64,000 nt of DNA from Aureimonas pseudogalii. Its GTDB lineage: Bacteria; Pseudomonadota; Alphaproteobacteria; Rhizobiales; Rhizobiaceae. A program made the position numbers and the translations under genes. Below, piece by piece: positions 1 to 64,000 of this stretch; the stretch's first letter is position 1; each line of letters opens with the position of its first letter. The DNA lies in NCBI RefSeq assembly GCF_014196835.1, contig NZ_JACIEK010000008.1:124001-188000 (forward strand). The letters are read 5' to 3'. The notes under the pieces were generated by a model. That model was not told the DNA's origin and did not search any database. It saw only the letters and a list, made by a program, of their open reading frames with translations.

Positions 1-178
1 TGCGTAGCTCGTCGGACGAGAGAACGTTGACGCCCTTGTACTCGACGCCGAGGTAGTTGAGAATCTGGACCACCTGGCCCGAGAAGCCGCACTGCGGAAA
101 GTCCGGTGTGCCCTTCATGAAGACGACGACGTCGTTCGCCTTCACCTCGTTGTCGATCCAGTCGATGATACCAGCCAT
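1..178 (-). CDS. grxD: Monothiol glutaredoxin, Grx4 family (partial, cut by window edge)
   Basis: The visible N-terminal 59 residues begin [11 protein letters not shown] and contain [16 protein letters not shown]. The CGFS active site is the hallmark of monothiol Grx4/GrxD proteins, which bind a 2Fe-2S cluster with glutathione and pass clusters to target proteins in the cytoplasm. The ATG at 178 fits the usual family N-terminus. The C-terminal part lies outside the window. It sits downstream of a BolA gene on the same strand; BolA and Grx4 form a known heterodimer in Fe-S trafficking, so the pairing supports both calls. Confidence 0.93.
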
Positions 179-307
179 GTCAGCGTTTCCCGGCGAGATT
201 TGCAGGATGGGACGCGCCCGGCGCGTCGCTCTTCCCAGACATACGGCTTCACGCCGCGAGTTTAAAGTCCATCGACTGCCGGCGGTCCGGCGATCGCCCG
301 CGCGCGA

Positions 308-541
308 TCACTTCGGGGCGCTGGTCTGCAGCGCGAGCGCATGGAGCACGCCGCCCATGTTGCCCTGCAGCGCCTGATAGACGAGTTGGTGCTGCTGCAC
401 CCGGGACTTGCCGCGGAAGCTCTCCGCCACGACCTCGGCGGCGTAGTGGTCGCCATCGCCCGCGAGGTCGCGGATCGTGACGGTGGCGTCGGGAATGGCC
501 TGACGGATCATCGTCTCGATGTCGTGGGCATTCATCGGCAT
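308..541 (-). CDS. bolA: BolA/IbaG family protein
   Basis: A 77-residue protein with the compact BolA fold signature: N-terminal helix (DIETMIRQAIPDA), a strand rich in acidic residues and a C-terminal segment with HQLVYQALQGNMGGVLHALAL. Proteins of this size and pattern partner monothiol glutaredoxins and act in Fe-S or iron homeostasis. The start at 541 has AGGAGA six bases upstream. It lies 110 bp downstream of purL and 129 bp upstream of the glutaredoxin, the usual alphaproteobacterial order purL-bolA-grxD, and is probably co-transcribed with both. Confidence 0.92.
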   Translation of the reverse strand: MPMNAHDIETMIRQAIPDATVTIRDLAGDGDHYAAEVVAESFRGKSRVQQHQLVYQALQGNMGGVLHALALQTSAPK

Positions 542-650
542 GACGGGTCTCCTGCGAAGGGCCGGACGGAACGGGGCCGGACTGTCGGGTCCAGACCTCT
601 TCCGCCGACGATAAGGTCTTTGCGTTTCACCGGCAATCGAGCGGGCCGCG

Positions 651-2867
<2,217 letters not shown>

Positions 2868-2949
2868 GAAGCCTCCGGCGCGAAACGAGCGGACGAACGA
2901 AAGAAGAGAAACGGACCCGCCATGGAAGACGGAGGGCGGGGGAGAACGG

Positions 2950-3378
2950 TCATCGCGCCGAGACCCAGTCGGTCCGGCCCCGGCAAGGCGCGACGTCGGC
3001 CGAGCGGCGCAGGATCGCAGCGTCGTCCTCGACCTGGCTCACGGATCCGACAATGCGACGCTGCAGGACGAGCAGCGTGTGATCGAAGCCATCGTCCTTC
3101 GCAGGTGCGCGTAGGCACATGCCGTAGCCGTCCGCGGCGCTCGCGAAGACGAAGCCGCGCGTGCGCTCCACCACTGGAGCCCGGCGGTAGACGGCCGCGC
3201 CGGTCTCGCGCACATATCGGATTTCGGCGGCGTTCGGCAGCTCGGCGGCAGCAGCTGTTGCCACCATGCCGGAGGGGGCTGCCACCGTGACCGCTCCGCA
3301 GCCGGCAGCTCCCGCGAGAGCGACGGCGAGGCCGGCGATGCGGCCGGCGGCTCGCGAAAGGCCCGGGGTTTTAGGCAT
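2950..3378 (-). CDS. Small putative lipoprotein or secreted protein, unknown function
   Basis: A 142-residue protein starting [16 protein letters not shown], with a hydrophobic stretch and a possible lipobox ending AGAAGC, so export and perhaps lipid anchoring are likely. The mature part has no motif I recognise; one segment reads [18 protein letters not shown] and two Cys occur later. The chosen ATG at 3378 overlaps the end of the preceding gene by 8 bp, which suggests translational coupling; an ATG at 3399 would give seven more residues ahead of the signal. It lies 82 bp before purL inside the purine operon. Function is unknown. Confidence 0.7.
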
Positions 3379-3799
3379 TGCAGTCGGACGATCCGGCACG
3401 CCAGCGACCGAGGTCGGACTCCAGACGGCCCGCCAGCCCGGTCTCTAGAAGCGGTCCGTAGGTGTCCACCGCCGTCGATCCGCTGCGACCCTCGACCACG
3501 AGAAGCGGGCGCTCCTCCGGCCGATTTTTCGGCACCAGAAGGAAGCGTGGCCGCCCGGAGAAGGATGACAGCTCCGGCGCCAGCGTCAGCTTGGCGAAGG
3601 CGGGATCCTTCGACTTGAACCAGCAGCGATTGGCCGTCAGCGCGAGGCGCTCCATGCGGTCGAGCCCGGTGTCGGCCCTTGCGGTGGCCGCCGCCTTCGG
3701 AACCGTGGCGGGTGGCGGGGTAACCGGCGAGGCGCAGGCCGAGACGAGGACGGTGAGGGCCATCGCGCCCGTAGCGCGAGCGTTCGAGGCGAGGGCCAT
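3371..3799 (-). CDS. Small putative lipoprotein, unknown function
   Basis: A 142-residue protein with a short leader and a good lipobox (LTVLVSAC, Cys at residue 22), followed by a Pro/Ala-rich linker and a globular part containing ANRCWFKSKDPAF and RPRFLLVPKNRPEERPLLVVEG. The ATG at 3799 overlaps the purQ stop codon (TGATG), so translation is probably coupled to purQ. The next lipoprotein gene overlaps its 3' end by 8 bp. I do not recognise the family. Its position between purQ and purL is unusual, since these two subunits of one enzyme are commonly adjacent. Confidence 0.75.
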   Translation of the reverse strand: MALASNARATGAMALTVLVSACASPVTPPPATVPKAAATARADTGLDRMERLALTANRCWFKSKDPAFAKLTLAPELSSFSGRPRFLLVPKNRPEERPLLVVEGRSGSTAVDTYGPLLETGLAGRLESDLGRWRAGSSDCNA

Positions 3800-4467
3800 C
3801 AGGCCGCCAGCCCGAGCGCGCTTTCGAACAGCGCGCGCCCGTCCGTTCCGCCATGCTCGAGCTCGACGAGGTTTTCGGGATGCGGCATCAGGCCGAGGAC
3901 GTTGCCGCGTGCGTTCACGATGCCGGCGATGTCGTTGATCGCGCCGTTCGGGTTGGTGCCCTCGGCGTAGCGGAACACGACTTGGCCTTCGCCTTCGATG
4001 CGCTTCAAGGCATCGGGCTCGGCGAAGTAGTTGCCGTCGTGATGGGCGACGGGGCAGCGGATGATCTGACCCCGCGTGTAGCCCTTCGTGAAGTGCGTGT
4101 CGGCATTGGCGACCTCGAGCTTCACCTCGCGGCACACGAACTTCAGGCTCGTGTTGCGCATGAGGGCGCCGGGCAGCAGCCCGGCCTCGCAGAGGATCTG
4201 GAACCCGTTGCAGACGCCGAGCACGGCGACGCCCGCCGCGGCTTTTTCCGCAACGGCCCGCATCACCGGGGAGCGCGCGGCGATGGCGCCGCAGCGCAGA
4301 TAGTCGCCGAACGAGAAACCGCCGGGCACGACGATGAGATCGACATCGGGAATCGTCGTGTCGGTCTGCCAAACGGTGACCGGCGCCTGGCCGGAGATCT
4401 TCGTGAGCGCCGCGATCATGTCACGGTCGCGGTTGAGCCCCGGAAGGAGGACGACGGCGGATTTCAT
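3799..4467 (-). CDS. purQ: Phosphoribosylformylglycinamidine synthase, glutaminase subunit PurQ
   Basis: A 222-residue class I glutamine amidotransferase. It begins [17 protein letters not shown], has the [17 protein letters not shown] oxyanion region, the nucleophile Cys86 in GVCNGFQIL, and the catalytic His/Glu pair in GLMPHPEN near the C-terminus. It releases ammonia from glutamine for PurL, held in complex by PurS. The start overlaps the kptA stop by four bases (ATGA), and the stop overlaps the next lipoprotein start, so the whole stretch is tightly packed. Confidence 0.97.
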
Positions 4468-5015
4468 GGGCGGTCCGGCTCGCTGCTCGACGTCAGAAAT
4501 TTCGGTGGTACGGCGTCGGTAAGCCAGACGCCGTTCTCAGACAAGAAAAACTCCGCGCCCGCCGCCTGCATGGCGCGCGCATCGACTTCGAGGATCAAGC
4601 TTTCACCGGCGCGTCGCGCCGCGACCTGCTCCGCCGTCTCGCGATCGATCGACAGGTGGACATGATGACGTCTGCGCTTCGACAGACCCTCCGCCATGAT
4701 CGCCGCTCGGTTCGATGCCTTCGTTCCATGGAAGAGCAGCGCGGGCGGTCGTGATGCTTGCAGACCGATGTCGACGGCCACGCTATGACCCTGTGCGGCT
4801 CTGACTTTCTCACCGAGCACGACGAAACGCTTCTTCTGATTCTCGTCGACGATGCGGCGCACGTCGTTTTCTGAGACGCCGAACCTCGTTTCGATGGCGG
4901 AGCAGAGCACGCGAAAATCCGCCCATCCTGCTTCGTCCAGCGCCAGTCCCGCTTCATGCGGAGCATGCCGAAGGACGAGGCTCATGAATTTCGAAACGTC
5001 GGTGTCGTTCGCCAT
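4464..5015 (-). CDS. kptA: RNA 2'-phosphotransferase KptA/Tpt1 family
   Basis: A 183-residue protein matching the Tpt1/KptA family. The N-terminal winged-helix part has [20 protein letters not shown], the family Arg-His signature. The C-terminal ADP-ribosyltransferase-like lobe has [15 protein letters not shown], then [10 protein letters not shown], and ends with [13 protein letters not shown]. In eukaryotes Tpt1 removes the 2'-phosphate left by tRNA ligation, using NAD+ and releasing ADP-ribose cyclic phosphate. In bacteria, which lack that splicing pathway, its job is unsettled. It sits between purS and purQ, with a four-base overlap with purQ, so it should be expressed with purine synthesis. 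Confidence 0.93.
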
Positions 5016-5054
5016 CGTCGCTCTACGGGATACGATTCGGAAGCCGCAGCGGGT

Positions 5055-5297
5055 TCAGGCGATTTCGACGGCGTAGTTCTCGATGACGGTGTTGGCGAGC
5101 AGCTGCTCGCACATCGCCTTGATGTCGGTTTCGGCCTTGGCGCGATCTTCGCCGTCCACTACGACGTCGAAGACCTTGCCCTGCCGGATGCCGTGCACGC
5201 CGCCGAAGCCGAGCGTGCCGAGGGCTCCTTCGATGGCTTTGCCCTGGGGGTCGAGAACGCCGTTCTTGAGAGTTACGACGATGCGCGCCTTGATCAC
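5055..5297 (-). CDS. purS: Phosphoribosylformylglycinamidine synthase subunit PurS
   Basis: An 80-residue protein starting MIKARIVVTLKNGVLDPQGK and ending TVIENYAVEIA, both typical of PurS, the small dimeric bridge that docks PurQ onto PurL. The start codon is GTG at 5297, with GCAGGA seven bases upstream. It lies 67 bp downstream of purC and 39 bp upstream of kptA. Length and context agree with the family. Confidence 0.95.
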   Translation of the reverse strand: MIKARIVVTLKNGVLDPQGKAIEGALGTLGFGGVHGIRQGKVFDVVVDGEDRAKAETDIKAMCEQLLANTVIENYAVEIA

Positions 5298-5364
5298 GTG
5301 ATGATCCTGCCTTGCGAATGAACCAATCTCAGAGCCGGCACCGGTTGCGACGCCGGCAGGGGCG

Positions 5365-6129
5365 TCACTTGACCAGCACCGGCCCGGAAGGGCGGGGCGG
5401 CTCGTTCTCGTTCATGATGCCGAGACGGCGCGCCACTTCCTGGTAGGCTTCCACGAGCCCGCCCATGTCGCGGCGGAACCGATCCTTGTCCAGCTTGTCG
5501 TTGGTGTGCACGTCCCACAGGCGGCACGAGTCCGGCGAGATCTCGTCGGCCACGATGATGCGCATCATGTCGCCCTCGAACAAGCGGCCGGTCTCGATCT
5601 TGAAGTCGACGAGCTGGATGCCGACGCCGAGGAAGAGGCCGGTGAGGAAGTCGTTGACGCGAATGGCGAGCGCCATGATGTCGTCGATTTCCTGCGGGCT
5701 CGCCCAGCCGAAGGCGGTAATGTGCTCTTCCGAAACCATCGGATCGTCGAGCGCGTCGGCCTTGTAGTAGAACTCGATGATCGAGCGCGGCAGCACCGTG
5801 CCCTCTTCGAGGCCGAGGCGCTTGGACAGCGAACCGGCCGCCACGTTGCGCACGACGACTTCGAGCGGGATGATCTCGACTTCCTTGATCAGCTGCTCGC
5901 GCATGTTCAGCCGACGGATGAAATGCGTGGGAATGCCGATCCGGTTGAGATGCGTGAAGATGTATTCGGAGATGCGGTTGTTGAGGACGCCCTTTCCGTC
6001 CACCACCTCGTGCTTCTTTTTGTTGAAGGCCGTCGCGTCGTCCTTGAAGAACTGTACCAACGTACCGGGCTCGGGACCTTCGTAAAGGATCTTGCCCTTG
6101 CCTTCGTAGATCCGGCGGCGACGTGTCAT
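5365..6129 (-). CDS. purC: SAICAR synthetase PurC
   Basis: A 254-residue SAICAR synthetase. It joins aspartate to CAIR with ATP in purine synthesis. The N-terminus [18 protein letters not shown] is the ATP-loop signature; [21 protein letters not shown] and DFKIETGRL / [11 protein letters not shown] are the two classical PurC signatures. It is the first gene of the purine operon seen here, divergent from the DUF1476 gene across a 244-bp gap that should hold both promoters. Confidence 0.97.
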
Positions 6130-6327
6130 GAATGATGCTCGATCGTGGGGAGGGGCGAGTCGGGCCCGACGCGCGAAAAACCAAATGCTTCAGGCGGCTG
6201 CATAGACCAAAGCCCGCTTTTAAACAATCGCCCCGCCGCAGATCGGGCCTCCCAGGCCCTCTTGCAAGGGGAACGGCTCGGCTCGGCTGGACAAGCGGCC
6301 CCGCGTCGCTAGCCTATGGCGAACCGT

Positions 6328-6341
6328 CCGGAATTTTCCGG
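6328..6341. promoter_or_regulatory. Short palindrome in the purC / DUF1476 divergent promoter gap
   Basis: The 244-bp gap between purC and the DUF1476 gene contains CCGGAATTTTCCGG, two 6-base arms around TT, followed at once by a small CAAG-A-CTTG repeat. It lies about 33 bp before the DUF1476 start and could be an operator or a leader hairpin. Downstream, GAGAGGAGG gives a strong ribosome-binding site. No protein is known to me for this sequence; the regulatory role is inference. Confidence 0.3.
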
Positions 6342-6373
6342 CAAGACTTGCAAGATGAGAGGAGGATCGCTCG

Positions 6374-6691
6374 ATGTCGATCGACGACCGCGTCACCGAT
6401 CACGAGGCGAAGTTCGCCCATGACGAGGAATTGCGCTTCCGGGTGGAGGCTCGGCGCAACAAACTGCTGGGCCTTTGGGCCGCCGGCCACCTCGGCAAGA
6501 CGGGCGAGGCGGCCGACGCCTATGCGGCGGGCGTCGTGCAGGCCGATCTCGGCGCCGGCGGCTCGGAGGACGTCTTCGCCCTGATCCGACGCGACTTCGA
6601 CGCCGCGGGCGTCCATCAGTCCGATCACCAGATCCGCCGCCACATGGACGAGTGCCTCACCGAGGCGCAGGCCCAGGTCATGGCGTCCTGA
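6374..6691 (+). CDS. DUF1476 protein, F1Fo-ATPase inhibitor subunit zeta-like
   Basis: A 105-residue, mostly helical and highly charged protein starting MSIDDRVTDHEAKFAHDEEL, the region that in characterised alphaproteobacterial zeta subunits inserts into F1 and blocks ATP hydrolysis. The rest, including RRNKLLGLWAAGHLGKTG, matches the DUF1476 family. It is preceded by a strong GAGGAGG site and followed one base later by an aldolase gene, so the two are probably one transcript. The family assignment is firm; inhibition strength differs between species and cannot be read here. Confidence 0.92.
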   Translation: MSIDDRVTDHEAKFAHDEELRFRVEARRNKLLGLWAAGHLGKTGEAADAYAAGVVQADLGAGGSEDVFALIRRDFDAAGVHQSDHQIRRHMDECLTEAQAQVMAS

Positions 6692-6692
6692 G

Positions 6693-7457
6693 ATGGCGGT
6701 CGATCGGTTGCACCAACTTCTCGGGGGACCGCAGACCGTTCTCTCCGCTTGGTCGAGCCTCGGCGATCCCGTGGTTCACGAGACGCTGCTGCGCAGCTTC
6801 GACGTGCTGACGCTCGACGTGCAGCACGGGTTGCAAAGCATCGACGAGATCCGCGAGGGTTGCGCCCGAGCCGTGCTGATGGGCAAGCCCGCGGTGGTGC
6901 GTGTGCCGATCGGCGACCTGGCGCTGGCCGCGCGCTCGCTCGATTTCGGCGCCACGGGCGTGATCCTGCCGATGGTGGAAGGCCCTGAGGATGCCGCCGC
7001 CTTCGCGCGGGCGCTCTGTTATGCGCCGGTGGGCACGCGCTCCTATGGGCCGGCCCGTGCGGTCGATCTGTTCGGCCTCGACTCGGGCAAGACCTACATG
7101 GACCTCGCCAACCGCTCGATCGTCTCCCTCGCGATGATCGAGACGGCGTCGGCCTTCCAGCAGATCGACGCCATCCTCGCGGTTCCCGAACTCGGCGGCA
7201 TCTTCGTCGGGCCATCCGACCTGTCAATGGCGATCGGAACCAACGGGCTCGATCCCAACAGCACGGAAGCCGACGACGCTGCGCGAACGCTCGTCGCCAA
7301 GGCGAAGGCGGCCGGCAAGGCAAGCGCGATCTACGCGGCGACGGCGGCCGATGCACGGCGTTATCGCGAGATGGGCTACGCCATGATCTGCGTCGCGTCG
7401 GACGTCGCGCTGTTGCGCGCGGCGTCCAACGCGATCGTCCACGACATCCGCGCCTGA
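6693..7457 (+). CDS. HpcH/HpaI family aldolase
   Basis: A 254-residue class II pyruvate-type aldolase. DVQHG carries the catalytic His, RVPIGD the substrate Arg, and MIETASAF and FVGPSDLSMAIG supply the metal ligands Glu and Asp. Relatives cleave 4-hydroxy-2-oxo acids (HpaI, GarL, RhmA) to pyruvate or related acids plus an aldehyde. The true substrate cannot be told from sequence. It begins one base after the DUF1476 stop, so translation may be coupled. Confidence 0.9.
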   Translation: MAVDRLHQLLGGPQTVLSAWSSLGDPVVHETLLRSFDVLTLDVQHGLQSIDEIREGCARAVLMGKPAVVRVPIGDLALAARSLDFGATGVILPMVEGPEDAAAFARALCYAPVGTRSYGPARAVDLFGLDSGKTYMDLANRSIVSLAMIETASAFQQIDAILAVPELGGIFVGPSDLSMAIGTNGLDPNSTEADDAARTLVAKAKAAGKASAIYAATAADARRYREMGYAMICVASDVALLRAASNAIVHDIRA

Positions 7458-7474
7458 CGCCGTCTCGCCTCGGC

Positions 7475-8041
7475 TCAGTCCTTGCCGGGCACCGCCAGCT
7501 TCGAAAGGAAGCGCCCGAAGGTCAGCAGGCCTTCGGGCCAAGGCCCATGGCCGCTCTCGGCGTTGAGATGGCCGACGTCGCCCGCGTCGACGAAGAGCGA
7601 GCCCCAGGCGCCCGCCGCATCTTCCGCCGCCTCGAACGAGGAGAACGGATCGTTCCGGCTGGCCACCAACACGGAAGGGAACGGCAGGGGATCGCGCGGA
7701 TAGGGCCCGAAGGTCATGAGACGGCGGGGCTTGATCGTCTCGTCGGCGACATTGGGCGGCGCCACGAAGAACGCGCCGGCCACCGGCTTCTCGAACAGGG
7801 GAACCGCCTGCACGACGGTCGCGACGCCGAGCGAATGCGCCACGATCACGACGGGCTTCGTCGCCTCGTTCACGGCGTCGGCGACCGCCCGGGTCCAGTC
7901 TTCGCGCACCGGCTTCGACCATTCGCGCTGGTTCACGCGGCGCGCGGTGGAAAGCTTGGATTCCCAACGGCTCTGCCAGTGGTCGTCGGACGAACCGGTG
8001 TAACCGGGAACGATGAGGATGTCGGCTTCTGAAATACGCAT
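7475..8041 (-). CDS. RBBP9/YdeN-type alpha/beta hydrolase
   Basis: A 188-residue serine hydrolase. It opens with IVPGYTGSSDDHWQSRWE, typical of the RBBP9/YdeN family, has the nucleophile elbow VAHSLG, and shows candidate Asp (SRNDPFSS) and His (VGHLNAESGHGPWPEG) for the triad. Substrates of bacterial members are largely unknown. The ATG at 8041 was chosen because homologues start close to the first beta strand; an upstream in-frame start at 8131 would add 30 residues without family features. It is convergent with the aldolase gene. Confidence 0.88.
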   Translation of the reverse strand: MRISEADILIVPGYTGSSDDHWQSRWESKLSTARRVNQREWSKPVREDWTRAVADAVNEATKPVVIVAHSLGVATVVQAVPLFEKPVAGAFFVAPPNVADETIKPRRLMTFGPYPRDPLPFPSVLVASRNDPFSSFEAAEDAAGAWGSLFVDAGDVGHLNAESGHGPWPEGLLTFGRFLSKLAVPGKD

Positions 8042-8090
8042 CGTCCCGAGATGCGAAGCGGGCCCGTCGATGTCAAGCGAGGGCGGCTCC

Positions 8091-9536
8091 TCAGAGCAGC
8101 GGACTGATGAGGCGCGTGACGTTCTCGGCAAGCTGCCGGAAAAAGCCGCGCTTCTCCCACTCCTTCAACTGCAGACGATGGCTTTTGGTGCGGTAGTCGT
8201 CCTCGATCTCGCGGAGTTCCCGCACCAGCGCGTCGTCGTAGGCGATCAGCGTCACCTCCGAGTTCAGCTCGAAGGAGCGGCGGTCCATGTTGGCCGAGCC
8301 GACCACCGCGATGTCGTTGTCGATCGACAGATGCTTGGCGTGGAGAAACCGCTCCCGGTAGAGCATCACCTCGACGCCGGCCTCCAGAAGTTCGTCGTAA
8401 TAGGACTGCTGGGCGCTGTCGATGAGGATGCTGTTGGTGGTGGACGTCACGAAGAGGGTGACGTGGACGCCCTTCGAGACCGCGGTCCGCATCGCCACCA
8501 GCAACGGCTCGTTGGGAATGAAATAGGGGGTCGCCAGCACCACGCGCTGGCGCGCATTGTAGATGAGGTCGGTGAACAGGATGTCGACGCCGGCCTGCGG
8601 ATAGTCCGGGCCACTCGGCAGGACCTGTGCGGTGGCGGTGCGATCGGGCGAGGGCGGAAGCGGTTCGGGCATCAGCGCGCGGGAGGCGATGTCCTCCTCG
8701 GTCTCGAGATACCAGTCGCCGATGAAGATCGCCTGCAATTCCAGCACGACCGGGCCTTCGACGCGCGCCATCACCTCGCGGTAGAAGGTCTTCGGCTCGT
8801 ATTCGATACGGTGCATGTTCTGCGAGCCGACCCAGCCGACGCGCCCGTCCACCACCACGATCTTGCGGTGGTTTCGAAGGTCGAGCCGTGTCGCGCGGTT
8901 CCAGAAGCGCAGCGGCAGGATCAGCTCGAGCTGGACGCCCGAGCCCTTCAGGCGCTTGGCGATGGTCTTGCGATCACGCGAGGAGCCCACCGCGTCGATG
9001 AGCAGCCGGCAGGTGACGCCGCGACGCGCGGCGCGCTCCAGCGCCGAGAGGATCTTGTTGCCCGCCTGGTCGGCCTGCAGGATGTAGACCATGACATGCG
9101 CATGGTGGACGGCCTTGTCGATGTCGGCCGCGATCCGGTCGACGACGCGGTTGTAGTCGGCGTCGAGGCGGATCTTGTTGTCGGCGAGGCAAGGGAACTG
9201 GCCGATCCGCTGCACCAGATGCGCGGTCTTGCGGTGGTGCGAGCGCAGCGAGCGCATGCCGCCCATGCTTTCGAGCGAGATGTGGCCGACCGCCTTGCGG
9301 ATGATGTCCGGCACCTCGGCGATGCGGTCTCGCCGCCACTTCGGATGGCGGGCGTTGCCCACCGCGAGATAGACGAGCAGCGCGCCCCACGGCAGGAAGA
9401 AGAACAAGAGCAGCCAAGCCTGCGCCGCCACGGGCGAGCGTCGGAACGGGATATAGACGATGGCGCCGACGATGATCGACCAGCTGATGATTGCGACGGC
9501 GATCGGCCAGACCGTGCCGTCGAAGAAGTCCCACAT
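8091..9536 (-). CDS. cls: Cardiolipin synthase (phospholipase D superfamily)
   Basis: A 481-residue membrane enzyme that joins two phosphatidylglycerol molecules to make cardiolipin. The first ~60 residues form two hydrophobic segments (including AAQAWLLLFFFLPWGALLVYLAV). Two HKD motifs follow: HRKIVVVDGRVGWVGSQNM and HAKHLSIDNDIAVVGSANMD. Domain order and length match ClsA-type enzymes. The gene lies 49 bp upstream of the RBBP9-like hydrolase on the same strand. Confidence 0.95.
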   Translation of the reverse strand: MWDFFDGTVWPIAVAIISWSIIVGAIVYIPFRRSPVAAQAWLLLFFFLPWGALLVYLAVGNARHPKWRRDRIAEVPDIIRKAVGHISLESMGGMRSLRSHHRKTAHLVQRIGQFPCLADNKIRLDADYNRVVDRIAADIDKAVHHAHVMVYILQADQAGNKILSALERAARRGVTCRLLIDAVGSSRDRKTIAKRLKGSGVQLELILPLRFWNRATRLDLRNHRKIVVVDGRVGWVGSQNMHRIEYEPKTFYREVMARVEGPVVLELQAIFIGDWYLETEEDIASRALMPEPLPPSPDRTATAQVLPSGPDYPQAGVDILFTDLIYNARQRVVLATPYFIPNEPLLVAMRTAVSKGVHVTLFVTSTTNSILIDSAQQSYYDELLEAGVEVMLYRERFLHAKHLSIDNDIAVVGSANMDRRSFELNSEVTLIAYDDALVRELREIEDDYRTKSHRLQLKEWEKRGFFRQLAENVTRLISPLL

Positions 9537-9757
9537 GCGTCACCTGACCTTGTCGGCATGCCCGGCGGACTTGCCGAGAACGGCACGACTGGAACGTCCG
9601 AGCCTTGCGCTCCGCTCGTGCCCCAGGATATGGGCCGGCGCAAGGCTCCGGCAGACGCCGCAGAACGAGCTCACGCCCGATCCGGCGCGGGTGGAACGGG
9701 CGCGCGATGCCGAACGTTGGGCCGGGCATCGTTTCGGTGCGGGAGCGAGTATCGACC

Positions 9758-10564
9758 ATGCTTCGGATCGTCTACGCGAACCTCGGCTATTCCCGGGAGA
9801 TCGACGGCTCCATTGGCCACCACGTCCGCCGGGGCCATCGGCACGTCTTCACCTCCAAGCGTGTCCAACTCCGCAGTCTGGCAGCGGTGCGCGAGCGGCT
9901 GCGGGCGCTGCGACCGGACCTGTCGTGCTTCGTGGAAATCGACCGGGGCTCGCTGACCAACGGCTTCTTCGATCAGCTGCCCGCGTTGCAGGAAGACCAC
10001 CACACGACGGTGCGAATCGACAACAAGTATGGGGCCGACAAGCGTTTCGGCCGCCTGTCGGTTTCGGTCGGCAAGTCGAACGCGTTTCTCGCGACCCGCC
10101 CGCTGGATTGCACGGCGCGCTACCTGTCGGCCGGCAAGAAGCGCCTCGTCTACGACATCGAGATGTCGGGCGTTCGGGTGCTCGTCGCGCATCTGTCGCT
10201 GCGCTATCGCATCCGCTGCATCCAGATCGCCGAGCTCGCGACATGGGTCGGCGAGCGCGAGACACCGACCGTCGTGGTCGGCGACTTCAATCTCTTTCGC
10301 GGGGCGCGCGAGCTGGAGCCCCTGCTGCGGGACGGCCGGCTGGTCCATGCCAACGCACAGGCGGGGCCGACCTTCCGGCTCGGCCCCTACCGCGCGACGC
10401 TCGACACCTGCCTGCTCTCGCCGATCCTGCGCGAGAGGGCGGAAGTCGAGATCATCGACCAGCCTTTCTCCGACCACCAGATGATCAAGGTCGATCTTCT
10501 CGGGATCGAAGCGGTGGACCGGCTCGACGAGCCGGTGCTCGTGGCGACGCCCGCCGCCGCCTGA
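9758..10564 (+). CDS. Endonuclease/exonuclease/phosphatase family protein
   Basis: A 268-residue protein of the EEP superfamily. It starts MLRIVYANLGYSRE (metal-binding Asn), has a CFVEIDRGS segment with the conserved Glu, VVGDFNLFRG with Asp/Asn, and SDHQMIKVDL with the terminal Asp-His pair. These residues define a Mg-dependent phosphodiesterase fold, used on DNA, RNA or phospholipids. The specific substrate is unknown. It is divergent from cardiolipin synthase, which hints at a lipid role, but this is only context. The start at 9758 removes a non-conserved Arg-rich extension. Confidence 0.85.
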   Translation: MLRIVYANLGYSREIDGSIGHHVRRGHRHVFTSKRVQLRSLAAVRERLRALRPDLSCFVEIDRGSLTNGFFDQLPALQEDHHTTVRIDNKYGADKRFGRLSVSVGKSNAFLATRPLDCTARYLSAGKKRLVYDIEMSGVRVLVAHLSLRYRIRCIQIAELATWVGERETPTVVVGDFNLFRGARELEPLLRDGRLVHANAQAGPTFRLGPYRATLDTCLLSPILRERAEVEIIDQPFSDHQMIKVDLLGIEAVDRLDEPVLVATPAAA

Positions 10565-10573
10565 GGTTCGCCG

Positions 10574-11881
10574 TCAGGCCGTGCCGAAGACGCGGCTGAA
10601 GATCGTGTCGACATGCTTGGTGTGGTAGCCGAGGTCGAACTTCTCGCGGATCTCGGCCTCGCCGAGCGCGTCCGTCACCTCCCGGTCGCCGAGCAGTTCC
10701 GTGAGGAAGTCGGCGCCGTGTTCCCAGACCCTCATCGCGTTGCGCTGGACGAGGCGATAGGCATCTTCGCGGCTGACGCCGGCCTGCGTCAGTGCCAGCA
10801 GCACGCGCTGCGAATGGACGAGGCCCTTGAACTGGTTGAGGTTGCGGTCCATCCGCTCCGGGTAGACGAGCAGCTTGTCGATGACGTTGGTGAGGCGCGC
10901 GAGGGCGAAGTCGAGCGTCACCGTCGCATCCGGGCCGATCATGCGCTCCACCGAGGAATGCGAGATGTCGCGCTCATGCCAGAGGGCAACGTTCTCCATC
11001 GCCGGCAGCGCGTAGGAGCGGACCATGCGGGCGAGGCCGGTGAGATTCTCGGTGAGGATGGGGTTGCGCTTGTGCGGCATGGCCGACGAGCCCTTCTGGC
11101 CCGGCGCGAAATACTCTTCGGCCTCCAGAACCTCGGTCCGCTGCAGGTGCCGCACCTCGATCGACACCCGCTCGATGCAGGAGGCGATGACGCCGAGCGT
11201 CGCGAAATACATGGCGTGCCGGTCGCGCGGGATGACCTGCGTCGACACCGGCTCGGGCTTCAGGCCCATCGCCTTCGCCACATGCTCCTCGACGCGCGGA
11301 TCGATGTTGGCGAAGGTGCCGACCGCGCCCGAAATGGCGCAGGTGGCGACCTCCTCGCGCGCCGCCACGAGCCGCGCCCGGCAGCGGTCGAATTCGGCAT
11401 AGGCGAGCGCCAGCTTGACGCCGAAGGTCGTCGGCTCGGCGTGGATGCCGTGCGAGCGGCCGATCGTGACCGTGTCCTTGTGCTCAAAGGCGCGGTGCTT
11501 GAGGGCGGCCAGCAGCGCGTCGATGTCGGCTAGCATCAGGTCGGTGGCGCGCACGAGTTGCACGTTGAAGCAGGTGTCGAGGACGTCCGACGAGGTCATG
11601 CCCTGATGGATGAAGCGCGAATCCGGCCCCACGAACTCGGCGAGATGAGTGAGAAAGGCGATGACGTCGTGCTTGGTCTCGCGCTCGATCTCGTCGATCC
11701 GCGCCACGTCGAAAGTCGCGGCGTTGCCCTTCTCCCAGATCGTCTTCGCGGCGTCCTTCGGGATGACGCCGAGATCGGCGAGCGCGTCGCAGGCATGCGC
11801 CTCGATCTCGAACCAGATCCGGAACTTAGTCTCCTGCGACCAGATCGCGACCATCTCGGGGCGGGAATAGCGAGGGATCAT
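10574..11881 (-). CDS. purB: Adenylosuccinate lyase PurB
   Basis: A 435-residue member of the fumarase/aspartase superfamily. The signature GSSAMPHKRNPILTENL is present, with TSSDVLDTC and GRSHGIHAEPTTFG upstream holding catalytic residues. It cleaves SAICAR to AICAR and adenylosuccinate to AMP, both releasing fumarate. The N-terminus MIPRYSRPEMVAIWSQ is typical. It is convergent with the EEP gene nine bases away, and follows a P1 peptidase gene on the same strand. Confidence 0.97.
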   Translation of the reverse strand: MIPRYSRPEMVAIWSQETKFRIWFEIEAHACDALADLGVIPKDAAKTIWEKGNAATFDVARIDEIERETKHDVIAFLTHLAEFVGPDSRFIHQGMTSSDVLDTCFNVQLVRATDLMLADIDALLAALKHRAFEHKDTVTIGRSHGIHAEPTTFGVKLALAYAEFDRCRARLVAAREEVATCAISGAVGTFANIDPRVEEHVAKAMGLKPEPVSTQVIPRDRHAMYFATLGVIASCIERVSIEVRHLQRTEVLEAEEYFAPGQKGSSAMPHKRNPILTENLTGLARMVRSYALPAMENVALWHERDISHSSVERMIGPDATVTLDFALARLTNVIDKLLVYPERMDRNLNQFKGLVHSQRVLLALTQAGVSREDAYRLVQRNAMRVWEHGADFLTELLGDREVTDALGEAEIREKFDLGYHTKHVDTIFSRVFGTA

Positions 11882-11957
11882 GGCGGCGCTTTCGGATGGG
11901 AGTGGTGGGGATCACCGGCTCCTAACAGAGCCGGGCTCCCGCCTCAACGCCGGCGGC

Positions 11958-12968
11958 TCATCCGGAGAGGTCGCGCCACGCCGGCAGGCGGTCTCCGGGC
12001 GCGGCTCGTGCCTCGAAGATCGCCCGCGCGATGGCCCGCGCCATCGTGGCGCTCGCCGCAGCGGCGAGTTCCAGCCGCTCGATCGGCGAGGGCGCGATCC
12101 CGCTGGCGCCGGTCGCCGCCGCGAAGACGAGATCGCCGTCGAAGTCGGTGTGGGCGGGATAGAGCGCACGGGTGAAGCCGTCCTGCGCGGCGATCGCGAG
12201 GCGCTTGGCTTCTCCCTTGGTGAGAACGGCGTCCGTCGCGATCACCGCAATCGTGGTGTTCGCGCCTTCGCGGGCGTCGAGCTTCGTGCGCGGCATCGCG
12301 GCGTCGCCGGGCATCGGGTGCGGCAGCCCGAGCCCGCCGAACTCGGCGTCCATCTCGAAGGGCGCGGCCCAGAACTGCCTCGTGCGGTCCACCAGCGGCG
12401 AGCCGACGGCATTCACCGCCACGAGCGCGGCGACCGTCATTCCGCCGGAAAGCACCGTGGAGGCCGAACCGAGCCCGCCCTTGCAGACCGCCGTCCTCGC
12501 GCCGGCTCCTGCGCCGACGCTGCCGAGCCCGAACTCGCTCGCGGCGCACTCGGCCGCATGCCGGCCCAGTTCGCGATAAGGCGAATCGAGCCCCCAGTCT
12601 TTGTCGCCGCCATTGGCGAGATCGAAGAGGATGGCGGACGGCACGATCGGCACGCGGAAGCCCGCGACCTCGAACCCGCGCCCGAGGCGGCGCAGATGGC
12701 TTTGCACGCCGGACGCGGCATCGAGACCGAAGGCCGATCCGCCGGACAGGACGAGCGCATCGACGGCGCCGACCGTGTTGGCAGGATCGAGAAGCTCGGT
12801 GTCGCGCGTGCCCGGCGAACCGCCGAGCACCATCATCGACGCGGTGGCCGGCGTATCGAAGAGAACCGCCGTGGTGCCGCTCTTCAGGCGCTCGTCGGTG
12901 GCGTTGCCGACCGTGATGCCGGAGACGTCGGTCAGGAGATTGCGCCGTCCGCGCGTCCAGCGAGGCAT
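11958..12968 (-). CDS. P1 family peptidase (DmpA-like, self-processing)
   Basis: A 336-residue protein of the DmpA/P1 family, N-terminal-nucleophile aminopeptidases or amidases that cut themselves before a Ser. It begins with a LLTDVSGITVGNATDERL signature and has GGSAFGLDAASGVQ. The probable processing site is KGGLGSAST, where the Ser becomes the nucleophile. Members release N-terminal L- or D-residues or beta-peptides. It starts three bases after the stop of a periplasmic binding-protein gene, suggesting a joint role in using imported or periplasmic peptides. Confidence 0.88.
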   Translation of the reverse strand: MPRWTRGRRNLLTDVSGITVGNATDERLKSGTTAVLFDTPATASMMVLGGSPGTRDTELLDPANTVGAVDALVLSGGSAFGLDAASGVQSHLRRLGRGFEVAGFRVPIVPSAILFDLANGGDKDWGLDSPYRELGRHAAECAASEFGLGSVGAGAGARTAVCKGGLGSASTVLSGGMTVAALVAVNAVGSPLVDRTRQFWAAPFEMDAEFGGLGLPHPMPGDAAMPRTKLDAREGANTTIAVIATDAVLTKGEAKRLAIAAQDGFTRALYPAHTDFDGDLVFAAATGASGIAPSPIERLELAAAASATMARAIARAIFEARAAPGDRLPAWRDLSG

Positions 12969-12971
12969 CGC

Positions 12972-14039
12972 TCAGCTCCCGCCGATCGCCTCGAACCGCT
13001 CGCCGGTCCAGCGGTAGGCACGAAACGGTGCGATGTCCGCGGCATGGCGCGCGTCGAACCGAACCGGGCCGGCGAACGTCTCGAACGTTTCCGCGGAAAG
13101 CACCTCGACGAGGGAGCGCTCCGAACCTTTCACCTGGTTCACGCCGGCTACCGCGATCTCCGTGGCTATGCGCGCCAGCCGCGCATAGCCCTCGTCCGCC
13201 GGCGGCGCCTCGGTCGGCACCCAGTCGACGTCGAAGCCCGGCGCCAGCGCCACGATGCCAGCCGGCAGTTCGACGTCGTTTCCACGCGCGTCGACCAGCG
13301 ACTCGCCGCCGACGATTTCCAGATCGAGCTTCGTCGCCGCAGCGTCCCGCGCCAGGATCGCGACGTCGGATCGCGTGCCGAACGCCAGAACGCGGATCAC
13401 GCCACTCTGCCCGATCCTGCGGGCGAGGCCGAACTGCTTCTCCTCGGCCGGTCGGTAATTGTCTACGAAGGCCGGGCGCAGGCCGCTCTCTTCCAAAAGG
13501 TTGCGGACCGTATCGGCGAGATCGCGGCCATAGGCGGAGCCATCCTCGACGATCGCGAAGGGCGAGGCCGCCCAATGGGCGCGAACGTAGGCGGCGATGG
13601 CCGCCGCCTCGGCGCCGGACGCTGGTGCCAGCCGCCAGACGAGCCATCCCTCGCGCTCGCGGCGGTCGAGAATGCGCTCGGCACGCACGCCGACGTCGAG
13701 AACCGGGATGGCGGCGGCGGAAAGGATCGGCAGGGCCGCTTCCAGCGCGGACGTGCAGAGAAACCCGATCGCGACCTCGGCCCGCGCCTCGACCAACCGA
13801 TTCGCTGCCGCAGCACCGCCGGCGGCGGAACATGCGGTATCCGCAACGGTGATCGAGCGATCCGCGGCAGTTCCGGCCTCTGCCCCCGCGACGATCTGAC
13901 GCCCGAGGATCTCGGACGGTCCGCTCAGCGGCGCGGCGACACCGATGCGCACTGGCTCCGCAGCCCGCGACGGCGAGGGATGGGTCGCGAGCAGGACGAG
14001 GCCGAGGCCGGCGAACGAGAGGAGATGGCGCGTGATCAT
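12972..14039 (-). CDS. Periplasmic binding protein, branched-chain amino-acid type (Peripla_BP_6)
   Basis: A 355-residue exported protein. MITRHLLSFAGLGLVLLATH is a signal peptide, followed by EPVRIGVAAPLSGPSEILG, the classic start of LivK-like receptors, then alternating alpha/beta segments such as VIRVLAFGTRSDVAILARD. The start at 14039 gives a clean signal peptide. No permease or ATPase is adjacent, so it may serve a transporter encoded elsewhere or act as a sensor or outer-membrane-linked receptor like LpoA-type proteins. The P1 peptidase follows three bases later. Confidence 0.83.
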   Translation of the reverse strand: MITRHLLSFAGLGLVLLATHPSPSRAAEPVRIGVAAPLSGPSEILGRQIVAGAEAGTAADRSITVADTACSAAGGAAAANRLVEARAEVAIGFLCTSALEAALPILSAAAIPVLDVGVRAERILDRREREGWLVWRLAPASGAEAAAIAAYVRAHWAASPFAIVEDGSAYGRDLADTVRNLLEESGLRPAFVDNYRPAEEKQFGLARRIGQSGVIRVLAFGTRSDVAILARDAAATKLDLEIVGGESLVDARGNDVELPAGIVALAPGFDVDWVPTEAPPADEGYARLARIATEIAVAGVNQVKGSERSLVEVLSAETFETFAGPVRFDARHAADIAPFRAYRWTGERFEAIGGS

Positions 14040-14208
14040 CGTCGCCGATCCTAGCGTCTGCGTGCCGTCGGCACGAGAGCCCAAGCTCGGCGAATTCGCC
14101 GCCTCGGTCACCATGCCGGTTGAAACCTCCATCTCCGGCGGGCGCAGGCGATGCACAGGATCGGTTTCTTCCCTATGTTGCCGCAAAAGATCCGTCCCGT
14201 CGTGGCGG

Positions 14209-14736
14209 ATGCCGGAAGGATCGTTCGTGCTGACGCTACCGCAATCCCTCGACGCGCCGATCGATCGGGTCGCCTATCGTGAGGCCATGAGCCATTTCGC
14301 CGCCGCCGTGAACCTCGTGACGACGGATGGACCGTCCGGCAGGCGCGGCGTGACGGTCACCTCCGTCTGTTCCGTCTCCGACTCGCCTGCGACGCTGCTC
14401 GTCTGCCTGAACCATGCGAGCGCGGCGAACGTGCGCTTCGTCGAGAACGGCGTCTTCGCGGTCAGCGTGCTGGCCGACCGCAACGAGAGCGTCGCCCGCA
14501 CCTTCGCCGGCGAGGGCAATCTCGAAAGCGAGGCGCGTTTCACGGCGGGGCGCTGGGCGACGCTCGCGACGGGCTCGCCGGTGCTGGAGGACGCGCTGGT
14601 GGCCTTCGACTGCCGGCTGATCGACAGCCGCACCGTCGCCACGCACCGGGTGATGATCGGCGAGGTGGTGGCGCTGGCAAAGCCCATGCCGGGCGGTAGT
14701 CTTCTCTACCGGGCCCGCCAGTATCACGCGCTCTGA
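14209..14736 (+). CDS. Flavin reductase domain protein (RutF/HpaC type)
   Basis: A 175-residue protein with the flavin reductase-like split-barrel fold: YREAMSHFAAAVNLVTTDG, GVTVTSVCSVSDSPATLLVCLN, NGVFAVSVLADRNE and a C-terminal GEVVALAKP. Such enzymes reduce FMN or FAD with NAD(P)H for a partner monooxygenase. No partner oxygenase is in the window. The start at 14209 precedes conserved sequence; an in-frame extension to 13945 overlaps the divergent gene. It lies 82 bp before a MoxR-CoxE-XdhC cluster on the same strand and may be transcribed with it. Confidence 0.88.
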   Translation: MPEGSFVLTLPQSLDAPIDRVAYREAMSHFAAAVNLVTTDGPSGRRGVTVTSVCSVSDSPATLLVCLNHASAANVRFVENGVFAVSVLADRNESVARTFAGEGNLESEARFTAGRWATLATGSPVLEDALVAFDCRLIDSRTVATHRVMIGEVVALAKPMPGGSLLYRARQYHAL

Positions 14737-14818
14737 TCTCGGGCCCCTGCCAACGGCTTTCGCGATCCTATCTAAGGGCGAGTAGCATCGCCCGGTGCGA
14801 ACGCGGAGAACTCTCCTC

Positions 14819-15730
14819 ATGGTCGCCATGCCCGCCAGCATCGACGAGACCCAGGCGCTTCTGGCCGACGCCGACTACGTCGCCGACCGGGCGCTTTCCA
14901 CGGTGCTCTTCCTGTCGCTGAAGATGGGCCGGCCGCTGTTGCTCGAAGGCGAGGCCGGCGTCGGTAAGACGGAGATCGCCAAGGTGCTGGCCTCAGCACT
15001 CGATCGCCCGCTGATTCGCCTGCAGTGCTACGAGGGGCTGGACGTCTCGTCGGCGCTCTACGAGTGGAATTACGCCGCGCAGATGATCGAGATCCGCATG
15101 CGAGAGGCGACGGGCGACACCGCGCGCGACGCGATGCGATCGGACATCTTCTCGGAGCGCTTCCTCGTGCGGCGCCCTTTGCTGCAGGCGCTGGACGGCG
15201 CGCCGGGGCGGGCGCCGGTGCTGTTGATCGACGAGCTCGACCGGACGGATGAAGCCTTCGAGGCGTTCCTGCTCGAAATCCTCTCGGACTTCCAAGTGAC
15301 GATCCCGGAGTTCGGCACCGTGAAGGCGGCCGAGCCGCCGATCGTCGTGGTGACCACCAACCGCACGCGAGAGATCCACGACGCGCTCAAGCGGCGCTGC
15401 CTCTATCATTGGGTGGACTATCCCGACGCTGATCGCGAGTTGGAGATCGTCCGTCGCAAGGCGCCGCGCGCCAACGCCCATCTTTCGTCCGAACTCGTCC
15501 GCTTCGTGCAGCGGCTGCGAAAGCTCGATCTTTTCAAGGCCCCCGGCGTCGCCGAGACGATCGACTGGGCCAACGCCCTGACCGAACTCGACGCCGTCGC
15601 GCTCGACCCGGCGCTGGTCTCCGACACGCTCGGCGTGCTGTTGAAGTATCAAGACGACATCGCCCGCATCGAGACGGGCGAAGGCCGCGAGATCTTGGCG
15701 TCGGTCAAGCGCGACTTCCTGCAGGCCTGA
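14819..15730 (+). CDS. MoxR-family AAA+ ATPase (CoxD-like)
   Basis: A 303-residue AAA+ ATPase. Walker A is EGEAGVGKTEIAKVLA, Walker B VLLIDELDRTDE, sensor 1 VVVTTNRTREIHD and the Arg region LKRRCLYHW. MoxR/CoxD proteins pair with VWA proteins to mature metalloenzymes, notably to insert the Cu/S part of CO dehydrogenase or assemble Mo-hydroxylases. The VWA partner gene begins five bases later. The ATG at 14819 has GGAGA about ten bases upstream; a GTG at 14795 is an alternative. Confidence 0.9.
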   Translation: MVAMPASIDETQALLADADYVADRALSTVLFLSLKMGRPLLLEGEAGVGKTEIAKVLASALDRPLIRLQCYEGLDVSSALYEWNYAAQMIEIRMREATGDTARDAMRSDIFSERFLVRRPLLQALDGAPGRAPVLLIDELDRTDEAFEAFLLEILSDFQVTIPEFGTVKAAEPPIVVVTTNRTREIHDALKRRCLYHWVDYPDADRELEIVRRKAPRANAHLSSELVRFVQRLRKLDLFKAPGVAETIDWANALTELDAVALDPALVSDTLGVLLKYQDDIARIETGEGREILASVKRDFLQA

Positions 15731-15735
15731 CCGGA

Positions 15736-16983
15736 ATGGACGAACTGCCGGACATCGCGGACTCGACGGGGCGGCTGGCCGACAACGTCGCCTTCTTCGC
15801 ACGAACGCTGCGCAAGGCCGGCATGGCGGTCGGGCCGGCAGCGACGCTGACCGCGATCGAGGCGGTCAAGGCGGCCGGTTTTTCCTCGCGCGAAGACCTG
15901 TTCTGGACGCTGCATGCGGTCTTCGTGAACCGGCGCGAGGACGAGGCGGTCTTCACCGAAGCGTTCCGCGTCTTCTGGCGGTCGCGCGAGCTCGTCGAAA
16001 AGATGATCGCGATGTTCTCGTCGAAGACGCCGCGCGAGAGCCCGCCGGCGAAGCCGCGACCCGGAGAGACGCGCGTCAACGACGCGCTGGCGGAGGGCGC
16101 CCGCCGCGAGCCCCGTCAGGTCGACAAGCCGACGTTGGAGATCGACGCCCGCATGACGGTCTCGCGCGACGAGGTGCTGCGCCGCAAGGATTTCGCGCAG
16201 ATGACCGCTGCCGAGCTGGCCCGCGCTCGCCAGGCGATCGCGCGGCTCGAACTGCCGGACGACCGGGTGGCGACGCGTCGGTTTCGCGCGGTCCCAAGCG
16301 GCGGGCGCATCGACCAGCGCCGCATGCTGCGCGCTTCGCTGCGCACGGGCGGCGACCTGATCCTGCCGAAGTTTCGCTCGCAGCGCCGCGAGCATCCACC
16401 GCTCGTGGTGCTCGCCGACATTTCGGGCTCGATGAGCGCCTACAGCCGCATCTTCCTGCACTTCCTCCATGCGGTGACGGCGCGTCGCCGCCGGGTCCAT
16501 ACGTTTCTCTTCGGCACGCGGCTGACCAACGTCACGCGCGAACTGGCGCATCGCGATCCCGACGCCGCGCTCGACCGATGCGCCGAGGCGGTGGCGGACT
16601 GGTCGGGCGGGACTCGCATCGGCGCGGCGATCGAAGCGTTCAACCGGCGCTGGTCGCGGCGGGTGCTCTCGGGCGGGGCGGTGGTGCTTCTGATCACCGA
16701 CGGGTTGGAGCGAGACGACACGCTCGTGCTGGAGCGCGAGATGGACCGGCTGCATCGGTCCTGCCGCCGTCTCGTCTGGCTCAATCCCCTGCTGCGCTTC
16801 GAGGGGTTCGCCGCGCGGGCCAAGGGCGTTCGTGCGATGCTGCCCCATGTGGACGAGTTTCGCCCTGTGCATTCGCTCGAGGCGATGGCCGATCTCTGCA
16901 CGGCCCTCGACGGCCGCACGACGCCTGCCCGAACCGATCCGCGCCGTTGGCTGGCGGACGATGCCGCGGACCGGGCGGCCTGA
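15736..16983 (+). CDS. CoxE-like VWA domain protein
   Basis: A 415-residue protein of the CoxE family. The N-terminal half is helical; the C-terminal half holds a von Willebrand A domain with the metal site VLADISGSMSAYSRIF (DxSxS), a later T in WSGGTRIGAA and the D in LLITDGLERDD. CoxE works with the MoxR-like CoxD in maturation of Mo- or Cu-Mo hydroxylases. It lies between moxR (5-bp gap) and an xdhC part (2-bp gap), clearly one operon. Confidence 0.92.
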   Translation: MDELPDIADSTGRLADNVAFFARTLRKAGMAVGPAATLTAIEAVKAAGFSSREDLFWTLHAVFVNRREDEAVFTEAFRVFWRSRELVEKMIAMFSSKTPRESPPAKPRPGETRVNDALAEGARREPRQVDKPTLEIDARMTVSRDEVLRRKDFAQMTAAELARARQAIARLELPDDRVATRRFRAVPSGGRIDQRRMLRASLRTGGDLILPKFRSQRREHPPLVVLADISGSMSAYSRIFLHFLHAVTARRRRVHTFLFGTRLTNVTRELAHRDPDAALDRCAEAVADWSGGTRIGAAIEAFNRRWSRRVLSGGAVVLLITDGLERDDTLVLEREMDRLHRSCRRLVWLNPLLRFEGFAARAKGVRAMLPHVDEFRPVHSLEAMADLCTALDGRTTPARTDPRRWLADDAADRAA

Positions 16984-16985
16984 CG

Positions 16986-17324
16986 ATGGAGCCGAACGAA
17001 ATGACCGAGACGTTGAACGACATTTTGCAGATCGCAGAACGCTGGCGCGCCGAAGGGCGAGCGATCGCTCTGGCCACCGTGGTCGAGACATGGGGGTCTG
17101 CCCCGCGCCCGGCCGGCGCGCATCTCGTGATCGACGCGGACGGGCGGTTCGAGGGATCGGTCTCCGGTGGATGCGTCGAGGGCGCCGTGGTGGCGGAGGC
17201 GGCCGAGGTGATCGAGACCGGCGTCTCGCGCGTTCTCGAATTCGGCGTCGCCGACGAGACGGCGTGGCGCGTCGGCCTCTCCTGCGGCGGACGCATCCGC
17301 GTCTTCGTCGAGCCGGTGTCCTGA
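16986..17324 (+). CDS. XdhC/CoxI family protein, N-terminal-domain type
   Basis: A 112-residue protein corresponding to the N-terminal domain of XdhC/CoxI, a factor that carries and sulfurates molybdenum cofactor for xanthine-dehydrogenase-like enzymes. Signature stretches are TVVETWGSAPRPAGAHLVI, GSVSGGCVEGAVVAEA and GLSCGGRIRVFVE. The Rossmann domain is encoded by the next gene, so XdhC is split into two proteins here. Stop and next start overlap (TGATG at 17322-17326). Confidence 0.9.
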   Translation: MEPNEMTETLNDILQIAERWRAEGRAIALATVVETWGSAPRPAGAHLVIDADGRFEGSVSGGCVEGAVVAEAAEVIETGVSRVLEFGVADETAWRVGLSCGGRIRVFVEPVS

Positions 17325-18034
17325 TGCGCTTCGAGCTTCTTCAGGCGTTGAACGCGGAACGATCGCGCCGCCAAGCCTGCGCCGTCGTCACCGATCTGGA
17401 AAGTGGCGAGCAGCGCCTCGTGCGGGAAGCCGACGTCGCCGCCGACCCACTGCAAGAGCCATTGGCGCGAGCGTTTCGCAGCGGCCGCTCCGGTGCAGGC
17501 GAAGACGGTCGCATCTTCGTCAACGTCCATCTGCCTCCGCCACGCATCGTCATGATCGGTGCCGTCCATATCAGCCAGGCGCTGGCGCCGATGGCGGCGC
17601 TCGCCGGCTTCGATCTCGAGATCGTCGATCCGCGAACCGCCTTCGCCTCGGCCGATCGCTTTCCAGGCGTCGCCTTGCAGTCCGACTGGCCGGAGGTGGT
17701 GCTCGCGAAGCACCCGCTCGACGCCTACACGGCGCTCGTCGCGGTGACGCATGATCCGAAGATCGACGATCATCCGATCATGGAGGCCTTGCGGGTGGGC
17801 TGTTTCTACGTGGGCGCGCTGGGGAGCCGGAAGACCCATGCACGACGAGTCGAACGGCTACTCGCGGCGGGTATCGCGCAGCACCGGATCGACCGGATCG
17901 AAGCGCCGATCGGCGTGGACATCGGCGCCGCGACTCCAGGCGAGATCGCGGTGGCCATCCTCGCTTCGGTGATCTCCGCCTTCCGCAAACGCAAGATGCA
18001 CGCCGAGCGACGCGGCGAGATGAAACGCGCATGA
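17324..18034 (+). CDS. XdhC family protein, C-terminal Rossmann-domain type
   Basis: A 236-residue protein. Residues from about 70 onward form the XdhC C-terminal Rossmann fold: PPRIVMIGAVHISQALAPMA, IVDPRTAFAS, ALVAVTHDPKIDDHPI and YVGALGSRKTHARR, ending with PIGVDIGAATPGEIAVAI. With the upstream gene it rebuilds a complete XdhC used to load molybdenum cofactor. Start and stop overlap both neighbours, so expression is coupled. Confidence 0.92.
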   Translation: MRFELLQALNAERSRRQACAVVTDLESGEQRLVREADVAADPLQEPLARAFRSGRSGAGEDGRIFVNVHLPPPRIVMIGAVHISQALAPMAALAGFDLEIVDPRTAFASADRFPGVALQSDWPEVVLAKHPLDAYTALVAVTHDPKIDDHPIMEALRVGCFYVGALGSRKTHARRVERLLAAGIAQHRIDRIEAPIGVDIGAATPGEIAVAILASVISAFRKRKMHAERRGEMKRA

Positions 18035-19641
18035 GGTTCGGTCCGGTCGTGGTCGCGGACGCTCTCGGCGTGATTTTGGCGCATGCGCAGAAGCTGCCGG
18101 ACGAGCGCATCGCCAAGGGAACCCGTCTGGGGGCCGACGAGATCGACCGGCTGAGCGAGGCTGGCATCGCCAGCATCATCGGCGCGCGACTAGACCCAGG
18201 CGATCTGACGGAGGACGAGGCGGCGGCTGCGATCGCGGAAGCACTGGCGAATTCGCGGATCGGCGCGGCACCGGCGGCGACGGGCCGCGCCAACCTCTTC
18301 GCCGGCGAAAGCGGGCTGTTCCTGCCGGACCGCGAGATCATCGACCGGCTCAACCGCATCGATCCCGCCATCACGCTGGCAACGCTGGCGGAGCATGCGC
18401 CTGTGGAAGCCGGTCGCATGGTCGCGACGGTGAAGATCATCCCGTTGGCCGTGGCGGGTGCCTCGGTGGTTGCGGCCGTCGATCTGCTGCGTCGTCGCCG
18501 GGCGTTACGGCTGGCGCCGTTCCGTGAGCGGGGCGTCGGCTTGATCCAGACGGTGCTGCCGACGGTCAAGCCGAGTGTCCTCGACAAGACGTGGGACGCG
18601 CTCTCGGCTCGGCTCGAACCTTCGGAGTCGAGCCTCGTCCGCGACGATCGCTGCCCGCACGAGGCGACGGCATTGCGCGACCTGCTGCTGCGGCCGGCGG
18701 AGGACGAGGAACTGACAGTGGTGTTCGGCGCGTCCGCCGTGATCGACGAGAACGACGTGGTGCCGGCCGCCATCCGTGCAGCCGGCGGATCGGTGGAGCA
18801 TCTCGGCATGCCCGTCGATCCCGGCAATCTGCTGCTGCTGGGCCGCATCGGCGAGCGGATCGTGTTGGGCGCGCCGGGCTGCGCGCGTAGTTCGCGCGAG
18901 AACGGTTTCGATTGGATTCTCAACCGTATCCTCGCTGATCTCGAAGTGACGAGCGAGGACCTGACCGGGCTCGGCGTCGGAGGTTTGCTGATGGAGATCG
19001 CGTCCCGGCCGCATCCACGCGAGGGGTTCGAGTCCGACGAGCGTCCGCCTCGCATCGATGTCGTCGTGCTGGCGGCCGGCCGCTCCAGCCGCATGCAGGG
19101 GCCCAACAAGTTGCTCGCGACCTTCGAGGGCACACCGCTCGTTCGTCGCTCGGTGATGACCGCGCTCGGCAGCGGTGCCGGCCGGGTTCATGTCGTCACC
19201 GGGCATATGCGGGCGGAGATCGAGGCCGCGCTCGACGGGCTGGATGTCGGCTTCGTCGAGAACGACGCCTTTGCCGACGGCCTATCGACCTCGCTGATTG
19301 CAGGCTTCGAAGCGGCGAGCCCCGAGGCGGATGGCGTGCTGGTCATGCTGGCCGACCAGCCGCTGCTCACCGTCGCCGATCTCGACGCTATGATCGCGGC
19401 ATTTTACGCGACCGGCGAGGGCTCCATCGTGCTGGCGGCGGATGAGGGGCGCCGCGCAAACCCGGTGATCCTCGCCAGCAGCTTCCGGCCGGAGATTGCG
19501 GCGCTCGAAGGCGATGTCGGCGCCCGCGGCATCGTGCAGGCGCATCTCGATCTCGTGCGGACCGTGGAACTCGGGGCTGCCGCCTCGTTCGACGTCGATA
19601 CGCCCGAACTGATGGAGCGCGCCGGCGGCGTCTTCCGCTAG
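18031..19641 (+). CDS. MoeA-like molybdopterin-binding / MocA-like nucleotidyltransferase fusion
   Basis: A 536-residue two-domain protein. Residues ~1-330 resemble a molybdopterin-binding MoeA/CinA-type domain (for example LTVVFGASAVIDENDVVPAA, where MoeA has a GxS-D pattern). Residues ~345-536 are a MobA/MocA-like transferase with IDVVVLAAGRSSRMQGPNK and MLADQPLLTVADLD. MocA adds CMP to molybdenum cofactor to give the cytosine-dinucleotide form used by xanthine- and CO-dehydrogenase families. It overlaps the xdhC C-part by four bases (ATGA) and ends the accessory cluster. Its TAG stop shares CTAG with the stop of the opposite gene. Confidence 0.9.
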   Translation: MRFGPVVVADALGVILAHAQKLPDERIAKGTRLGADEIDRLSEAGIASIIGARLDPGDLTEDEAAAAIAEALANSRIGAAPAATGRANLFAGESGLFLPDREIIDRLNRIDPAITLATLAEHAPVEAGRMVATVKIIPLAVAGASVVAAVDLLRRRRALRLAPFRERGVGLIQTVLPTVKPSVLDKTWDALSARLEPSESSLVRDDRCPHEATALRDLLLRPAEDEELTVVFGASAVIDENDVVPAAIRAAGGSVEHLGMPVDPGNLLLLGRIGERIVLGAPGCARSSRENGFDWILNRILADLEVTSEDLTGLGVGGLLMEIASRPHPREGFESDERPPRIDVVVLAAGRSSRMQGPNKLLATFEGTPLVRRSVMTALGSGAGRVHVVTGHMRAEIEAALDGLDVGFVENDAFADGLSTSLIAGFEAASPEADGVLVMLADQPLLTVADLDAMIAAFYATGEGSIVLAADEGRRANPVILASSFRPEIAALEGDVGARGIVQAHLDLVRTVELGAAASFDVDTPELMERAGGVFR

Positions 19642-19823
19642 GACGTCGTCGCGGCGCTGGTGGGCAAGCCCTGCCGTGCGCGTTTGGCCTCGGCGCGGCA
19701 GCGATCCGAGCAATACAGAACGGCGTCCCAGTTCTTCGCCCATGCCTTTCGCCACGTCATCGGCCGATGACAGTGGGCGCAGGGCTTGGAGGGAAGGTCG
19801 GACTTCGCGGTCGCTTTCGGCAT
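19638..19823 (-). CDS. DUF2256 protein, small zinc-ribbon-like
   Basis: A 61-residue protein with the DUF2256 pattern: KPCAHCHRPMTWRKAWAKNW followed by LYCSDRCRAEAKRA. The paired CxxC and CxxxC motifs suggest a zinc site. Function is unknown, but the family is regularly found beside FeS photolyase genes, as here. Start at 19823 fits family length; an in-frame start at 19856 would add 11 residues. Its stop overlaps the MocA fusion stop within one CTAG. Confidence 0.85.
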   Translation of the reverse strand: MPKATAKSDLPSKPCAHCHRPMTWRKAWAKNWDAVLYCSDRCRAEAKRARQGLPTSAATTS

Positions 19824-19938
19824 CAGCGCGAGATGGGGCGTGCCGGCTTCGCGCACAGGGGATGGACTGCGCTGCGGGGACGCACTTGAACCCGGTCAAA
19901 CGCGCCGCATCTGCCGCCTTGAAAGCAGGGAGGTCGGT

Positions 19939-20661
19939 GTGCGCAGTGTGATTGTAGGGGCCCATGGCGGCATCGGCGAGGCAACGGCCCGGCGGCTGGC
20001 CGCGGCGGGGCACGAGCTCGTGCTGACCGCTCGTTCGGCGACGTCGATCGAAGCTCTGGCCGCGGAGACCGGCGCTTGCGTGGTGGAACTCGACGTCGAG
20101 ACCGGCAACGACTGGGATCGTCTGACCGAAGCCGCCGAGAGCCAGCTCGACGGATTGGTCTATGCGGCCGGCACCATCACGCTGAAGCCGATCGGGCGTC
20201 TCTCTGACGACGATTTCCTGCGTGATTTCAGGATCAACGCGCTGGGCGCTGCGAAAGCCGTTCAATCATGTTTGCCGGCACTGACGGCATCCGACGCCGG
20301 GTCGATCGTCCTTTTCTCGACGGTCGCCGTGGATCAGGGCTTCGCGGCCCACAGTTCGATCGCCATGGCGAAGGGAGCCGTCGTCGGGCTGATGCGATCG
20401 CTCGCAGCCGAACTCGCACCCGGCATCCGCGTCAACGCGATCGCGCCGTCGCTGATCGACAGCCCGCTCGGCCGCTCGGTGGCGCCGAACGAGAAGATCG
20501 CCGAGGCTGTCGCCAAGCTCCACCCGGTCCCGCGCCTCGGGCAACCCGATGAGATTGCGGCCATGGTAGCGTTCCTGCTGTCGCCGGAAGCCGGTTGGAT
20601 CACAGGCCAGACGATCGGGATCGACGGCGGGCGCTCGACGCTGCGGACCGGGCGAAGTTGA
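19939..20661 (+). CDS. Photolyase-associated short-chain dehydrogenase-like protein lacking the catalytic Tyr
   Basis: A 240-residue Rossmann protein of SDR type. It has the cofactor loop GAHGGIGEATA, an NAG-like YAAGTITLKP, and the C-terminal AGWITGQTIGIDGG. Where an SDR has YxxxK it reads SSIAMAKG, so the Lys remains but Tyr is replaced by Ile. The GTG start at 19939 has AGGGAGG just upstream; longer in-frame starts overlap the DUF2256 gene on the other strand. It ends seven bases before the photolyase gene, a pairing that recurs in proteobacteria. Classical dehydrogenase activity is doubtful. Confidence 0.87.
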   Translation: MRSVIVGAHGGIGEATARRLAAAGHELVLTARSATSIEALAAETGACVVELDVETGNDWDRLTEAAESQLDGLVYAAGTITLKPIGRLSDDDFLRDFRINALGAAKAVQSCLPALTASDAGSIVLFSTVAVDQGFAAHSSIAMAKGAVVGLMRSLAAELAPGIRVNAIAPSLIDSPLGRSVAPNEKIAEAVAKLHPVPRLGQPDEIAAMVAFLLSPEAGWITGQTIGIDGGRSTLRTGRS

Positions 20662-20668
20662 GTCCGAC

Positions 20669-22204
20669 GTGAAGCTCCGTCTCGTTCTCGGCGACCAGCT
20701 CAGCCGATCTCTTTCGAGCCTTCGCGATCTGAAGCCCGGTGATGTCGTGCTCATGGCGGAGGTCCATGACGAGGCGACCTATGTTCGCCACCACAAGCGC
20801 AAGATCGCCTTCCTCTTCGCCGCCATGCGCCACTTCGCCGACGACCTCGCCAAGTCGGGCGTCCATGTCGACTACGTGAAGCTCGACGACGAAGGCAACA
20901 GTGGCAGCTTTACGGGCGAGTTGCAGCGGGCGTTGGGCCGTTATGCGGTCGAGGCCATCGTCGTCACCGAGGCCGGCGAATGGCGGGTCATGGAAATGAT
21001 GCGCCAATGGGAGGCCGAGTTCGGCGTACCCTGCGAGATCCGGCCCGACGATCGGTTTCTCGCCACGCACGAGGCGTTCGATCAATGGGCTGGGCGTTCG
21101 AAGACGCTGCGCATGGAGTTCTTCTACCGGGAGATGCGCAAGCGTTCGGGCTATCTGATGACGCCTCTCGGCGAACCCGTGGGCGGGCGATGGAACTACG
21201 ACGAGGAGAACCGGGAGCCGCTGCCGGCCGGTGTGGAAGCACCGCCGCGGCCTCACTACGCGGTGGATGCCACCACCGCCGAGGTGATCGCTCTCGTCGA
21301 GCGACGGTTCGGCAATCACTTCGGCAGCCTGGACGAGTTCGACTATCCGGTGACGCGCCGGCAGGCGCTGCACTATCTGCGCTGGTTCGTGGCCGAAGCA
21401 CTGCCGAAGTTCGGCACCTTTCAGGACGCCATGCGGCAGGGCCAGCCGCTGCTGTTCCATTCGCATCTTTCGGCGCTCATCAATTGCGGCCTGCTCGACC
21501 CGCGCGAATGCTGCGACATGGCCGAAGCCGCGTATCGCGACGATGCGGTTCCGCTGAATGCGGCGGAGGGGTTCATTCGGCAGATCATCGGCTGGCGGGA
21601 GTTCATCCGCGGCGTCTACTGGCGTGAGATGCCCGATTACGGCGAACGCAACCTGCTGAACGCCACGCGCAAGCTGCCAGACTTCTTCTGGACCGGGCAG
21701 ACCGATCTCAACTGCCTGCACCAGTCGATCGCGGAGACGCAGGCCAACGCCTACGCCCATCACATCCAGCGCCTGATGGTGCTCGGGAATTTTTGCCTTC
21801 TCGCAGGCTTCGATCCGAAGGAGGTGCAGGAATGGTACCTCGTCGTCTATCACGACGCCTACGAATGGGTGGAGATGCCGAACGTCGTCGGCATGATCCT
21901 CTATGCCGACGGAGGACTGTTCGCCTCCAAGCCCTATGCGGCCTCGGGCAACTACATCAACAAGATGTCCGATTATTGCGGCAAATGCGTCTACGACGTG
22001 AAGAAGCGGCAGGGCGAGGGCGCCTGCCCGTTCAACTACCTGTATTGGGACTTTGTAGCCCGCAATCGAAACCGCATGGCGCGCAATCCGCGAACGAGCC
22101 GCAGCGTGGCGACGCTCGACCGGATGGCGCCGGAAAAGGTCGAGGCGGCGCAGGCGGACTCTCGCCGGTTTCTCGACGCACTGACCGCGACTGGCGACTA
22201 TTGA
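20669..22204 (+). CDS. phrB: FeS bacterial cryptochrome/photolyase (PhrB/CryB class)
   Basis: A 511-residue flavoprotein starting MKLRLVLGDQLS from GTG at 20669. Members repair (6-4) photoproducts or act as light sensors, and carry FAD, a lumazine antenna and a 4Fe-4S cluster. The four expected cluster ligands are present at Cys349 (LNCLHQ), Cys437 and Cys440 (YCGKC) and Cys453 (GACPF), within one residue of the numbering reported for Agrobacterium PhrB. GWREFIRGVYW and NAYAHHIQRLMVLGNF are typical substrate and FAD segments. It follows the SDR-like gene by seven bases. Confidence 0.95.
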   Translation: MKLRLVLGDQLSRSLSSLRDLKPGDVVLMAEVHDEATYVRHHKRKIAFLFAAMRHFADDLAKSGVHVDYVKLDDEGNSGSFTGELQRALGRYAVEAIVVTEAGEWRVMEMMRQWEAEFGVPCEIRPDDRFLATHEAFDQWAGRSKTLRMEFFYREMRKRSGYLMTPLGEPVGGRWNYDEENREPLPAGVEAPPRPHYAVDATTAEVIALVERRFGNHFGSLDEFDYPVTRRQALHYLRWFVAEALPKFGTFQDAMRQGQPLLFHSHLSALINCGLLDPRECCDMAEAAYRDDAVPLNAAEGFIRQIIGWREFIRGVYWREMPDYGERNLLNATRKLPDFFWTGQTDLNCLHQSIAETQANAYAHHIQRLMVLGNFCLLAGFDPKEVQEWYLVVYHDAYEWVEMPNVVGMILYADGGLFASKPYAASGNYINKMSDYCGKCVYDVKKRQGEGACPFNYLYWDFVARNRNRMARNPRTSRSVATLDRMAPEKVEAAQADSRRFLDALTATGDY

Positions 22205-22318
22205 GGCAGGGTTACGGAGCGTGCAAGTCACCCGCAACCCGTTAGGATCTCGTTAACCAATGGAGCGCAGGCTGATCGTCGTGCCGCTCGTTCGGCTCGT
22301 CAGAGGACAGGAGCCGAC

Positions 22319-22603
22319 ATGCCGTCCGTTCGCGTTTCCGACCCGCAATTTCAGAAGATGCTTGCCGGCTACGGCGTGACCTTCGCCGAGATCCTCTACC
22401 GCCTGCCGGATCATCCGGCGCTGCTGCAGACATTCTCATGGCAGTTCGACGACATCGCCCCGCGCTATCCGCGGCTCAAGCGCTTCCTCGATCATTGGGA
22501 ACGCGAGGTCGAGGCGGACATCCATTCGGTGCGGATCATGCATCAGGGATTGATCAAGCCGCAGGAGATCCGCTTCGTCCGGGAGCTCGGGCATCTCCAC
22601 TGA
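22319..22603 (+). CDS. usg: Usg family protein
   Basis: A 94-residue protein matching the alphaproteobacterial Usg family, first seen upstream of a trp gene in Caulobacter and still of unknown function. Recognisable stretches are MLAGYGVTFAEILYRLPDHP, SWQFDDIAPRYPRLKRFL and the C-terminal KPQEIRFVRELGHLH. ACAGGAGC lies before the ATG. It is a stand-alone gene converging on radC with a 12-bp gap. Confidence 0.9.
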   Translation: MPSVRVSDPQFQKMLAGYGVTFAEILYRLPDHPALLQTFSWQFDDIAPRYPRLKRFLDHWEREVEADIHSVRIMHQGLIKPQEIRFVRELGHLH

Positions 22604-22615
22604 GCGACCCCGGTC

Positions 22616-23404
22616 TCAGATCAGCCGGAGCGCCTTCAGGCTCGTGTGTCCGTTGCGCCCGATGATGACATGGTCGTGGACGGCGATGCCGAGCGGCCCG
22701 GCGATCTCGATGATGGACTGCGTGACCTCGACGTCGCTGCGCGAGGGCTGCGTGTCGCCGGAGGGATGATTGTGGACGAGCACGACGGCGGTGGCCGAAA
22801 GCTCGATCGCGCGCCGGACCACCTCGCGTGGATAGACCGGCGTATGATCCACGGTTCCGGTTTGCTGCACCTCGTCGGCGATCAGGGCGTTGCGCTTGTC
22901 GAGAAACAGGATGCGGAACTGCTCTCGCGTCTCATGCGCCATCGCCGCATGGCAATAGGCGATGACTGCCGACCACGAGGACAGGATCTCGCGTCCGAGC
23001 ACCCCGCTCTGCAGCGAACGCTGGTGAACGGCCACCACGATGTGGAAGTCGAGAGCCGACGAGCGGCCCATGCCCTCCACCTCCCGAAGGAGATGGAGAG
23101 GCGCGTTGAGAACGTCGGAGAGCGTCCCGAACCGTTTGAGCAACGCCTTGGCGAGGGGCTTCACGTCGCGGCGCGGGATGGTTCGGAATAGGAGAAGCTC
23201 GAGAAGCTCGTAGTCGGCCAAGGCGATGGCGCCTACATCGGCGAAGCGAGCCCGCAGCCGATCGCGATGGCCGTCGTGATGCGCCGGCTCCGCCGGCTCG
23301 CGCTTCGTCGCCTTGGGCTTGACGGGGCTTGCGTATTCGAGCGCGTACTCGCCCTTCAGGAGCGGCAGGGGCGCTTCGCTCAGACCCTTGGGTTTGTCGG
23401 CCAT
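22616..23404 (-). CDS. radC: RadC/JAMM-domain protein
   Basis: A 262-residue RadC-type protein. The N-terminal helix-hairpin-helix-like region ([21 protein letters not shown]) precedes a JAMM metalloprotease-like domain with [20 protein letters not shown], the HxHx...D zinc motif. Despite its name, a role in DNA repair is not established and the biochemical activity is uncertain. It starts seven bases after the map stop, so the two are probably co-transcribed. Confidence 0.93.
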
Positions 23405-23411
23405 GCCAGTC

Positions 23412-24263
23412 TCAGGCCTGCATCGAGGTCCAGGTTTCAGCAGCGAAACCGGGCATGTCGAGGCCGCCCGGCGACAGCGTGAAGACCTCGCAGCCGCCTT
23501 CCGTCACCCCGACCGTGTGCTCGTACTGCGCGGAGAGCGAGCGGTCGCGCGTCACCGCCGTCCAGCCGTCGGCGAGAACCTTCACGTGCGGGCGCCCGAT
23601 GTTGATCATCGGCTCGATGGTGAAGATCATGCCGGGACGCATCTCGACCCCTTCGCCGCGCCGCCCGTAATGCAGGATGTTGGGCGCGTCGTGGAAGAGC
23701 TTGCCGACGCCGTGGCCGCAGAAGTCGCGCACCACCGAGCACCGCTCGCCTTCGGCGTAGTCCTGGATCGCGGCGCCGATGTCGCCGACATGGCCGCCGG
23801 GCTTCACCTCGGCGATGCCGAGCAGCAGCGAGCGGTAGGTGATCTCGCAGAGCCGCTCGGCGGCGCGCTTCAGCTTGCCCACCGGGTACATGCGAGAGGA
23901 GTCGCCGTAGAAGCCGTCGACCACGAGCGTCACGTCGATATTGACGATGTCGCCCTCGCGCAGTGGCTTGTCGTTGGGAATGCCATGGCACACGACGTGG
24001 TTGATGGAGGTGCAGACGCTCTTCATGTAGCCGCGATAGTTCAGGGTCGCGGGCAGGGCGCCGGAATCCATCGCGAACTCGAAGACGAAGCGGTCGATGG
24101 CTTCCGTCGTCACACCGGGCATGATCATGCCGGCGAGCCGGTCCAGACAGGTGGCGGTCAACTGGCAGGCGCGGCGCATTCCCTCGAAGGCCGCCTCGTC
24201 GTAGAGGCGGATCGAGCCGGTGTTGCGCAGCGGGTTGGCTTCGGCTTCGAGGTAGATCGTCAT
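23412..24263 (-). CDS. map: Methionine aminopeptidase, type I
   Basis: A 283-residue enzyme that removes the initiator Met from new proteins. Metal ligands appear in order: [19 protein letters not shown] (two Asp), [18 protein letters not shown] (His), [11 protein letters not shown] (Glu) and [11 protein letters not shown] (Glu). [10 protein letters not shown] is also typical. The ATG at 24263 ([16 protein letters not shown]) is the conserved start; the upstream open frame lies inside the phaC end. radC follows seven bases downstream. Confidence 0.96.
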
Positions 24264-24354
24264 GCGGAGAACGGGCGCTTCCAGTGCGGGTCGAGCGGAT
24301 CGACGTGTCCTCGTGATGTCGCACCGAATCCAAGCATCTTCAACCCCTTGGCGC

Positions 24355-26175
24355 TCAGCTGCGGACGTAGCTGCCGGGTGCGTCTTCGATGGGTTGCAGG
24401 TGGCCACCGCCGGGCTCGCGTGCCTCGACGCGCTCGCTCGATTGCGCCTCGATCCAGCCCTGCCAATGGGGCCACCAGGAGCCCTTGGTCTCCTCTGCCT
24501 TCGTCCACCAATCCTCGAAGGAGAGGTCGCCTGAGGGCGGTGCGCCCGTCCAGAACTGATACTTGCCGCGCGCCGGCGGGTTGACAACGCCGGCGATGTG
24601 GCCCGAACCGGACACGACGTAGGTGACATCCGAGCCGAAGGCCCGGCTGCCCTCGTAGACGCTGAGGGCCGGCGCGATGTGATCTTCGCGGGTGGCGAGG
24701 TTGTAGACGGGAATCGTCACCTCGGAGAGGTCGATGCGCGTGCCGCCGATGTCCATCAGGCCGCGCGAGAGACGGTTCTCCAGATAGCAGTTGCGCAGGT
24801 AGAAGAGGTGGTTGGCTTTGGCCATGCGGGTGGCGTCGGCATTCCAGAACAGGAGGTCGAAGGGCAGCGGCTCGCGCCCCTTCAGGTAGTTGTTGACGAA
24901 GTAGGGCCAGATCAGGTCGCCCGAGCGCAGGAGGTTGAAGGCCGCCGCCATGCGCGTGCCTTCGAGGTAGCCACGCTCCATCGCCTTCTCGATCTCGCCG
25001 AGCTGCTCCTCGTCGACGAACACCTTGAGATCGCCGGCGTGCTTGAAGTCGATCTGCGTCGTGAGGAAGGTGGCCGCCTGGACGCGCTCGTCGCCCCGCT
25101 GCCGGAGATAGGAGAGCGAGGCGGCGAGAAGGGTGCCGCCGACGCAATAGCCGATGGCGTTCACCTCGCGTTCGCCGGTCGCCGCCTCGATCGTGTCGAG
25201 GCCGAAGACGAGGCCTTCGTCGATATAGTCCTGCCAGGTCTTGTCGGCGTGGCGCGCGTCCGGGTTCACCCACGAGACGACGAAGACCGTGTGGCCCTGC
25301 TCCACCAGCCAGCGGATCAGCGACTTCTCGGGATTGAGGTCGAGAATATAGAAGCGGTTGATCCAGGGCGGCGAGATGAGGATCGGGCGCTTGAAGACAG
25401 TGTCCGTGGCCGGCGCGTACTGGACGATCTGGCAGAGGTCGTTTTGCGCGACCACCTTGCCGGGCGTCAGCGCGAGGTTCTCGCCGAGCGCGAACTTCGT
25501 CGCATCGGACTGACGAAGCTTCAGCGTGCCGTCGCCGCGGCTCATATCTTCGGCGAACATCTTCATGCCGCGGACGAGATTCTCGCCGTTCTGCTCCAGC
25601 GTCTCGCGGAAGAGTTCGGGGTTGGTCAACACGAAGTTCGAGGGCGACAGCGCATTGGCGATCTGGCGGACGTAGAACGCCGCCTTCTGGCGGGTATGCG
25701 GATCGAGCCCGTCGGCATCGTCCACCAGGGTCTGCGCCCAGTCCGACGTGAGCACGTAGGCCTCGCGCAGGAAGCCGAAGAACAGGTTCTTCGTCCATTC
25801 CTCATGCGTGAAACGCTTGTCGGCGACGGGCGTGGGAACGGCGGAGACCTCGCCCGGAGAGTTCATGCGGTGCAGCGATCGGGTCCAGATGCCGACGAAG
25901 CCGGCCATCAGCTTCGTCTGCGCCTCGAAGGCGCGGCGCGGATCGCCGATCCAGTATTCGCCGACCTTCGACAGCGTGGTGACGACGTCGCCGTAGCTGA
26001 TCGGCCCGTCGTCGATCTCGCCGCGTTCGCGCGGTTCGACCCAGGCGGAAGCGGCCTTGCCGAGATGCTCGAGCATATGGGCCATGTTGCGCGTGAACGC
26101 CTCGGGATCGCGCACGGCGTAGTCCGAGAAGACCGGCGGCTCGCTCGTTTCCGGGCGCGGCTGGGATTGCGACAT
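24355..26175 (-). CDS. phaC: Class I poly(3-hydroxyalkanoate) synthase PhaC
   Basis: A 606-residue polymerase making PHB-type storage polyester from (R)-3-hydroxyacyl-CoA. The lipase-like box GYCVGGTLLAA holds the catalytic Cys; the Asp (REDHIAPALS) and His (SGSGHIAGVVNPP) complete the triad. Length and FFGFLREAYVLTSDWAQ fit class I enzymes. The start at 26175 was chosen because AGGAGG lies eight bases upstream; an ATG two codons earlier is too close to that site. No phaA, phaB, phaR or depolymerase gene is next to it. Confidence 0.96.
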   Translation of the reverse strand: MSQSQPRPETSEPPVFSDYAVRDPEAFTRNMAHMLEHLGKAASAWVEPRERGEIDDGPISYGDVVTTLSKVGEYWIGDPRRAFEAQTKLMAGFVGIWTRSLHRMNSPGEVSAVPTPVADKRFTHEEWTKNLFFGFLREAYVLTSDWAQTLVDDADGLDPHTRQKAAFYVRQIANALSPSNFVLTNPELFRETLEQNGENLVRGMKMFAEDMSRGDGTLKLRQSDATKFALGENLALTPGKVVAQNDLCQIVQYAPATDTVFKRPILISPPWINRFYILDLNPEKSLIRWLVEQGHTVFVVSWVNPDARHADKTWQDYIDEGLVFGLDTIEAATGEREVNAIGYCVGGTLLAASLSYLRQRGDERVQAATFLTTQIDFKHAGDLKVFVDEEQLGEIEKAMERGYLEGTRMAAAFNLLRSGDLIWPYFVNNYLKGREPLPFDLLFWNADATRMAKANHLFYLRNCYLENRLSRGLMDIGGTRIDLSEVTIPVYNLATREDHIAPALSVYEGSRAFGSDVTYVVSGSGHIAGVVNPPARGKYQFWTGAPPSGDLSFEDWWTKAEETKGSWWPHWQGWIEAQSSERVEAREPGGGHLQPIEDAPGSYVRS

Positions 26176-26348
26176 GACCATCTCCTCCTGAACCTCAGAA
26201 AGCACGAAAGCGCCCTCGCGATCACCCCGCAAACGCCGGCCGGCCTGTCTTTCGTCGCCGCGGCGCAGCATCGAGGGCGCGCACGTTGCCCCCATTCCAA
26301 AGACCGGGACATTCCGGTATGGAGAAGCGGTTTGGGGAAGGCGTGCGC

Positions 26349-26777
26349 ATGACGGGATCGAGAACGTTGGGACTGACGGCTCTTGCGGTCGTGCTGGGCG
26401 TTCCCTTGTCGGCCTGCCAGGCGCTTCTGCCGCGGGACGACACGCCGCGCATCTTGCCGAGCCTCGCGGCGCTGCCCGACGCCGGGGCCTCGGCCCAGCG
26501 CCTCGACGCGAACGGCTATCCGCTGCTCGGCGCCAAGCCGAGGGCCGCCACGGCGCAGGTGGCCGACGACGAGGTGACGGCGACTCAGTCGCGCTACGCC
26601 AATGTCGAGCGGCGCTCGAACGGGGCCGGCGACGCGACCTATACGCGGCAGGTTCGCGAGCTCGAGGGCGTGGCCGCGGCGCAGCAGGCGAAGGGCGAGG
26701 CGATCGTCGCCGCCAACGCGGCGGCCGAGACCGAAGCCGCCGCGGCGCGAGCCGCTGCCAGCAGCCGGGCGCAATAG
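26349..26777 (+). CDS. Small putative lipoprotein, unknown function
   Basis: A 142-residue protein with a signal sequence and lipobox (VVLGVPLSAC). The mature part is low in complexity: a Leu/Pro segment (RILPSLAALPDAG), then a charged, Ala-rich tail likely to form a helix. No family is evident, although similar proteins sit upstream of hom-region genes in related bacteria as far as I recall. An in-frame ATG at 26319 would place more residues before the signal. It is divergent from phaC. Confidence 0.75.
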   Translation: MTGSRTLGLTALAVVLGVPLSACQALLPRDDTPRILPSLAALPDAGASAQRLDANGYPLLGAKPRAATAQVADDEVTATQSRYANVERRSNGAGDATYTRQVRELEGVAAAQQAKGEAIVAANAAAETEAAAARAAASSRAQ

Positions 26778-26903
26778 AGCGCCGCCGATCCGCAAGGGTC
26801 GCTGCACCCGGTCCGAGCGGACGCTCTCACGAAGAGCCCAAGGCAGGCTGGCATCGTGCCGCGCCGCCATCGTTCCGTTCGCATCCCTTGAAAGCCGTCC
26901 GCG

Positions 26904-28124
26904 ATGACCGAAGAGTTCCATAAAGTCCGCCGCCTCCCGCCCTACGTCTTCGAAGAGGTGAACAAAAAGAAGGCCGCCGCCCGCGCCCGCGGCGTCGACA
27001 TCATCGACCTCGGCATGGGCAATCCCGACCTACCGACGCCGAGCTTCGTGGTCGACAAGCTGTGCGAGGCGATCCGCGATCCGCGCACGCATCGCTATTC
27101 GGCGTCGAAGGGCATTGCCGGGCTTCGGCGAGCACAGGCCGCCTATTACGAGCGGCGCTTCAACGTGAAGCTCAACCCGGACACCCAGGTCGTGGCGACG
27201 CTCGGCTCGAAGGAGGGCTTCGCCAACATGGCGCAGGCCATCACCGCGCCCGGCGACGTCGTGCTCTGCCCGAACCCGACCTATCCGATCCACGCCTTCG
27301 GCTTTCTGATGGCGGGCGGCACGATCCGCTCGATCCCCGCCAAGCCCGACGAGGATTTCCTGCGCGCCATCGACCGGGCAGTGCGCCATTCGATCCCGAA
27401 GCCGATCGCGATCATCTTGAACTACCCGTCGAACCCGACGGCCTACGAAGCCGATCTCGACTTCTACAGGGAAGTCGTCAAGTTCGCGCGCGAGAACGAG
27501 ATCATGATCCTCTCGGATCTCGCCTATTCCGAGATCTATTTCGACGGATCGCCGCCGCCCTCGGTGCTCGAAGTGCCCGGCGCGATGGACGTCACCGTCG
27601 AATTCACCTCGATGTCGAAGACCTTCTCGATGCCGGGCTGGCGCGTCGGTTTCGCGGTGGGCAACGAGCGGCTGATCGCGGCGCTCGCGCGCGTGAAATC
27701 CTATCTCGACTACGGCGCCTTCACGCCGATCCAGGTTGCGGCCACGGCCGCCCTCAACGCCGGCGACGCGGCGGTTGAGGAGGTGCGCTCGGTCTATCGC
27801 CATCGCCGCGACGTGATGGTGGAATCGTTCGGCCGCGCCGGCTTCGAGGTGCCCCCGCCGTCCTCGACCATGTTCGCCTGGACGCTGATCCCCGAGCGGT
27901 TCCGCTACATGGGGTCGCTGGAGTTCTCCAAGCTCCTCATCGAAAAGGCGGACGTTGCCGTGGCGCCCGGCATCGGCTTTGGCGAGTACGGCGACGATTA
28001 CGTGCGCATCGCGCTGGTGGAGAACGAGCATCGGCTTCGGCAAGCAGGTCGCAACATCAAGCGCTTCCTTGCGTCGGGCAACGATCCCGTTCAAAAGGCG
28101 TCGCTTGCCGGCGTTGCCCGGTAG
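26904..28124 (+). CDS. Class I aminotransferase (AlaC/LL-DAP aminotransferase-like)
   Basis: A 406-residue PLP enzyme of fold type I. Substrate-arm LGMGNPDLPTP, NYPSNPT around the PLP-binding Asn, and SMSKTFSMPGWRVGF with the Schiff-base Lys are all present. This subgroup contains the alanine transaminase AlaC and enzymes annotated as LL-diaminopimelate aminotransferase; sequence does not decide between them. It lies 49 bp upstream of hom, so a role in amino-acid synthesis with homoserine metabolism is likely. Confidence 0.92.
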   Translation: MTEEFHKVRRLPPYVFEEVNKKKAAARARGVDIIDLGMGNPDLPTPSFVVDKLCEAIRDPRTHRYSASKGIAGLRRAQAAYYERRFNVKLNPDTQVVATLGSKEGFANMAQAITAPGDVVLCPNPTYPIHAFGFLMAGGTIRSIPAKPDEDFLRAIDRAVRHSIPKPIAIILNYPSNPTAYEADLDFYREVVKFARENEIMILSDLAYSEIYFDGSPPPSVLEVPGAMDVTVEFTSMSKTFSMPGWRVGFAVGNERLIAALARVKSYLDYGAFTPIQVAATAALNAGDAAVEEVRSVYRHRRDVMVESFGRAGFEVPPPSSTMFAWTLIPERFRYMGSLEFSKLLIEKADVAVAPGIGFGEYGDDYVRIALVENEHRLRQAGRNIKRFLASGNDPVQKASLAGVAR

Positions 28125-28173
28125 ACGAACCCTCTCGCGAGTCGCCCCGACCGCTCAAGCTTCGAGGATTTCC

Positions 28174-29478
28174 ATGGATCGCCCGATGCGCCTCGGCCTG
28201 GCCGGGCTTGGAACGGTGGGGGCATCGCTCGCCCGTCTTCTGACAACGAAACGGGACGCCTACGCGTTGCGCGCCGGGCGTCCGATCGAGATCGTGGCCG
28301 TCTCGGTGCGCGACCGGTCCAAGGATCGGGGTGTCGATCTGTCGGCGGTCGAGTGGTTCGACGATCCGGTGGCGTTGGCCACCCGCGGCGAGATCGATTT
28401 GTTCGTCGAACTCGTCGGCGGTTCGCAAGGGGCTGCACTCGACAGCGTGAAGGCCGCGCTGAACCGCGGCATTCCGGTGGTCACCGCCAACAAGGCGCTG
28501 CTCGCCCATCACGGCGTGCAACTCGCCAAGCTGGCGCAGCGCAAGGGCACCACGATCTTCTTCGAGGCGGCGGCGGCCGGCGGCATCCCGATCATCAAGA
28601 CGATGCGCGAGGCGCTGCGCGGCAACGACGTCAGCCGCGTCTACGGTATCCTCAACGGCACCTGCAACTACATGCTGACGCGTATGGAGAAGGAGGGCAT
28701 CGCCTTCGAGGACTGCCTCGCCGACGCACAGCGGCTCGGCTATGCCGAGGCCGATCCAACCTTCGACATCGGCGGGTTCGACGCCGCCCACAAGCTGGCG
28801 CTGCTCACCTCGCTCGCCTTCGGCTGCGAGATCGATCTCGAATCGATCTTCATCGAAGGGATCTCGTCGGTGACGAACGAGGACATCGAGGCGGCGGCCG
28901 AGCTCGGCTACCGCGTCAAGCTGCTGGCCGTCGCGCAGCGTACGGAAACCGGCATCGAGCAGCGGGTGCACCCGACCATGATTCCCGCGCATTCGGCGCT
29001 GGCGCAGGTGGACGGCGTGACGAACGCGGTCGCGGTGGACACCGATCTTCTGGGCTCCATCCTGCTCGTCGGGCCCGGAGCCGGCGGAAACGCCACCGCC
29101 TCCGCCGTGCTGTCGGATATCATCGACGCCGCGAATGGCGTGACGATGCCGACCTTCGCGGTCGATCCCGCCAACCTCGTTCCCTATCGCAAGGCGCGGA
29201 TGCGCGCGCATGAAGGCGGCTACTACATTCGCCTGAGCGTGCTCGACCGGGTGGGGGCGTTCGCCTCCATCGCCCGGCGCATGGCCGAGAACGCGATCTC
29301 GCTGGAGTCCATCGTGCAACGCAAGCGCGAAGGCGAGGGCGACCGCGAGACCGCGCCCGTCATCCTCATCACCCACGAGACCACCGAGGCGGCCGTGCGC
29401 AAGGCGCTCGACGCCGTGTCGCGCGACGGGCACCTGAAGGGCGAGCCGCGGATGATTCGCATCGAGGCGCTGGACTAG
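28174..29478 (+). CDS. hom: Homoserine dehydrogenase with C-terminal ACT domain
   Basis: A 434-residue enzyme reducing aspartate semialdehyde to homoserine, the branch point to threonine, methionine and isoleucine. The NAD(P) loop is LGLAGLGTVGASLARLL; catalytic-domain signatures are VVTANKALLAHHG, GILNGTCNYMLTRM and YAEADPTFDIGGFDAAHKL. A C-terminal ACT domain (IRLSVLDRVGAFASIARRM) suggests feedback control by threonine. GAGGA precedes the ATG at 28174. It is followed by glpX and recJ on the same strand. Confidence 0.97.
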   Translation: MDRPMRLGLAGLGTVGASLARLLTTKRDAYALRAGRPIEIVAVSVRDRSKDRGVDLSAVEWFDDPVALATRGEIDLFVELVGGSQGAALDSVKAALNRGIPVVTANKALLAHHGVQLAKLAQRKGTTIFFEAAAAGGIPIIKTMREALRGNDVSRVYGILNGTCNYMLTRMEKEGIAFEDCLADAQRLGYAEADPTFDIGGFDAAHKLALLTSLAFGCEIDLESIFIEGISSVTNEDIEAAAELGYRVKLLAVAQRTETGIEQRVHPTMIPAHSALAQVDGVTNAVAVDTDLLGSILLVGPGAGGNATASAVLSDIIDAANGVTMPTFAVDPANLVPYRKARMRAHEGGYYIRLSVLDRVGAFASIARRMAENAISLESIVQRKREGEGDRETAPVILITHETTEAAVRKALDAVSRDGHLKGEPRMIRIEALD

Positions 29479-29569
29479 CCGCCGCTTCGGTCGGCTCGCG
29501 TCCGCGTGGGCGCTGTTGCCTTCGACGCGCCGGACGGACATATCAGCCCAGAGCGGGGGATCGGGCGAC

Positions 29570-30559
29570 ATGGCGGGACTGATGGACGAAGGCGCTGAAT
29601 CGCTCGATCGCGTTCTGTCGATCGAAATCGCGCGGGTGACCGAGCGCGCCGCCGTGGCCGCCGCCATGCTGCGCGGGCGCGGCGACGAGAAGGCCGCGGA
29701 CCAGGCGGCTGTCGACGCCATGCGCATCGAACTCGGCTCTCTCGCGATCAGCGGCACCATCGTCATCGGCGAGGGCGAGCGCGACCAGGCCCCCATGCTC
29801 TTCATTGGCGAGGAGGTCGGTGCCGGCGGTCTGCCGGTGGACATCGCGCTCGATCCGCTGGAGGGCACGACGATCTGTGCCAAGAACCTGCCGAACGCGC
29901 TGACGGTGATCGCCGTCGCGACGAAAGGCAGCCTGCTCAACGCCCCCGACGTCTACATGGAGAAGATCGCGGTCGGCCCCGGCTATCCCGACGAAGTCGT
30001 GAGCCTCGATCGCACCCCGCGCCAGAACATCGAGGCGCTCGCCGCCGCCAAGGGCGTGCCGGTGGGCCAGATCACCGCCTGCATCCTCGACCGGCCGAGG
30101 CATGCCAAGTTGATCGAGGACATCCGTGCCACCGGTGCCGCGATCCGCCTGATCGGCGATGGCGACGTCGCGGGCGTCATCCACACGACCGATCCCGACG
30201 AGACCGGCATCGACATCTACATGGGCATCGGCGGCGCGCCCGAAGGCGTGCTGGCCGCAGCGGCGCTTCGCTGCATGGGTGGCCAGATGCAGGGACGCCT
30301 TCAGCTCAACACCGTCGAGAAGAGGATCCGGGCGGAGAAGATGGGCCTCATGCATCCCGACCGGATCTATCGCCTCCACGACATGGCGGCCGGCGACGTC
30401 GTGTTCGCGGCGACCGGCGTCACCGACGGCAACCTGCTCGACGGCGTGCGGATCTACGCCAACCGGATCGAGACGCATACGCTCGTCATGCGCGCTCAAT
30501 CCCGCACGGTGCGCGACATCCGCGCCCGGCACTACGATCTCGCGAAGTTCGGGCTCTGA
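29570..30559 (+). CDS. glpX: Class II fructose-1,6-bisphosphatase GlpX
   Basis: A 329-residue phosphatase for gluconeogenesis and carbon cycling. It has the Mg-binding GTIVIGEGERDQAPML and DIALDPLEGTTICAKN, and the C-terminal GVTDGNLLDGV. The family starts near MAGLMDEGAESLDR, so the ATG at 29570 was chosen. The position between hom and recJ is a recurrent alphaproteobacterial order. Confidence 0.97.
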   Translation: MAGLMDEGAESLDRVLSIEIARVTERAAVAAAMLRGRGDEKAADQAAVDAMRIELGSLAISGTIVIGEGERDQAPMLFIGEEVGAGGLPVDIALDPLEGTTICAKNLPNALTVIAVATKGSLLNAPDVYMEKIAVGPGYPDEVVSLDRTPRQNIEALAAAKGVPVGQITACILDRPRHAKLIEDIRATGAAIRLIGDGDVAGVIHTTDPDETGIDIYMGIGGAPEGVLAAAALRCMGGQMQGRLQLNTVEKRIRAEKMGLMHPDRIYRLHDMAAGDVVFAATGVTDGNLLDGVRIYANRIETHTLVMRAQSRTVRDIRARHYDLAKFGL

Positions 30560-30581
30560 GCGCAGGTCCAGGCGCGAACCC

Positions 30582-32378
30582 ATGATGCCATCCCACCGCA
30601 CGTTTCTGGGCGTCGAGCGATCGGCGGGCGGCCGGCGTTGGGTACATGCGCTCGACGCGCGCGCGGAAGGCGTGGCCAACCAGATCGCGCGGGAGCACGA
30701 CATCCCCGACCTCGTGGCGCGCGTGCTAGCGGGGCGCGGCGTCGAAGCGGCGGATGCGCTTGCCTTCCTCGCGCCGCGCATCCGCGACCTCATGCCCGAT
30801 CCCTCCACGCTGACGGACATGGACGCCGCCGCAGTGCGGTTGGCCGACGCGGTGGAGCGGGGTGAGCGCGTCGCGATCTTCGGCGACTACGACGTCGATG
30901 GCGCGGCGTCGTCCGCTCTGCTGCATCGATACCTGCGAGCCTTCGGCATTCACGCGCCGATCCGCATTCCCGATCGCATCAGCGAAGGGTACGGCCCCAA
31001 TCCGCAGGCGATGCGCGATCTCGCCGATGACGGCGCGTCGCTGATCGTTACCGTCGATTGCGGAACGTCGAGTTTCGAGGCGCTGGAGGCGGCCCAGGCG
31101 ATCGGGGTGGACGTCTTGGTGCTCGACCACCATCAGACGGGGGTCCGGCTGCCGCCGGCGTTGGCCCTCGTGAACCCCAACCGGCAGGACGATTTGTCCG
31201 GGCAGGGCCATCTCTGCGCTGCCGGCGTGGTGTTTCTCACACTCGCGGCGGTCTCGCGCGAGCTGCGCCGGCGTGGCCGCCCCGCCGACTCCTTGCCGGA
31301 CATTCGGCGCGACCTCGACATCGTCGCTTTGGCGACCGTCTGCGACGTCGTGCCGCTCGTCGGCTTCAACCGCGCGCTGGTGGTGCAGGGGCTGCTGCGG
31401 ATGCGGTCGCTGGAGAATGTCGGCCTCAAGGCGCTGGCGGAGATCGCGCGTCTGGCGGGGCCGATCGACACGTTCCATCTCGGCTTTCTGCTCGGGCCCC
31501 GCATCAACGCCGGCGGACGGATCGGCGAGGCGCATCTCGGCAGTCGGCTGCTGACCATCGAGGACGACGTCGAGGCGCGGGCGCTGGCCGAACAGCTCCA
31601 TCTCCTGAACGCCGAGCGGCAGGCGATGGAGAAGGAGATGCTCGACGAGGCCGAGCGGGAGGTGCTGGCCGAGATCGGCAGCGGCGATGGGCCGCCCGTG
31701 CTCGTGGTCGCCCGTGCCAACTGGCACCCCGGCATCGTCGGCCTCATCGCCGCGCGGCTGCGCGAGCGCTTCTCGCGGCCCGCCTTCGCGATCTCCTTCG
31801 ACGGGGCCGGGCGCGGCGCGGGATCGGGCCGCTCGATTCCCGGCTTCGACATCGGCGCCTTCGTGCGACAGGCGGTGGAGGAGGGCGTCCTTGTGAAAGG
31901 CGGGGGCCATGGTATGGCGGCCGGCCTGACCATTCGCCGCGAGGCGCTCGCGGATCTGCGCGCACTGGCGGACGAGCGCGCGCGCGAGACCGTCACTCGT
32001 CTGCGGGCGGTCGATATGCTGAAGATCGATGGCGCGGTGAGCGCCATGGCGCTTCGCCCCGAGCTCATCGCCGTCATCGATCAGGCCGGTCCGTTCGGCG
32101 CCGGCCATACCGCGCCGATCTTCGCGCTGCCGCGGCATCGGGTCGTTTCCGCGGGCGAAGTGGGAACAGGAGGGCATATCCGGGCGACGTTACGGTCGGC
32201 CGATGGCACCGATGCCTCGGCCATCGCCTTCCGCGCCGCAGGGTCACCAGTCGGCGACGCCCTTCTCAAGGGGCGCGACCATCTCGTGCATGTGGCCGGA
32301 TCGCTTTCGATCGACCGATATCAGGGGCGTGAGAAGGTCTCGGTTCGCATCCTCGACGTCGCATCGGCCGATCTCTGA
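30582..32378 (+). CDS. recJ: Single-stranded-DNA 5'-3' exonuclease RecJ
   Basis: A 598-residue DHH-family nuclease. Motifs: IFGDYDVDGAASSALLHRYL (I), TVDCGTSSFEA (II), LVLDHHQTGVRLP (III, DHH), ATVCDVVPL (IV), and in the DHHA1 domain ARANWHPGIVGLIAARL and GGGHGMAAGL. A C-terminal OB-like domain follows. It degrades single-stranded DNA in recombination and mismatch repair. Two adjacent ATG codons at 30582 and 30585 begin the protein, 22 bp after glpX. Confidence 0.97.
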   Translation: MMPSHRTFLGVERSAGGRRWVHALDARAEGVANQIAREHDIPDLVARVLAGRGVEAADALAFLAPRIRDLMPDPSTLTDMDAAAVRLADAVERGERVAIFGDYDVDGAASSALLHRYLRAFGIHAPIRIPDRISEGYGPNPQAMRDLADDGASLIVTVDCGTSSFEALEAAQAIGVDVLVLDHHQTGVRLPPALALVNPNRQDDLSGQGHLCAAGVVFLTLAAVSRELRRRGRPADSLPDIRRDLDIVALATVCDVVPLVGFNRALVVQGLLRMRSLENVGLKALAEIARLAGPIDTFHLGFLLGPRINAGGRIGEAHLGSRLLTIEDDVEARALAEQLHLLNAERQAMEKEMLDEAEREVLAEIGSGDGPPVLVVARANWHPGIVGLIAARLRERFSRPAFAISFDGAGRGAGSGRSIPGFDIGAFVRQAVEEGVLVKGGGHGMAAGLTIRREALADLRALADERARETVTRLRAVDMLKIDGAVSAMALRPELIAVIDQAGPFGAGHTAPIFALPRHRVVSAGEVGTGGHIRATLRSADGTDASAIAFRAAGSPVGDALLKGRDHLVHVAGSLSIDRYQGREKVSVRILDVASADL

Positions 32379-32501
32379 TCGAACGCAACGATCACCGGCT
32401 AACACCGCGTAAATGGCCGTCAAGCATCCATTTGCGCGGCAGAACTTCGTATCCGAAGCTCGAACAAGGCCGATGCTCGTTTAGATAAAATTTGAAAGGA
32501 G

Positions 32502-32576
32502 TGGTACGCCCAAGGAGAATCGAACTCCTCTCTCCACCGTGAAAGGGTGGCGTCCTAACCGATAGACGATGGGCGC
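32502..32576 (-). tRNA. tRNA-Glu(TTC)
   Basis: A 75-nt cloverleaf read on the minus strand. The acceptor arm GCGCCCA pairs with TGGGCGT, the D arm carries GGTTAGGA, the anticodon stem is CCACC/GGTGG around a CTTTCAC loop giving anticodon TTC, and the T arm has GTTCGATTC. A CCA end is encoded. It stands alone between recJ and the M15-like peptidase gene. Confidence 0.95.
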
Positions 32577-32632
32577 GGACAAGTGCGTCTATAGGGTGAG
32601 TCGCTCTGCGACGCAACCCGGTTTTTGCCGGC

Positions 32633-33736
32633 TCAGCCGCTGTCTTTGACAGCTGCGAAACGCCGCGTCCGGCAGGGCCAGTTCCAGTCGCGAGTCGGGC
32701 CAGAATCGATATGGATCGCCGCCGTGTGGCAGTAGGTTCCGACACCGCCGCGCTGAGGCAGGGCCCGCACATATTGGGCGACTGCCCGCCCATCGACACC
32801 GGGAACGTGAAGATCCGCCGCCTTGCAGGCCATGTGCATCGACGCTTTTGCCCCGTTGACGCGGCGATTGTGCGCGGGCGAGCGGAAGCCGGACGTGATT
32901 ACGACCTTCTTCTTGAAACGACCCTCGATCTGGCTGATCAACGCCATCAAATTGGAGTCGAAACAGTTGGTGACGATATCCTCGCGCTGGATGAGCAGAC
33001 CGCTCGGAGCCAGCCGCGCGATGCCTGACAGCGACGCCATCTGGTAGCTGCCGCCGATGTCGTCCATGAGGTCCGAATCGACGCTGGCGCGCTGGCCGAT
33101 CTCGAAGAGAGATTTCGGATCGACGCCCGGAAGGGCGTTGCCGCCCGCTTCGGTCGGTGACCCCTGCGTCTGCAGCACAACGACGCGGCGGCTCTTGCCT
33201 GCATCGGCATTCCTCAACGGTGTCTTCGTCTCCGACTGCGTGAAGAGCGACGCATAGAGCGAGTTTTCCGACTCCTTGCCGCCGCGCGCCGGAGTGGCGT
33301 AGGCGGCGACGGCCGGCGCCGAGGTTCGGGTCAGGAGGGCGGTCGGCTTGATCCCGCCGGTCGCTTCGGCGTCGGCCGCCGCTCCGGCCCCATCCTTCCC
33401 GTCGATCGCGGCAAGGCGCGTCGCGGTCTGCGACCGCACGAGCGCGGCGATCTCATCATCGGGCTTGGACGCAGGCTGCTTTTCGATCGTGGCAGCGGCC
33501 ACAGGCGCGTCGGTGGTCGAAGAGGCTGATGCCGAAGACACGGTCTCAACAGACGCATCCCCAGCAGCAGCCAATGCGGAGGAGGGTGCGGCCGGCGAAC
33601 TCGCAGGGTGCGTTGGCGCAAAACCGAAGGACTGCGACTCGTCCACCGCGGAAACGCAGCCACCCAGCAGCGGCGCGATCACGGCGCAAACGGCCATCGC
33701 GGCGCCATGCGGAAGACGGCGCGATCGCGCGTTCAC
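32633..33736 (-). CDS. Peptidase M15-like lipoprotein (D-Ala-D-Ala carboxypeptidase fold)
   Basis: A 367-residue envelope protein. A basic N-terminus and hydrophobic stretch end in a lipobox (APLLGGC). About 200 residues of Ser/Ala/Pro-rich linker follow, then a C-terminal M15_3-like domain: KKVVITSGFRSPAHNRRVNG, SMHMACKAADLHVPGVD and CHTAAIHIDSGPTRDW, with the zinc ligands His, Asp and His. It probably trims or binds peptidoglycan peptides. The start is uncertain: GTG at 33736 gives the best signal peptide, ATG at 33697 leaves no basic residues, and a farther in-frame start at 33859 has none of the features. Confidence 0.82.
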   Translation of the reverse strand: MNARSRRLPHGAAMAVCAVIAPLLGGCVSAVDESQSFGFAPTHPASSPAAPSSALAAAGDASVETVSSASASSTTDAPVAAATIEKQPASKPDDEIAALVRSQTATRLAAIDGKDGAGAAADAEATGGIKPTALLTRTSAPAVAAYATPARGGKESENSLYASLFTQSETKTPLRNADAGKSRRVVVLQTQGSPTEAGGNALPGVDPKSLFEIGQRASVDSDLMDDIGGSYQMASLSGIARLAPSGLLIQREDIVTNCFDSNLMALISQIEGRFKKKVVITSGFRSPAHNRRVNGAKASMHMACKAADLHVPGVDGRAVAQYVRALPQRGGVGTYCHTAAIHIDSGPTRDWNWPCRTRRFAAVKDSG

Positions 33737-33937
33737 AGAATTTCGTCCGGCCAAACGGTCGCCCACCCTCTCGGCGCCGCATTCCGGCGCGTGCAAGGAC
33801 GATCTCCACGTCGAGCGGATCGCCTTGCTTCTGTCCCTGCCGAACCTTCCGGTCCCCATCCGACGCCACTGGCAAGCTTCGGCAAGATTACGAATTGTTC
33901 ATGACTGTGGCACGGATGAGGCGCCGCGTCGAATCCT

Positions 33938-34378
33938 CTACCAGGAGCCGGTGTTCTCCATCGAAATCCAAGGCTCGGACGAAGCCTTTGCCTCACCGCG
34001 CTGCAGGATCTCGATCGAAATATTGTCGGGCGACTTCACGAAAGCCATCCGTCCGTCACGCGGCGGACGGTTGATGGTGACGCCCTTGTCCATCAGCGAC
34101 CGGCATGTCTCGTAGATGTCGTCGACCTCGTAGGCGAGGTGTCCGAAATTGCGGCCCGACCCGTAGTCTTCCGGGTCCCAATTGTGGGTCAGTTCGAGCA
34201 GCGGCGCCGCCTCGCTGCGCCCGGTCTCGACATCTTTCGACGCCGCCAGAAAGATCAGTGTGAACCGACCGGCCTGGCTCTCGGTCCGCCGAACCTCGAC
34301 CATTCCCATCTTGCCGCAATAGAAGTCGAGCGAGGCGTCGACGTCCTGGATCCGAACCATCGTATGAAGGTAACGCAT
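33938..34378 (-). CDS. gloA: Lactoylglutathione lyase (glyoxalase I)
   Basis: A 146-residue glyoxalase I. It begins MRYLHTMVRIQDVDASLDFY, and has GRFTLIFLAA, LLELTHNWDPEDYGSGRNFG and DGVTINRPPR-like segments typical of the family; metal ligands His, Glu, His, Glu are at the expected places (RYLH, LLELTH, GHLAYEV, SIEIL). It converts methylglyoxal-glutathione hemithioacetal to lactoylglutathione. A further ATG at 34387 lies too close to the GGGGAGA site. Confidence 0.94.
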   Translation of the reverse strand: MRYLHTMVRIQDVDASLDFYCGKMGMVEVRRTESQAGRFTLIFLAASKDVETGRSEAAPLLELTHNWDPEDYGSGRNFGHLAYEVDDIYETCRSLMDKGVTINRPPRDGRMAFVKSPDNISIEILQRGEAKASSEPWISMENTGSW

Positions 34379-34712
34379 GGAACTCATTTCTCCCCGTTGA
34401 TGCCGCCAAGCTAGAGCGGGCGATGGGGTCGCCAAGTCGACCGAAAGGTCGGGACGATGCCTTGTGCCATCGGGAGATGTCGCGAAGCTTGCGGTGTGAA
34501 CGTAGGCGACCCATGGCTTTCTCGGCGGATTTGGCAGAAAGTGATGCTTCGAGGATTCACAAACCCAATCGGTCTTCTATTCTGAGAACATCGGTGATCG
34601 ATCGACGGGACTGACAGAGCGTGCGAACGAAATCACTTCCTGAAGGGCATGCGCCATTGGTTCGACCGATTGGCGTTTCGTTCCTTGCGTCGACCAGGGT
34701 CTCGGTTATTCG
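34379..34712 (+). promoter_or_regulatory. Long gap upstream of the cold-shock gene, probable promoter and leader
   Basis: This 334-bp stretch separates gloA from the divergent cold-shock gene. I find no convincing coding frame or RNA gene in it. Its right half is less G+C-rich than its surroundings and has several short inverted segments, which would suit the long structured 5' leader commonly found on csp mRNAs. That role is inferred from gene identity, not from a recognised motif. Confidence 0.35.
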
Positions 34713-35285
34713 ATGAGTGATCGCACGCACACGGATCTGGCAGCGGCGGCGAGCGACCCGCTCGATTTCGATCTCGACATGGTGTCCGGCCACATCAAGT
34801 GGTTCGATGTCGCGAAAGGCTTCGGCTTCATCGTGCCCGACGATGGCTCGGGTGACATTCTTCTTCACGTCACCTGTCTACGACGCGACGGTTTCTCAAC
34901 CGTGCTCGAAGGCGCTCGCATCGTCTGCGAAGTGCAGCGAGGCGAGCGGGGGCTGCAGGCGTTCCGTGTCGTGTCGATGGATCAGTCCACCGCCGTCCAT
35001 CCGGCCCAGCAGGGTGCGGCAAAGACCCACGTTCACGTGGTGCCGACCAGCGATCTCGAGACCGCGACGGTGAAGTGGTTCAACCGAACCAAAGGCTACG
35101 GCTTCATCTCTCGTGGCGACGGAACGGAAGACATCTTCGTCCACATGGAAACGCTGCGTCGCTTCGGCATGACGGAGTTGAGGCCGGGGCAGGAGGTGCT
35201 CGTCCGGTTCGGCAACGGTTCGAAGGGGCTGATGGCGGCGGAAATCCATCCGGCCGAAGGGCCCTCCCACGCGGGAACGCACTGA
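34713..35285 (+). CDS. Cold-shock protein with two CSD domains
   Basis: A 190-residue protein with two cold-shock domains joined by a ~35-residue linker. The first (residues ~22-90) has [19 protein letters not shown] and DILLHVTCL; the second (~112-180) has [19 protein letters not shown] and [14 protein letters not shown] and KGYGF are RNP1, DILLHV and DIFVHM RNP2. Such dual-domain proteins are common in Hyphomicrobiales and act as RNA chaperones. The DUF192 gene starts immediately after its stop. Confidence 0.95.
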
Positions 35286-35765
35286 ATGCTCGCCGCCTTT
35301 CGGCAGAATCGCGCGGTCATCCTGATCGTGATCGCGCTGGTCGCGGTCGGCACCTTCGTCTTCACGTCGAAATCGTCGGGCTCGAATGCCATGCTGGTCA
35401 CAGCGACCGGACGCCACCCGATCGACGTCGAGATCGCGGATACGCCCGAGACGCGCGAGATCGGGCTGATGAACCGCGACCGGATGGATGCCGACAGCGG
35501 CATGCTGTTCGACTTCGACGTTTCACGCGACGTGACGATGTGGATGAAGAATACGCTGATCCCGCTCGACATGCTGTTCATGGACCATCGGGGTTTCGTC
35601 GTGCGTATCGCCGCGAACGCTCAACCCCTCTCTCTCTCGCTGATCCCGTCGAACGCGCCTATTCAATATGTTCTCGAGCTCAGCGGGGGCGCGGCGGCCC
35701 GCTATGGCGCCAAGGTCGGCGATCACCTCGAGCATCCCATCATCACCCGACCGAACACGCCCTGA
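35286..35765 (+). CDS. DUF192 family protein, membrane-anchored or exported
   Basis: A 159-residue protein. Residues ~10-28 (AVILIVIALVAVGTFVF) form a membrane anchor or signal. The DUF192 domain follows: VEIADTPETREIGLMNRDRM, GMLFDFD, VTMWMKNTLIPLDMLFMD and YVLELSGGAAARYGAKVGD. Function of the family is unknown; small extracytoplasmic proteins of this type occur widely. It starts on the base after the cold-shock stop, so translation is probably coupled, an arrangement seen in relatives. Confidence 0.92.
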   Translation: MLAAFRQNRAVILIVIALVAVGTFVFTSKSSGSNAMLVTATGRHPIDVEIADTPETREIGLMNRDRMDADSGMLFDFDVSRDVTMWMKNTLIPLDMLFMDHRGFVVRIAANAQPLSLSLIPSNAPIQYVLELSGGAAARYGAKVGDHLEHPIITRPNTP

Positions 35766-35867
35766 AGCTTCGAGTTTATGGGTTGCATCGTCGGGACTTG
35801 CGCCGCTTGGCCCTTGACCCGCATTGGGTTGCCGGGCATACCGCACGGGTCCCGTCCGGGATATGTT

Positions 35868-35944
<77 letters not shown>

Positions 35945-35992
35945 AAGACCGGACCATCCGACATCGGCAGGCGCAGTTCGGAGATCTGACAG

Positions 35993-36298
35993 ATGGTGGC
36001 TCGTATCTATCGTCCAGCTCGCACGGCGATGCAGTCCGGCAAGGGCAAGACCAAGGAATGGCTCTTCTCCTACGAGCCTGCCGAGCCGAAGAGCATCGAC
36101 CCGCTGATGGGCTACACGTCCTCAGGTGACATGCGCGCCCAGGTTCGTCTATCCTTCGAGACCAAGGAGCAGGCGATCGAATATGCCGAGCGAAACGGCA
36201 TCGCCTATCGCGTCGAGGAACAGGTCGACTCCACCCGCCCGCGCGTCTCCTATTCCGACAATTTCCGCTACGACCGCCAGCAGCCCTGGACCCACTGA
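35993..36298 (+). CDS. NDUFS4-family NADH dehydrogenase accessory subunit
   Basis: A 101-residue protein homologous to the mitochondrial complex I subunit NDUFS4. It opens with ARIYRPARTAMQSGKGKT, has DPLMGYTSSGDMRAQVRLSF and EQAIEYAERNGIAYRVEE and ends YSDNFRYDRQQPWTH, all family hallmarks. In alphaproteobacteria this subunit stabilises the NADH-binding arm of complex I. It lies between two tRNA genes on the same strand and could be processed with them from one transcript. Confidence 0.95.
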   Translation: MVARIYRPARTAMQSGKGKTKEWLFSYEPAEPKSIDPLMGYTSSGDMRAQVRLSFETKEQAIEYAERNGIAYRVEEQVDSTRPRVSYSDNFRYDRQQPWTH

Positions 36299-36335
36299 CC
36301 ATCAGTCAGCACGCCGTCTTCCGCCTGACAGATCC

Positions 36336-36411
36336 GGCCCCGTAGCTCAGAGGATAGAGCACCGGCCTTCTAAGCCGATGGTCGCAGGTTCGAATCCTGC
36401 CGGGGTCGCCA
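36336..36411 (+). tRNA. tRNA-Arg(TCT)
   Basis: A 76-nt cloverleaf: acceptor GGCCCCG with CGGGGTC (one G-T pair), D arm GCTCAGAGGATAGAGC, anticodon loop CTTCTAA giving TCT, T arm GCAGGTTCGAATCCTGC, G73 and encoded CCA. The 259 bp that follow, up to the acetyltransferase gene, hold nothing I can assign apart from a GTTCTAGAAC palindrome near a T-run. Confidence 0.96.
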
Positions 36412-36670
36412 CCTATTTCCTAAGGCGTTGTTCTAGAACCGATTTTTTCGCTGCTTCCTGCGTCGGATGCGAAGGGTGAGATGGCGCTGTGAGGGCAGCC
36501 TGTGCGCGAACGTCTCGGCAGCCCGTTCGTCGCCGTCCATCGGTCTGTCGGTGCAGACGAAGACGTGGTGTCGGAATGCGGCCGGCGATGAAGACGCGGC
36601 CTGAGGAGGGGCGTGCAAACTGGGCCCATTCCACGCGTCGGTTTGAACTTCTCTCGATTCTGTCGGGCGC

Positions 36671-37108
36671 CTAATTGAGAAGCCGGCGGTATTGAAGGAA
36701 GCCGGAGCGGTCGGCAATGCGATCGTAGAGTTGCATCGCATCCTGGTTCGTCTCGTGTGTCAGCCAGTAGACGCGCGACGCCTCGGCGCGGCAAGCCTCT
36801 TCGTAGACGTGTTCGATCAGTCGGCGACCGATGCTGTGCCCGCGCATGTCGGACTCGACGAAGAGGTCCTGCAGGTAGCAGTAGTCGCCGCTCGTCCAGG
36901 TCGAGCGGTGAAAGAGGAAGTGGACAAGTCCGACCGGACGGCCGTCGTGCATGGCCAGCGCCGCAAACATCGGCTCGGCCGGATCGAGCAGGCGTTCGAA
37001 GGTCCGGCGCGTCACCGCCGGTTCGATCTCGACCTTATAGAACGCTTGGTAGCCGCTCCAGAGCCGCTGCCATTCGGTCTGGTCTGCAGCCTCGATCGGT
37101 CGGATCAT
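36671..37108 (-). CDS. GNAT family N-acetyltransferase
   Basis: A 145-residue GCN5-type acetyltransferase. It begins MIRPIEAADQTEWQRLWSGY and shows the acetyl-CoA loop CYLQDLFVESDMRGHSIGRRLIEH (split as DLFVESDMRGHSIGRRL, motif A) and VYWLTHETNQDAMQLYDRI (motif B). The acceptor substrate is unknown. AGGAG seven bases upstream supports ATG at 37108 over 37123, which overlaps that site. Confidence 0.9.
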   Translation of the reverse strand: MIRPIEAADQTEWQRLWSGYQAFYKVEIEPAVTRRTFERLLDPAEPMFAALAMHDGRPVGLVHFLFHRSTWTSGDYCYLQDLFVESDMRGHSIGRRLIEHVYEEACRAEASRVYWLTHETNQDAMQLYDRIADRSGFLQYRRLLN

Positions 37109-37190
37109 CGGTTCGCTCCTCATGTGGCGGGTCCGTAGGACTTTGCAGCCCGGCGCTCAGGTGCGGTGCCGAACGCTTGGCCGCGAAGAG

Positions 37191-38186
37191 CTAATGTCGT
37201 ACTGCGTTCTCGAGAGCATCGGCGAGCCTGCTGGCGTCGCGGCGCGCGGCAAGCGCCGTTTCCATCGTCACCGACTCGAAGCGTACGGCCTGATGGGGCT
37301 GGAACTGACCGATCAGGTCCATGTCGGCCGAGATCACCGTGCCGAGCATGAAATAGCCGCCGCCCGATACGGCGTCGCGGTGCAGGACGATCGGCTCCAT
37401 GCCACCGGGCACCTGCACCGAGCCGTAGGGATAGCAGCTGTCGACGATGTTCGACGGGTCCGAACCCGCGCCGAAGGGCTGCTCGCGCGGTTCAAACTCC
37501 AGCTTGCGCCCACCGCGGAACCTATAGCCGATGCGGTCAGCCTCGGGGGCGACCTTCCACTCGTCCTCGAAGAACGTGCCTTTCGATCCTTCCGTGACGC
37601 GGTGCCAGTAGAGGCCCGGCAGCACGCGCAGGGTTTGCGAGGCGCCGATCGGGCGGCGCAGGGCCTCTGCCACGCTCGCACCCTCATGCCCCGCGCCGGT
37701 CGGCTTGCCGAGCGCCAGCGTGTCGCCGGCCTTCAACGGGCGACCCTCGAAGCCGCCGAGACCGCCGAGCGCATAGGTGGAGCGCGAACCCAAGACGAGC
37801 GGCACGTCGATGCCGCCGGAAATGGCGATGTAGGCACGCGCGCCAGCCTTGAGGAAGCCGAAGGAGAGAACCTGGCCCGCCTTCACCGGAAAGGCCATCC
37901 AACCCGGCTGCTCTACGCCGTCGACCTTCGGTGGCATCGCGGCGCCGGTGACCGCGACGAGCGCATCCACCCCGAAGCGGATCTCTGGCCCCATGAACAC
38001 CGCCTCGAGAGCGGCCGCCCCAGCTTCGTTGCCGACGAGGCGGTTGGCGGCGACGAGCGCGTGGCGGTCCATCGCGCCGGAGATCGGCAGGCCGAGATGG
38101 TAGTAGCCGGGACGCCCGAGATCCTGAACCTGCGTCGAGAGGCCGGGCTTCAGGATCTCGATCGTGGCCGTGGTGGAAGCGCTCAT
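37191..38186 (-). CDS. pxpC: PxpC/KipA family protein (biotin-dependent carboxyltransferase-like subunit)
   Basis: A 331-residue protein of the AHS2/KipA family. It has KPGLSTQVQDLGRPGYYHLG, ISGAMDRHALVAANRLVGN and YIAISGGIDVPLVLGSRSTY. In 5-oxoprolinase (PxpABC) it acts with PxpB; the same domain forms half of the carboxyltransferase of urea carboxylase. Start at 38186 overlaps the pxpB stop by four bases. It is the last of four coupled genes accB-accC-pxpB-pxpC, so here a biotin-linked enzyme is more likely than plain 5-oxoprolinase. Confidence 0.9.
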   Translation of the reverse strand: MSASTTATIEILKPGLSTQVQDLGRPGYYHLGLPISGAMDRHALVAANRLVGNEAGAAALEAVFMGPEIRFGVDALVAVTGAAMPPKVDGVEQPGWMAFPVKAGQVLSFGFLKAGARAYIAISGGIDVPLVLGSRSTYALGGLGGFEGRPLKAGDTLALGKPTGAGHEGASVAEALRRPIGASQTLRVLPGLYWHRVTEGSKGTFFEDEWKVAPEADRIGYRFRGGRKLEFEPREQPFGAGSDPSNIVDSCYPYGSVQVPGGMEPIVLHRDAVSGGGYFMLGTVISADMDLIGQFQPHQAVRFESVTMETALAARRDASRLADALENAVRH

Positions 38187-39048
38187 GGCATCACCTTGAG
38201 GATCGAGGCGTTCGTGCCGTCGGGGTCGGCGAGGAAATCGGCGAGCGAGAAGCATACGTCGCGCATCGCCGGTTCGAACCGGCCGCCATCGACCGCTTCC
38301 ACCGCCGCGTCGTAGCCTTCGCGATCGACCCGGCGGAACTGCACGATGTCGCCGGGCCGGAAGAGGATCATGAAGTCACGGAGATAGCTGACCTTCTGGG
38401 CGGGATCGTAGATCGGCATCGGCGTGATGCCGAACATCTGGTAGCCGCCGGCGCCGCGCACCGAGTAGATGCAGCCGAAGCAGCCGCCGTGGCCGACCGT
38501 CAGGCGCGGCGTATCGGTGCGGGGGCGCAGGTACTTCGGCACCTCGATCTGCCGCTTGCGATCCACCATCTGGTACATGAACGGCAGTCCCGCGACGAAG
38601 CCGACCATCGAGACGAACCATGGCGCGCCCGAATGCGCCTTGATGAAGGCCTCGAAATCGCCGAAGCCGTTGATGCGGGCGGCGTAGTCGAGGTCGGTTC
38701 CGGCGGGCTCCTGATGGCGCTCGCGAAAGCGCATCAGGGTCTCGCGGGTCCACGGATCGTCGTAGAAGACGGGCACCTCGATGACGCGGGTCGAGATGAC
38801 CGTGTCGATGGTCTCGGCGCCCGCCTCGAAGCTCTTCAACTCCGCCATCAGGTCGTCCGGCGCGATCACGTCGGGGTCGAACTTGATCTGGAATGAGGCG
38901 TTGGACGGGCAGATCTCGGTCACGCCCCGGATGCGGCTCTCGCGCACCGCATTGGTCATCGACAGGCTCTTGAAGAAGGCCGGGAGGGACATCTCCTCGT
39001 TGACCTCGACGAAGATGTGCTCGTCGCCGCCGAAGGAATAGCGCGTCG

Positions 39049-39052
<4 letters not shown>
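38183..39052 (-). CDS. pxpB: PxpB/KipI family protein (carboxyltransferase-like subunit)
   Basis: A 289-residue protein of the AHS1/KipI family, partner of PxpC. Recognisable stretches are GDEHIFVEVNEEMSL near the start, VEVPVFYDD-like IEVPVFYDDPW, and GFVAGLPFMYQM followed by GGCFGCIYSVRGAGGYQMFG. It is ~60 residues longer than the usual KipI because of an N-terminal extension. Start and stop each overlap the neighbouring genes by four bases (ATGA), showing tight translational coupling with the biotin carboxylase and pxpC. Confidence 0.9.
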
Positions 39053-40422
<1,370 letters not shown>

Positions 40423-40424
40423 CG

Positions 40425-40667
40425 TCAGGCGTCGAGATCGAGAAGCGGCTGGCCTGCCATCACCGCGTCCTCGTTCTCGACATGGAAGGCCTTCAGGATG
40501 CCGGCTTCTTCCGCCACGACGGGCGTGAAGCTCTTCATCACCTCGATGAGCCCGACCGTGTCGCCGACGGCGACGGTGTCGCCCTCCGACTTGAACACCG
40601 GCTCGCCGGGCGAGGGCGAGCGATAGAACGTTCCGGGAAGGGGGGCCATGATCGTGACGACCGGCAT
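40425..40667 (-). CDS. Short biotin carboxyl carrier protein (AccB-like)
   Basis: An 80-residue biotinyl domain starting MPVVTIMAPLPGTFYRSPSP, with the biotin-accepting Lys45 in IEVMKSFTPV (the usual M-K pair) and the second half VVAEEAGILKAFHVENED. It has none of the long Ala/Pro N-terminal region of acetyl-CoA carboxylase AccB, consistent with a dedicated carrier for the neighbouring enzyme. CAGGAG precedes the ATG. It is first in the operon and faces the LysR gene across 135 bp. Confidence 0.92.
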   Translation of the reverse strand: MPVVTIMAPLPGTFYRSPSPGEPVFKSEGDTVAVGDTVGLIEVMKSFTPVVAEEAGILKAFHVENEDAVMAGQPLLDLDA

Positions 40668-40762
40668 CGCTGAATTCTCCTGAACGGACCGAGGTGACGG
40701 GAGAGTTGCAAAGCCGGTTCGCCGTGTAAAATCGCAAATCGGAATTGGAGCCATCTGAAAAA

Positions 40763-40775
40763 TCGATAGTATCGA
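40763..40775. promoter_or_regulatory. Probable LysR-type regulator box (T-N11-A palindrome)
   Basis: The 135-bp gap between accB and lysR contains TCGATAGTATCGA, a perfect palindrome of 6-base arms about one central base. Its outer bases fit the T-N11-A rule for LysR-family operators. It sits 28 bp upstream of the LysR start and 96 bp upstream of the accB start, well placed to control both divergent genes. Confidence 0.55.
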
Positions 40776-40802
40776 CGCGAAGTCTTGGTCAAAGGACGCG
40801 CC

Positions 40803-41768
40803 GTGTCGATCTCGCTCAAGCAGATGCGCTATTTCGTGGCGGCCGCCGAGACCGGACGGATCGGGCAAGCGGCGGTCGAGCTCAACGTCTCGCAATCGGC
40901 TGTGACGGCGGCGATTCAGCAGCTGGAGGGCGGATTGGGGCTGAAGCTCCTCGACCGCACGCCGGTCGGCGTTTCGGTGACGCTCGAGGGTGGGCGGTTC
41001 CTGCAGCAGGCGCGCGATATCCTGGCCGCCGTCGCGGAGGCCACGCGCCGTTCGCGCGTCTCGCCGCTGGAGGTCGACGGGTCGCTGCGCGTCGGCGTCA
41101 CCTATACGGTCGCAGGCTACTTCCTGCCGCGCCATCTCATGCGCTTTGCGGCGACCTTTCCCCATGTCGCGATCGATCTCTTCGAGGCGCCGCGGACCGT
41201 GATCGAACAGGCGCTGGCAGATGGGGCGCTCGACATGGCGGTGCTGCTCGTCTCCAATCTTCGCGGTTCGGCGCCGATCGCCTTCGAGACCTTGACACGC
41301 TCGCGCCGCCGCCTCTGGCTGGCGCCCGGCCATGCGCTGGCGCGACTGGACCGCCTCGGCCTCGCAGACGTGGCCGGCCACCCCTACGTCATGCTGACGG
41401 TGGACGAGGCGAAATCGACGACCCTGCGTTACTGGGATGCGGCGGGAGCGGCCCCCAACGTGCTGTTTCGCACCTCCTCGGTCGAAGCCGTGCGATCGAT
41501 GGTGGCCGGCGGCATGGGCGTGACGATCCTGTCCGACATGGTCTATCGGCCGTGGTCGCTCGACGGGCAGCGGATCGAGACGCGGCTTCTCAGAGAGGAT
41601 ATCCCGACCATGGACGTCGGCCTCGCCTGGGCTCGGGACGCCGCGCTGACGCTGCCCGCGGAAGCCTTCCGCGACTTCCTGCGGTTCGCTTTGACCGGGG
41701 TGGGGCACCAACGCCCGGATGAGCGCTCAATGCAGCCATCGATTTTGTCGATGACGGCGGCCAGTTAA
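40803..41768 (+). CDS. LysR family transcriptional regulator
   Basis: A 321-residue regulator. The N-terminal winged helix is MRYFVAAAETGRIGQAAVELN with SQSAVTAAIQQLEGGLGLKL; the rest is an effector domain of the periplasmic-binding type. The GTG at 40803 has AAAGGA about seven bases upstream; a TTG at 40785 gives six more residues. It is divergent from accB-accC-pxpB-pxpC and codirectional with pxpA and a GST gene, so it probably controls this locus in response to its substrate. Confidence 0.92.
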   Translation: MSISLKQMRYFVAAAETGRIGQAAVELNVSQSAVTAAIQQLEGGLGLKLLDRTPVGVSVTLEGGRFLQQARDILAAVAEATRRSRVSPLEVDGSLRVGVTYTVAGYFLPRHLMRFAATFPHVAIDLFEAPRTVIEQALADGALDMAVLLVSNLRGSAPIAFETLTRSRRRLWLAPGHALARLDRLGLADVAGHPYVMLTVDEAKSTTLRYWDAAGAAPNVLFRTSSVEAVRSMVAGGMGVTILSDMVYRPWSLDGQRIETRLLREDIPTMDVGLAWARDAALTLPAEAFRDFLRFALTGVGHQRPDERSMQPSILSMTAAS

Positions 41769-41837
41769 AGTCATTTGACGCTCCTTCTCCCGCCCTTCAG
41801 GCTTCGCTTCGAACCAAGACGATGGGGAGCCGAGGCG

Positions 41838-42563
41838 ATGGGTGTGCAGATCAACTGCGACATGGGCGAGAGCTTCGGGCTGTATCGCTGCGGCGACGAC
41901 GAGGGGCTGATGCCCCTCATCCACATCGCGAACGTCGCGTGCGGCTTCCACGCGTCGGATCCCGTGGTCATGCGCAAGACGGTGGCACTCGCCGCGCGAC
42001 ACGGCGTAGCGGTCGGCGCGCATCCGTCCTTTCCCGATCTGCAGGGGTTCGGGCGACGCGAGATGAAGATGGGGCGCGACGAGCTTTCGGCGGCACTTCT
42101 CTATCAAATCGGGGCGTTGAAGGGCTTCCTCGACGTCGCCGGGCTACCGCTGAACCATATCAAGCCGCATGGCGCTCTCTACGGGGCCGCGGCGCGAAAT
42201 GCCGAGGTGGCCGAGGCGGTCGCGGATGCCGCCGCGTCGTTCGGTGTCCCCGTTCTCGGCATGGCCGGCACCCATCACGAGACCGTCTACAAGGCGCGGG
42301 GCCTTGCCTTCCAAGCCGAGTATTACGTCGATCTCGATTACGATGCCGAGGGCCGCCTGATCATTACGCGTGAACACGACGCCAAGGACCCTACGGAGGC
42401 GGCCCGGCGGGCCGTCCGCGTGATGGAGGAAGGGATCGCCACCTCGATCGACGGCCACGAGTTCGCCATGCGCGCTGATTGCGTCTGCGTCCATTCCGAC
42501 ACGCCGAACGCGGTGGATCTCGCGCGCACCGTCCACACGGCGCTCCGCCCCTGGTTTGGCTGA
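41838..42563 (+). CDS. pxpA: PxpA/LamB/YcsF family protein
   Basis: A 241-residue protein of the LamB/YcsF family: INCDMGESFGLYRCGDD, HIANVACGFHASDPVVMR, VGAHPSFPDLQGFGRREM, HIKPHGALYG and CVHSDTPNAV. In PxpABC it cleaves the 5-oxoproline ring with PxpB and PxpC. The sugar/amide-hydrolase-like active-site residues appear intact. It is separated from pxpB and pxpC by the LysR gene and lies on the other strand, but in the same locus. The GST gene begins three bases after its stop. Confidence 0.92.
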   Translation: MGVQINCDMGESFGLYRCGDDEGLMPLIHIANVACGFHASDPVVMRKTVALAARHGVAVGAHPSFPDLQGFGRREMKMGRDELSAALLYQIGALKGFLDVAGLPLNHIKPHGALYGAAARNAEVAEAVADAAASFGVPVLGMAGTHHETVYKARGLAFQAEYYVDLDYDAEGRLIITREHDAKDPTEAARRAVRVMEEGIATSIDGHEFAMRADCVCVHSDTPNAVDLARTVHTALRPWFG

Positions 42564-42566
42564 GCG

Positions 42567-43187
42567 GTGCGGCTCTACACCGGTCCGACGACGCCGTTCG
42601 GACGGATGGTCGAAGTCGTGGCGTATGAGGCGGGCATCGCGCTCGAGCGCGAGGTCATCGATGTCTACGAGGCGGAGTTTCTCGAAGCGGAGAACCCGCT
42701 GCGGCTGATCCCGACGCTGGTCGATACGCCGCACGGATCGCTGCACGACAGTCGCGTCATCTGCCGCTACCTCGCCGGGCTGGCGCCGGATCGGGGCTTC
42801 CTGCCGCCGGAGACGGACTGGCGGTTCGAGACCCGCCTGGCGCTGATCGCGGGCATCATGGATGCGGGCGTCGCCCGGCAGGGCGAGGTGTCGCGTGCGC
42901 CGGGTTCGAGCGAGGCGAGGTTGGCCCTCTTGGATCGCCGCATCCGGCTGGGTCTCGCCACGCTGGAGCGCGAGAGCGACGCGTTCGCGGCGAGTTGGCC
43001 GCGCCTCGACGCGATCGGCGCGGCGGCTCTCCTCGACTACCTGGAGTTTCGAATTGGCCTCGGCTGGCGTGCCGACGCACCGCGCCTCTCCGACTGGCTC
43101 GACGTGCGAAACGAGATGCCGTCCATGCAGGCCACCCGGTTCACGGGCGCTCAGCCGACGAGTTCGACCCAGCGGCGGACGAGGTAG
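42567..43187 (+). CDS. Glutathione S-transferase family protein
   Basis: A 206-residue GST-like protein. The N-terminal thioredoxin-like part has VRLYTGPTTPFGRMVEVVAYE (note absence of a CxxC), NPLRLIPTLVDTPHGSLHDSRVICRYL, the cis-Pro and SR that bind glutathione, and an all-helical C-terminal half. Start is GTG at 42567, just after pxpA. Its 3' end runs 37 bp into the opposite-strand binding-protein gene (43151-43187). Substrate unknown. Confidence 0.88.
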   Translation: MRLYTGPTTPFGRMVEVVAYEAGIALEREVIDVYEAEFLEAENPLRLIPTLVDTPHGSLHDSRVICRYLAGLAPDRGFLPPETDWRFETRLALIAGIMDAGVARQGEVSRAPGSSEARLALLDRRIRLGLATLERESDAFAASWPRLDAIGAAALLDYLEFRIGLGWRADAPRLSDWLDVRNEMPSMQATRFTGAQPTSSTQRRTR

Positions 43188-44383
43188 TTGTGCTCGTCCA
43201 TCGTCGTGTTCCAGACCGCGATGTTGGCGGCGCGGTCCCAGTAGGAACCGCCGGAGCGGATCGATCCGGCTTTGATCGAGGTTTGCCCCCCGGGACCGGG
43301 AAGGTCGACGCTCGCGGGGAGGCCGGCATACCAGTAGTCCCATTCGGGCGCGCTCAGATGGGGGCGGATGCGGTCGATGACCGACATGTAGTAGCCCTGC
43401 CGCGCGACCACGGCGCCCGGCCAGCCGGAGAGCCACCAGTTCAAATATTCGTAGGCGACGTCGAGCAGCCGGCCTTCCAGGCGAGCCGAGAGCGACAGGC
43501 CTCCATGCCACGCACGGTAGCCCTCCGCGGGAACTGCCTGCCGCACGGGAATCTTGCGCTGCTTGAGCGCCGCGATGCTCGGCGACCACATGCTGCCGAG
43601 CGCCATCGACCCGTCCGCCATCATCCGCGTCGCATCATCCACCGTCTGCCAGAAACCGGCGAAATGGCCGTCCGCCTTCAGAACGAGGAGGCGGTCGATC
43701 AACGCGTCGATTTCCTCCACCGACAGGTTGCCGGTATCGGCAAAGCGCATGAGACCGGCTGACTCCGCTGCCAGCACCGCGTCGAAGATGCCGATCGCCG
43801 GCTCGTCGACGAGGGCGACGCGCCCGTGGAAGGCGGGGTCCAGCAGTGCCTTCCAACTGCCGACGCGTTCGGGGTGACCGGCAACGGCGCGCTCGTCATA
43901 GGCGAAGGCATCGAAATTATGGACCGTCGGCAGCATCGAGATATGACGTGTGACGCGCGACCCCAGCGCCCCGTCGGCCTGCACGTAGAGTCGCGTCACC
44001 GGTGCGTCGCCGCGCCCGACACGAGCCGAGGGCCGGATCACGCCTTCGCGCGTCAGTTCGCTGACCTCGTTCCAGTTCGCGATGCGCGTCGTGTCGATCG
44101 CCTGCACGGCGCGCCAGTACCAGACGATGTCGAGATTGTGGAAGCACTGGTCGTAGATGTCGAAGGCATCCGGCGAGCGCGCAGCCTGCCGCTGCGTCGC
44201 CTGGAAGTTGCGGCAGTCGAACTCGATGCGAATGCCGAGGTCGGCTTCTGCCCGGGTGCGGATCTCGTCGAGCAGCGTGATCTCGGTGCCGAGGATGCGG
44301 AGGGTCGCGCGCTCGGTCGTCTGGCTTGCCGGGGCGGCAAGGCGCGACCTCGCCGGCCCTCGTTTGATCGTCAGTTCGTTCAT
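43151..44383 (-). CDS. Polyamine-type ABC binding protein paralogue, no export signal visible
   Basis: A 410-residue protein of the extracellular solute-binding family 1, PotD-like. Segments such as GYRAWHGGLSLSARLEG, NWWLSGWPGAVVARQGYYM and IRSGGSYWDRAANIAVWN match the other binding protein in this cluster (47946-49178), so the two are paralogues of equal length. The start MNELTIKRGPARSRLAAPAS has no hydrophobic leader, twin-Arg or lipobox, and the 30-codon open frame upstream does not provide one. Either it acts in the cytoplasm, or an unusual start exists. It is the last gene of the eleven-gene cluster. Confidence 0.85.
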   Translation of the reverse strand: MNELTIKRGPARSRLAAPASQTTERATLRILGTEITLLDEIRTRAEADLGIRIEFDCRNFQATQRQAARSPDAFDIYDQCFHNLDIVWYWRAVQAIDTTRIANWNEVSELTREGVIRPSARVGRGDAPVTRLYVQADGALGSRVTRHISMLPTVHNFDAFAYDERAVAGHPERVGSWKALLDPAFHGRVALVDEPAIGIFDAVLAAESAGLMRFADTGNLSVEEIDALIDRLLVLKADGHFAGFWQTVDDATRMMADGSMALGSMWSPSIAALKQRKIPVRQAVPAEGYRAWHGGLSLSARLEGRLLDVAYEYLNWWLSGWPGAVVARQGYYMSVIDRIRPHLSAPEWDYWYAGLPASVDLPGPGGQTSIKAGSIRSGGSYWDRAANIAVWNTTMDEHNYLVRRWVELVG

Positions 44384-44414
44384 GCCGGGGCTTTGCGGGG
44401 CGAAGGGGGCGAGG

Positions 44415-45461
44415 TCAAGCGGCCTCGATCCGCGCAGCGATGACAGATGTGGTCTCCCCGAGCACGAACGCATCGAAAGAGCGCCGGATGCGATCGGGCT
44501 CGATCCCGTCGACGATGAAGACCAGACGGGAGCGTCGGTCGTCGCTTGGCCATGCGGCCATATGGGTCGGCGGATGAACGAGATGTTGGACTCCGTGGAC
44601 GGCCACAGGCCGCTCCTCGCCTTCGAGATCGAGAATGCCCTTCACCCGCAGGATCGCCGAGCCGTGGCGGTTCAGCAGCATCGAGAGCCAGACGCCGAAC
44701 CGCGTCCAGTCCACGGCACGGTCGGGCACGATGGAGAACGCTTCGATGGCGTCGCCATGGCGGTTCGGGTCGTGCCGGTGGTGATGGTGCCCATGACCAT
44801 GTGCGTGATGGTGAGTGTCGTCGTCGACCGATTCGGCTGGGGTCTCGCTGAGAAGCCAGGTCACGTCCCAGCCGGCCGCGTTGGCGTCGCGGATCTCCGC
44901 CGCCGGGTTCATAAGCGCCAGGCGCGACCGCAGAGCCGCAGCCTCGGCCGGTGCCACGAGATCGGTCTTGGTCAGGAGGATGCGGTCGGCGCTGGCGATC
45001 TGCTTGCGCATCTCGACGCGGCGCTCGATACCGTCCGGCGCGTTCACCGCATCGATGGTCGCCCAGGTGCCCGCCACCGTGAAGTGATGGCTGACCACCG
45101 GGTCGGCGCGGATCGTTGAGAGGATCGGGAACGGGTCGGCGAGGCCGGTCGATTCGATCACCAGTCGGTCGAAGGCCGGCACGAGCCCGCGCTCGCGCTT
45201 CGACAGGAGATCGCGCATCGCGTCCGCCAACTCGCCGCGGATCGTACAGCAGAGGCATCCCGACTGGAGCAGGACGGTGGTCTCGTCGATGCGCTCGATG
45301 AGGTGGTGGTCGAGGCCGACCTCGCCGAATTCGTTGATGAGGACGGCGGCGCCGGCCAGGGCGGGATCCTTGAGGATCCGCCGCAGCAGCGTCGTCTTGC
45401 CGGACCCGAGGAAGCCGGTGAGAAGGTGGACCGGCGTGAAGACGGGCACTGCGGCGCTCAT
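44415..45461 (-). CDS. CobW/COG0523 family GTPase, probable metallochaperone
   Basis: A 348-residue G3E GTPase. Walker A TGFLGSGKTTLL (residues ~15-26), the CxCC motif GCLCCTIRGEL (Cys69, 71, 72), TKTD for guanine recognition, and a His-rich loop around 217-235 (THHHAHGHGHHHHRH). COG0523 proteins deliver zinc, cobalt or iron to enzymes; the His loop points to Zn or Co storage or handling. It overlaps the CxxC protein gene upstream by four bases and precedes the leaderless binding protein by 31 bp. Confidence 0.92.
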   Translation of the reverse strand: MSAAVPVFTPVHLLTGFLGSGKTTLLRRILKDPALAGAAVLINEFGEVGLDHHLIERIDETTVLLQSGCLCCTIRGELADAMRDLLSKRERGLVPAFDRLVIESTGLADPFPILSTIRADPVVSHHFTVAGTWATIDAVNAPDGIERRVEMRKQIASADRILLTKTDLVAPAEAAALRSRLALMNPAAEIRDANAAGWDVTWLLSETPAESVDDDTHHHAHGHGHHHHRHDPNRHGDAIEAFSIVPDRAVDWTRFGVWLSMLLNRHGSAILRVKGILDLEGEERPVAVHGVQHLVHPPTHMAAWPSDDRRSRLVFIVDGIEPDRIRRSFDAFVLGETTSVIAARIEAA

Positions 45462-45784
45462 GCCTGCGCCTCCAACCGGACGAGAAGATCGGGGTCGAGC
45501 GGATCGAAGAGCCGACCCGAGAGCCGCTCTGCCGCGGGCCAGAGATGCGCGAGGTTCTCGATGATCTCGGTCTTGCCGGTGGCGGTCGCCAGCACATAGC
45601 TGCGGCCGTGCCAGTCGCTCAATGTCAGCCGATAGGCGCGCAGCACGTCGTTGGCGGCGCGGATGCGGCGGGTGCGCTCGGCGCGCCGGCGCAGTGGCTC
45701 CTCGTTGCGCGAGAAGACGCCCGGACGCGCCACCGCGTCGCTCCAGTGGTCGTCGACGCCGAGAACGCCGCAGAGTGAGCACAT
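45458..45784 (-). CDS. Small CxxC protein, unknown function, coupled to CobW
   Basis: A 108-residue protein that opens MCSLCGVLGVDDHWSDAVA, so a CxxC sits at residues 2-5, followed by an Arg-rich helix (RRRAERTRRIRAANDVL) and a beta-rich C-terminal part (SDWHGRSYVLATATGKTEII). I do not recognise a family. The four-base overlap with the CobW gene suggests obligate co-production. Cys and His near the N-terminus could bind metal, making it a possible client, adaptor or Zn sink for CobW; this is inference. Confidence 0.8.
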   Translation of the reverse strand: MCSLCGVLGVDDHWSDAVARPGVFSRNEEPLRRRAERTRRIRAANDVLRAYRLTLSDWHGRSYVLATATGKTEIIENLAHLWPAAERLSGRLFDPLDPDLLVRLEAQA

Positions 45785-45850
45785 CGCGATCAGCCTCCTC
45801 GCTGGAAAGAAACCGGACGCCGCCCCGAGGCGAGCGCCCGGCGAAGCGTC

Positions 45851-46732
45851 CTACTTCCGGCGCGGCGAGCGCCGGGCGAAGTCGTCGGCCATCTCGTTCA
45901 TCGTTACGAAGCGCACGCCCTCGTGGCCCTTCATGTACTCGAACAGGCGTTCGAGCATGAGGAGCACCTGCGGGCGGCCCGACACGTCGGGATGGATGGT
46001 GATCGGGAACACCGCATAGTCCATCTCGCGATAGACCCAGTCGAACTGGTCGCGCCACATCTGTTCGATGTCGCGGGGATTGACGAAGCCGTGGCTGTTG
46101 GGCGCCTTCTTGATGAACATCATCGGCGGCAGATCGTCGAGATACCAGTTGGCGGGGATCTCGATGAGGTCGGTCTCGTGGCCCCGCGTCAGCGGCACCA
46201 TCCAATCCTTGGGCTGGCCGGCATAGTCGATCTTCGTCCACTTGTCGCCGACCCGCACATAGTAGGGCGTGAAGTCGTTGTGCATCAGCGAGTGATCGTA
46301 CTTGATGCCGCGCTCCAGCAGCAGCTCGTTCGTGACGGTCGAGAACTCCCACCATGGCGCGACGTAGCCGGTGGGGCGCTTGCCCGACAGCTTCTCGACG
46401 AGGTCGATGCACTTGTCGAGGACCTGCGTCTCCTGCTCGCGGGTCATCGCGATCGGGTTTTCGTGGGTGTAGCCGTGGATGCCGATCTCGTGGCCGGCAT
46501 CGGCCACCGCCTTCATCTGGTCCGGGAAGGTCTCGATCGAATGGCCGGGGATGAACCAGGTCGTCTGGATGTCGAAGCGCTGGAACATCTTGAGGAGGCG
46601 GGGCGATCCGACCTCGCCGGCGAACAGGCCGCGCGAGATGTCGTCCGGCGAATCCTCACCGCCGTAGGATCCGAGCCAACCGGCGACCGCATCGACGTCG
46701 ATGCCGAAGCCGCAGAGGATTTCCTTTGCCAT
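45851..46732 (-). CDS. CE4 polysaccharide-deacetylase-fold hydrolase, HpPgdA/cyclic-imidase type
   Basis: A 293-residue NodB-fold protein. The metal triad is Asp14 ([18 protein letters not shown]), His86 and His90 ([11 protein letters not shown]), the positions reported for Helicobacter PgdA, whose length is also 293 as I recall. Relatives include cyclic imide hydrolases and a peptidoglycan deacetylase. There is no signal peptide, so it works in the cytoplasm, favouring a small-molecule amide or imide over a wall polymer. Position in an uptake cluster with CobW and dehydrogenases supports ring-opening or deacylation of the imported compound; its substrate is unproven. Confidence 0.9.
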
Positions 46733-46777
46733 GGAATGGTCTCCCTTGAAGATATGGTAGGTCGGGCTCGACGCCGG

Positions 46778-47863
46778 TCAGGCGGCGATGACGGTGGAGC
46801 GGGCAGGGTCCCAGGACATGACGACCGTATCGCCCTCGCGTGCCGTGAGATCGCGGAACCGGTCGACATGGGATTCCACCTGCACCGGCTTGCGGCCGGG
46901 CAATGCGACGCGCAGCGTGCCGACATGGCCGACGATCTCGCGCGAGAGCACGGTGCCCTCGACGCGGTTGTGCGCCATGGCCTGCCAGCCGGGGGGGTGG
47001 ACGTCGAGCGCATCGGACGGGATCGCGATGATCGCCTTGCCGCCGGTCGCGACCTCGCGCGGACCGACGCCCTCCATCGGGCCGAACGGCGTGTCGAGGC
47101 GGGCGCTGCCCGCTCGCGTCGGTGCGGCGACGGTGCCTTCGAAGATCGTGTTGGCGCCGATGAAGCCGGCGACGAACGGCGTCTGCGGCCGGGTGTAGAG
47201 CTCGCGCGGGTCGGAGATCTGCTCGACCTTACCGTTGCTCATCACGACAACGCGGTCGGACAGGCCGAGCGCTTCGGACTGGGCGTGCGTGACGAAGACG
47301 AAGGTGATGCCGAGTTCCGTCTGGAGCAGCTTCAATTCGTTCTGGATGATGCGGCGCAGATTCGCGTCGAGCGCGCCGAGCGGCTCGTCGAGGAGGAGGA
47401 TGTCGGGCTCCACCACGAGGCCGCGCGCGAGCGCGATGCGCTGGCGCTGGCCGCCCGAGAGGCGATCGGCGCGGTGCTGGGCGATGTCGGTGAGGCCGAG
47501 CTTCTCGAGGATGCGACCGACGCGGCGCTTGCGCTCGGCGGCGGCGATGCCCCTGACCGCCAGTCCGTACTCGACGTTCTTCCAGACGTTCATATGCGGA
47601 AACAGCGCGTAGTTCTGGAAGATCATCGAGGTCGGCCGGCGCTCCGGCGGCACGTCGGTGACGTTGCGACCCTTGATGATGATGTCGCCGGAGGTGATCG
47701 TCTCGAACCCGGCGATCATCCGCAGCGTCGTCGTCTTGCCGCAGCCGGAGGGGCCGAGGAAGGCGACGAACTCGCCCTTCTCGACGGCGAGATCGAAGTT
47801 CGATACCGCCGTGGTGCCGTCGTCGTAGACTTTGCCCACCTGGATGAGTTCGAGATCGTGCAT
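46778..47863 (-). CDS. ABC transporter ATPase, polyamine type (PotA-like), first of two
   Basis: A 361-residue ATPase. MHDLELIQVGKVYDDG, Walker A GPSGCGKTTTLRMIA, signature LSGGQRQRIALARGL, Walker B LLLDEPLGALDANL and a C-terminal TOBE-type regulatory domain (VEGTVLSREIVGHVG). This is typical of the spermidine/iron/molybdate-type subgroup. A second ATPase is encoded at 52553-53632, so either one transporter uses a heterodimer or two related systems share this cluster. Follows the binding protein gene by 82 bp and precedes the CE4 gene by 45 bp. Confidence 0.92.
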   Translation of the reverse strand: MHDLELIQVGKVYDDGTTAVSNFDLAVEKGEFVAFLGPSGCGKTTTLRMIAGFETITSGDIIIKGRNVTDVPPERRPTSMIFQNYALFPHMNVWKNVEYGLAVRGIAAAERKRRVGRILEKLGLTDIAQHRADRLSGGQRQRIALARGLVVEPDILLLDEPLGALDANLRRIIQNELKLLQTELGITFVFVTHAQSEALGLSDRVVVMSNGKVEQISDPRELYTRPQTPFVAGFIGANTIFEGTVAAPTRAGSARLDTPFGPMEGVGPREVATGGKAIIAIPSDALDVHPPGWQAMAHNRVEGTVLSREIVGHVGTLRVALPGRKPVQVESHVDRFRDLTAREGDTVVMSWDPARSTVIAA

Positions 47864-47945
47864 GGCCGCAATCCGCTGGTCACGCGCCGACAGGACGGCG
47901 CGGGGAAGAGATGCGAGGCGGCGGATGCCGCCTCGCGCCGAGCCG

Positions 47946-49178
47946 TCAGGCGTTGAGGAATTCGTCCCACTTCTGGACGAGCGCGTCGTACTCGTCCGGC
48001 CACTGGTGCCAGTAGGCGACGTTGGCGGCGCGCGTGGCGAGCGAGCCGCCGTCGCGCAGATCGCCTTCCTTGATGCCGCGCTCGGCCGCGCCGGCCCACG
48101 GCTTGCCCTCGTACCAGAAAGCGTACTTCATCGGGTCCATCGCCTTCTCGATGTTGGTCGACGGCGAATAGTAACCCTGCTCGGAGACGGTGATGCCCGG
48201 CTCACCCGACAGCCAGTAATTGGCGTAGGCCGCCACGGCGGCCGCGTTCGGCGTGCCCTTCAACATGGCGGGGCCGATGGCCCAGGCGCGGTAGCCCTCC
48301 TTCGGCACCGCGTAGCGGCAGGCCTTGCCCTGTGCCTTGACGGCCATGACGGCCGGCTGCCACGCGTCGCACACCACCATCTCGCCGGAAGCGAGGAGGT
48401 TGACCAGCTCGCCGAAATCACCCCAGAGCGCCCGGAACTGACCCTCCTTCTTCTTGGCGATGAGGAAGTTGCCGGCCTCTTCCAGCTCTTCGGCCGTCGG
48501 GTTGCCGGGGTTCTTGGCTTCGAGCAGGCCGAGCGAGTTCATCGCGAGGATCGCCTGACCGATGGCGATCAGCGGGTCGGTGTTGAGGCCCGACTTGCCC
48601 TTCCACTTCGGGTCGAACAGCGCGGTCCAGCTGTTGGCCTCTTCCTCCGAGACGACGTCGGGATTGTAACCGATCGAATCGTAGTTGTAGACGGCCGGGA
48701 CCATCCAGAGGTTGGTCTGGTTCTCGTCCGTCCAGATCTGGCCGACGATCTGCGCCGAGCGGTCCCACTTCGGATCGGGCTTGGTGAACGTGTCGCGGAT
48801 CGCGGCCCAGTTCGGCACGTCGGAGACGGCGATCGGGGCCGCGTGATCGGTCATCGTGATCGCAGGCAGACGCTCGCCGATCACCTCCCAGCAATCGTAG
48901 TCGGACGAGCCCGACAGGATCTTCGTCTGCGCATCGGGGAAGGTCGCCGCCGTTCCGGAGGTGGAACCGACGCCCGACGCCGTCTTGAAGTTCGCGAGGA
49001 TGCGCTCCTGCACCGTGGTCGAGAGACCGGTGGTGCGCAGGCTCTCGCTCGCGAGATTGGCGGCCTGCGCATAGGCGCGGCCCGAGCCGAGGAACGGCGT
49101 GCCGCCGCCGAGGGCCAGCGCCATGGCGCCAGCGGTGCCCTTCAGCATCGTGCGCCGGTCGAGTTCTTTGCGGATCAT
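47946..49178 (-). CDS. Tat-exported ABC binding protein, polyamine type (PotD-like)
   Basis: A 410-residue periplasmic receptor. The N-terminus MIRKELDRRTMLKGTAGA carries a twin-arginine signal (RRTMLKG), with a hydrophobic region ending GRAYAQA. The mature part has a PotD-like pattern including PKEGYRAWAIGPAMLKG and ANYWLSGEPGITVSEQGYYS. Relatives bind spermidine, putrescine and other organic cations. It is the probable receptor for the two permeases at 50762-52541. A leaderless paralogue ends the same cluster. Confidence 0.92.
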   Translation of the reverse strand: MIRKELDRRTMLKGTAGAMALALGGGTPFLGSGRAYAQAANLASESLRTTGLSTTVQERILANFKTASGVGSTSGTAATFPDAQTKILSGSSDYDCWEVIGERLPAITMTDHAAPIAVSDVPNWAAIRDTFTKPDPKWDRSAQIVGQIWTDENQTNLWMVPAVYNYDSIGYNPDVVSEEEANSWTALFDPKWKGKSGLNTDPLIAIGQAILAMNSLGLLEAKNPGNPTAEELEEAGNFLIAKKKEGQFRALWGDFGELVNLLASGEMVVCDAWQPAVMAVKAQGKACRYAVPKEGYRAWAIGPAMLKGTPNAAAVAAYANYWLSGEPGITVSEQGYYSPSTNIEKAMDPMKYAFWYEGKPWAGAAERGIKEGDLRDGGSLATRAANVAYWHQWPDEYDALVQKWDEFLNA

Positions 49179-49245
49179 GCTGGAAGCTCCTTGTAAGTGG
49201 ACGGGAAGGCACGACGCACGGCGGAGACCGGGCGAGGAGGGGTGA

Positions 49246-50019
49246 TCAGTAGCGGCCGACGATCAGGCCGCCGTCGACGGTAAGGGTCTGGCCGGTAAGG
49301 TAGCGGGCGCCGTTCGAGCAGAGGAAATGGATGACGTCGGCGATGTCTTCGGGCTCCCCGAGCCGGCCCATCGGAATGAACTCGGCGGCCTTCTCGGCGC
49401 CGGCCGGACCGAGCGAGTTCTTCTCCGAGAGAAGCTGCGCGGTGCGGATGTAGCCGGGCGCCACGCCGTTCACGCGAATGCCCTCGCGCGCCAGCTCGAC
49501 CGCCAGTCCGCGCACGAGACCGACGACGCCCGACTTGGCGGCCGAGTAGTGGACATGCTCGTCCCAGCCGTAGGCGACGCCCATGATCGAGGAAAGGCAG
49601 ACGATGGCGCCGGATCGGCGCGCCCGCATCCCGGGAAGGGCTGGGCGCACGACGCGCAGGATGCCCTTCAGGTCGACGTCGAACGTGTGATCCCACTTTG
49701 CATCGGTCATCTCGGCCAGCGGCACCCGGTGGGCGATGCCGGCATTGGCGACGATCACGTCGATCGCCCCGTGCCGGGGCTCGACATCGGCGACGAGCGC
49801 GTCGGCGGCTTCCGTGGACGTAACGTCGAGCCGAAGGAACTCGGCCGAGCCGCCCGAGGCCTCGATCGCGGCGGCGACCTCGCGGCCTTCCGTCTCAAGG
49901 ACGTCGGTGACGACGACATGGTCGCCGGCCGCGGCGAAGGCCTCGGCGGTGGCCCGGCCGATGCCGATGCCGGCGCCGGTGACGAGGACGATGCGGGAAG
50001 AGGTCATGGCGATATCCAT
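49246..50019 (-). CDS. SDR family oxidoreductase A
   Basis: A 257-residue classical SDR. Cofactor loop VTGAGIGIGRATA, IVANAGIAHR, catalytic Ser in IVCLSSIMGV and YSAAKSGVVG (Tyr and Lys), and LTGQTLTVDGGLIVG at the end. The start at 50019 overlaps the previous SDR stop (TGATG); ATG at 50007 is an alternative. It probably oxidises or reduces a hydroxyl/keto group in the compound imported by this cluster. Confidence 0.92.
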   Translation of the reverse strand: MDIAMTSSRIVLVTGAGIGIGRATAEAFAAAGDHVVVTDVLETEGREVAAAIEASGGSAEFLRLDVTSTEAADALVADVEPRHGAIDVIVANAGIAHRVPLAEMTDAKWDHTFDVDLKGILRVVRPALPGMRARRSGAIVCLSSIMGVAYGWDEHVHYSAAKSGVVGLVRGLAVELAREGIRVNGVAPGYIRTAQLLSEKNSLGPAGAEKAAEFIPMGRLGEPEDIADVIHFLCSNGARYLTGQTLTVDGGLIVGRY

Positions 50020-50762
50020 CAAAGCATCACGTCGCCGGAATTCGGCCCGAGCGTCTGGCCGGCGTAGATCGCGGCATCGGTGGAGGCGAGAAAGGCGACG
50101 GTGCCCGCCACGTCCTCGGGTTCGCCGAAGCGCCCGAGCGGCAGCTCGGCGCGCTTGGCGGCCTGCCAGTCGGGCGAGAGCGCGCGCACCAGCGGCGTGT
50201 TGATCGGGCCGGGCGCGACGGCGTTCACCCGCACGCCGCGGTCGGAGACCTCGCGCGCCAGCGATTTCGTCAGTCCGATGATCGCGGCCTTCGCGGCGGC
50301 GTAATGCGAGAGCTCGACGCCGCCGATCTGGCCGAGCTGTGAAGCCATGTTCACGACGATGCCCTCGCCGGCCGCCAGCATTCCCGGCAACACGGCCTTG
50401 GTCATCAGGAAGGTGCCGCGCACATGCACCGCGAACATGCGATCGAAGTCGGCGACGCCGAGGTCCTCGAAGCGTGCCTGATGGACGTGTCCGGCATTGT
50501 TGACGAGAAGCCCGACCGGGCCGAACGTCTCCGTCGCCAGATGCACGGCGGCCGCAACGCTGGCCTCGTTCGAAACATCGGCTTGCGCCCATGCGGTTTC
50601 GAAACCGGCGGCGCGCAGACGGCGGTTGGCGTACTCGGCCTTTGCGCCGTCGAGATCCAGCAGCACGACGCGGGCGCCATCGGTGGCGAGCCGTTCGGCG
50701 ACCGCAAGACCGATGCCCGAGGCGGCGCCCGTGACGATCGCGGTTCCCGTGAAGGCGGCCAT
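50019..50762 (-). CDS. SDR family oxidoreductase B
   Basis: A 247-residue classical SDR. Cofactor loop VTGAASGIGLAVAERLA, LVNNAGHVHQ, catalytic Ser in VVNMASQLGQIGG and YAAAKAAIIGLTKSLA, ending IYAGQTLGPNSG. It begins on the stop of the permease (TGATG at 50760-50764) and overlaps SDR A, so four genes from the permease to SDR A are translationally linked. Two consecutive SDRs suggest a two-step oxidation or alternative stereochemistry. Confidence 0.92.
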   Translation of the reverse strand: MAAFTGTAIVTGAASGIGLAVAERLATDGARVVLLDLDGAKAEYANRRLRAAGFETAWAQADVSNEASVAAAVHLATETFGPVGLLVNNAGHVHQARFEDLGVADFDRMFAVHVRGTFLMTKAVLPGMLAAGEGIVVNMASQLGQIGGVELSHYAAAKAAIIGLTKSLAREVSDRGVRVNAVAPGPINTPLVRALSPDWQAAKRAELPLGRFGEPEDVAGTVAFLASTDAAIYAGQTLGPNSGDVML

Positions 50763-51604
50763 CAGACGGCCTCCGCCGGCACGCGCTTGGCGCGGTTGAC
50801 GGACTGCACCATGAGCACCGCGTAGACCGCGAGGAGGGCGAAGGAGAACAGCGTCGTCAATACGCCGAAGGCGAAGACGTTGGGATGGATCTCCACCGAG
50901 AAGGTTCCGTAGATCGCCAGCGGCAGGGTGAGCTGCGGGCCGGAGGTAAAGAGCGTGCGGGCGAACTCGTCGTAGGAGAGCGTGAAGGCGAAGAGCATGG
51001 CCGACAGGACGCCGGGGAAGATCACCGGGAAGGTGACCTTGCGGAACGTCGTCACCGGCGAGACGCCGAGCGACCAGGCGGCCTCCTCAATGGAGCGGTC
51101 GAAGCGGTTGAAGATCGCCAGCATCACGAGGAAGGCGAAGGGGTAGGTGTAGACGACGTGCAGCACGAAGGCGGTGCCCCACCAGGCGCGATCGACGCCG
51201 ACGAGATTGGCGAAAAGCGCCATGCCGAGGCCGACGAGGATGCCGGGCACCATCATGCCGAGCACGATGAGATAGAAGACCGGCCCCGAGCCCTTGAAGC
51301 GCTGGCGGAAGGCCTGCGCCGAGGCGACGCCGAGCAACGTCGAGACCACCATCGTCATGAAAGCCAGCGCCAGAGAGCGCAGGAGGCCATCCGCGATCGG
51401 CAGCGGCGCGATGCGCGTCGCCGGCACGAGGCCGAAGAGCTGGCGATACCAGTAGGTCGACCATTCCACGATCGGGAACTGTGGCCCGCCCTCCGGACCC
51501 GACTGGAACGAGAGAATCGCGAGCACCACGAAGGGCCCGTAGAGGAAGACGAGGAAGAGCGCGGTGTAGACGGCCAGCGCGGGTTTCAGGATGCCGGTCT
51601 GCAT
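50762..51604 (-). CDS. ABC transporter permease, PotC-like
   Basis: A 280-residue inner-membrane protein with six hydrophobic segments (LAVYTALFLVFLYGPFVVLA; MTMVVSTLLGVASAQAF; FYLIVLGMMVPGILVGLGMA; FVLHVVYTYPFAFLVMLA; LSAMLFAFTLSYDEF; LLAVYAVLMVQ). The EAA-type loop IEEAAWSLGVSPVTTFRKVTFP contacts the ATPase. It pairs with the next permease to form the translocation channel. Confidence 0.92.
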   Translation of the reverse strand: MQTGILKPALAVYTALFLVFLYGPFVVLAILSFQSGPEGGPQFPIVEWSTYWYRQLFGLVPATRIAPLPIADGLLRSLALAFMTMVVSTLLGVASAQAFRQRFKGSGPVFYLIVLGMMVPGILVGLGMALFANLVGVDRAWWGTAFVLHVVYTYPFAFLVMLAIFNRFDRSIEEAAWSLGVSPVTTFRKVTFPVIFPGVLSAMLFAFTLSYDEFARTLFTSGPQLTLPLAIYGTFSVEIHPNVFAFGVLTTLFSFALLAVYAVLMVQSVNRAKRVPAEAV

Positions 51605-51617
51605 CGAAGCGTCCCTC

Positions 51618-52541
51618 TCAAAGCTCGTTGCGCAGGTTGACGACGCGCAGCAGGCCCGCGATCACCGCCCCCATCAGCAGCGTCAGGATGCAGCCCGCCA
51701 CCGCGGCGAACGCCCATTTCAGCGAACCGACCTGGCTGACGATGATGTTGCCGAGCATGTTGGTCTTGCGACCCGACAAGGCGGCGGCCGTCGCGAACTC
51801 GCCGAGCACCATGACCGAGACGAAGATCGCGCCGACCACGACGCCGGGCAGCGACAGCGGCAGGATGATCGTGCGGAAGATGCGCCCGAAGCCGGCGCCG
51901 AGATCGCGCGCCGCCTCGATGACGTTGGGGTCGATGCGACCGAGCATGAAGGTGATGGGGCCGACCATGAAAACGCAGTAGATCTGCGTCATGCCGATGA
52001 TCACCGAGAGTTCGGAGAAGAGAAGGATGTCGAGCGGCTGGTCGATGATGCCGAGCTTCATCATGATCAGATTGATCGCGCCCTGCGTGCCCAGCATCGG
52101 CCGCCATGCCAGCACCCGGATGAGGAACGAGGTCCAGAAGGGGATGACGCAGAGGACGAGCAGCACCGTCTGCAGCGTCTTCGACTTCAGCATCAGGCCG
52201 ATGAACAGCGAGACGGGGTAGCCGACGACGAGCGTCGAAGCAAGGACGATCAGCCAGATGCGGACGGTGGTCCAGAGCGCGTCGAGATAGGTCGCGTTGG
52301 TCAGGAAGCGGACCCAACTGGCGACCGTGAGCTTCGGCTCCACCGCGAAGGTCGTCTGCGTCCAGAACGAGACGTAGACCACCATGATCATCGGCAGCAC
52401 GAGGAAGAGCGTCATCCAGGCGACGCCAGGCGCCAGCAAGAGCCACGACGTGCGGCGACGCTTGGCGTCCCGCCGTGCGGCCGGCGACAGGCCGCCGGCC
52501 TCTGCGATGCCGCCGGTCGATGGGATGACGTCCGTTGTCAT
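51618..52541 (-). CDS. ABC transporter permease, PotB-like
   Basis: A 307-residue permease with a cytoplasmic N-terminus (RRDAKRRRTSWLLLAPG), six membrane segments and the coupling loop NVIEAARDLGAGFGRIFRTI. AAGAGG six bases before ATG 52541 supports this start over a GTG at 52556 that overlaps the ATPase stop. It is separated from the PotC-like permease by 13 bp. The pair with ATPase and Tat-exported receptor makes a complete importer. Confidence 0.91.
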   Translation of the reverse strand: MTTDVIPSTGGIAEAGGLSPAARRDAKRRRTSWLLLAPGVAWMTLFLVLPMIMVVYVSFWTQTTFAVEPKLTVASWVRFLTNATYLDALWTTVRIWLIVLASTLVVGYPVSLFIGLMLKSKTLQTVLLVLCVIPFWTSFLIRVLAWRPMLGTQGAINLIMMKLGIIDQPLDILLFSELSVIIGMTQIYCVFMVGPITFMLGRIDPNVIEAARDLGAGFGRIFRTIILPLSLPGVVVGAIFVSVMVLGEFATAAALSGRKTNMLGNIIVSQVGSLKWAFAAVAGCILTLLMGAVIAGLLRVVNLRNEL

Positions 52542-52552
52542 GGCGGGCCTCT

Positions 52553-53632
52553 TCACGCGAAGACGAGCGCGTCGCGGCGCTTCCAGGAAAGGGCGTAGCG
52601 GGCGTCGGCTTCGAGTCGCTGCGGCTCGCCGCGGCTCAGATGCTCCTCCACCTCGACGATGCGCCCGTCGTCGAGCGCGAAGAAGGAGAGGACCGAGGCG
52701 CCGCTATATTCGCTGGCGAGGAATCGGGCGCTGAGCCCGGCTTCGTCGTCGGCCATCTCGGTCGCAGGCGCACGCACGGCGATGCAGTCGTGGCGGATGG
52801 CATAGACCGGCGCCTCGTGACCGCTGCGCAGGCTCGCGGTATCCATCGCCAGAAGCCCGGCCTCGGTGCGGAAGGCCGTGCCGTCGAGGCGACCCGGCAG
52901 GAGGTTGAAGGCGTTGAGATAGCGCGCGACGCCGGGCGAGGCGGGTTCGGCATAGACATCGGCCGGCGCGGCGAACTGGCCGACGCGGCCGGCGTCAAGC
53001 ACGACGAGCCGGTCGCCCATCGCCAGCGCTTCGGTTTCCGAACCGGTGACGTGCAGGAAGGTGACGCCGAGATCGCGCCGGATCTGGCGAAGCTCGTCGC
53101 GCATCCGGGCGCGCAGATGTGCATCCAGCGCGCCGAGCGGTTCGTCGAGAAGCACGAGTTTCGGGCGCGTCACCAGCGTTCTCGCCAGCGCCACGCGCTG
53201 TCGCTGGCCGCCGGAGATCTGCGTGACCGAGCGCTGCTCCAGCCCCTTCAGGCCGACCATCTCGATGGCCTCGGCCACCATCGCCGCCCGCTTGGCCTCG
53301 TCGCGCACGGGGTTCACGGTGCGATGGGTCAGGCCGAAGGCGACGTTGTCGCGCACGTTGAGATGGGGAAACAGTGCGAAATTCTGGAACACGAAACCGA
53401 TGCCGCGTTCATGTGCCGGACGCCCGTCGAGACGTGTGCCTTCGAAGGTGATCGTACCCGTTTCCGGCTCGTCGAAACCGGCGATGAGGCGCAGCAGGGT
53501 GGTCTTGCCGGAGCCGCTGGCACCGAGCAGCGAGACGTAGGCGTCGGCGGGAATCGAGAGGTCGACGCCCTCGATCGCCGGCCTGCCCGCGAACGATTTC
53601 GAGACATTGGAAAGGGAGAGGATCGTCGCCAT
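52553..53632 (-). CDS. ABC transporter ATPase, polyamine type (PotA-like), second of two
   Basis: A 359-residue ATPase: MATILSLSNVSKSFAGRPA, Walker A GASGSGKTTLLRLIA, signature ISGGQRQRVALARTL, Walker B VLLDEPLGALDAHL and a C-terminal TOBE-like domain. It is the first gene of the eleven-gene cluster. The start at 53632 is the conserved N-terminus; an in-frame GTG/ATG at 53701 would add a disordered tail. The promoter region upstream holds an inverted repeat and the divergent GntR regulator. Confidence 0.92.
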   Translation of the reverse strand: MATILSLSNVSKSFAGRPAIEGVDLSIPADAYVSLLGASGSGKTTLLRLIAGFDEPETGTITFEGTRLDGRPAHERGIGFVFQNFALFPHLNVRDNVAFGLTHRTVNPVRDEAKRAAMVAEAIEMVGLKGLEQRSVTQISGGQRQRVALARTLVTRPKLVLLDEPLGALDAHLRARMRDELRQIRRDLGVTFLHVTGSETEALAMGDRLVVLDAGRVGQFAAPADVYAEPASPGVARYLNAFNLLPGRLDGTAFRTEAGLLAMDTASLRSGHEAPVYAIRHDCIAVRAPATEMADDEAGLSARFLASEYSGASVLSFFALDDGRIVEVEEHLSRGEPQRLEADARYALSWKRRDALVFA

Positions 53633-54085
53633 CGAGTGTCCCGGATCGTCGGCGCGACGGGGAATTCGACCGTCAGCCGAACTGCCTCCAACGCTGTTCA
53701 CGATCTGACGCTATCAGCGGTGATTTTTGTATTCAACAGTCATTCATGGGTTGAATATCGAGGGTAATGGGTTGGTGTTGCTCAAGGTGCAGGACTGGCG
53801 TAAAAGTTAGCACTCGCAGCATTTCAAGCGACCCCATTCCCTGATCTGCCGTTTCACCGTAGCTTTGTGGCCGATTGGCACGAAATGCGGGTGTTTGCTA
53901 TGATGCGGATGGTTTAGGCGTCGATCCAAACGTTGTCTGTCAGGGCTGTCTTGCGCTGCAGGTGTCTACCGAATGGGCGGCATTGCGGCATAAGTATGCA
54001 ATAGGCATTTTTTGATGGCGGCCTTGTGCTGGACAAGTTTTGTAGGCCGGGCGACACCAATAGCGGCTCCAAAACGGGAATCGTG
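53633..54085. promoter_or_regulatory. Divergent promoter region between the ABC cluster and the GntR-like gene
   Basis: A 453-bp gap without a credible gene. It is visibly less G+C-rich than the genes on either side, as expected for a control region. It contains the inverted repeat listed separately and several A+T-rich patches near 53860-54010. It should include promoters for the eleven-gene operon (leftward) and the regulator (rightward). I could not assign precise -35/-10 boxes. Confidence 0.5.
53730..53757. repeat. Inverted repeat, candidate operator for the GntR-like regulator
   Basis: TATTCAAC (53730-53737) and GTTGAATA (53750-53757) form perfect 8-base arms about a 12-base spacer. It lies 98 bp upstream of the first ATPase start and 329 bp upstream of the regulator. 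A palindrome of this size in the shared promoter gap is a natural binding site for a dimeric winged-helix protein. Binding is inferred from position and symmetry only. Confidence 0.5.
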
Positions 54086-55102
54086 ATGCAGGATCGTGCG
54101 CTCGCGGCACTGCCGCGCCGCTATGAGGTCGTAGCCGACACGCTGAGGCGGAACATCGATGCGGGTCGCCTGCCCGAAGGTACGGTGCTGCTCGAAGGCC
54201 CGCTGGCGCAAATCTTTCGGCTCTCCCGTGCGCCGGTACAGCGGGCCCTTCAGGAGTTGGAGGGCGAGGGTCTGGTCGCCCGTTTCGAGGGGCGGGGTTA
54301 CCTGGTCGTCGGATCCAGCGTCGCACGCCAGCCCCGGCGTCTGGATCTCGCCAGTCTCGACCTCGATCTGCCCATCGAGGCCGACGATGGGTTCCGTGAC
54401 CGGCAAACGTGGCGCCAGATCTACGAAACCGTCGAAGGCGACATCACGCGGTGCCTGGTCTTCGGTCGCTACCGCATCATCGAGACCGAACTCGCCGAGC
54501 ATTTCCGCGTCTCGCGGACGATCGTACGTGACGTGCTGGGGCGGCTGCAGGACCGCCGGCTGGTGAACAAGGGTGCGAACTCGCACTGGATCGCCGGACC
54601 GATCACGGCCCGCACGATCAAGGATCAGTTCGAGATCCGACGGATTCTCGAACCGCCGGCGCTGATATCGGCGGCGGGCTTCCTGCCGGCGCATCGCCTG
54701 GAAGCCGTCCTCGCCGAACTGCGTGGCGCCGAAAGCCGCGCCGCCGCCCGACACCCGGAGGCGACCGCCGATCTGTCGACCCACGTCAGTCGCGAGATCG
54801 TGCTGGCGACCCCGAACGAGGCCCTACGCGAACTGGTGGCACGCAATCTCCGGATGGTGACGCTGTCGCAGCAGGTGCTCCAGGGTCTGGGCCTGCCGCA
54901 GGATCTGGCCGCTCTCGCCGAGCAGCGCATGACCGTGGAACTCCTCGTCCACGGCGCACACGAGGCCGCCGCCAGCATGCTCTCGACCCATCTCGACGCC
55001 GCCAAGCACCGCACGATCGCCCAGATGAAGATCGTCGCCGTCATCCCGCCGCCGACCGGACTCGCATCCTACCTGCGCCGTGCCGAAACCGACGCCGACT
55101 GA
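54086..55102 (+). CDS. GntR-family regulator with two winged-helix domains and an FCD-like domain
   Basis: A 338-residue protein. A first GntR winged helix covers residues ~12-78 (RYEVVADTLRRNIDAGRLPE; LSRAPVQRALQELEGEGLV; GYLVVG). A second covers ~110-180 (YETVEGDITRCLVFGRYRI; VSRTIVRDVLGRLQDRRLV). The rest (~185-325) is helical with ISAAGFLPAHR and HLDAAKHRTIAQM, as in FCD effector domains. Most GntR proteins have one DNA-binding domain. The ATG at 54086 follows a possible GTG one codon earlier. Divergent from the ABC cluster, which it probably controls. Confidence 0.88.
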   Translation: MQDRALAALPRRYEVVADTLRRNIDAGRLPEGTVLLEGPLAQIFRLSRAPVQRALQELEGEGLVARFEGRGYLVVGSSVARQPRRLDLASLDLDLPIEADDGFRDRQTWRQIYETVEGDITRCLVFGRYRIIETELAEHFRVSRTIVRDVLGRLQDRRLVNKGANSHWIAGPITARTIKDQFEIRRILEPPALISAAGFLPAHRLEAVLAELRGAESRAAARHPEATADLSTHVSREIVLATPNEALRELVARNLRMVTLSQQVLQGLGLPQDLAALAEQRMTVELLVHGAHEAAASMLSTHLDAAKHRTIAQMKIVAVIPPPTGLASYLRRAETDAD

Positions 55103-55160
55103 CGCGTCGGTCTTCCGGTTCGGCTCGCCCGTAGGGCGGCACGCCACCATCGCCCGGCCG

Positions 55161-56537
55161 TCAGCCGACCGTTCGCCCCTGCATCCGCGCCAGCACGTTC
55201 GGCGGGGTCATCGGAAGCGCACGCACCTGCCGGCCGATCGCGTTCGAGACGGCGTTCGCCACCGTCGCCGCGACGTGGAGGATCGGAACTTCGCCGCCGG
55301 CCTTCGTGCCCAGCGGCCCGAGCGACGGGGCGCCTTCGTAGAGGCTGATCGCGACGGGCGCCACGTCCTGCGCCGTCGGCAGCCGGTAGGTCTCGAAGCC
55401 GGCCTGGCGAACCCGCCCATCTCCGTCGATCGTCACCTCCTCGTGCAGGGCGTAGCCGAGACCCTGCACGACGCCGCCCTGGATCTTGCCATGCACGGCG
55501 CTCGGATTGATCGCGCGGCCGACATCCTGCACGACGGTGTAATTCAGAATCTCGACATGGCGGGTGTCCGGATCGACCGCCGCCTCGCAGTCGTGGACGG
55601 CGAAGATCGGGATGTCGATCGCCTCGATGAAGTGCCCGGTGCAGCAACCCGCCATCGCCGGCACGCCGGTTCGGATGAAGGCGCCCGTTCCGCCGATGCG
55701 GCCGCGGTGGGTCCGGGCGCGCGCCGCCACCTCGGCGATCGCGAACCCGTAGCCGTTGGCGCTGGCGACCTCGATCCGTCCGTTTTCCATCACGAGGTCG
55801 TCAGGCGAGGCATCAAGCAGCGTCGCCGCCGCGGCGAGCAACTTGGTGCGCACCTCAATGGCGGCGGCAAGGCTCGCCGCGCCGAGCGAGACGATCGTGC
55901 GACCGCCGCCGATGCCCACGTCGTAGCCGGCCACATCGGTATCGGCGGGGCGCACCACGACGCACTCGGGCGCGATGCCGAGCGTGCTCGCGACGATCTG
56001 CGGCAGCCCTGCATCATCGAGCCCGAGCCGATCTCGACGCCCGAGGTCACCAGCGTGGCGCTGCCGTCGGCGTTGAGATTGACGGCGGCGGCCGAGGGGC
56101 CGACGAAGACGAACCAAGTTCCGACCGTGGTGGCGCGGCCGACGAGACGCCCGTCCGGGCGCGGTGCCGCGGCCGGGCGGCCCGCGGTGATCTCACCCAT
56201 GCGATCGAGCATCGGCAGGAGCACGTCGCCGTCGAACATCTGACCGGTGGCGCCGAGCTCGCCGTGGCCGAGAACGTTGCGGCGACGGAATTGCAGCGGG
56301 TTCCTGCCGATCGCCGCGGCGATCTCGTCGGTGTGGCGTTCCAGCGCGAACGTGTTGTAGACGCCGTTGCAGGCGCGGAAGGCGCCGGTCGGCGCTGTGT
56401 TGTTGTAGACGACCTGCGTCTTGAGGCGCACCGAGTCCAGCCGGTAGTTTCCGCCGAGCGTAGCGGGTGCGCCCCTGCAACTTGTCGCCCGCATCGCGGC
56501 GGCGAAAGTTCATCACGGCGTTCTGCGGGTTCGGCAT
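55161..56537 (-). pseudogene. Broken molybdopterin-binding large subunit of a xanthine/CO dehydrogenase-like enzyme
   Basis: Remnant of a Mo-hydroxylase large subunit, normally ~750 residues. The start survives (MPNPQNAVMNFRRRDAGDKL then GRTRYA, eight bases after the 2Fe-2S gene), but a large internal deletion near 56465 joins it to LGGNYRLDSVRLKTQVVYNN in another frame. A one-base loss at about 56006-56010 breaks GSMMQG from LPQIVASTLG. The C-terminal part (GIGGGRTIVSLGAASLA, GKIQGGVVQGLGYALHEE, GTKAGGEVP) is then open to the stop at 55161. Function is lost. Confidence 0.9.
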
Positions 56538-56545
56538 GGGGCGAC

Positions 56546-57013
56546 CTATCGCGCGACGGCGGCGGGAGCGAGCGAGAGTGCCGCATCGACGATGCGCTCG
56601 TACCCGGTGCAGCGGCAGAGATTGCCCGAGAGGGCTGCGCGGATCTCGTCGCGGCTCCGGGCGGGATGATGGTGCAGGACGCTCGTCAACGTCATCAGCA
56701 TGCCGGGAAAGCACATGCCGCACCGGACGGCATCGTGATCGACCATCGCCCTCTGGAGGTCCGAGAACATGCCGCAGCTCGACAGGTCCTCGACGGTGCG
56801 GATCGTTCGCCCCTCGGTGAAGCCGCAGGGGAGGAGGTGCGACTTCGCTGGCTCCTCGTCGAGGAGAACCGTGCACGCGCCGCAGAAGCCCTCGCGGCAG
56901 ACCGGCTTGGCGCCCGTCAGGTTGAACTCGTCGCGAAGGACATCGACGAGCGGCGTCATGGCGTCGCTTCGGCTGACGCGGTCCTCGCCGTTGACATGCA
57001 GGCGAAGGGTCAT
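56546..57013 (-). CDS. 2Fe-2S subunit of a xanthine/CO dehydrogenase-like enzyme
   Basis: A 155-residue ferredoxin-type subunit with an intact frame. The plant-type cluster motif is CREGFCGACTVLL plus a later Cys (LLPC), and the second cluster uses CGMCFPGMLM and CRCTGYERI. Length and motifs are complete. Both partner genes next to it are broken, so it is probably an orphan that is no longer functional, though its reading frame has not yet decayed. Confidence 0.88.
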   Translation of the reverse strand: MTLRLHVNGEDRVSRSDAMTPLVDVLRDEFNLTGAKPVCREGFCGACTVLLDEEPAKSHLLPCGFTEGRTIRTVEDLSSCGMFSDLQRAMVDHDAVRCGMCFPGMLMTLTSVLHHHPARSRDEIRAALSGNLCRCTGYERIVDAALSLAPAAVAR

Positions 57014-57032
57014 GGGCTTCGACTCCACTTCG

Positions 57033-57653
57033 TCATCCGACGCTCCGCGAACCGAGCGCCAGCACGGCGCGGCGCACGAGGGCGGGCAGAGCGCTGGTGC
57101 GGTACCAGCCCGGCGCCTCCACGCCGTCGCGACCGGTGAAATCCGCACAGCGAAGTTTTGCCGCCTAGAAGGCGTGGTCAGCCTCGAGAGGCCGGCCGGC
57201 AAGGCAGCCTTCCAGCCCCGGCCAGCGCGTCGCGGTCGCCTCCGCCGATCCGACCGCGACGCGGATTGCTCCGACATTCCCGCGATCGTCCGGCTCGACG
57301 TGGAGACTGGCGATCGCCACCGGATAGTCGCCGGCCTTGCGGAGCGGCAGCCGCACATGGGTGGAACGGCCCACGGATCGGGGCATGAGGACGCGGGCGA
57401 CGATCCGGCCGGGCGGAAGCACCGATCGCGTTTCCAGAAACCGCTCGATGGCGATCCTGTCCCTGCGGGTTCCATCGACGAGTTCGACCTCCGCTTCCAG
57501 GCAGATCAGCGCGGGCACAAGGTCGGCGGCGGCAAAGTTCGTGCTGCAGAGATTGCCGCCGACCGTGGCGACGTTTCGTACGGCCGGGTTGGCGAACTGG
57601 CCGGCCGCCTCTGCGAGTGCCGCGAGGTCGGGCAGGTCCGCTAGGCTCAGGAC
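57033..57653 (-). pseudogene. Broken FAD-binding subunit of a xanthine/CO dehydrogenase-like enzyme
   Basis: The frame reads AGQFANPAVRNVATVGGNLC then STNFAAADLVPALICLEAEV, typical of the FAD-binding subunit, but its first ~90 residues are missing, cut off at a junction near 57653. An in-frame TAG at 57165-57167 follows EADHAF; beyond it the same frame continues as AAKLRCADFTGRDG and LPALVRRAVLAL to a TGA at 57033. It lies 19 bp before the 2Fe-2S gene, giving the usual M-S-L order. Confidence 0.88.
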
Positions 57654-57656
57654 TCA

Positions 57657-57882
57657 TTGATCAGAGCCAGAAGATGACTGTGGCTGTGGTGGTCGGCGGC
57701 ATGGGCAGCCTCGTCGGAGCGGTGGTCGGCGGCTTCGTCATCGGCATCATCGTCACCATGCTGCAGGCCTACCTGCCGCCGGATCTGAGCGCCTTCCGCG
57801 ACGCCTTCGCCTTCGTCATCCTGTCCTGCTCGTGCGACCCGCCGGCCTGGTGCCCACGCGCACCACGTTCGAACGCGTCTGA
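57657..57882 (+). pseudogene. C-terminal fragment of a LivH-type ABC permease
   Basis: A short remnant. VVVGGMGSLVGAVVGGFVIG and AYLPPDLSAFRDAFAFVIL match the end of branched-chain amino-acid permease LivH. A frameshift near 57818 is needed to continue into LLVRPAGLVPTRTTFERV and a TGA at 57880. The N-terminal three quarters are gone. Its left end meets the FAD-subunit fragment on the opposite strand, marking a rearrangement point. Confidence 0.82.
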
Positions 57883-57898
57883 TCGGAGAACCGCACCC

Positions 57899-58656
57899 AT
57901 GCGCGACCTCGTTTCCCGCCACCAGACGCCCACGATCCTCGTCGCCGCCATCGTCGCTCTCGCTCTCCTCGGGGTCCTCGCCGGCAAGGAGACGATCGAG
58001 GTGACGCTGACCGAGATGTTCATCCGCCTCATCGTGGTGGTCGGTCTTTCCGTCTTCATCGGCAATTCCGGGATCATCTCGTTCGGTCATGTCGGCTTCA
58101 TGCGCATCGGCGCCTACGCCCCGGCCTGGGCGACGGCAGAGCCGAGCTTCAAGTAGATCATGCTCTCGGGCATTCCGGCCCTCTTGCAGGAAAACCAGTA
58201 CCCGTTCGCGCTCCATGGTCGGCGCGCTGCTGCTGCCGGCGATCGTCGCCTTCCTTCTCAGCCTGGCGCTGATGCGGCTCCGCGGTCGACGTGAAGCGGG
58301 TGCGTCTGCTCTCCTTCGTCCTCAGTGCCGCGATCGCAGCGGCGAGCGGTGGGCTCTACGCCCAGTTCCTTGGCATCCTGACGGTCGACCCCTTCTATCT
58401 CGGCATGTCCTTCATCACTTTGGCGATGCTCGTCGTCGGCGGCATGTCCACCCTGTTGGGTGCAGTCATGGGCGTCGTCGGGGTGACCGTCATCACAGAG
58501 ATTCTGCGCCTGTTCGAGCGCGGTTCGCTCGGTGTCTCCCTGCCGTCCGACAGCCAGGAGATCGGGCTCGGCATCGTCATGGCGCTCATCCTCGTCTTGC
58601 GCCCCGATGGTCTGTCGGGCGGTCGCGAGGTCCGCTTTGGCCTGGGGGTGCGCTAG
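57899..58656 (+). pseudogene. Broken LivM-type ABC permease
   Basis: The start MRDLVSRHQTPTILVAAIVA and SVFIGNSGIISFGHVGFM are LivM-like. The frame then meets a TAG at 58154-58156 (after AEPSFK, continuing IMLSGIPALLQENQYPFAL), shifts frame near 58210 (SMVGALLLPAIVAFLLSLAL), and suffers an internal deletion near 58287, after which VDVKRVRLLSFVLSAAIAAA and SLPSDSQEIGLGIVMALIL complete the C-terminus. At least three lesions, so non-functional. Confidence 0.88.
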
Positions 58657-58726
58657 GCCGCGGCGAACCCGGCGACGCCCGCCGGACCGCTCGGCGCCAC
58701 GTCGCAGGCGGCGTGAGAAGCCCGCG

Positions 58727-59060
58727 ATGACCCTGGCGGAGACGGGTCCCGCTTCGAAGCCGGCGCCAACGCGCGGCCAGTTCGAGGCGTTGGAGCGGGA
58801 GGCCGACTTCTGCATGCTTCTCGGCGACGACGGCCATGTCACCGAGGGACCGGGCTTAAACGTTTTCGCCGTTCGCGACGGACGCATCGCGACGCCCGAT
58901 CACGGCGTTCCCGAAGGGATCACGCGCCGTTCGGTGATCGAGCTTGCGGCCGAACTCGGCCTTGATCTCGAGATCCGTCCGATCTCCGCCGACGAGTTCC
59001 GCGACGCCGACGAGATCTTTCTCTCGACCACGGCTGGCGGCCTCACGCCCGGCATCCGTG
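58727..59060 (+). pseudogene. Fragment of a class IV aminotransferase
   Basis: From about 58795 the frame reads DDGHVTEGPGLNVFAV, PDHGVPEGITRRSVIELAA and FLSTTAGGLTP, which are the central and C-terminal parts of branched-chain/D-amino-acid type PLP transferases. The PLP Lys region and N-terminal half are absent, and the reading frame ends in unrelated sequence where it meets the LysR remnant. The first ~20 codons (from ATG 58727) do not look like the family and may come from another gene start. Confidence 0.75.
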
Positions 59061-59260
59061 AAGCCGACGGAACGACTGGTCCTCACGAAGAGCGTCACGC
59101 CGAGCTGCTCTTCGAGCGCCGCGACCTGCAGGCTGACAGCGCTCTGGGTCAGGGACAGCTCGTCGGCCGCCGCCGAGAAGCTGCCGAGCCTGCCCACGGC
59201 CTCGAAGGCGGCGAGGGCGCTGGAGGACGGCAGGAGCTTGCGGGGCGTGAGCGGCATCAT
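59041..59260 (-). pseudogene. N-terminal fragment of a LysR regulator (gcdR-like remnant)
   Basis: From ATG 59260 the minus strand reads [40 protein letters not shown] and LEEQLGVTLFVRTSRSVGFT, a LysR winged helix, and then runs into unrelated sequence at the junction with the aminotransferase fragment near 59055. The effector domain is absent. It is divergent from gcdH, the position of the glutarate regulator GcdR in other proteobacteria. Confidence 0.8.
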
Positions 59261-59355
59261 CCATTCGTAAAGGGAATGGATGGCGGCGTAAACGTCGCTT
59301 GCCGGCTCTTCGCGGAAGCGCCACACAGGACGAAACGGCGACGAGGACATCATCC

Positions 59356-60543
59356 ATGACCGAGCGAACCGCATTCGACTGGAGCGATCCGTTCCATCTC
59401 GAGGACCAGCTGACGGGAGACGAGCGGATGATCCGCGACTCCGCCGCCGCTTTCGCCGCGGCCGAGCTGATGCCGCGCGTCGCCGACGCCTATCTCGAAG
59501 AGCGCACCGATCCGGGCCTGTTCCGGCTGATGGGGCAGGCAGGTCTTCTAGGGCTGACGTTGCCGGAGGAGTATGGCGCGGCGGGCGCGGGCTACGTCGC
59601 CTACGGGCTGGTGGCACGCGAGATCGAGCGCGTCGATTCCGGCTATCGCTCGATGATGTCGGTGCAGTCCTCGCTCGTGATCTATCCGATCTTCACCTAC
59701 GGCTCGGATGCGCAACGCCGCAAGTATCTGCCGGATCTGGTCGCCGGCGAGCTGATCGGCTGTTTCGGCCTGACCGAGCCCGACGCGGGCTCCGATCCCG
59801 GCGGCATGACGACGCGCGCCGAGAAGACGGAAGGCGGCTATCGCCTGAACGGTGCCAAGACCTGGATCTCCAACGCCCCGATCGCCGACGTCTTCGTGGT
59901 GTGGGCCAAGTCCTCGACGCATGGCAGCGAGATCCGCGGCTTCGTGCTCGAAAAGGGAATGAAGGGTCTCACCGCGCCGAAGATCGATAGCAAGCTCTCG
60001 CTGCGGGCCTCGATCACCGGGGAGATCGTGATGCAGGACGTCGAGGTCGCGGAGGAAGCGTTGCTGCCCGGCGTATCCGGCCTCAAGGGACCGTTCGGCT
60101 GCCTCAACCGCGCGCGCTACGGCATTTCCTGGGGCGTTCTGGGCGCCGCCGAGGATTGCTGGCACCGCGCTCGGTAGTACGGTCTCGACCGCAAGCAGTT
60201 CGGCCGCCCGCTGGCGCAGACGCAGCTCTTCCAAAAGAAGCTTGCGGACATACAGGCCGAGATCGCGCTCGGCCTTCAGGCCAGCCTGCGCGTCGGCCGC
60301 CTGATGGACGAGGGCCGGATGGCGCCGGAGATGATCTCGATCGTCAAGCGCAACAATTGCGGCAAGCCGCTCGACGCGCCCAGGGTCGCACGGGACATGC
60401 ACGGCGGCAACGGCATTCAGATCGAATATCACGTCATGCGCCACGCGCAGAACCTCGAGACCGTCAACACCTACGAGGGGACGCACGACGTTCATGCCCT
60501 GATCCTCGGCCGGGCGCAGACCGGCCTGCAGGCGTTCTTCTGA
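59356..60543 (+). pseudogene. gcdH: Glutaryl-CoA dehydrogenase gene interrupted by one nonsense codon
   Basis: The frame spans 395 codons, the normal family length, but has TAG at 60175-60177 after CWHRAR, where related enzymes have Gln ([15 protein letters not shown]). Before it are [15 protein letters not shown] and [14 protein letters not shown]; after it, [20 protein letters not shown] and [20 protein letters not shown]. It would oxidise and decarboxylate glutaryl-CoA to crotonyl-CoA in lysine/tryptophan or glutarate breakdown. Apart from this codon I see no damage. A truncated 273-residue product lacks the C-terminal helical domain with the catalytic Glu (TYEGTHD). Confidence 0.9.
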
Positions 60544-60545
60544 CC

Positions 60546-61568
60546 ATGGACGCCAAGGGCCCGCCGCCGCTGCGCGGCCTCAGGGTCGTCGAGCTCGCGC
60601 GCATTCTCGCCGGCCCGTGGATGGGCCAGACACTCGCCGATCTCGGCGCCGACGTGATCAAGGTCGAGAGCCCGGCGGGGGACGACACCCGCACGTGGGG
60701 ACCGCCTTTCGTCGAGCGCGGCGACGAGCGGTCGGCTGCCTATTTTCACGCCTGCAACCGCGGCAAGCGATCGATCACCGCCGATTTCGCCAGCCAGGAC
60801 GGGCGCGACCTCGTGCGGAGGCTCGCCGCGACCGCCGACGTGCTGATCGAGAACTTCAAGGTCGGCGGCCTGCAGCGCTACGGGCTCGACTACGAGAGCC
60901 TGAAGGCGGCCAACCCGCGCCTCGTCTACTGCTCCGTCACCGGCTTCGGGCAGGATGGCCCTGCGGCGCACCGGGCGGGTTACGACTTCATGATCCAGGG
61001 CATGAGCGGCATCATGGACCTGACGGGTGATCCCGACCGTGAGCCACAGAAGATCGGCGTCGCCTTCGCCGACATCTTCACCGGCCTTTATGGCGTCGTG
61101 GCGATCCAGGCCGCGCTCTGGCAGCGCGAGACGACCGGCGTCGGACAACACGTCGACATGGCGCTGTTCGACTGCATGACCGGCGTTCTCGCCAATCAGG
61201 CGATGAACTATCTCGTCTCGGGCACGGCGCCGCGTCGGCTCGGCAACGCCCACCCCAACATCGCGCCCTATCAGACGCTGCCCGTGACAGATGGGCACGT
61301 CATCGTCGCCTGCGGAAACGATGGGCAGTTCGCAAGGCTGACGGCGATCCTCGGCTTGGCCGAACTCGCCACAGACCCGGCGTTCGCGACCAACGCCGCG
61401 CGCGTCGCCAACCGCGAGGCGCTGACCGCACGGCTCCAGGAGAGGACATCCGCGTGGTGTCGCGACGATCTCCTGAGTGCTTTGGAGGCAGCGGGCGTGC
61501 CTGGCGGACCGATCAACTCGGTCGCCGACGTCTTCGCCGACCCGCTTCGCCGGCCAAGCTACCGCTAG
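60546..61568 (+). pseudogene. CaiB/BaiF CoA-transferase, C-terminally truncated
   Basis: A 340-residue class III CoA-transferase; family members are ~390-400 residues. It opens LRGLRVVELARILAGPWMGQ, has ADVIKVESPAGDDTRTWGPP, the catalytic Asp in VDMALFDCMTGVLANQ and PINSVADVFADP, and then ends abruptly in LRRPSYR. About 50-60 C-terminal residues are lost at ~61545. It begins two bases after gcdH, the arrangement of the glutarate:succinyl-CoA transferase with GcdH. It could keep partial folding, but I judge it inactive. Confidence 0.78.
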
Positions 61569-61783
61569 CGCAGAGACCAACCCTGAACTAACTTTCCAAC
61601 CGGACCATTCAGTGGGGGCCGATCAATCGGGGGAACACCCGGTCGAAAAAGCACCGCACTTCATTCGCCTGCGGCACGGTGCGGCGGTCGGGATCACCCG
61701 GCCGCCATCTCCGCAAGACCCTTCCGAAGCGCGCGGCAGGCGCGCGCTCCGCAAGCGCCTTCCAACTTCCACCGGAAATCAAC

Positions 61784-62191
61784 ATGACGATCTTCGACAC
61801 GCTCCTCGCCGTCGCCGACGTCGCCATCGCCAACACCGCCGCCGAAGCTTTCGTCGTCCATCCCCAGCTGCGCACGGCCAACGGCAAGCCGACACCCGAC
61901 CCCGACCGACCTGTCGTTCACGGGCGCGGCATCTTCGAACTGCGCGCCGGCCGCGCCGGCGGCGTGCCGCTTGGCAACCGATCGCACAATCCAAGGCGCA
62001 ACGATCTCCGCATGATCGCCACCGCGCCGGCTCCGCGGATCTCCATTGCCGAGTACGAGCTTGATGGCATGACGGTCCGCCAGGGCGACCGCATGGACCT
62101 CACAGACCGCTTCCCGGCTCGCCGCTTCGGCGTCGTCGCGGTCTGGCCTGACGGTCATGGGCGCGTCTGTCTCCACCTCATTGAAGTTTAG
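61784..62191 (+). CDS. Hypothetical protein, phage-like small protein
   Basis: A 135-residue protein starting MTIFDTLLAVADVAIANTAA. Its middle is Pro/Arg-rich, and the C-terminal part PARRFGVVAVWPDGHGRVCL suggests a compact beta domain. Size, composition and position beside an integrase resemble small phage head-tail or adaptor proteins, but I cannot assign a family. The chosen ATG follows CCGGAAATCAAC; a longer frame from 61679 is Arg-rich and unlikely. Confidence 0.6.
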   Translation: MTIFDTLLAVADVAIANTAAEAFVVHPQLRTANGKPTPDPDRPVVHGRGIFELRAGRAGGVPLGNRSHNPRRNDLRMIATAPAPRISIAEYELDGMTVRQGDRMDLTDRFPARRFGVVAVWPDGHGRVCLHLIEV

Positions 62192-62296
62192 TGGTGCTTC
62201 AGCTAGACGAGCGGTCCGGCGAGTCTGATCTCGCCCTTCTCGCCGACTGGCGACCACCCAGATAAACCGGGCCCGTTGGGGTTTGCGGAGGTGGCC

Positions 62297-62527
62297 GTGA
62301 GCGCAGCAACTCTCAACATCCGCGTCTCGCCGCGCCGCATGCTTTCCGCAGCGGAAGCCGCTGAGTACGTTGGGGTGCCGTTGAAGCACTTCGGCCAGGA
62401 CTGCAACGTCAAGCCTGTCGAAATATCCGGTCGGCGCCTGTACGATCTTCGGGATTTGGACGACTGGATCGATCTCATCAAGACGGGATCAAGCGAGTCG
62501 GACGACGACATCATCGGAAAGCTGTAA
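62297..62527 (+). CDS. Excisionase/MerR-like helix-turn-helix protein
   Basis: A 76-residue protein with a helix-turn-helix of excisionase type: RRMLSAAEAAEYVGVPLKHF, then ISGRRLYDLRDLDDWIDLI. It probably sets direction of recombination for the integrase gene that begins two bases after its stop. GTG at 62297 was chosen because GGAGG precedes it; an upstream TTG at 62276 is a weaker option. Confidence 0.82.
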   Translation: MSAATLNIRVSPRRMLSAAEAAEYVGVPLKHFGQDCNVKPVEISGRRLYDLRDLDDWIDLIKTGSSESDDDIIGKL

Positions 62528-62529
62528 CC

Positions 62530-63645
62530 ATGTATGTCCGTGTCCGCGGCTTCCAGATCTTCGAAGATCGCGGTGGCCGCGTGCGTTGCTACCACCGCGC
62601 AACCAGGACCGCAGTCGACCTCGTGGCGTTCCCGATCGGCTCCGTCGAGTTCTTTGCCGAGTGCGCGCGCATCGCCGCGTTGGCTTCCGCCAAAGCCGAA
62701 GAGGCCGCGCGACCCGGGACGCTGGGTGCGCTTGTCGTGGCGTATCGGGGCCACCCAGCCTTCCAGGATCTCGCGCCCCGCACGCGCAAGGATTACGGCA
62801 CCTATTTCGACTATCTGCGCCCGATCGCCGACACGCCCCTCACCAAGTTCACTCCGCCGCTGGTCGTGAAGATCCGCGACAAGGCCGCTGAAACCAAAGG
62901 TCGACGTTTCGCTGACCTCGTGAAGACGGTGCTGTCCGTCATCTTTCGGTGGGGTGTCGAGCGCGGCTATCTCAAGACCAACCCCGCCGCTTCGATCCGC
63001 AACCTCGGGCGCGCCAAGGGCGCCCCCGAGGCGAACCGGCCATGGAGCGATGGCGAGCGCCATGCCGTCCTGAGCGCCCTTCCTCGCCATATGCTGCCGG
63101 CAATAGCTTTGATGGCCTACACTGGCATGGATCCGCAGGACGCGCTCCGCTTGCCGCGAGGTTCAATCAAGGACGGCCGGGTCGATATGAAGCGGGGAAA
63201 GACCGGCCAGTCTGTCTGGCTTCCCCTGGCTGATCCCGTTCTGGCTGCGATCGCTGCCGCGCCGGCGCATGACGCGATTACGATCTGCGCCAACTCGCGC
63301 GGCGTGCCTTGGACCGTCAGCGGCTTCCGCGCCTCGTGGCGCCCCATCCGCGCCCGTCTCGAGCTTGCAGGCGAGGTCGAGCCGGGCCTTACCCTGAAGG
63401 GCCTCCGCCACACCGTGGGCGGCATCCTGAGGGAGCTTGCGCTTGATAACCGCACCATCGCAGACGTGCTCGGCCACAAGACGGAAACGATGGCGGCGCA
63501 CTACTCGCGGCGCGCCGATCTCACCGAAAAGAACACCGCAACTATCGAACGATTCTCGGTAGAAATGGCGCGCAGAACGGCTAGAATTGTCAAACCGGCG
63601 ACAGGTTCCGTCAAACCGGTCTCAACAAAGGAGCAAGAAAAGTGA
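62530..63645 (+). CDS. Tyrosine recombinase / phage-type integrase
   Basis: A 371-residue integrase. Residues ~60-160 form the core-binding domain (KDYGTYFDYLRPIADTPLTK); the catalytic domain follows. MKRGKTGQSVWLPL has the beta-hairpin Lys, LKGLRHTVGGIL the Arg II with Lys in the usual His place, and LGHKTETMAAHYSRR the second His and the Tyr nucleophile. At the Arg I position the motif is YTGMDPQDALRL, where most relatives have Arg. This spelling occurs in a group of alphaproteobacterial integrases as I recall. It lies 28 bp from the tRNA-Thr 3' end. Confidence 0.9.
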   Translation: MYVRVRGFQIFEDRGGRVRCYHRATRTAVDLVAFPIGSVEFFAECARIAALASAKAEEAARPGTLGALVVAYRGHPAFQDLAPRTRKDYGTYFDYLRPIADTPLTKFTPPLVVKIRDKAAETKGRRFADLVKTVLSVIFRWGVERGYLKTNPAASIRNLGRAKGAPEANRPWSDGERHAVLSALPRHMLPAIALMAYTGMDPQDALRLPRGSIKDGRVDMKRGKTGQSVWLPLADPVLAAIAAAPAHDAITICANSRGVPWTVSGFRASWRPIRARLELAGEVEPGLTLKGLRHTVGGILRELALDNRTIADVLGHKTETMAAHYSRRADLTEKNTATIERFSVEMARRTARIVKPATGSVKPVSTKEQEK

Positions 63646-63673
63646 AATTCTATCGCAGAAACAATGCGGTAGG

Positions 63674-63749
63674 TGGTGCCGGCTGCAGGGCTTGAACCCG
63701 CGACCCCCTGATTACAAATCAGGTGCTCTACCAGCTGAGCTAAGCCGGC
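63674..63749 (-). tRNA. tRNA-Thr(TGT)
   Basis: A 76-nt cloverleaf on the minus strand: acceptor GCCGGCT with AGCCGGC, D arm AGCTCAGCTGGTAGAGCA, anticodon stem CTGAT/ATCAG around TTTGTAA (TGT), T arm GCGGGTTCAAGCCCTGC with one G-T pair, A73 and encoded CCA. It is the likely attachment site of the integrase encoded next to it. Confidence 0.96.
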
Positions 63750-63922
63750 ACTGTTGCGGCGATAGCATGGAGAGGCGCAGCTTGCATCTCAAAAATTCGC
63801 CGAGGCTTGTACATCGAGCGGCGAAGGCGGGCGTTTCGGTCTTGTTCTCGTGAGCCGCATCCGATTGTATCCGCGCAATCGATTCCGAGCCATACGGGGT
63901 CAAGAACGAGAGGGAGGACTCC

Positions 63923-64000
63923 ATGGACCGTCGTCAATTCATTCGCACGGCCGCGACCGTGAGCGGAGGCGCCGCGGCCAGCGTCGCGATCGCCGCGCCG
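63923..64000 (+). CDS. Start of a Tat-exported protein (partial, cut by window edge)
   Basis: An open frame starting MDRRQFIRTAATVSGGAAAS from ATG 63923, preceded by GAGGGAGGA. RRQFIRT is a twin-arginine motif and the following residues are small and hydrophobic, so the protein is likely exported folded to the periplasm. Only 26 residues are visible, so the product cannot be named; periplasmic binding proteins and molybdoenzymes commonly use such leaders. Confidence 0.72.
   Translation, partial: MDRRQFIRTAATVSGGAAASVAIAAP

Follow-up and report, generated by a model that had tools for sequence, protein, structure and literature searches.

The DNA analyzed here (the window) is a stretch of 64,000 nt from Aureimonas pseudogalii, assembly GCF_014196835.1, contig NZ_JACIEK010000008.1, positions 124,001–188,000 of the forward strand. 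An earlier note had described a codirectional, overlapping eleven-gene cluster at 43151–53632, with a divergent regulator. All eleven genes were found there on the minus strand, several overlapping. Family domains match ten of them, the exception being a small CxxC protein, and the divergent regulator is of the GntR type. The cluster, its regulator, and the adjacent block are as follows (window coordinates).

52553–53632, minus: ABC transporter ATPase 1, POT/opine type (ABC_tran, TOBE_2; below the PotA cut-off)
51618–52541, minus: ABC permease 1 (BPD_transp_1)
50762–51604, minus: ABC permease 2 (BPD_transp_1)
50019–50762, minus: SDR1, short-chain dehydrogenase (adh_short/adh_short_C2)
49246–50019, minus: SDR2, short-chain dehydrogenase (adh_short_C2)
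47946–49178, minus: SBP1, predicted Tat-exported solute receptor (SBP_bac_8; twin-Arg motif)
46778–47863, minus: ABC transporter ATPase 2 (ABC_tran, TOBE_2)
45851–46732, minus: CE4 hydrolase, HpPgdA/putative cyclic-imide-hydrolase type (full-length match to HpPgdA 3qbu)
45458–45784, minus: CxxC protein, 108 aa, MCxxCG...HW (no family match)
44415–45461, minus: CobW/COG0523 GTPase with CLCC motif and His-rich loop (cobW, CobW_C; CxCC at residue 69)
43151–44383, minus: SBP2, solute-binding-fold protein without export signal (SBP_bac_8; fold; N-termini)
54026–55102, plus: GntR regulator, divergent, two HTH stretches (domain search)
42567–43187, plus: GST-like protein between the two blocks (GST_N)
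41775–42563, plus: PxpA-like, LamB/YcsF (above the PxpA subfamily cut-off, below the equivalog)
40785–41768, plus: LysR regulator (domain search)
40425–40667, minus: biotin carboxyl carrier protein, EVMK (Biotin_lipoyl)
39049–40422, minus: biotin carboxylase (Biotin_carb domains)
38183–39052, minus: PxpB-like carboxyltransferase subunit (CT_C_D)
37191–38186, minus: PxpC-like carboxyltransferase subunit (CT_A_B; above the urea-amidolyase-related domain cut-off, below the PxpC equivalog; scored with a longer N terminus, 37191–38255)

The gene order of the cluster is conserved across many Hyphomicrobiales, and the same order is found on R. johnstonii pRL12, an Agrobacterium plasmid, and a plasmid of 'Roseateles' XES5. 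A genome scan with flanks limited to 10 kb yielded 80 loci, 44 of which carry this importer. SDR2 is present in all 44 (60% identity or more) and SDR1 in 43 (55% or more), thresholds that keep the two from being counted for each other. The genes for CxxC, CobW, SBP2, and GntR are likewise each found in 43, and the one locus missing from these counts is the same contig, L078, every time. Because the same order recurs on these plasmids and the importer loci share the gene set, the grouping of the eleven genes is not a matter of chance. A literature search on the R. leguminosarum pRL12 locus tags found nothing. The att region of Agrobacterium pAtC58 was considered as the same cluster and rejected: a related transporter was all that its 49 kb shared with the cluster, CE4 being absent.

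The conserved setting includes the PxpA/biotin locus, which the earlier note had linked to the cluster: PxpC lies within the 10-kb flanks of 34 of the 44 importer loci. This locus shares LamB/YcsF and CT_A_B/CT_C_D subunits with PxpABC 5-oxoprolinase and urea carboxylase. It differs from PxpABC in having a biotin carboxylase and carrier and in scoring below the PxpA (233.7 vs. 392) and PxpC (211.8 vs. 500) equivalog cut-offs. The urea carboxylase equivalog score is also below its cut-off (238.9 vs. 1303.85), and that of the related-domain model is above.

By its domains, the importer belongs with the polyamine/opine transporters, sharing the transporter family and receptor fold of PotABCD/PotFGHI. 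It departs from those systems in having two ATPase genes, which score 327.7 and 275.1 against a PotA equivalog cut-off of 482, and the PotD (18.3 vs. 582) and PotF (20.2 vs. 636) equivalogs are not reached either. SBP1 bears a twin-Arg motif in 45 of 47 orthologs. In one pairwise alignment it reads P, A, and I at PotD positions D168, E171, and D257, which we take to be the acidic residues that hold the polyamine. The label of polyamine-type importer fits the transporter family, but a polyamine-like ligand is not supported.

For SBP2, which had been counted as a second receptor, that role is not supported. The twin-Arg motif occurs in none of its 47 orthologs. In three, the part ahead of strand 1 contains an 11-residue stretch whose mean hydropathy reaches at least 1.0, and in each of them the lead sequence does not resemble a signal peptide. 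Nor was an export signal seen in the four SBP2 proteins encoded at another position or in the four from L124, L125, L126, and L128. For these comparisons start codons were assigned by hand, and N termini were judged by inspection and by hydropathy measured only before strand 1; a window of the first 60 residues includes strand 1 and fails to separate SBP1 from SBP2. SBP2 is also retained where this importer is missing and the cluster's central transporter is of the MFS or NCS1 type. It is therefore probably a cytosolic solute-binding-fold protein.

The CE4 protein matches HpPgdA (3qbu) over its full length (536.7 bits, residues 1–293). D12, D14, H86, H90, and H247, to which passages of PMC3084791 assign metal and catalytic roles, are present in all 83 aligned CE4 sequences. 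These features place it, as the earlier note had, in the HpPgdA-like subfamily, making it a putative hydrolase of the cyclic-imide type; inspection revealed no signal peptide. As a PuuE allantoinase it was rejected (TIGR03212, 83.0 bits vs. a cut-off of 424.6). HpPgdA itself (HP0310) belongs to the same subfamily and has a different gene context. In fungi, genetics assigns the HpPgdA-like member HxnM to the step that opens 3-hydroxypiperidine-2,6-dione, which follows the SDR reaction (HxnW) and precedes that of the amidase (HxnN) (PMC9304392, PMC8478523). The papers also connect the P. putida YZ-26 imidase with this group, by way of HxnM; its context, like that of HpPgdA, differs from the present one.

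CE4 is tied to the CxxC protein: of 121 family genomes, the 19 with CE4 are those with the CxxC protein, and CxxC and CobW adjoin CE4 in all of the 80 loci except L078 and L081. The CxxC protein had no match in the family libraries searched, its profile found nothing in the PDB below E 0.45, and its structure model (mean pLDDT 78) found no PDB match at E ≤ 0.001. Its partner has the cobW and CobW_C domains and the CxCC motif of COG0523, a GTPase family whose clients, to our knowledge, are mostly unknown. Metallochaperones such as CobW and the Fe-type nitrile hydratase activator share these traits, as well as a position beside a metal hydrolase gene; in contrast, neither a CE4 client nor an invariably present small CxxC partner appears in the passages of PMC2770081 consulted. 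CxxC and CobW are probably a metal-maturation pair. In Paraburkholderia the pair occurs without CE4, beside an annotated allantoinase, and it perhaps also matures other cyclic amidohydrolases.

With rather more confidence than doubt, we read the cluster as an operon for breaking down a small cyclic amide, with a hydroxylated lactam or a cyclic imide as the likeliest substrate; the imported ring would most likely serve as a source of nitrogen and carbon. The ABC importer and SBP1 would bring the cyclic compound in, and one or both SDRs would oxidize ring hydroxyls, for example turning a cyclic hemiaminal into an imide. An Asp at the end of strand 2 goes with NAD in SDRs, and its presence in SDR1 suggests NAD use. 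CE4, its metal supplied or installed by the CxxC protein and CobW, would then open the imide to a half-amide, and SBP2 would bind ligand in the cytosol. Ammonia and a dicarboxylate would then be released, in most of the relatives that carry the importer by an amidase and in some by an asparaginase-type enzyme, of a kind also encoded elsewhere in this genome. Opening of a lactam form, after N-carboxylation, would fall to the PxpA/biotin-carboxylase/PxpBC locus. This route from hydroxylactam through imide and half-amide to diacid and ammonia seems the likely chemistry because HxnM is placed as an imide hydrolase and because relatives add an amidase or asparaginase. The gene content accords with the uptake, the two SDR oxidation steps, and, given an imidase-type CE4, the metal-dependent C–N cleavage that had been foreseen.

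Relatives carry a further gene that the window lacks: an amidase occurs in 35 of the 44 importer loci (NF004766 above cut-off in four of five scanned), and an asparaginase in some. Only three of the other nine have an identified asparaginase, L007 and L046 by Pfam and L006 by clustering only. The asparaginase-family gene follows SBP2 in L046, precedes CE4 in L081, and lies by the regulator in L007; annotation also puts one after SBP2 in Thioclava and one diverging from CE4 in Rubrobacter. The A. pseudogalii genome encodes a 78% relative of the L007 gene; it has no close amidase (best 37%), and a search for HyuA, run without a positive control, found no match. These absences count against the cyclic-amide reading, as do the nine amidase-less loci, the two loci lacking CxxC and CobW, and the lack of an SDR pair beside CE4 in Leisingera and Rubrobacter. 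Old yellow enzyme (OYE) is also scarce, being found only in relatives L073 and L106 (one of 80 loci) and in none of the eleven genes; L073 combines it with SDR, CE4, and amidase.

Counted in favor are neighbors in relatives that act on cyclic amides, OYE among them. D-hydantoinase genes (above cut-off) adjoin CE4-CxxC-CobW in several family loci; hydantoin racemase relatives occur in L054, L067, L071, and L084; HyuAB genes come nearest to CapAB caprolactamase, yet below its cut-off; and the Leisingera locus has an NCS1 transporter. On the other side, neighbors vary between clusters, so that different clusters may handle different rings. L062, alone among the 80 loci, carries a fused urea-carboxylase-type protein and two DUF1989 genes beside the triad; as a single case, a urea/guanidine carboxylase link was set aside. 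A rhizosphere fosmid with CobW and amidase proved unrelated, judging from passages of PMC3676327.

Apart from OYE and HyuAB, the same neighbors, together with CN_hydrolase and 3-hydroxyisobutyrate-dehydrogenase-type genes that also adjoin CE4-CxxC-CobW in several family loci and with the Paraburkholderia allantoinase, would suit hydantoin or dihydropyrimidine catabolism, in which CE4 would be a second cyclic amidohydrolase, beside or replacing hydantoinase, that yields a carbamoyl acid. We consider this unlikely, as the eleven genes include neither hydantoinase nor carbamoylase, and the amidase and asparaginase of relatives indicate a plain amide product. HpPgdA is inactive on allantoin (passages of PMC3084791), which counts against the cyclic-amide reading.

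Less probable still is the use of N-acyl-polyamines or amino sugars, with CE4 deacetylating an imported acetylated amine and the SDRs oxidizing the product. The importer family would fit, as would the linkage of HpPgdA-like genes to polyamine importers, noted in 2011 (PMC3084791), and so would the acetylesterase/acetylxylan esterase activity reported for HP0310 (PMC3688963) and the chito-oligosaccharide deacetylation by the HpPgdA-like fungal protein Cod4 (PMC6957412), both of which also weigh against the cyclic-amide reading. However, passages of PMC3084791 record no HpPgdA activity on N-acetyl-putrescine, -spermidine, or -cadaverine, and the altered SBP1 positions and the lactamase/hydantoinase neighbors point elsewhere. 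Peptidoglycan modification, with the grouping incidental, is very improbable: the CE4 family name and an HP0310 deletion strain with larger acetylation and higher lysozyme sensitivity (as cited in PMC6957412) speak for it, but the absent signal peptide, the conserved catabolic setting, and HpPgdA inactivity on GlcNAc and chitotriose (PMC3084791) do not.

The earlier remark that no described pathway has this gene set calls for a qualification. In searches of open-access papers no bacterial pathway with it was found. A matching kit, HxnT/HxnW/HxnM/HxnN, is described for the lower nicotinate pathway of Aspergillus nidulans (passages of PMC9304392), and the importer link dates from 2011. The cluster and hxn have an SDR and an HpPgdA-like CE4 in common, and further likeness comes through relatives only, in amidase and OYE. 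In contrast to hxn, the cluster is bacterial, comes with an importer, the CxxC-CobW pair, SBP2, and a biotin-linked Pxp locus, and has no HxnX/HxnV-type monooxygenase among its eleven genes.

Finally, we tentatively propose, as a possibility we hold more doubtful than the operon itself, that CxxC-CobW is a new, dedicated metallocenter-maturation pair for HpPgdA-type cyclic-imide hydrolases and that SBP2, a solute-binding protein, has lost export and now works in the cytosol on the same cyclic compound, as an enzyme or as a substrate carrier. If so, the H. pylori 'peptidoglycan deacetylase' would be a cyclic-imide hydrolase; by analogy, this related enzyme may be misnamed, and the cluster may hint at its real job. 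That a solute-binding-fold protein probably stays inside the cell in clusters whose transporters are of three kinds is a reason to look for new functions of this fold, as enzyme or carrier. A COG0523 GTPase would gain a defined client and partner, as proposed here, and the large, widely annotated HpPgdA-type 'polysaccharide deacetylase' family would have a role in catabolism that can be tested on a definite set of substrates.

The eleven codirectional genes claimed in the earlier note are present on the minus strand at the coordinates that it gave, with a GntR regulator divergent from them. In this 5.0-Mb genome the region reads as follows.

43151-53632, minus strand: eleven-gene cluster in the order ATPase1, permease1, permease2, SDR1, SDR2, SBP1 (Tat-exported receptor), ATPase2, CE4 (HpPgdA-type hydrolase), CxxC (108-aa protein), CobW, SBP2 (second solute-binding-fold protein)
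From 54026, divergent from the cluster: GntR regulator
55161-57475, minus strand, beside the GntR gene: molybdenum hydroxylase pieces (MoCoBD_1, MoCoBD_2 and Fer2_2 in separate frames), which look like a decayed gene set
Past SBP2, plus strand: GST-like gene, PxpA, LysR regulator
Past SBP2, minus strand: biotin carrier, biotin carboxylase, PxpB, PxpC

The same eleven genes, in the same order, occur on R. johnstonii pRL12, the XES5 plasmid and an Agrobacterium plasmid. These also have an amidase after SBP2 and, beyond GntR, PxpA-BCCP-BC-PxpB-PxpC. A tblastn search with CE4 matched 506 of 72,556 plasmid records, the majority below 60% identity. Among the top 40 plasmid matches listed, the best (89.1%) is L002 (NZ_CP084754.1), a plasmid labelled Roseateles (Betaproteobacteria) and titled UNVERIFIED_ORG; the others bear Rhizobiaceae names, and the label may be wrong or the plasmid foreign. 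A genome scan with CE4 gave at least 590 relatives, the top matches among those listed being from Aurantimonas (97%) and Aureimonas (96%). Locus counts use the best 80 of these at least 590, so the 80 loci are close relatives by construction (L handles mark these and other loci). The same importer is found in 44 of the 80, and these 44 carry SDR2 in every case, SDR1, CxxC, CobW and SBP2 in 43 each, an amidase in 35 and, within flanks limited to 10 kb, GntR in 43 and PxpC in 34. The sole importer locus without SDR1, CxxC, CobW, SBP2 and GntR is L078, a 13-kb MAG contig. In L001 (17904-18872) and in 7 of the 44, the gene after the amidase encodes a cyclase-family protein. In 11 of 46 loci, L014 and L052 among them, the interval from GntR to ATPase1 contains an inverted repeat, CGCAT-6 bp-ATGCG, upstream of ATPase1; it was not found in the window. 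In 20 mononucleotide shuffles, a control that ignores relatedness, the commonest dyad reached 2 of 46. The repeat is a possible GntR operator.

The core of the cluster is CE4-CxxC-CobW. Within 3 kb of CE4, CxxC is present in 78 and CobW in 74 of the best 80 loci. L078 and L081 have neither, CobW lies just past the limit in L083, and L025, L055 and L057 stop soon after CE4. Where the importer is absent the triad is usually kept; its neighbors there include, for example, a symporter gene in L008, MFS genes in L080 and L083, or genes without a clear connection. It is also annotated in Rubrobacter (Actinomycetota) and, with MFS and SDR genes interposed, on Enterobacterales plasmids. Among 190 genomes drawn evenly from the class, CE4 at ≥56% identity occurs in 10 and CxxC in 11, all 10 being common to both; in the eleventh CxxC genome the CE4 adjoining CxxC is 29% identical, and three more CE4 matches at 40–44% lack CxxC. 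Among 121 family genomes, CE4 at ≥64% and CxxC occupy the identical 19, and one further genome has 39–41% CE4 matches only, without CxxC. The hypergeometric P values, which ignore relatedness, are 1.4e-22 (family) and 8e-16 (class). The two genes lie ≤279 bp apart in 27 of 29 distinct pairs, the other two being at 1172 and 3035 bp. A telling exception is Paraburkholderia L127, where CxxC-CobW adjoins an annotated allantoinase and the examined stretch around the pair holds no CE4 match. Two further neighborhoods were seen: L089 (G169; 8325-17048) has CxxC-CobW and a 29%-identical CE4 adjoining a Ribonuc_L-PSP (RidA-type) gene, with ferredoxin-reductase and two Phenol_Hydrox-type monooxygenase genes; in L062 (12524-20329), CE4-CxxC-CobW is followed by genes for a receptor of NMT1 type, two proteins with DUF1989 and a urea-carboxylase-type protein of 1179 aa.

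CE4 gives a full-length match to HpPgdA (3qbu/4ly4; 536.7 bits), and inspection revealed no signal peptide. D12, D14, H86, H90 and H247, which bind ion or water in HpPgdA, and W127 and W196, which obstruct ion access (PMC3084791), are kept in 83 of 83 sequences. In the same study HpPgdA showed no activity with GlcNAc, chitotriose, N-acetyl-polyamines, acetyl dipeptides or allantoin. A. nidulans HxnM is classed CE4_HpPgdA_like (PMC8478523), its deletion causes 3-hydroxypiperidine-2,6-dione to accumulate, and a P. putida cyclic imide hydrolase homologue is 64.2% identical to it (both PMC9304392). Counting against an imidase are reports of acetylesterase and acetylxylan-esterase activity for HP0310, the H. 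pylori HpPgdA, from another group (PMC3688963) and of chito-oligosaccharide deacetylation by the HpPgdA-like Cod4 (PMC6957412). In Leisingera L125 (16190-18285), a second, distant CE4 (27%) lies between an additional amidase and a gene annotated "urea carboxylase-associated".

The importer had been called polyamine-type, which is right for the transporter family but fits SBP1 poorly. SBP1 scores 20.2 bits against a PotF cut-off of 636 and 18.3 against a PotD cut-off of 582, and in one pairwise alignment it has Pro, Ala and Ile at the PotD ligand positions D168, E171 and D257. Judged from sequence, a neutral or zwitterionic ring compound would fit better than a polyamine.

Neighboring genes in relatives point to cyclic amides. 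The row in L073 is SDR1-SDR2-amidase-OYE-CE4-CxxC-CobW-HyuB-HyuA-PxpA-BC-PxpB-PxpC; its OYE and that of L106 are 63% alike. HyuA relatives, which come nearest to the caprolactamase CapA but score under its cut-off, were found in 10 of the 44 importer loci among the best 80, D-hydantoinase exceeds its cut-off in L071, L107, L108 and L110, and four loci have a hydantoin-racemase relative. Leisingera, without the SDR pair, has an annotated NCS1 transporter in the importer's place; carriers of the NCS1 type are known to transport nucleobases and hydantoins. The amidase is of PRK06102 type; it exceeds the cut-off in L001, L073, L083 and L112 and falls short of it in L106. Nine of the 44 importer loci among the best 80 lack it. 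In two of the nine an asparaginase-family gene, Pfam-confirmed, follows SBP2 (L046) or lies beside GntR (L007), and a third (L006) was assigned by sequence clustering with these two. The family recurs before CE4 in L081, after SBP2 in Thioclava and divergent from CE4 in Rubrobacter. Enzymes of both kinds hydrolyze an open-chain amide, which is what imide opening should yield. The host genome has no close amidase (best match 37%); another of its contigs carries a 78% relative of the L007 asparaginase.

PxpC (211.8 versus 500) and PxpA (233.7 versus 392) fall under the 5-oxoprolinase equivalog cut-offs and match, respectively, a urea-amidolyase-related domain model and a PxpA subfamily model. 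With a biotin carboxylase and an EVMK-bearing carrier alongside, the locus likely encodes an amide-N carboxylase and a PxpA hydrolase.

SBP2, earlier counted as a second receptor, has a receptor fold but no visible export signal. It shares 29% identity with SBP1 across 385 residues, and its predicted model (mean pLDDT 84.1) matches the YdcS, PotD and PotF receptors. The reading is by motif and hydropathy, from starts that we chose. A twin-Arg motif is found in 0 of 47 SBP2 versus 45 of 47 SBP1 orthologues. Before the first strand, a hydrophobic stretch occurs in 3 of 47 SBP2 versus 45 of 46 SBP1 sequences; the three SBP2 leads are short and do not resemble signals. Export signals are likewise absent from SBP2 copies of Klebsiella, Pantoea, Leisingera and Thioclava and of four family genomes in which the gene lies at the opposite cluster end, free of the CobW overlap. 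The host genome also has a signal-bearing paralogue with ABC genes adjoining. SBP2 is kept where the cluster contains an MFS gene, as in L083, Klebsiella and Pantoea, or an NCS1 gene, as in Leisingera. Because Pantoea and Klebsiella have another ABC transporter past the regulator, on the opposite strand and with its own annotated receptor, this persistence argues most cleanly in L083 and Leisingera. Across 28 aligned sequences, SBP2 His82, His155 and His398 are invariant and His293 nearly so; SBP1 has Tyr, Ala and Tyr at positions 155, 293 and 398. Since cytosolic SBP-fold enzymes exist in other systems, SBP2 may possibly be an enzyme or carrier.

The earlier note knew of no described pathway with this set. 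We found none for the bacterial genes in our searches of open-access papers, but the closest worked-out parallel found, the fungal A. nidulans hxn pathway, uses the same kinds of enzyme as the bacterial relatives, in the order OYE, SDR, CE4, amidase (PMC9304392). New here are the CE4-CxxC-CobW tie, the amidase/asparaginase exchange and an SBP2 without export signal. Overall, the cluster is a real, conserved operon, predicted to be catabolic for a cyclic amide, probably an imide or hydroxylactam.
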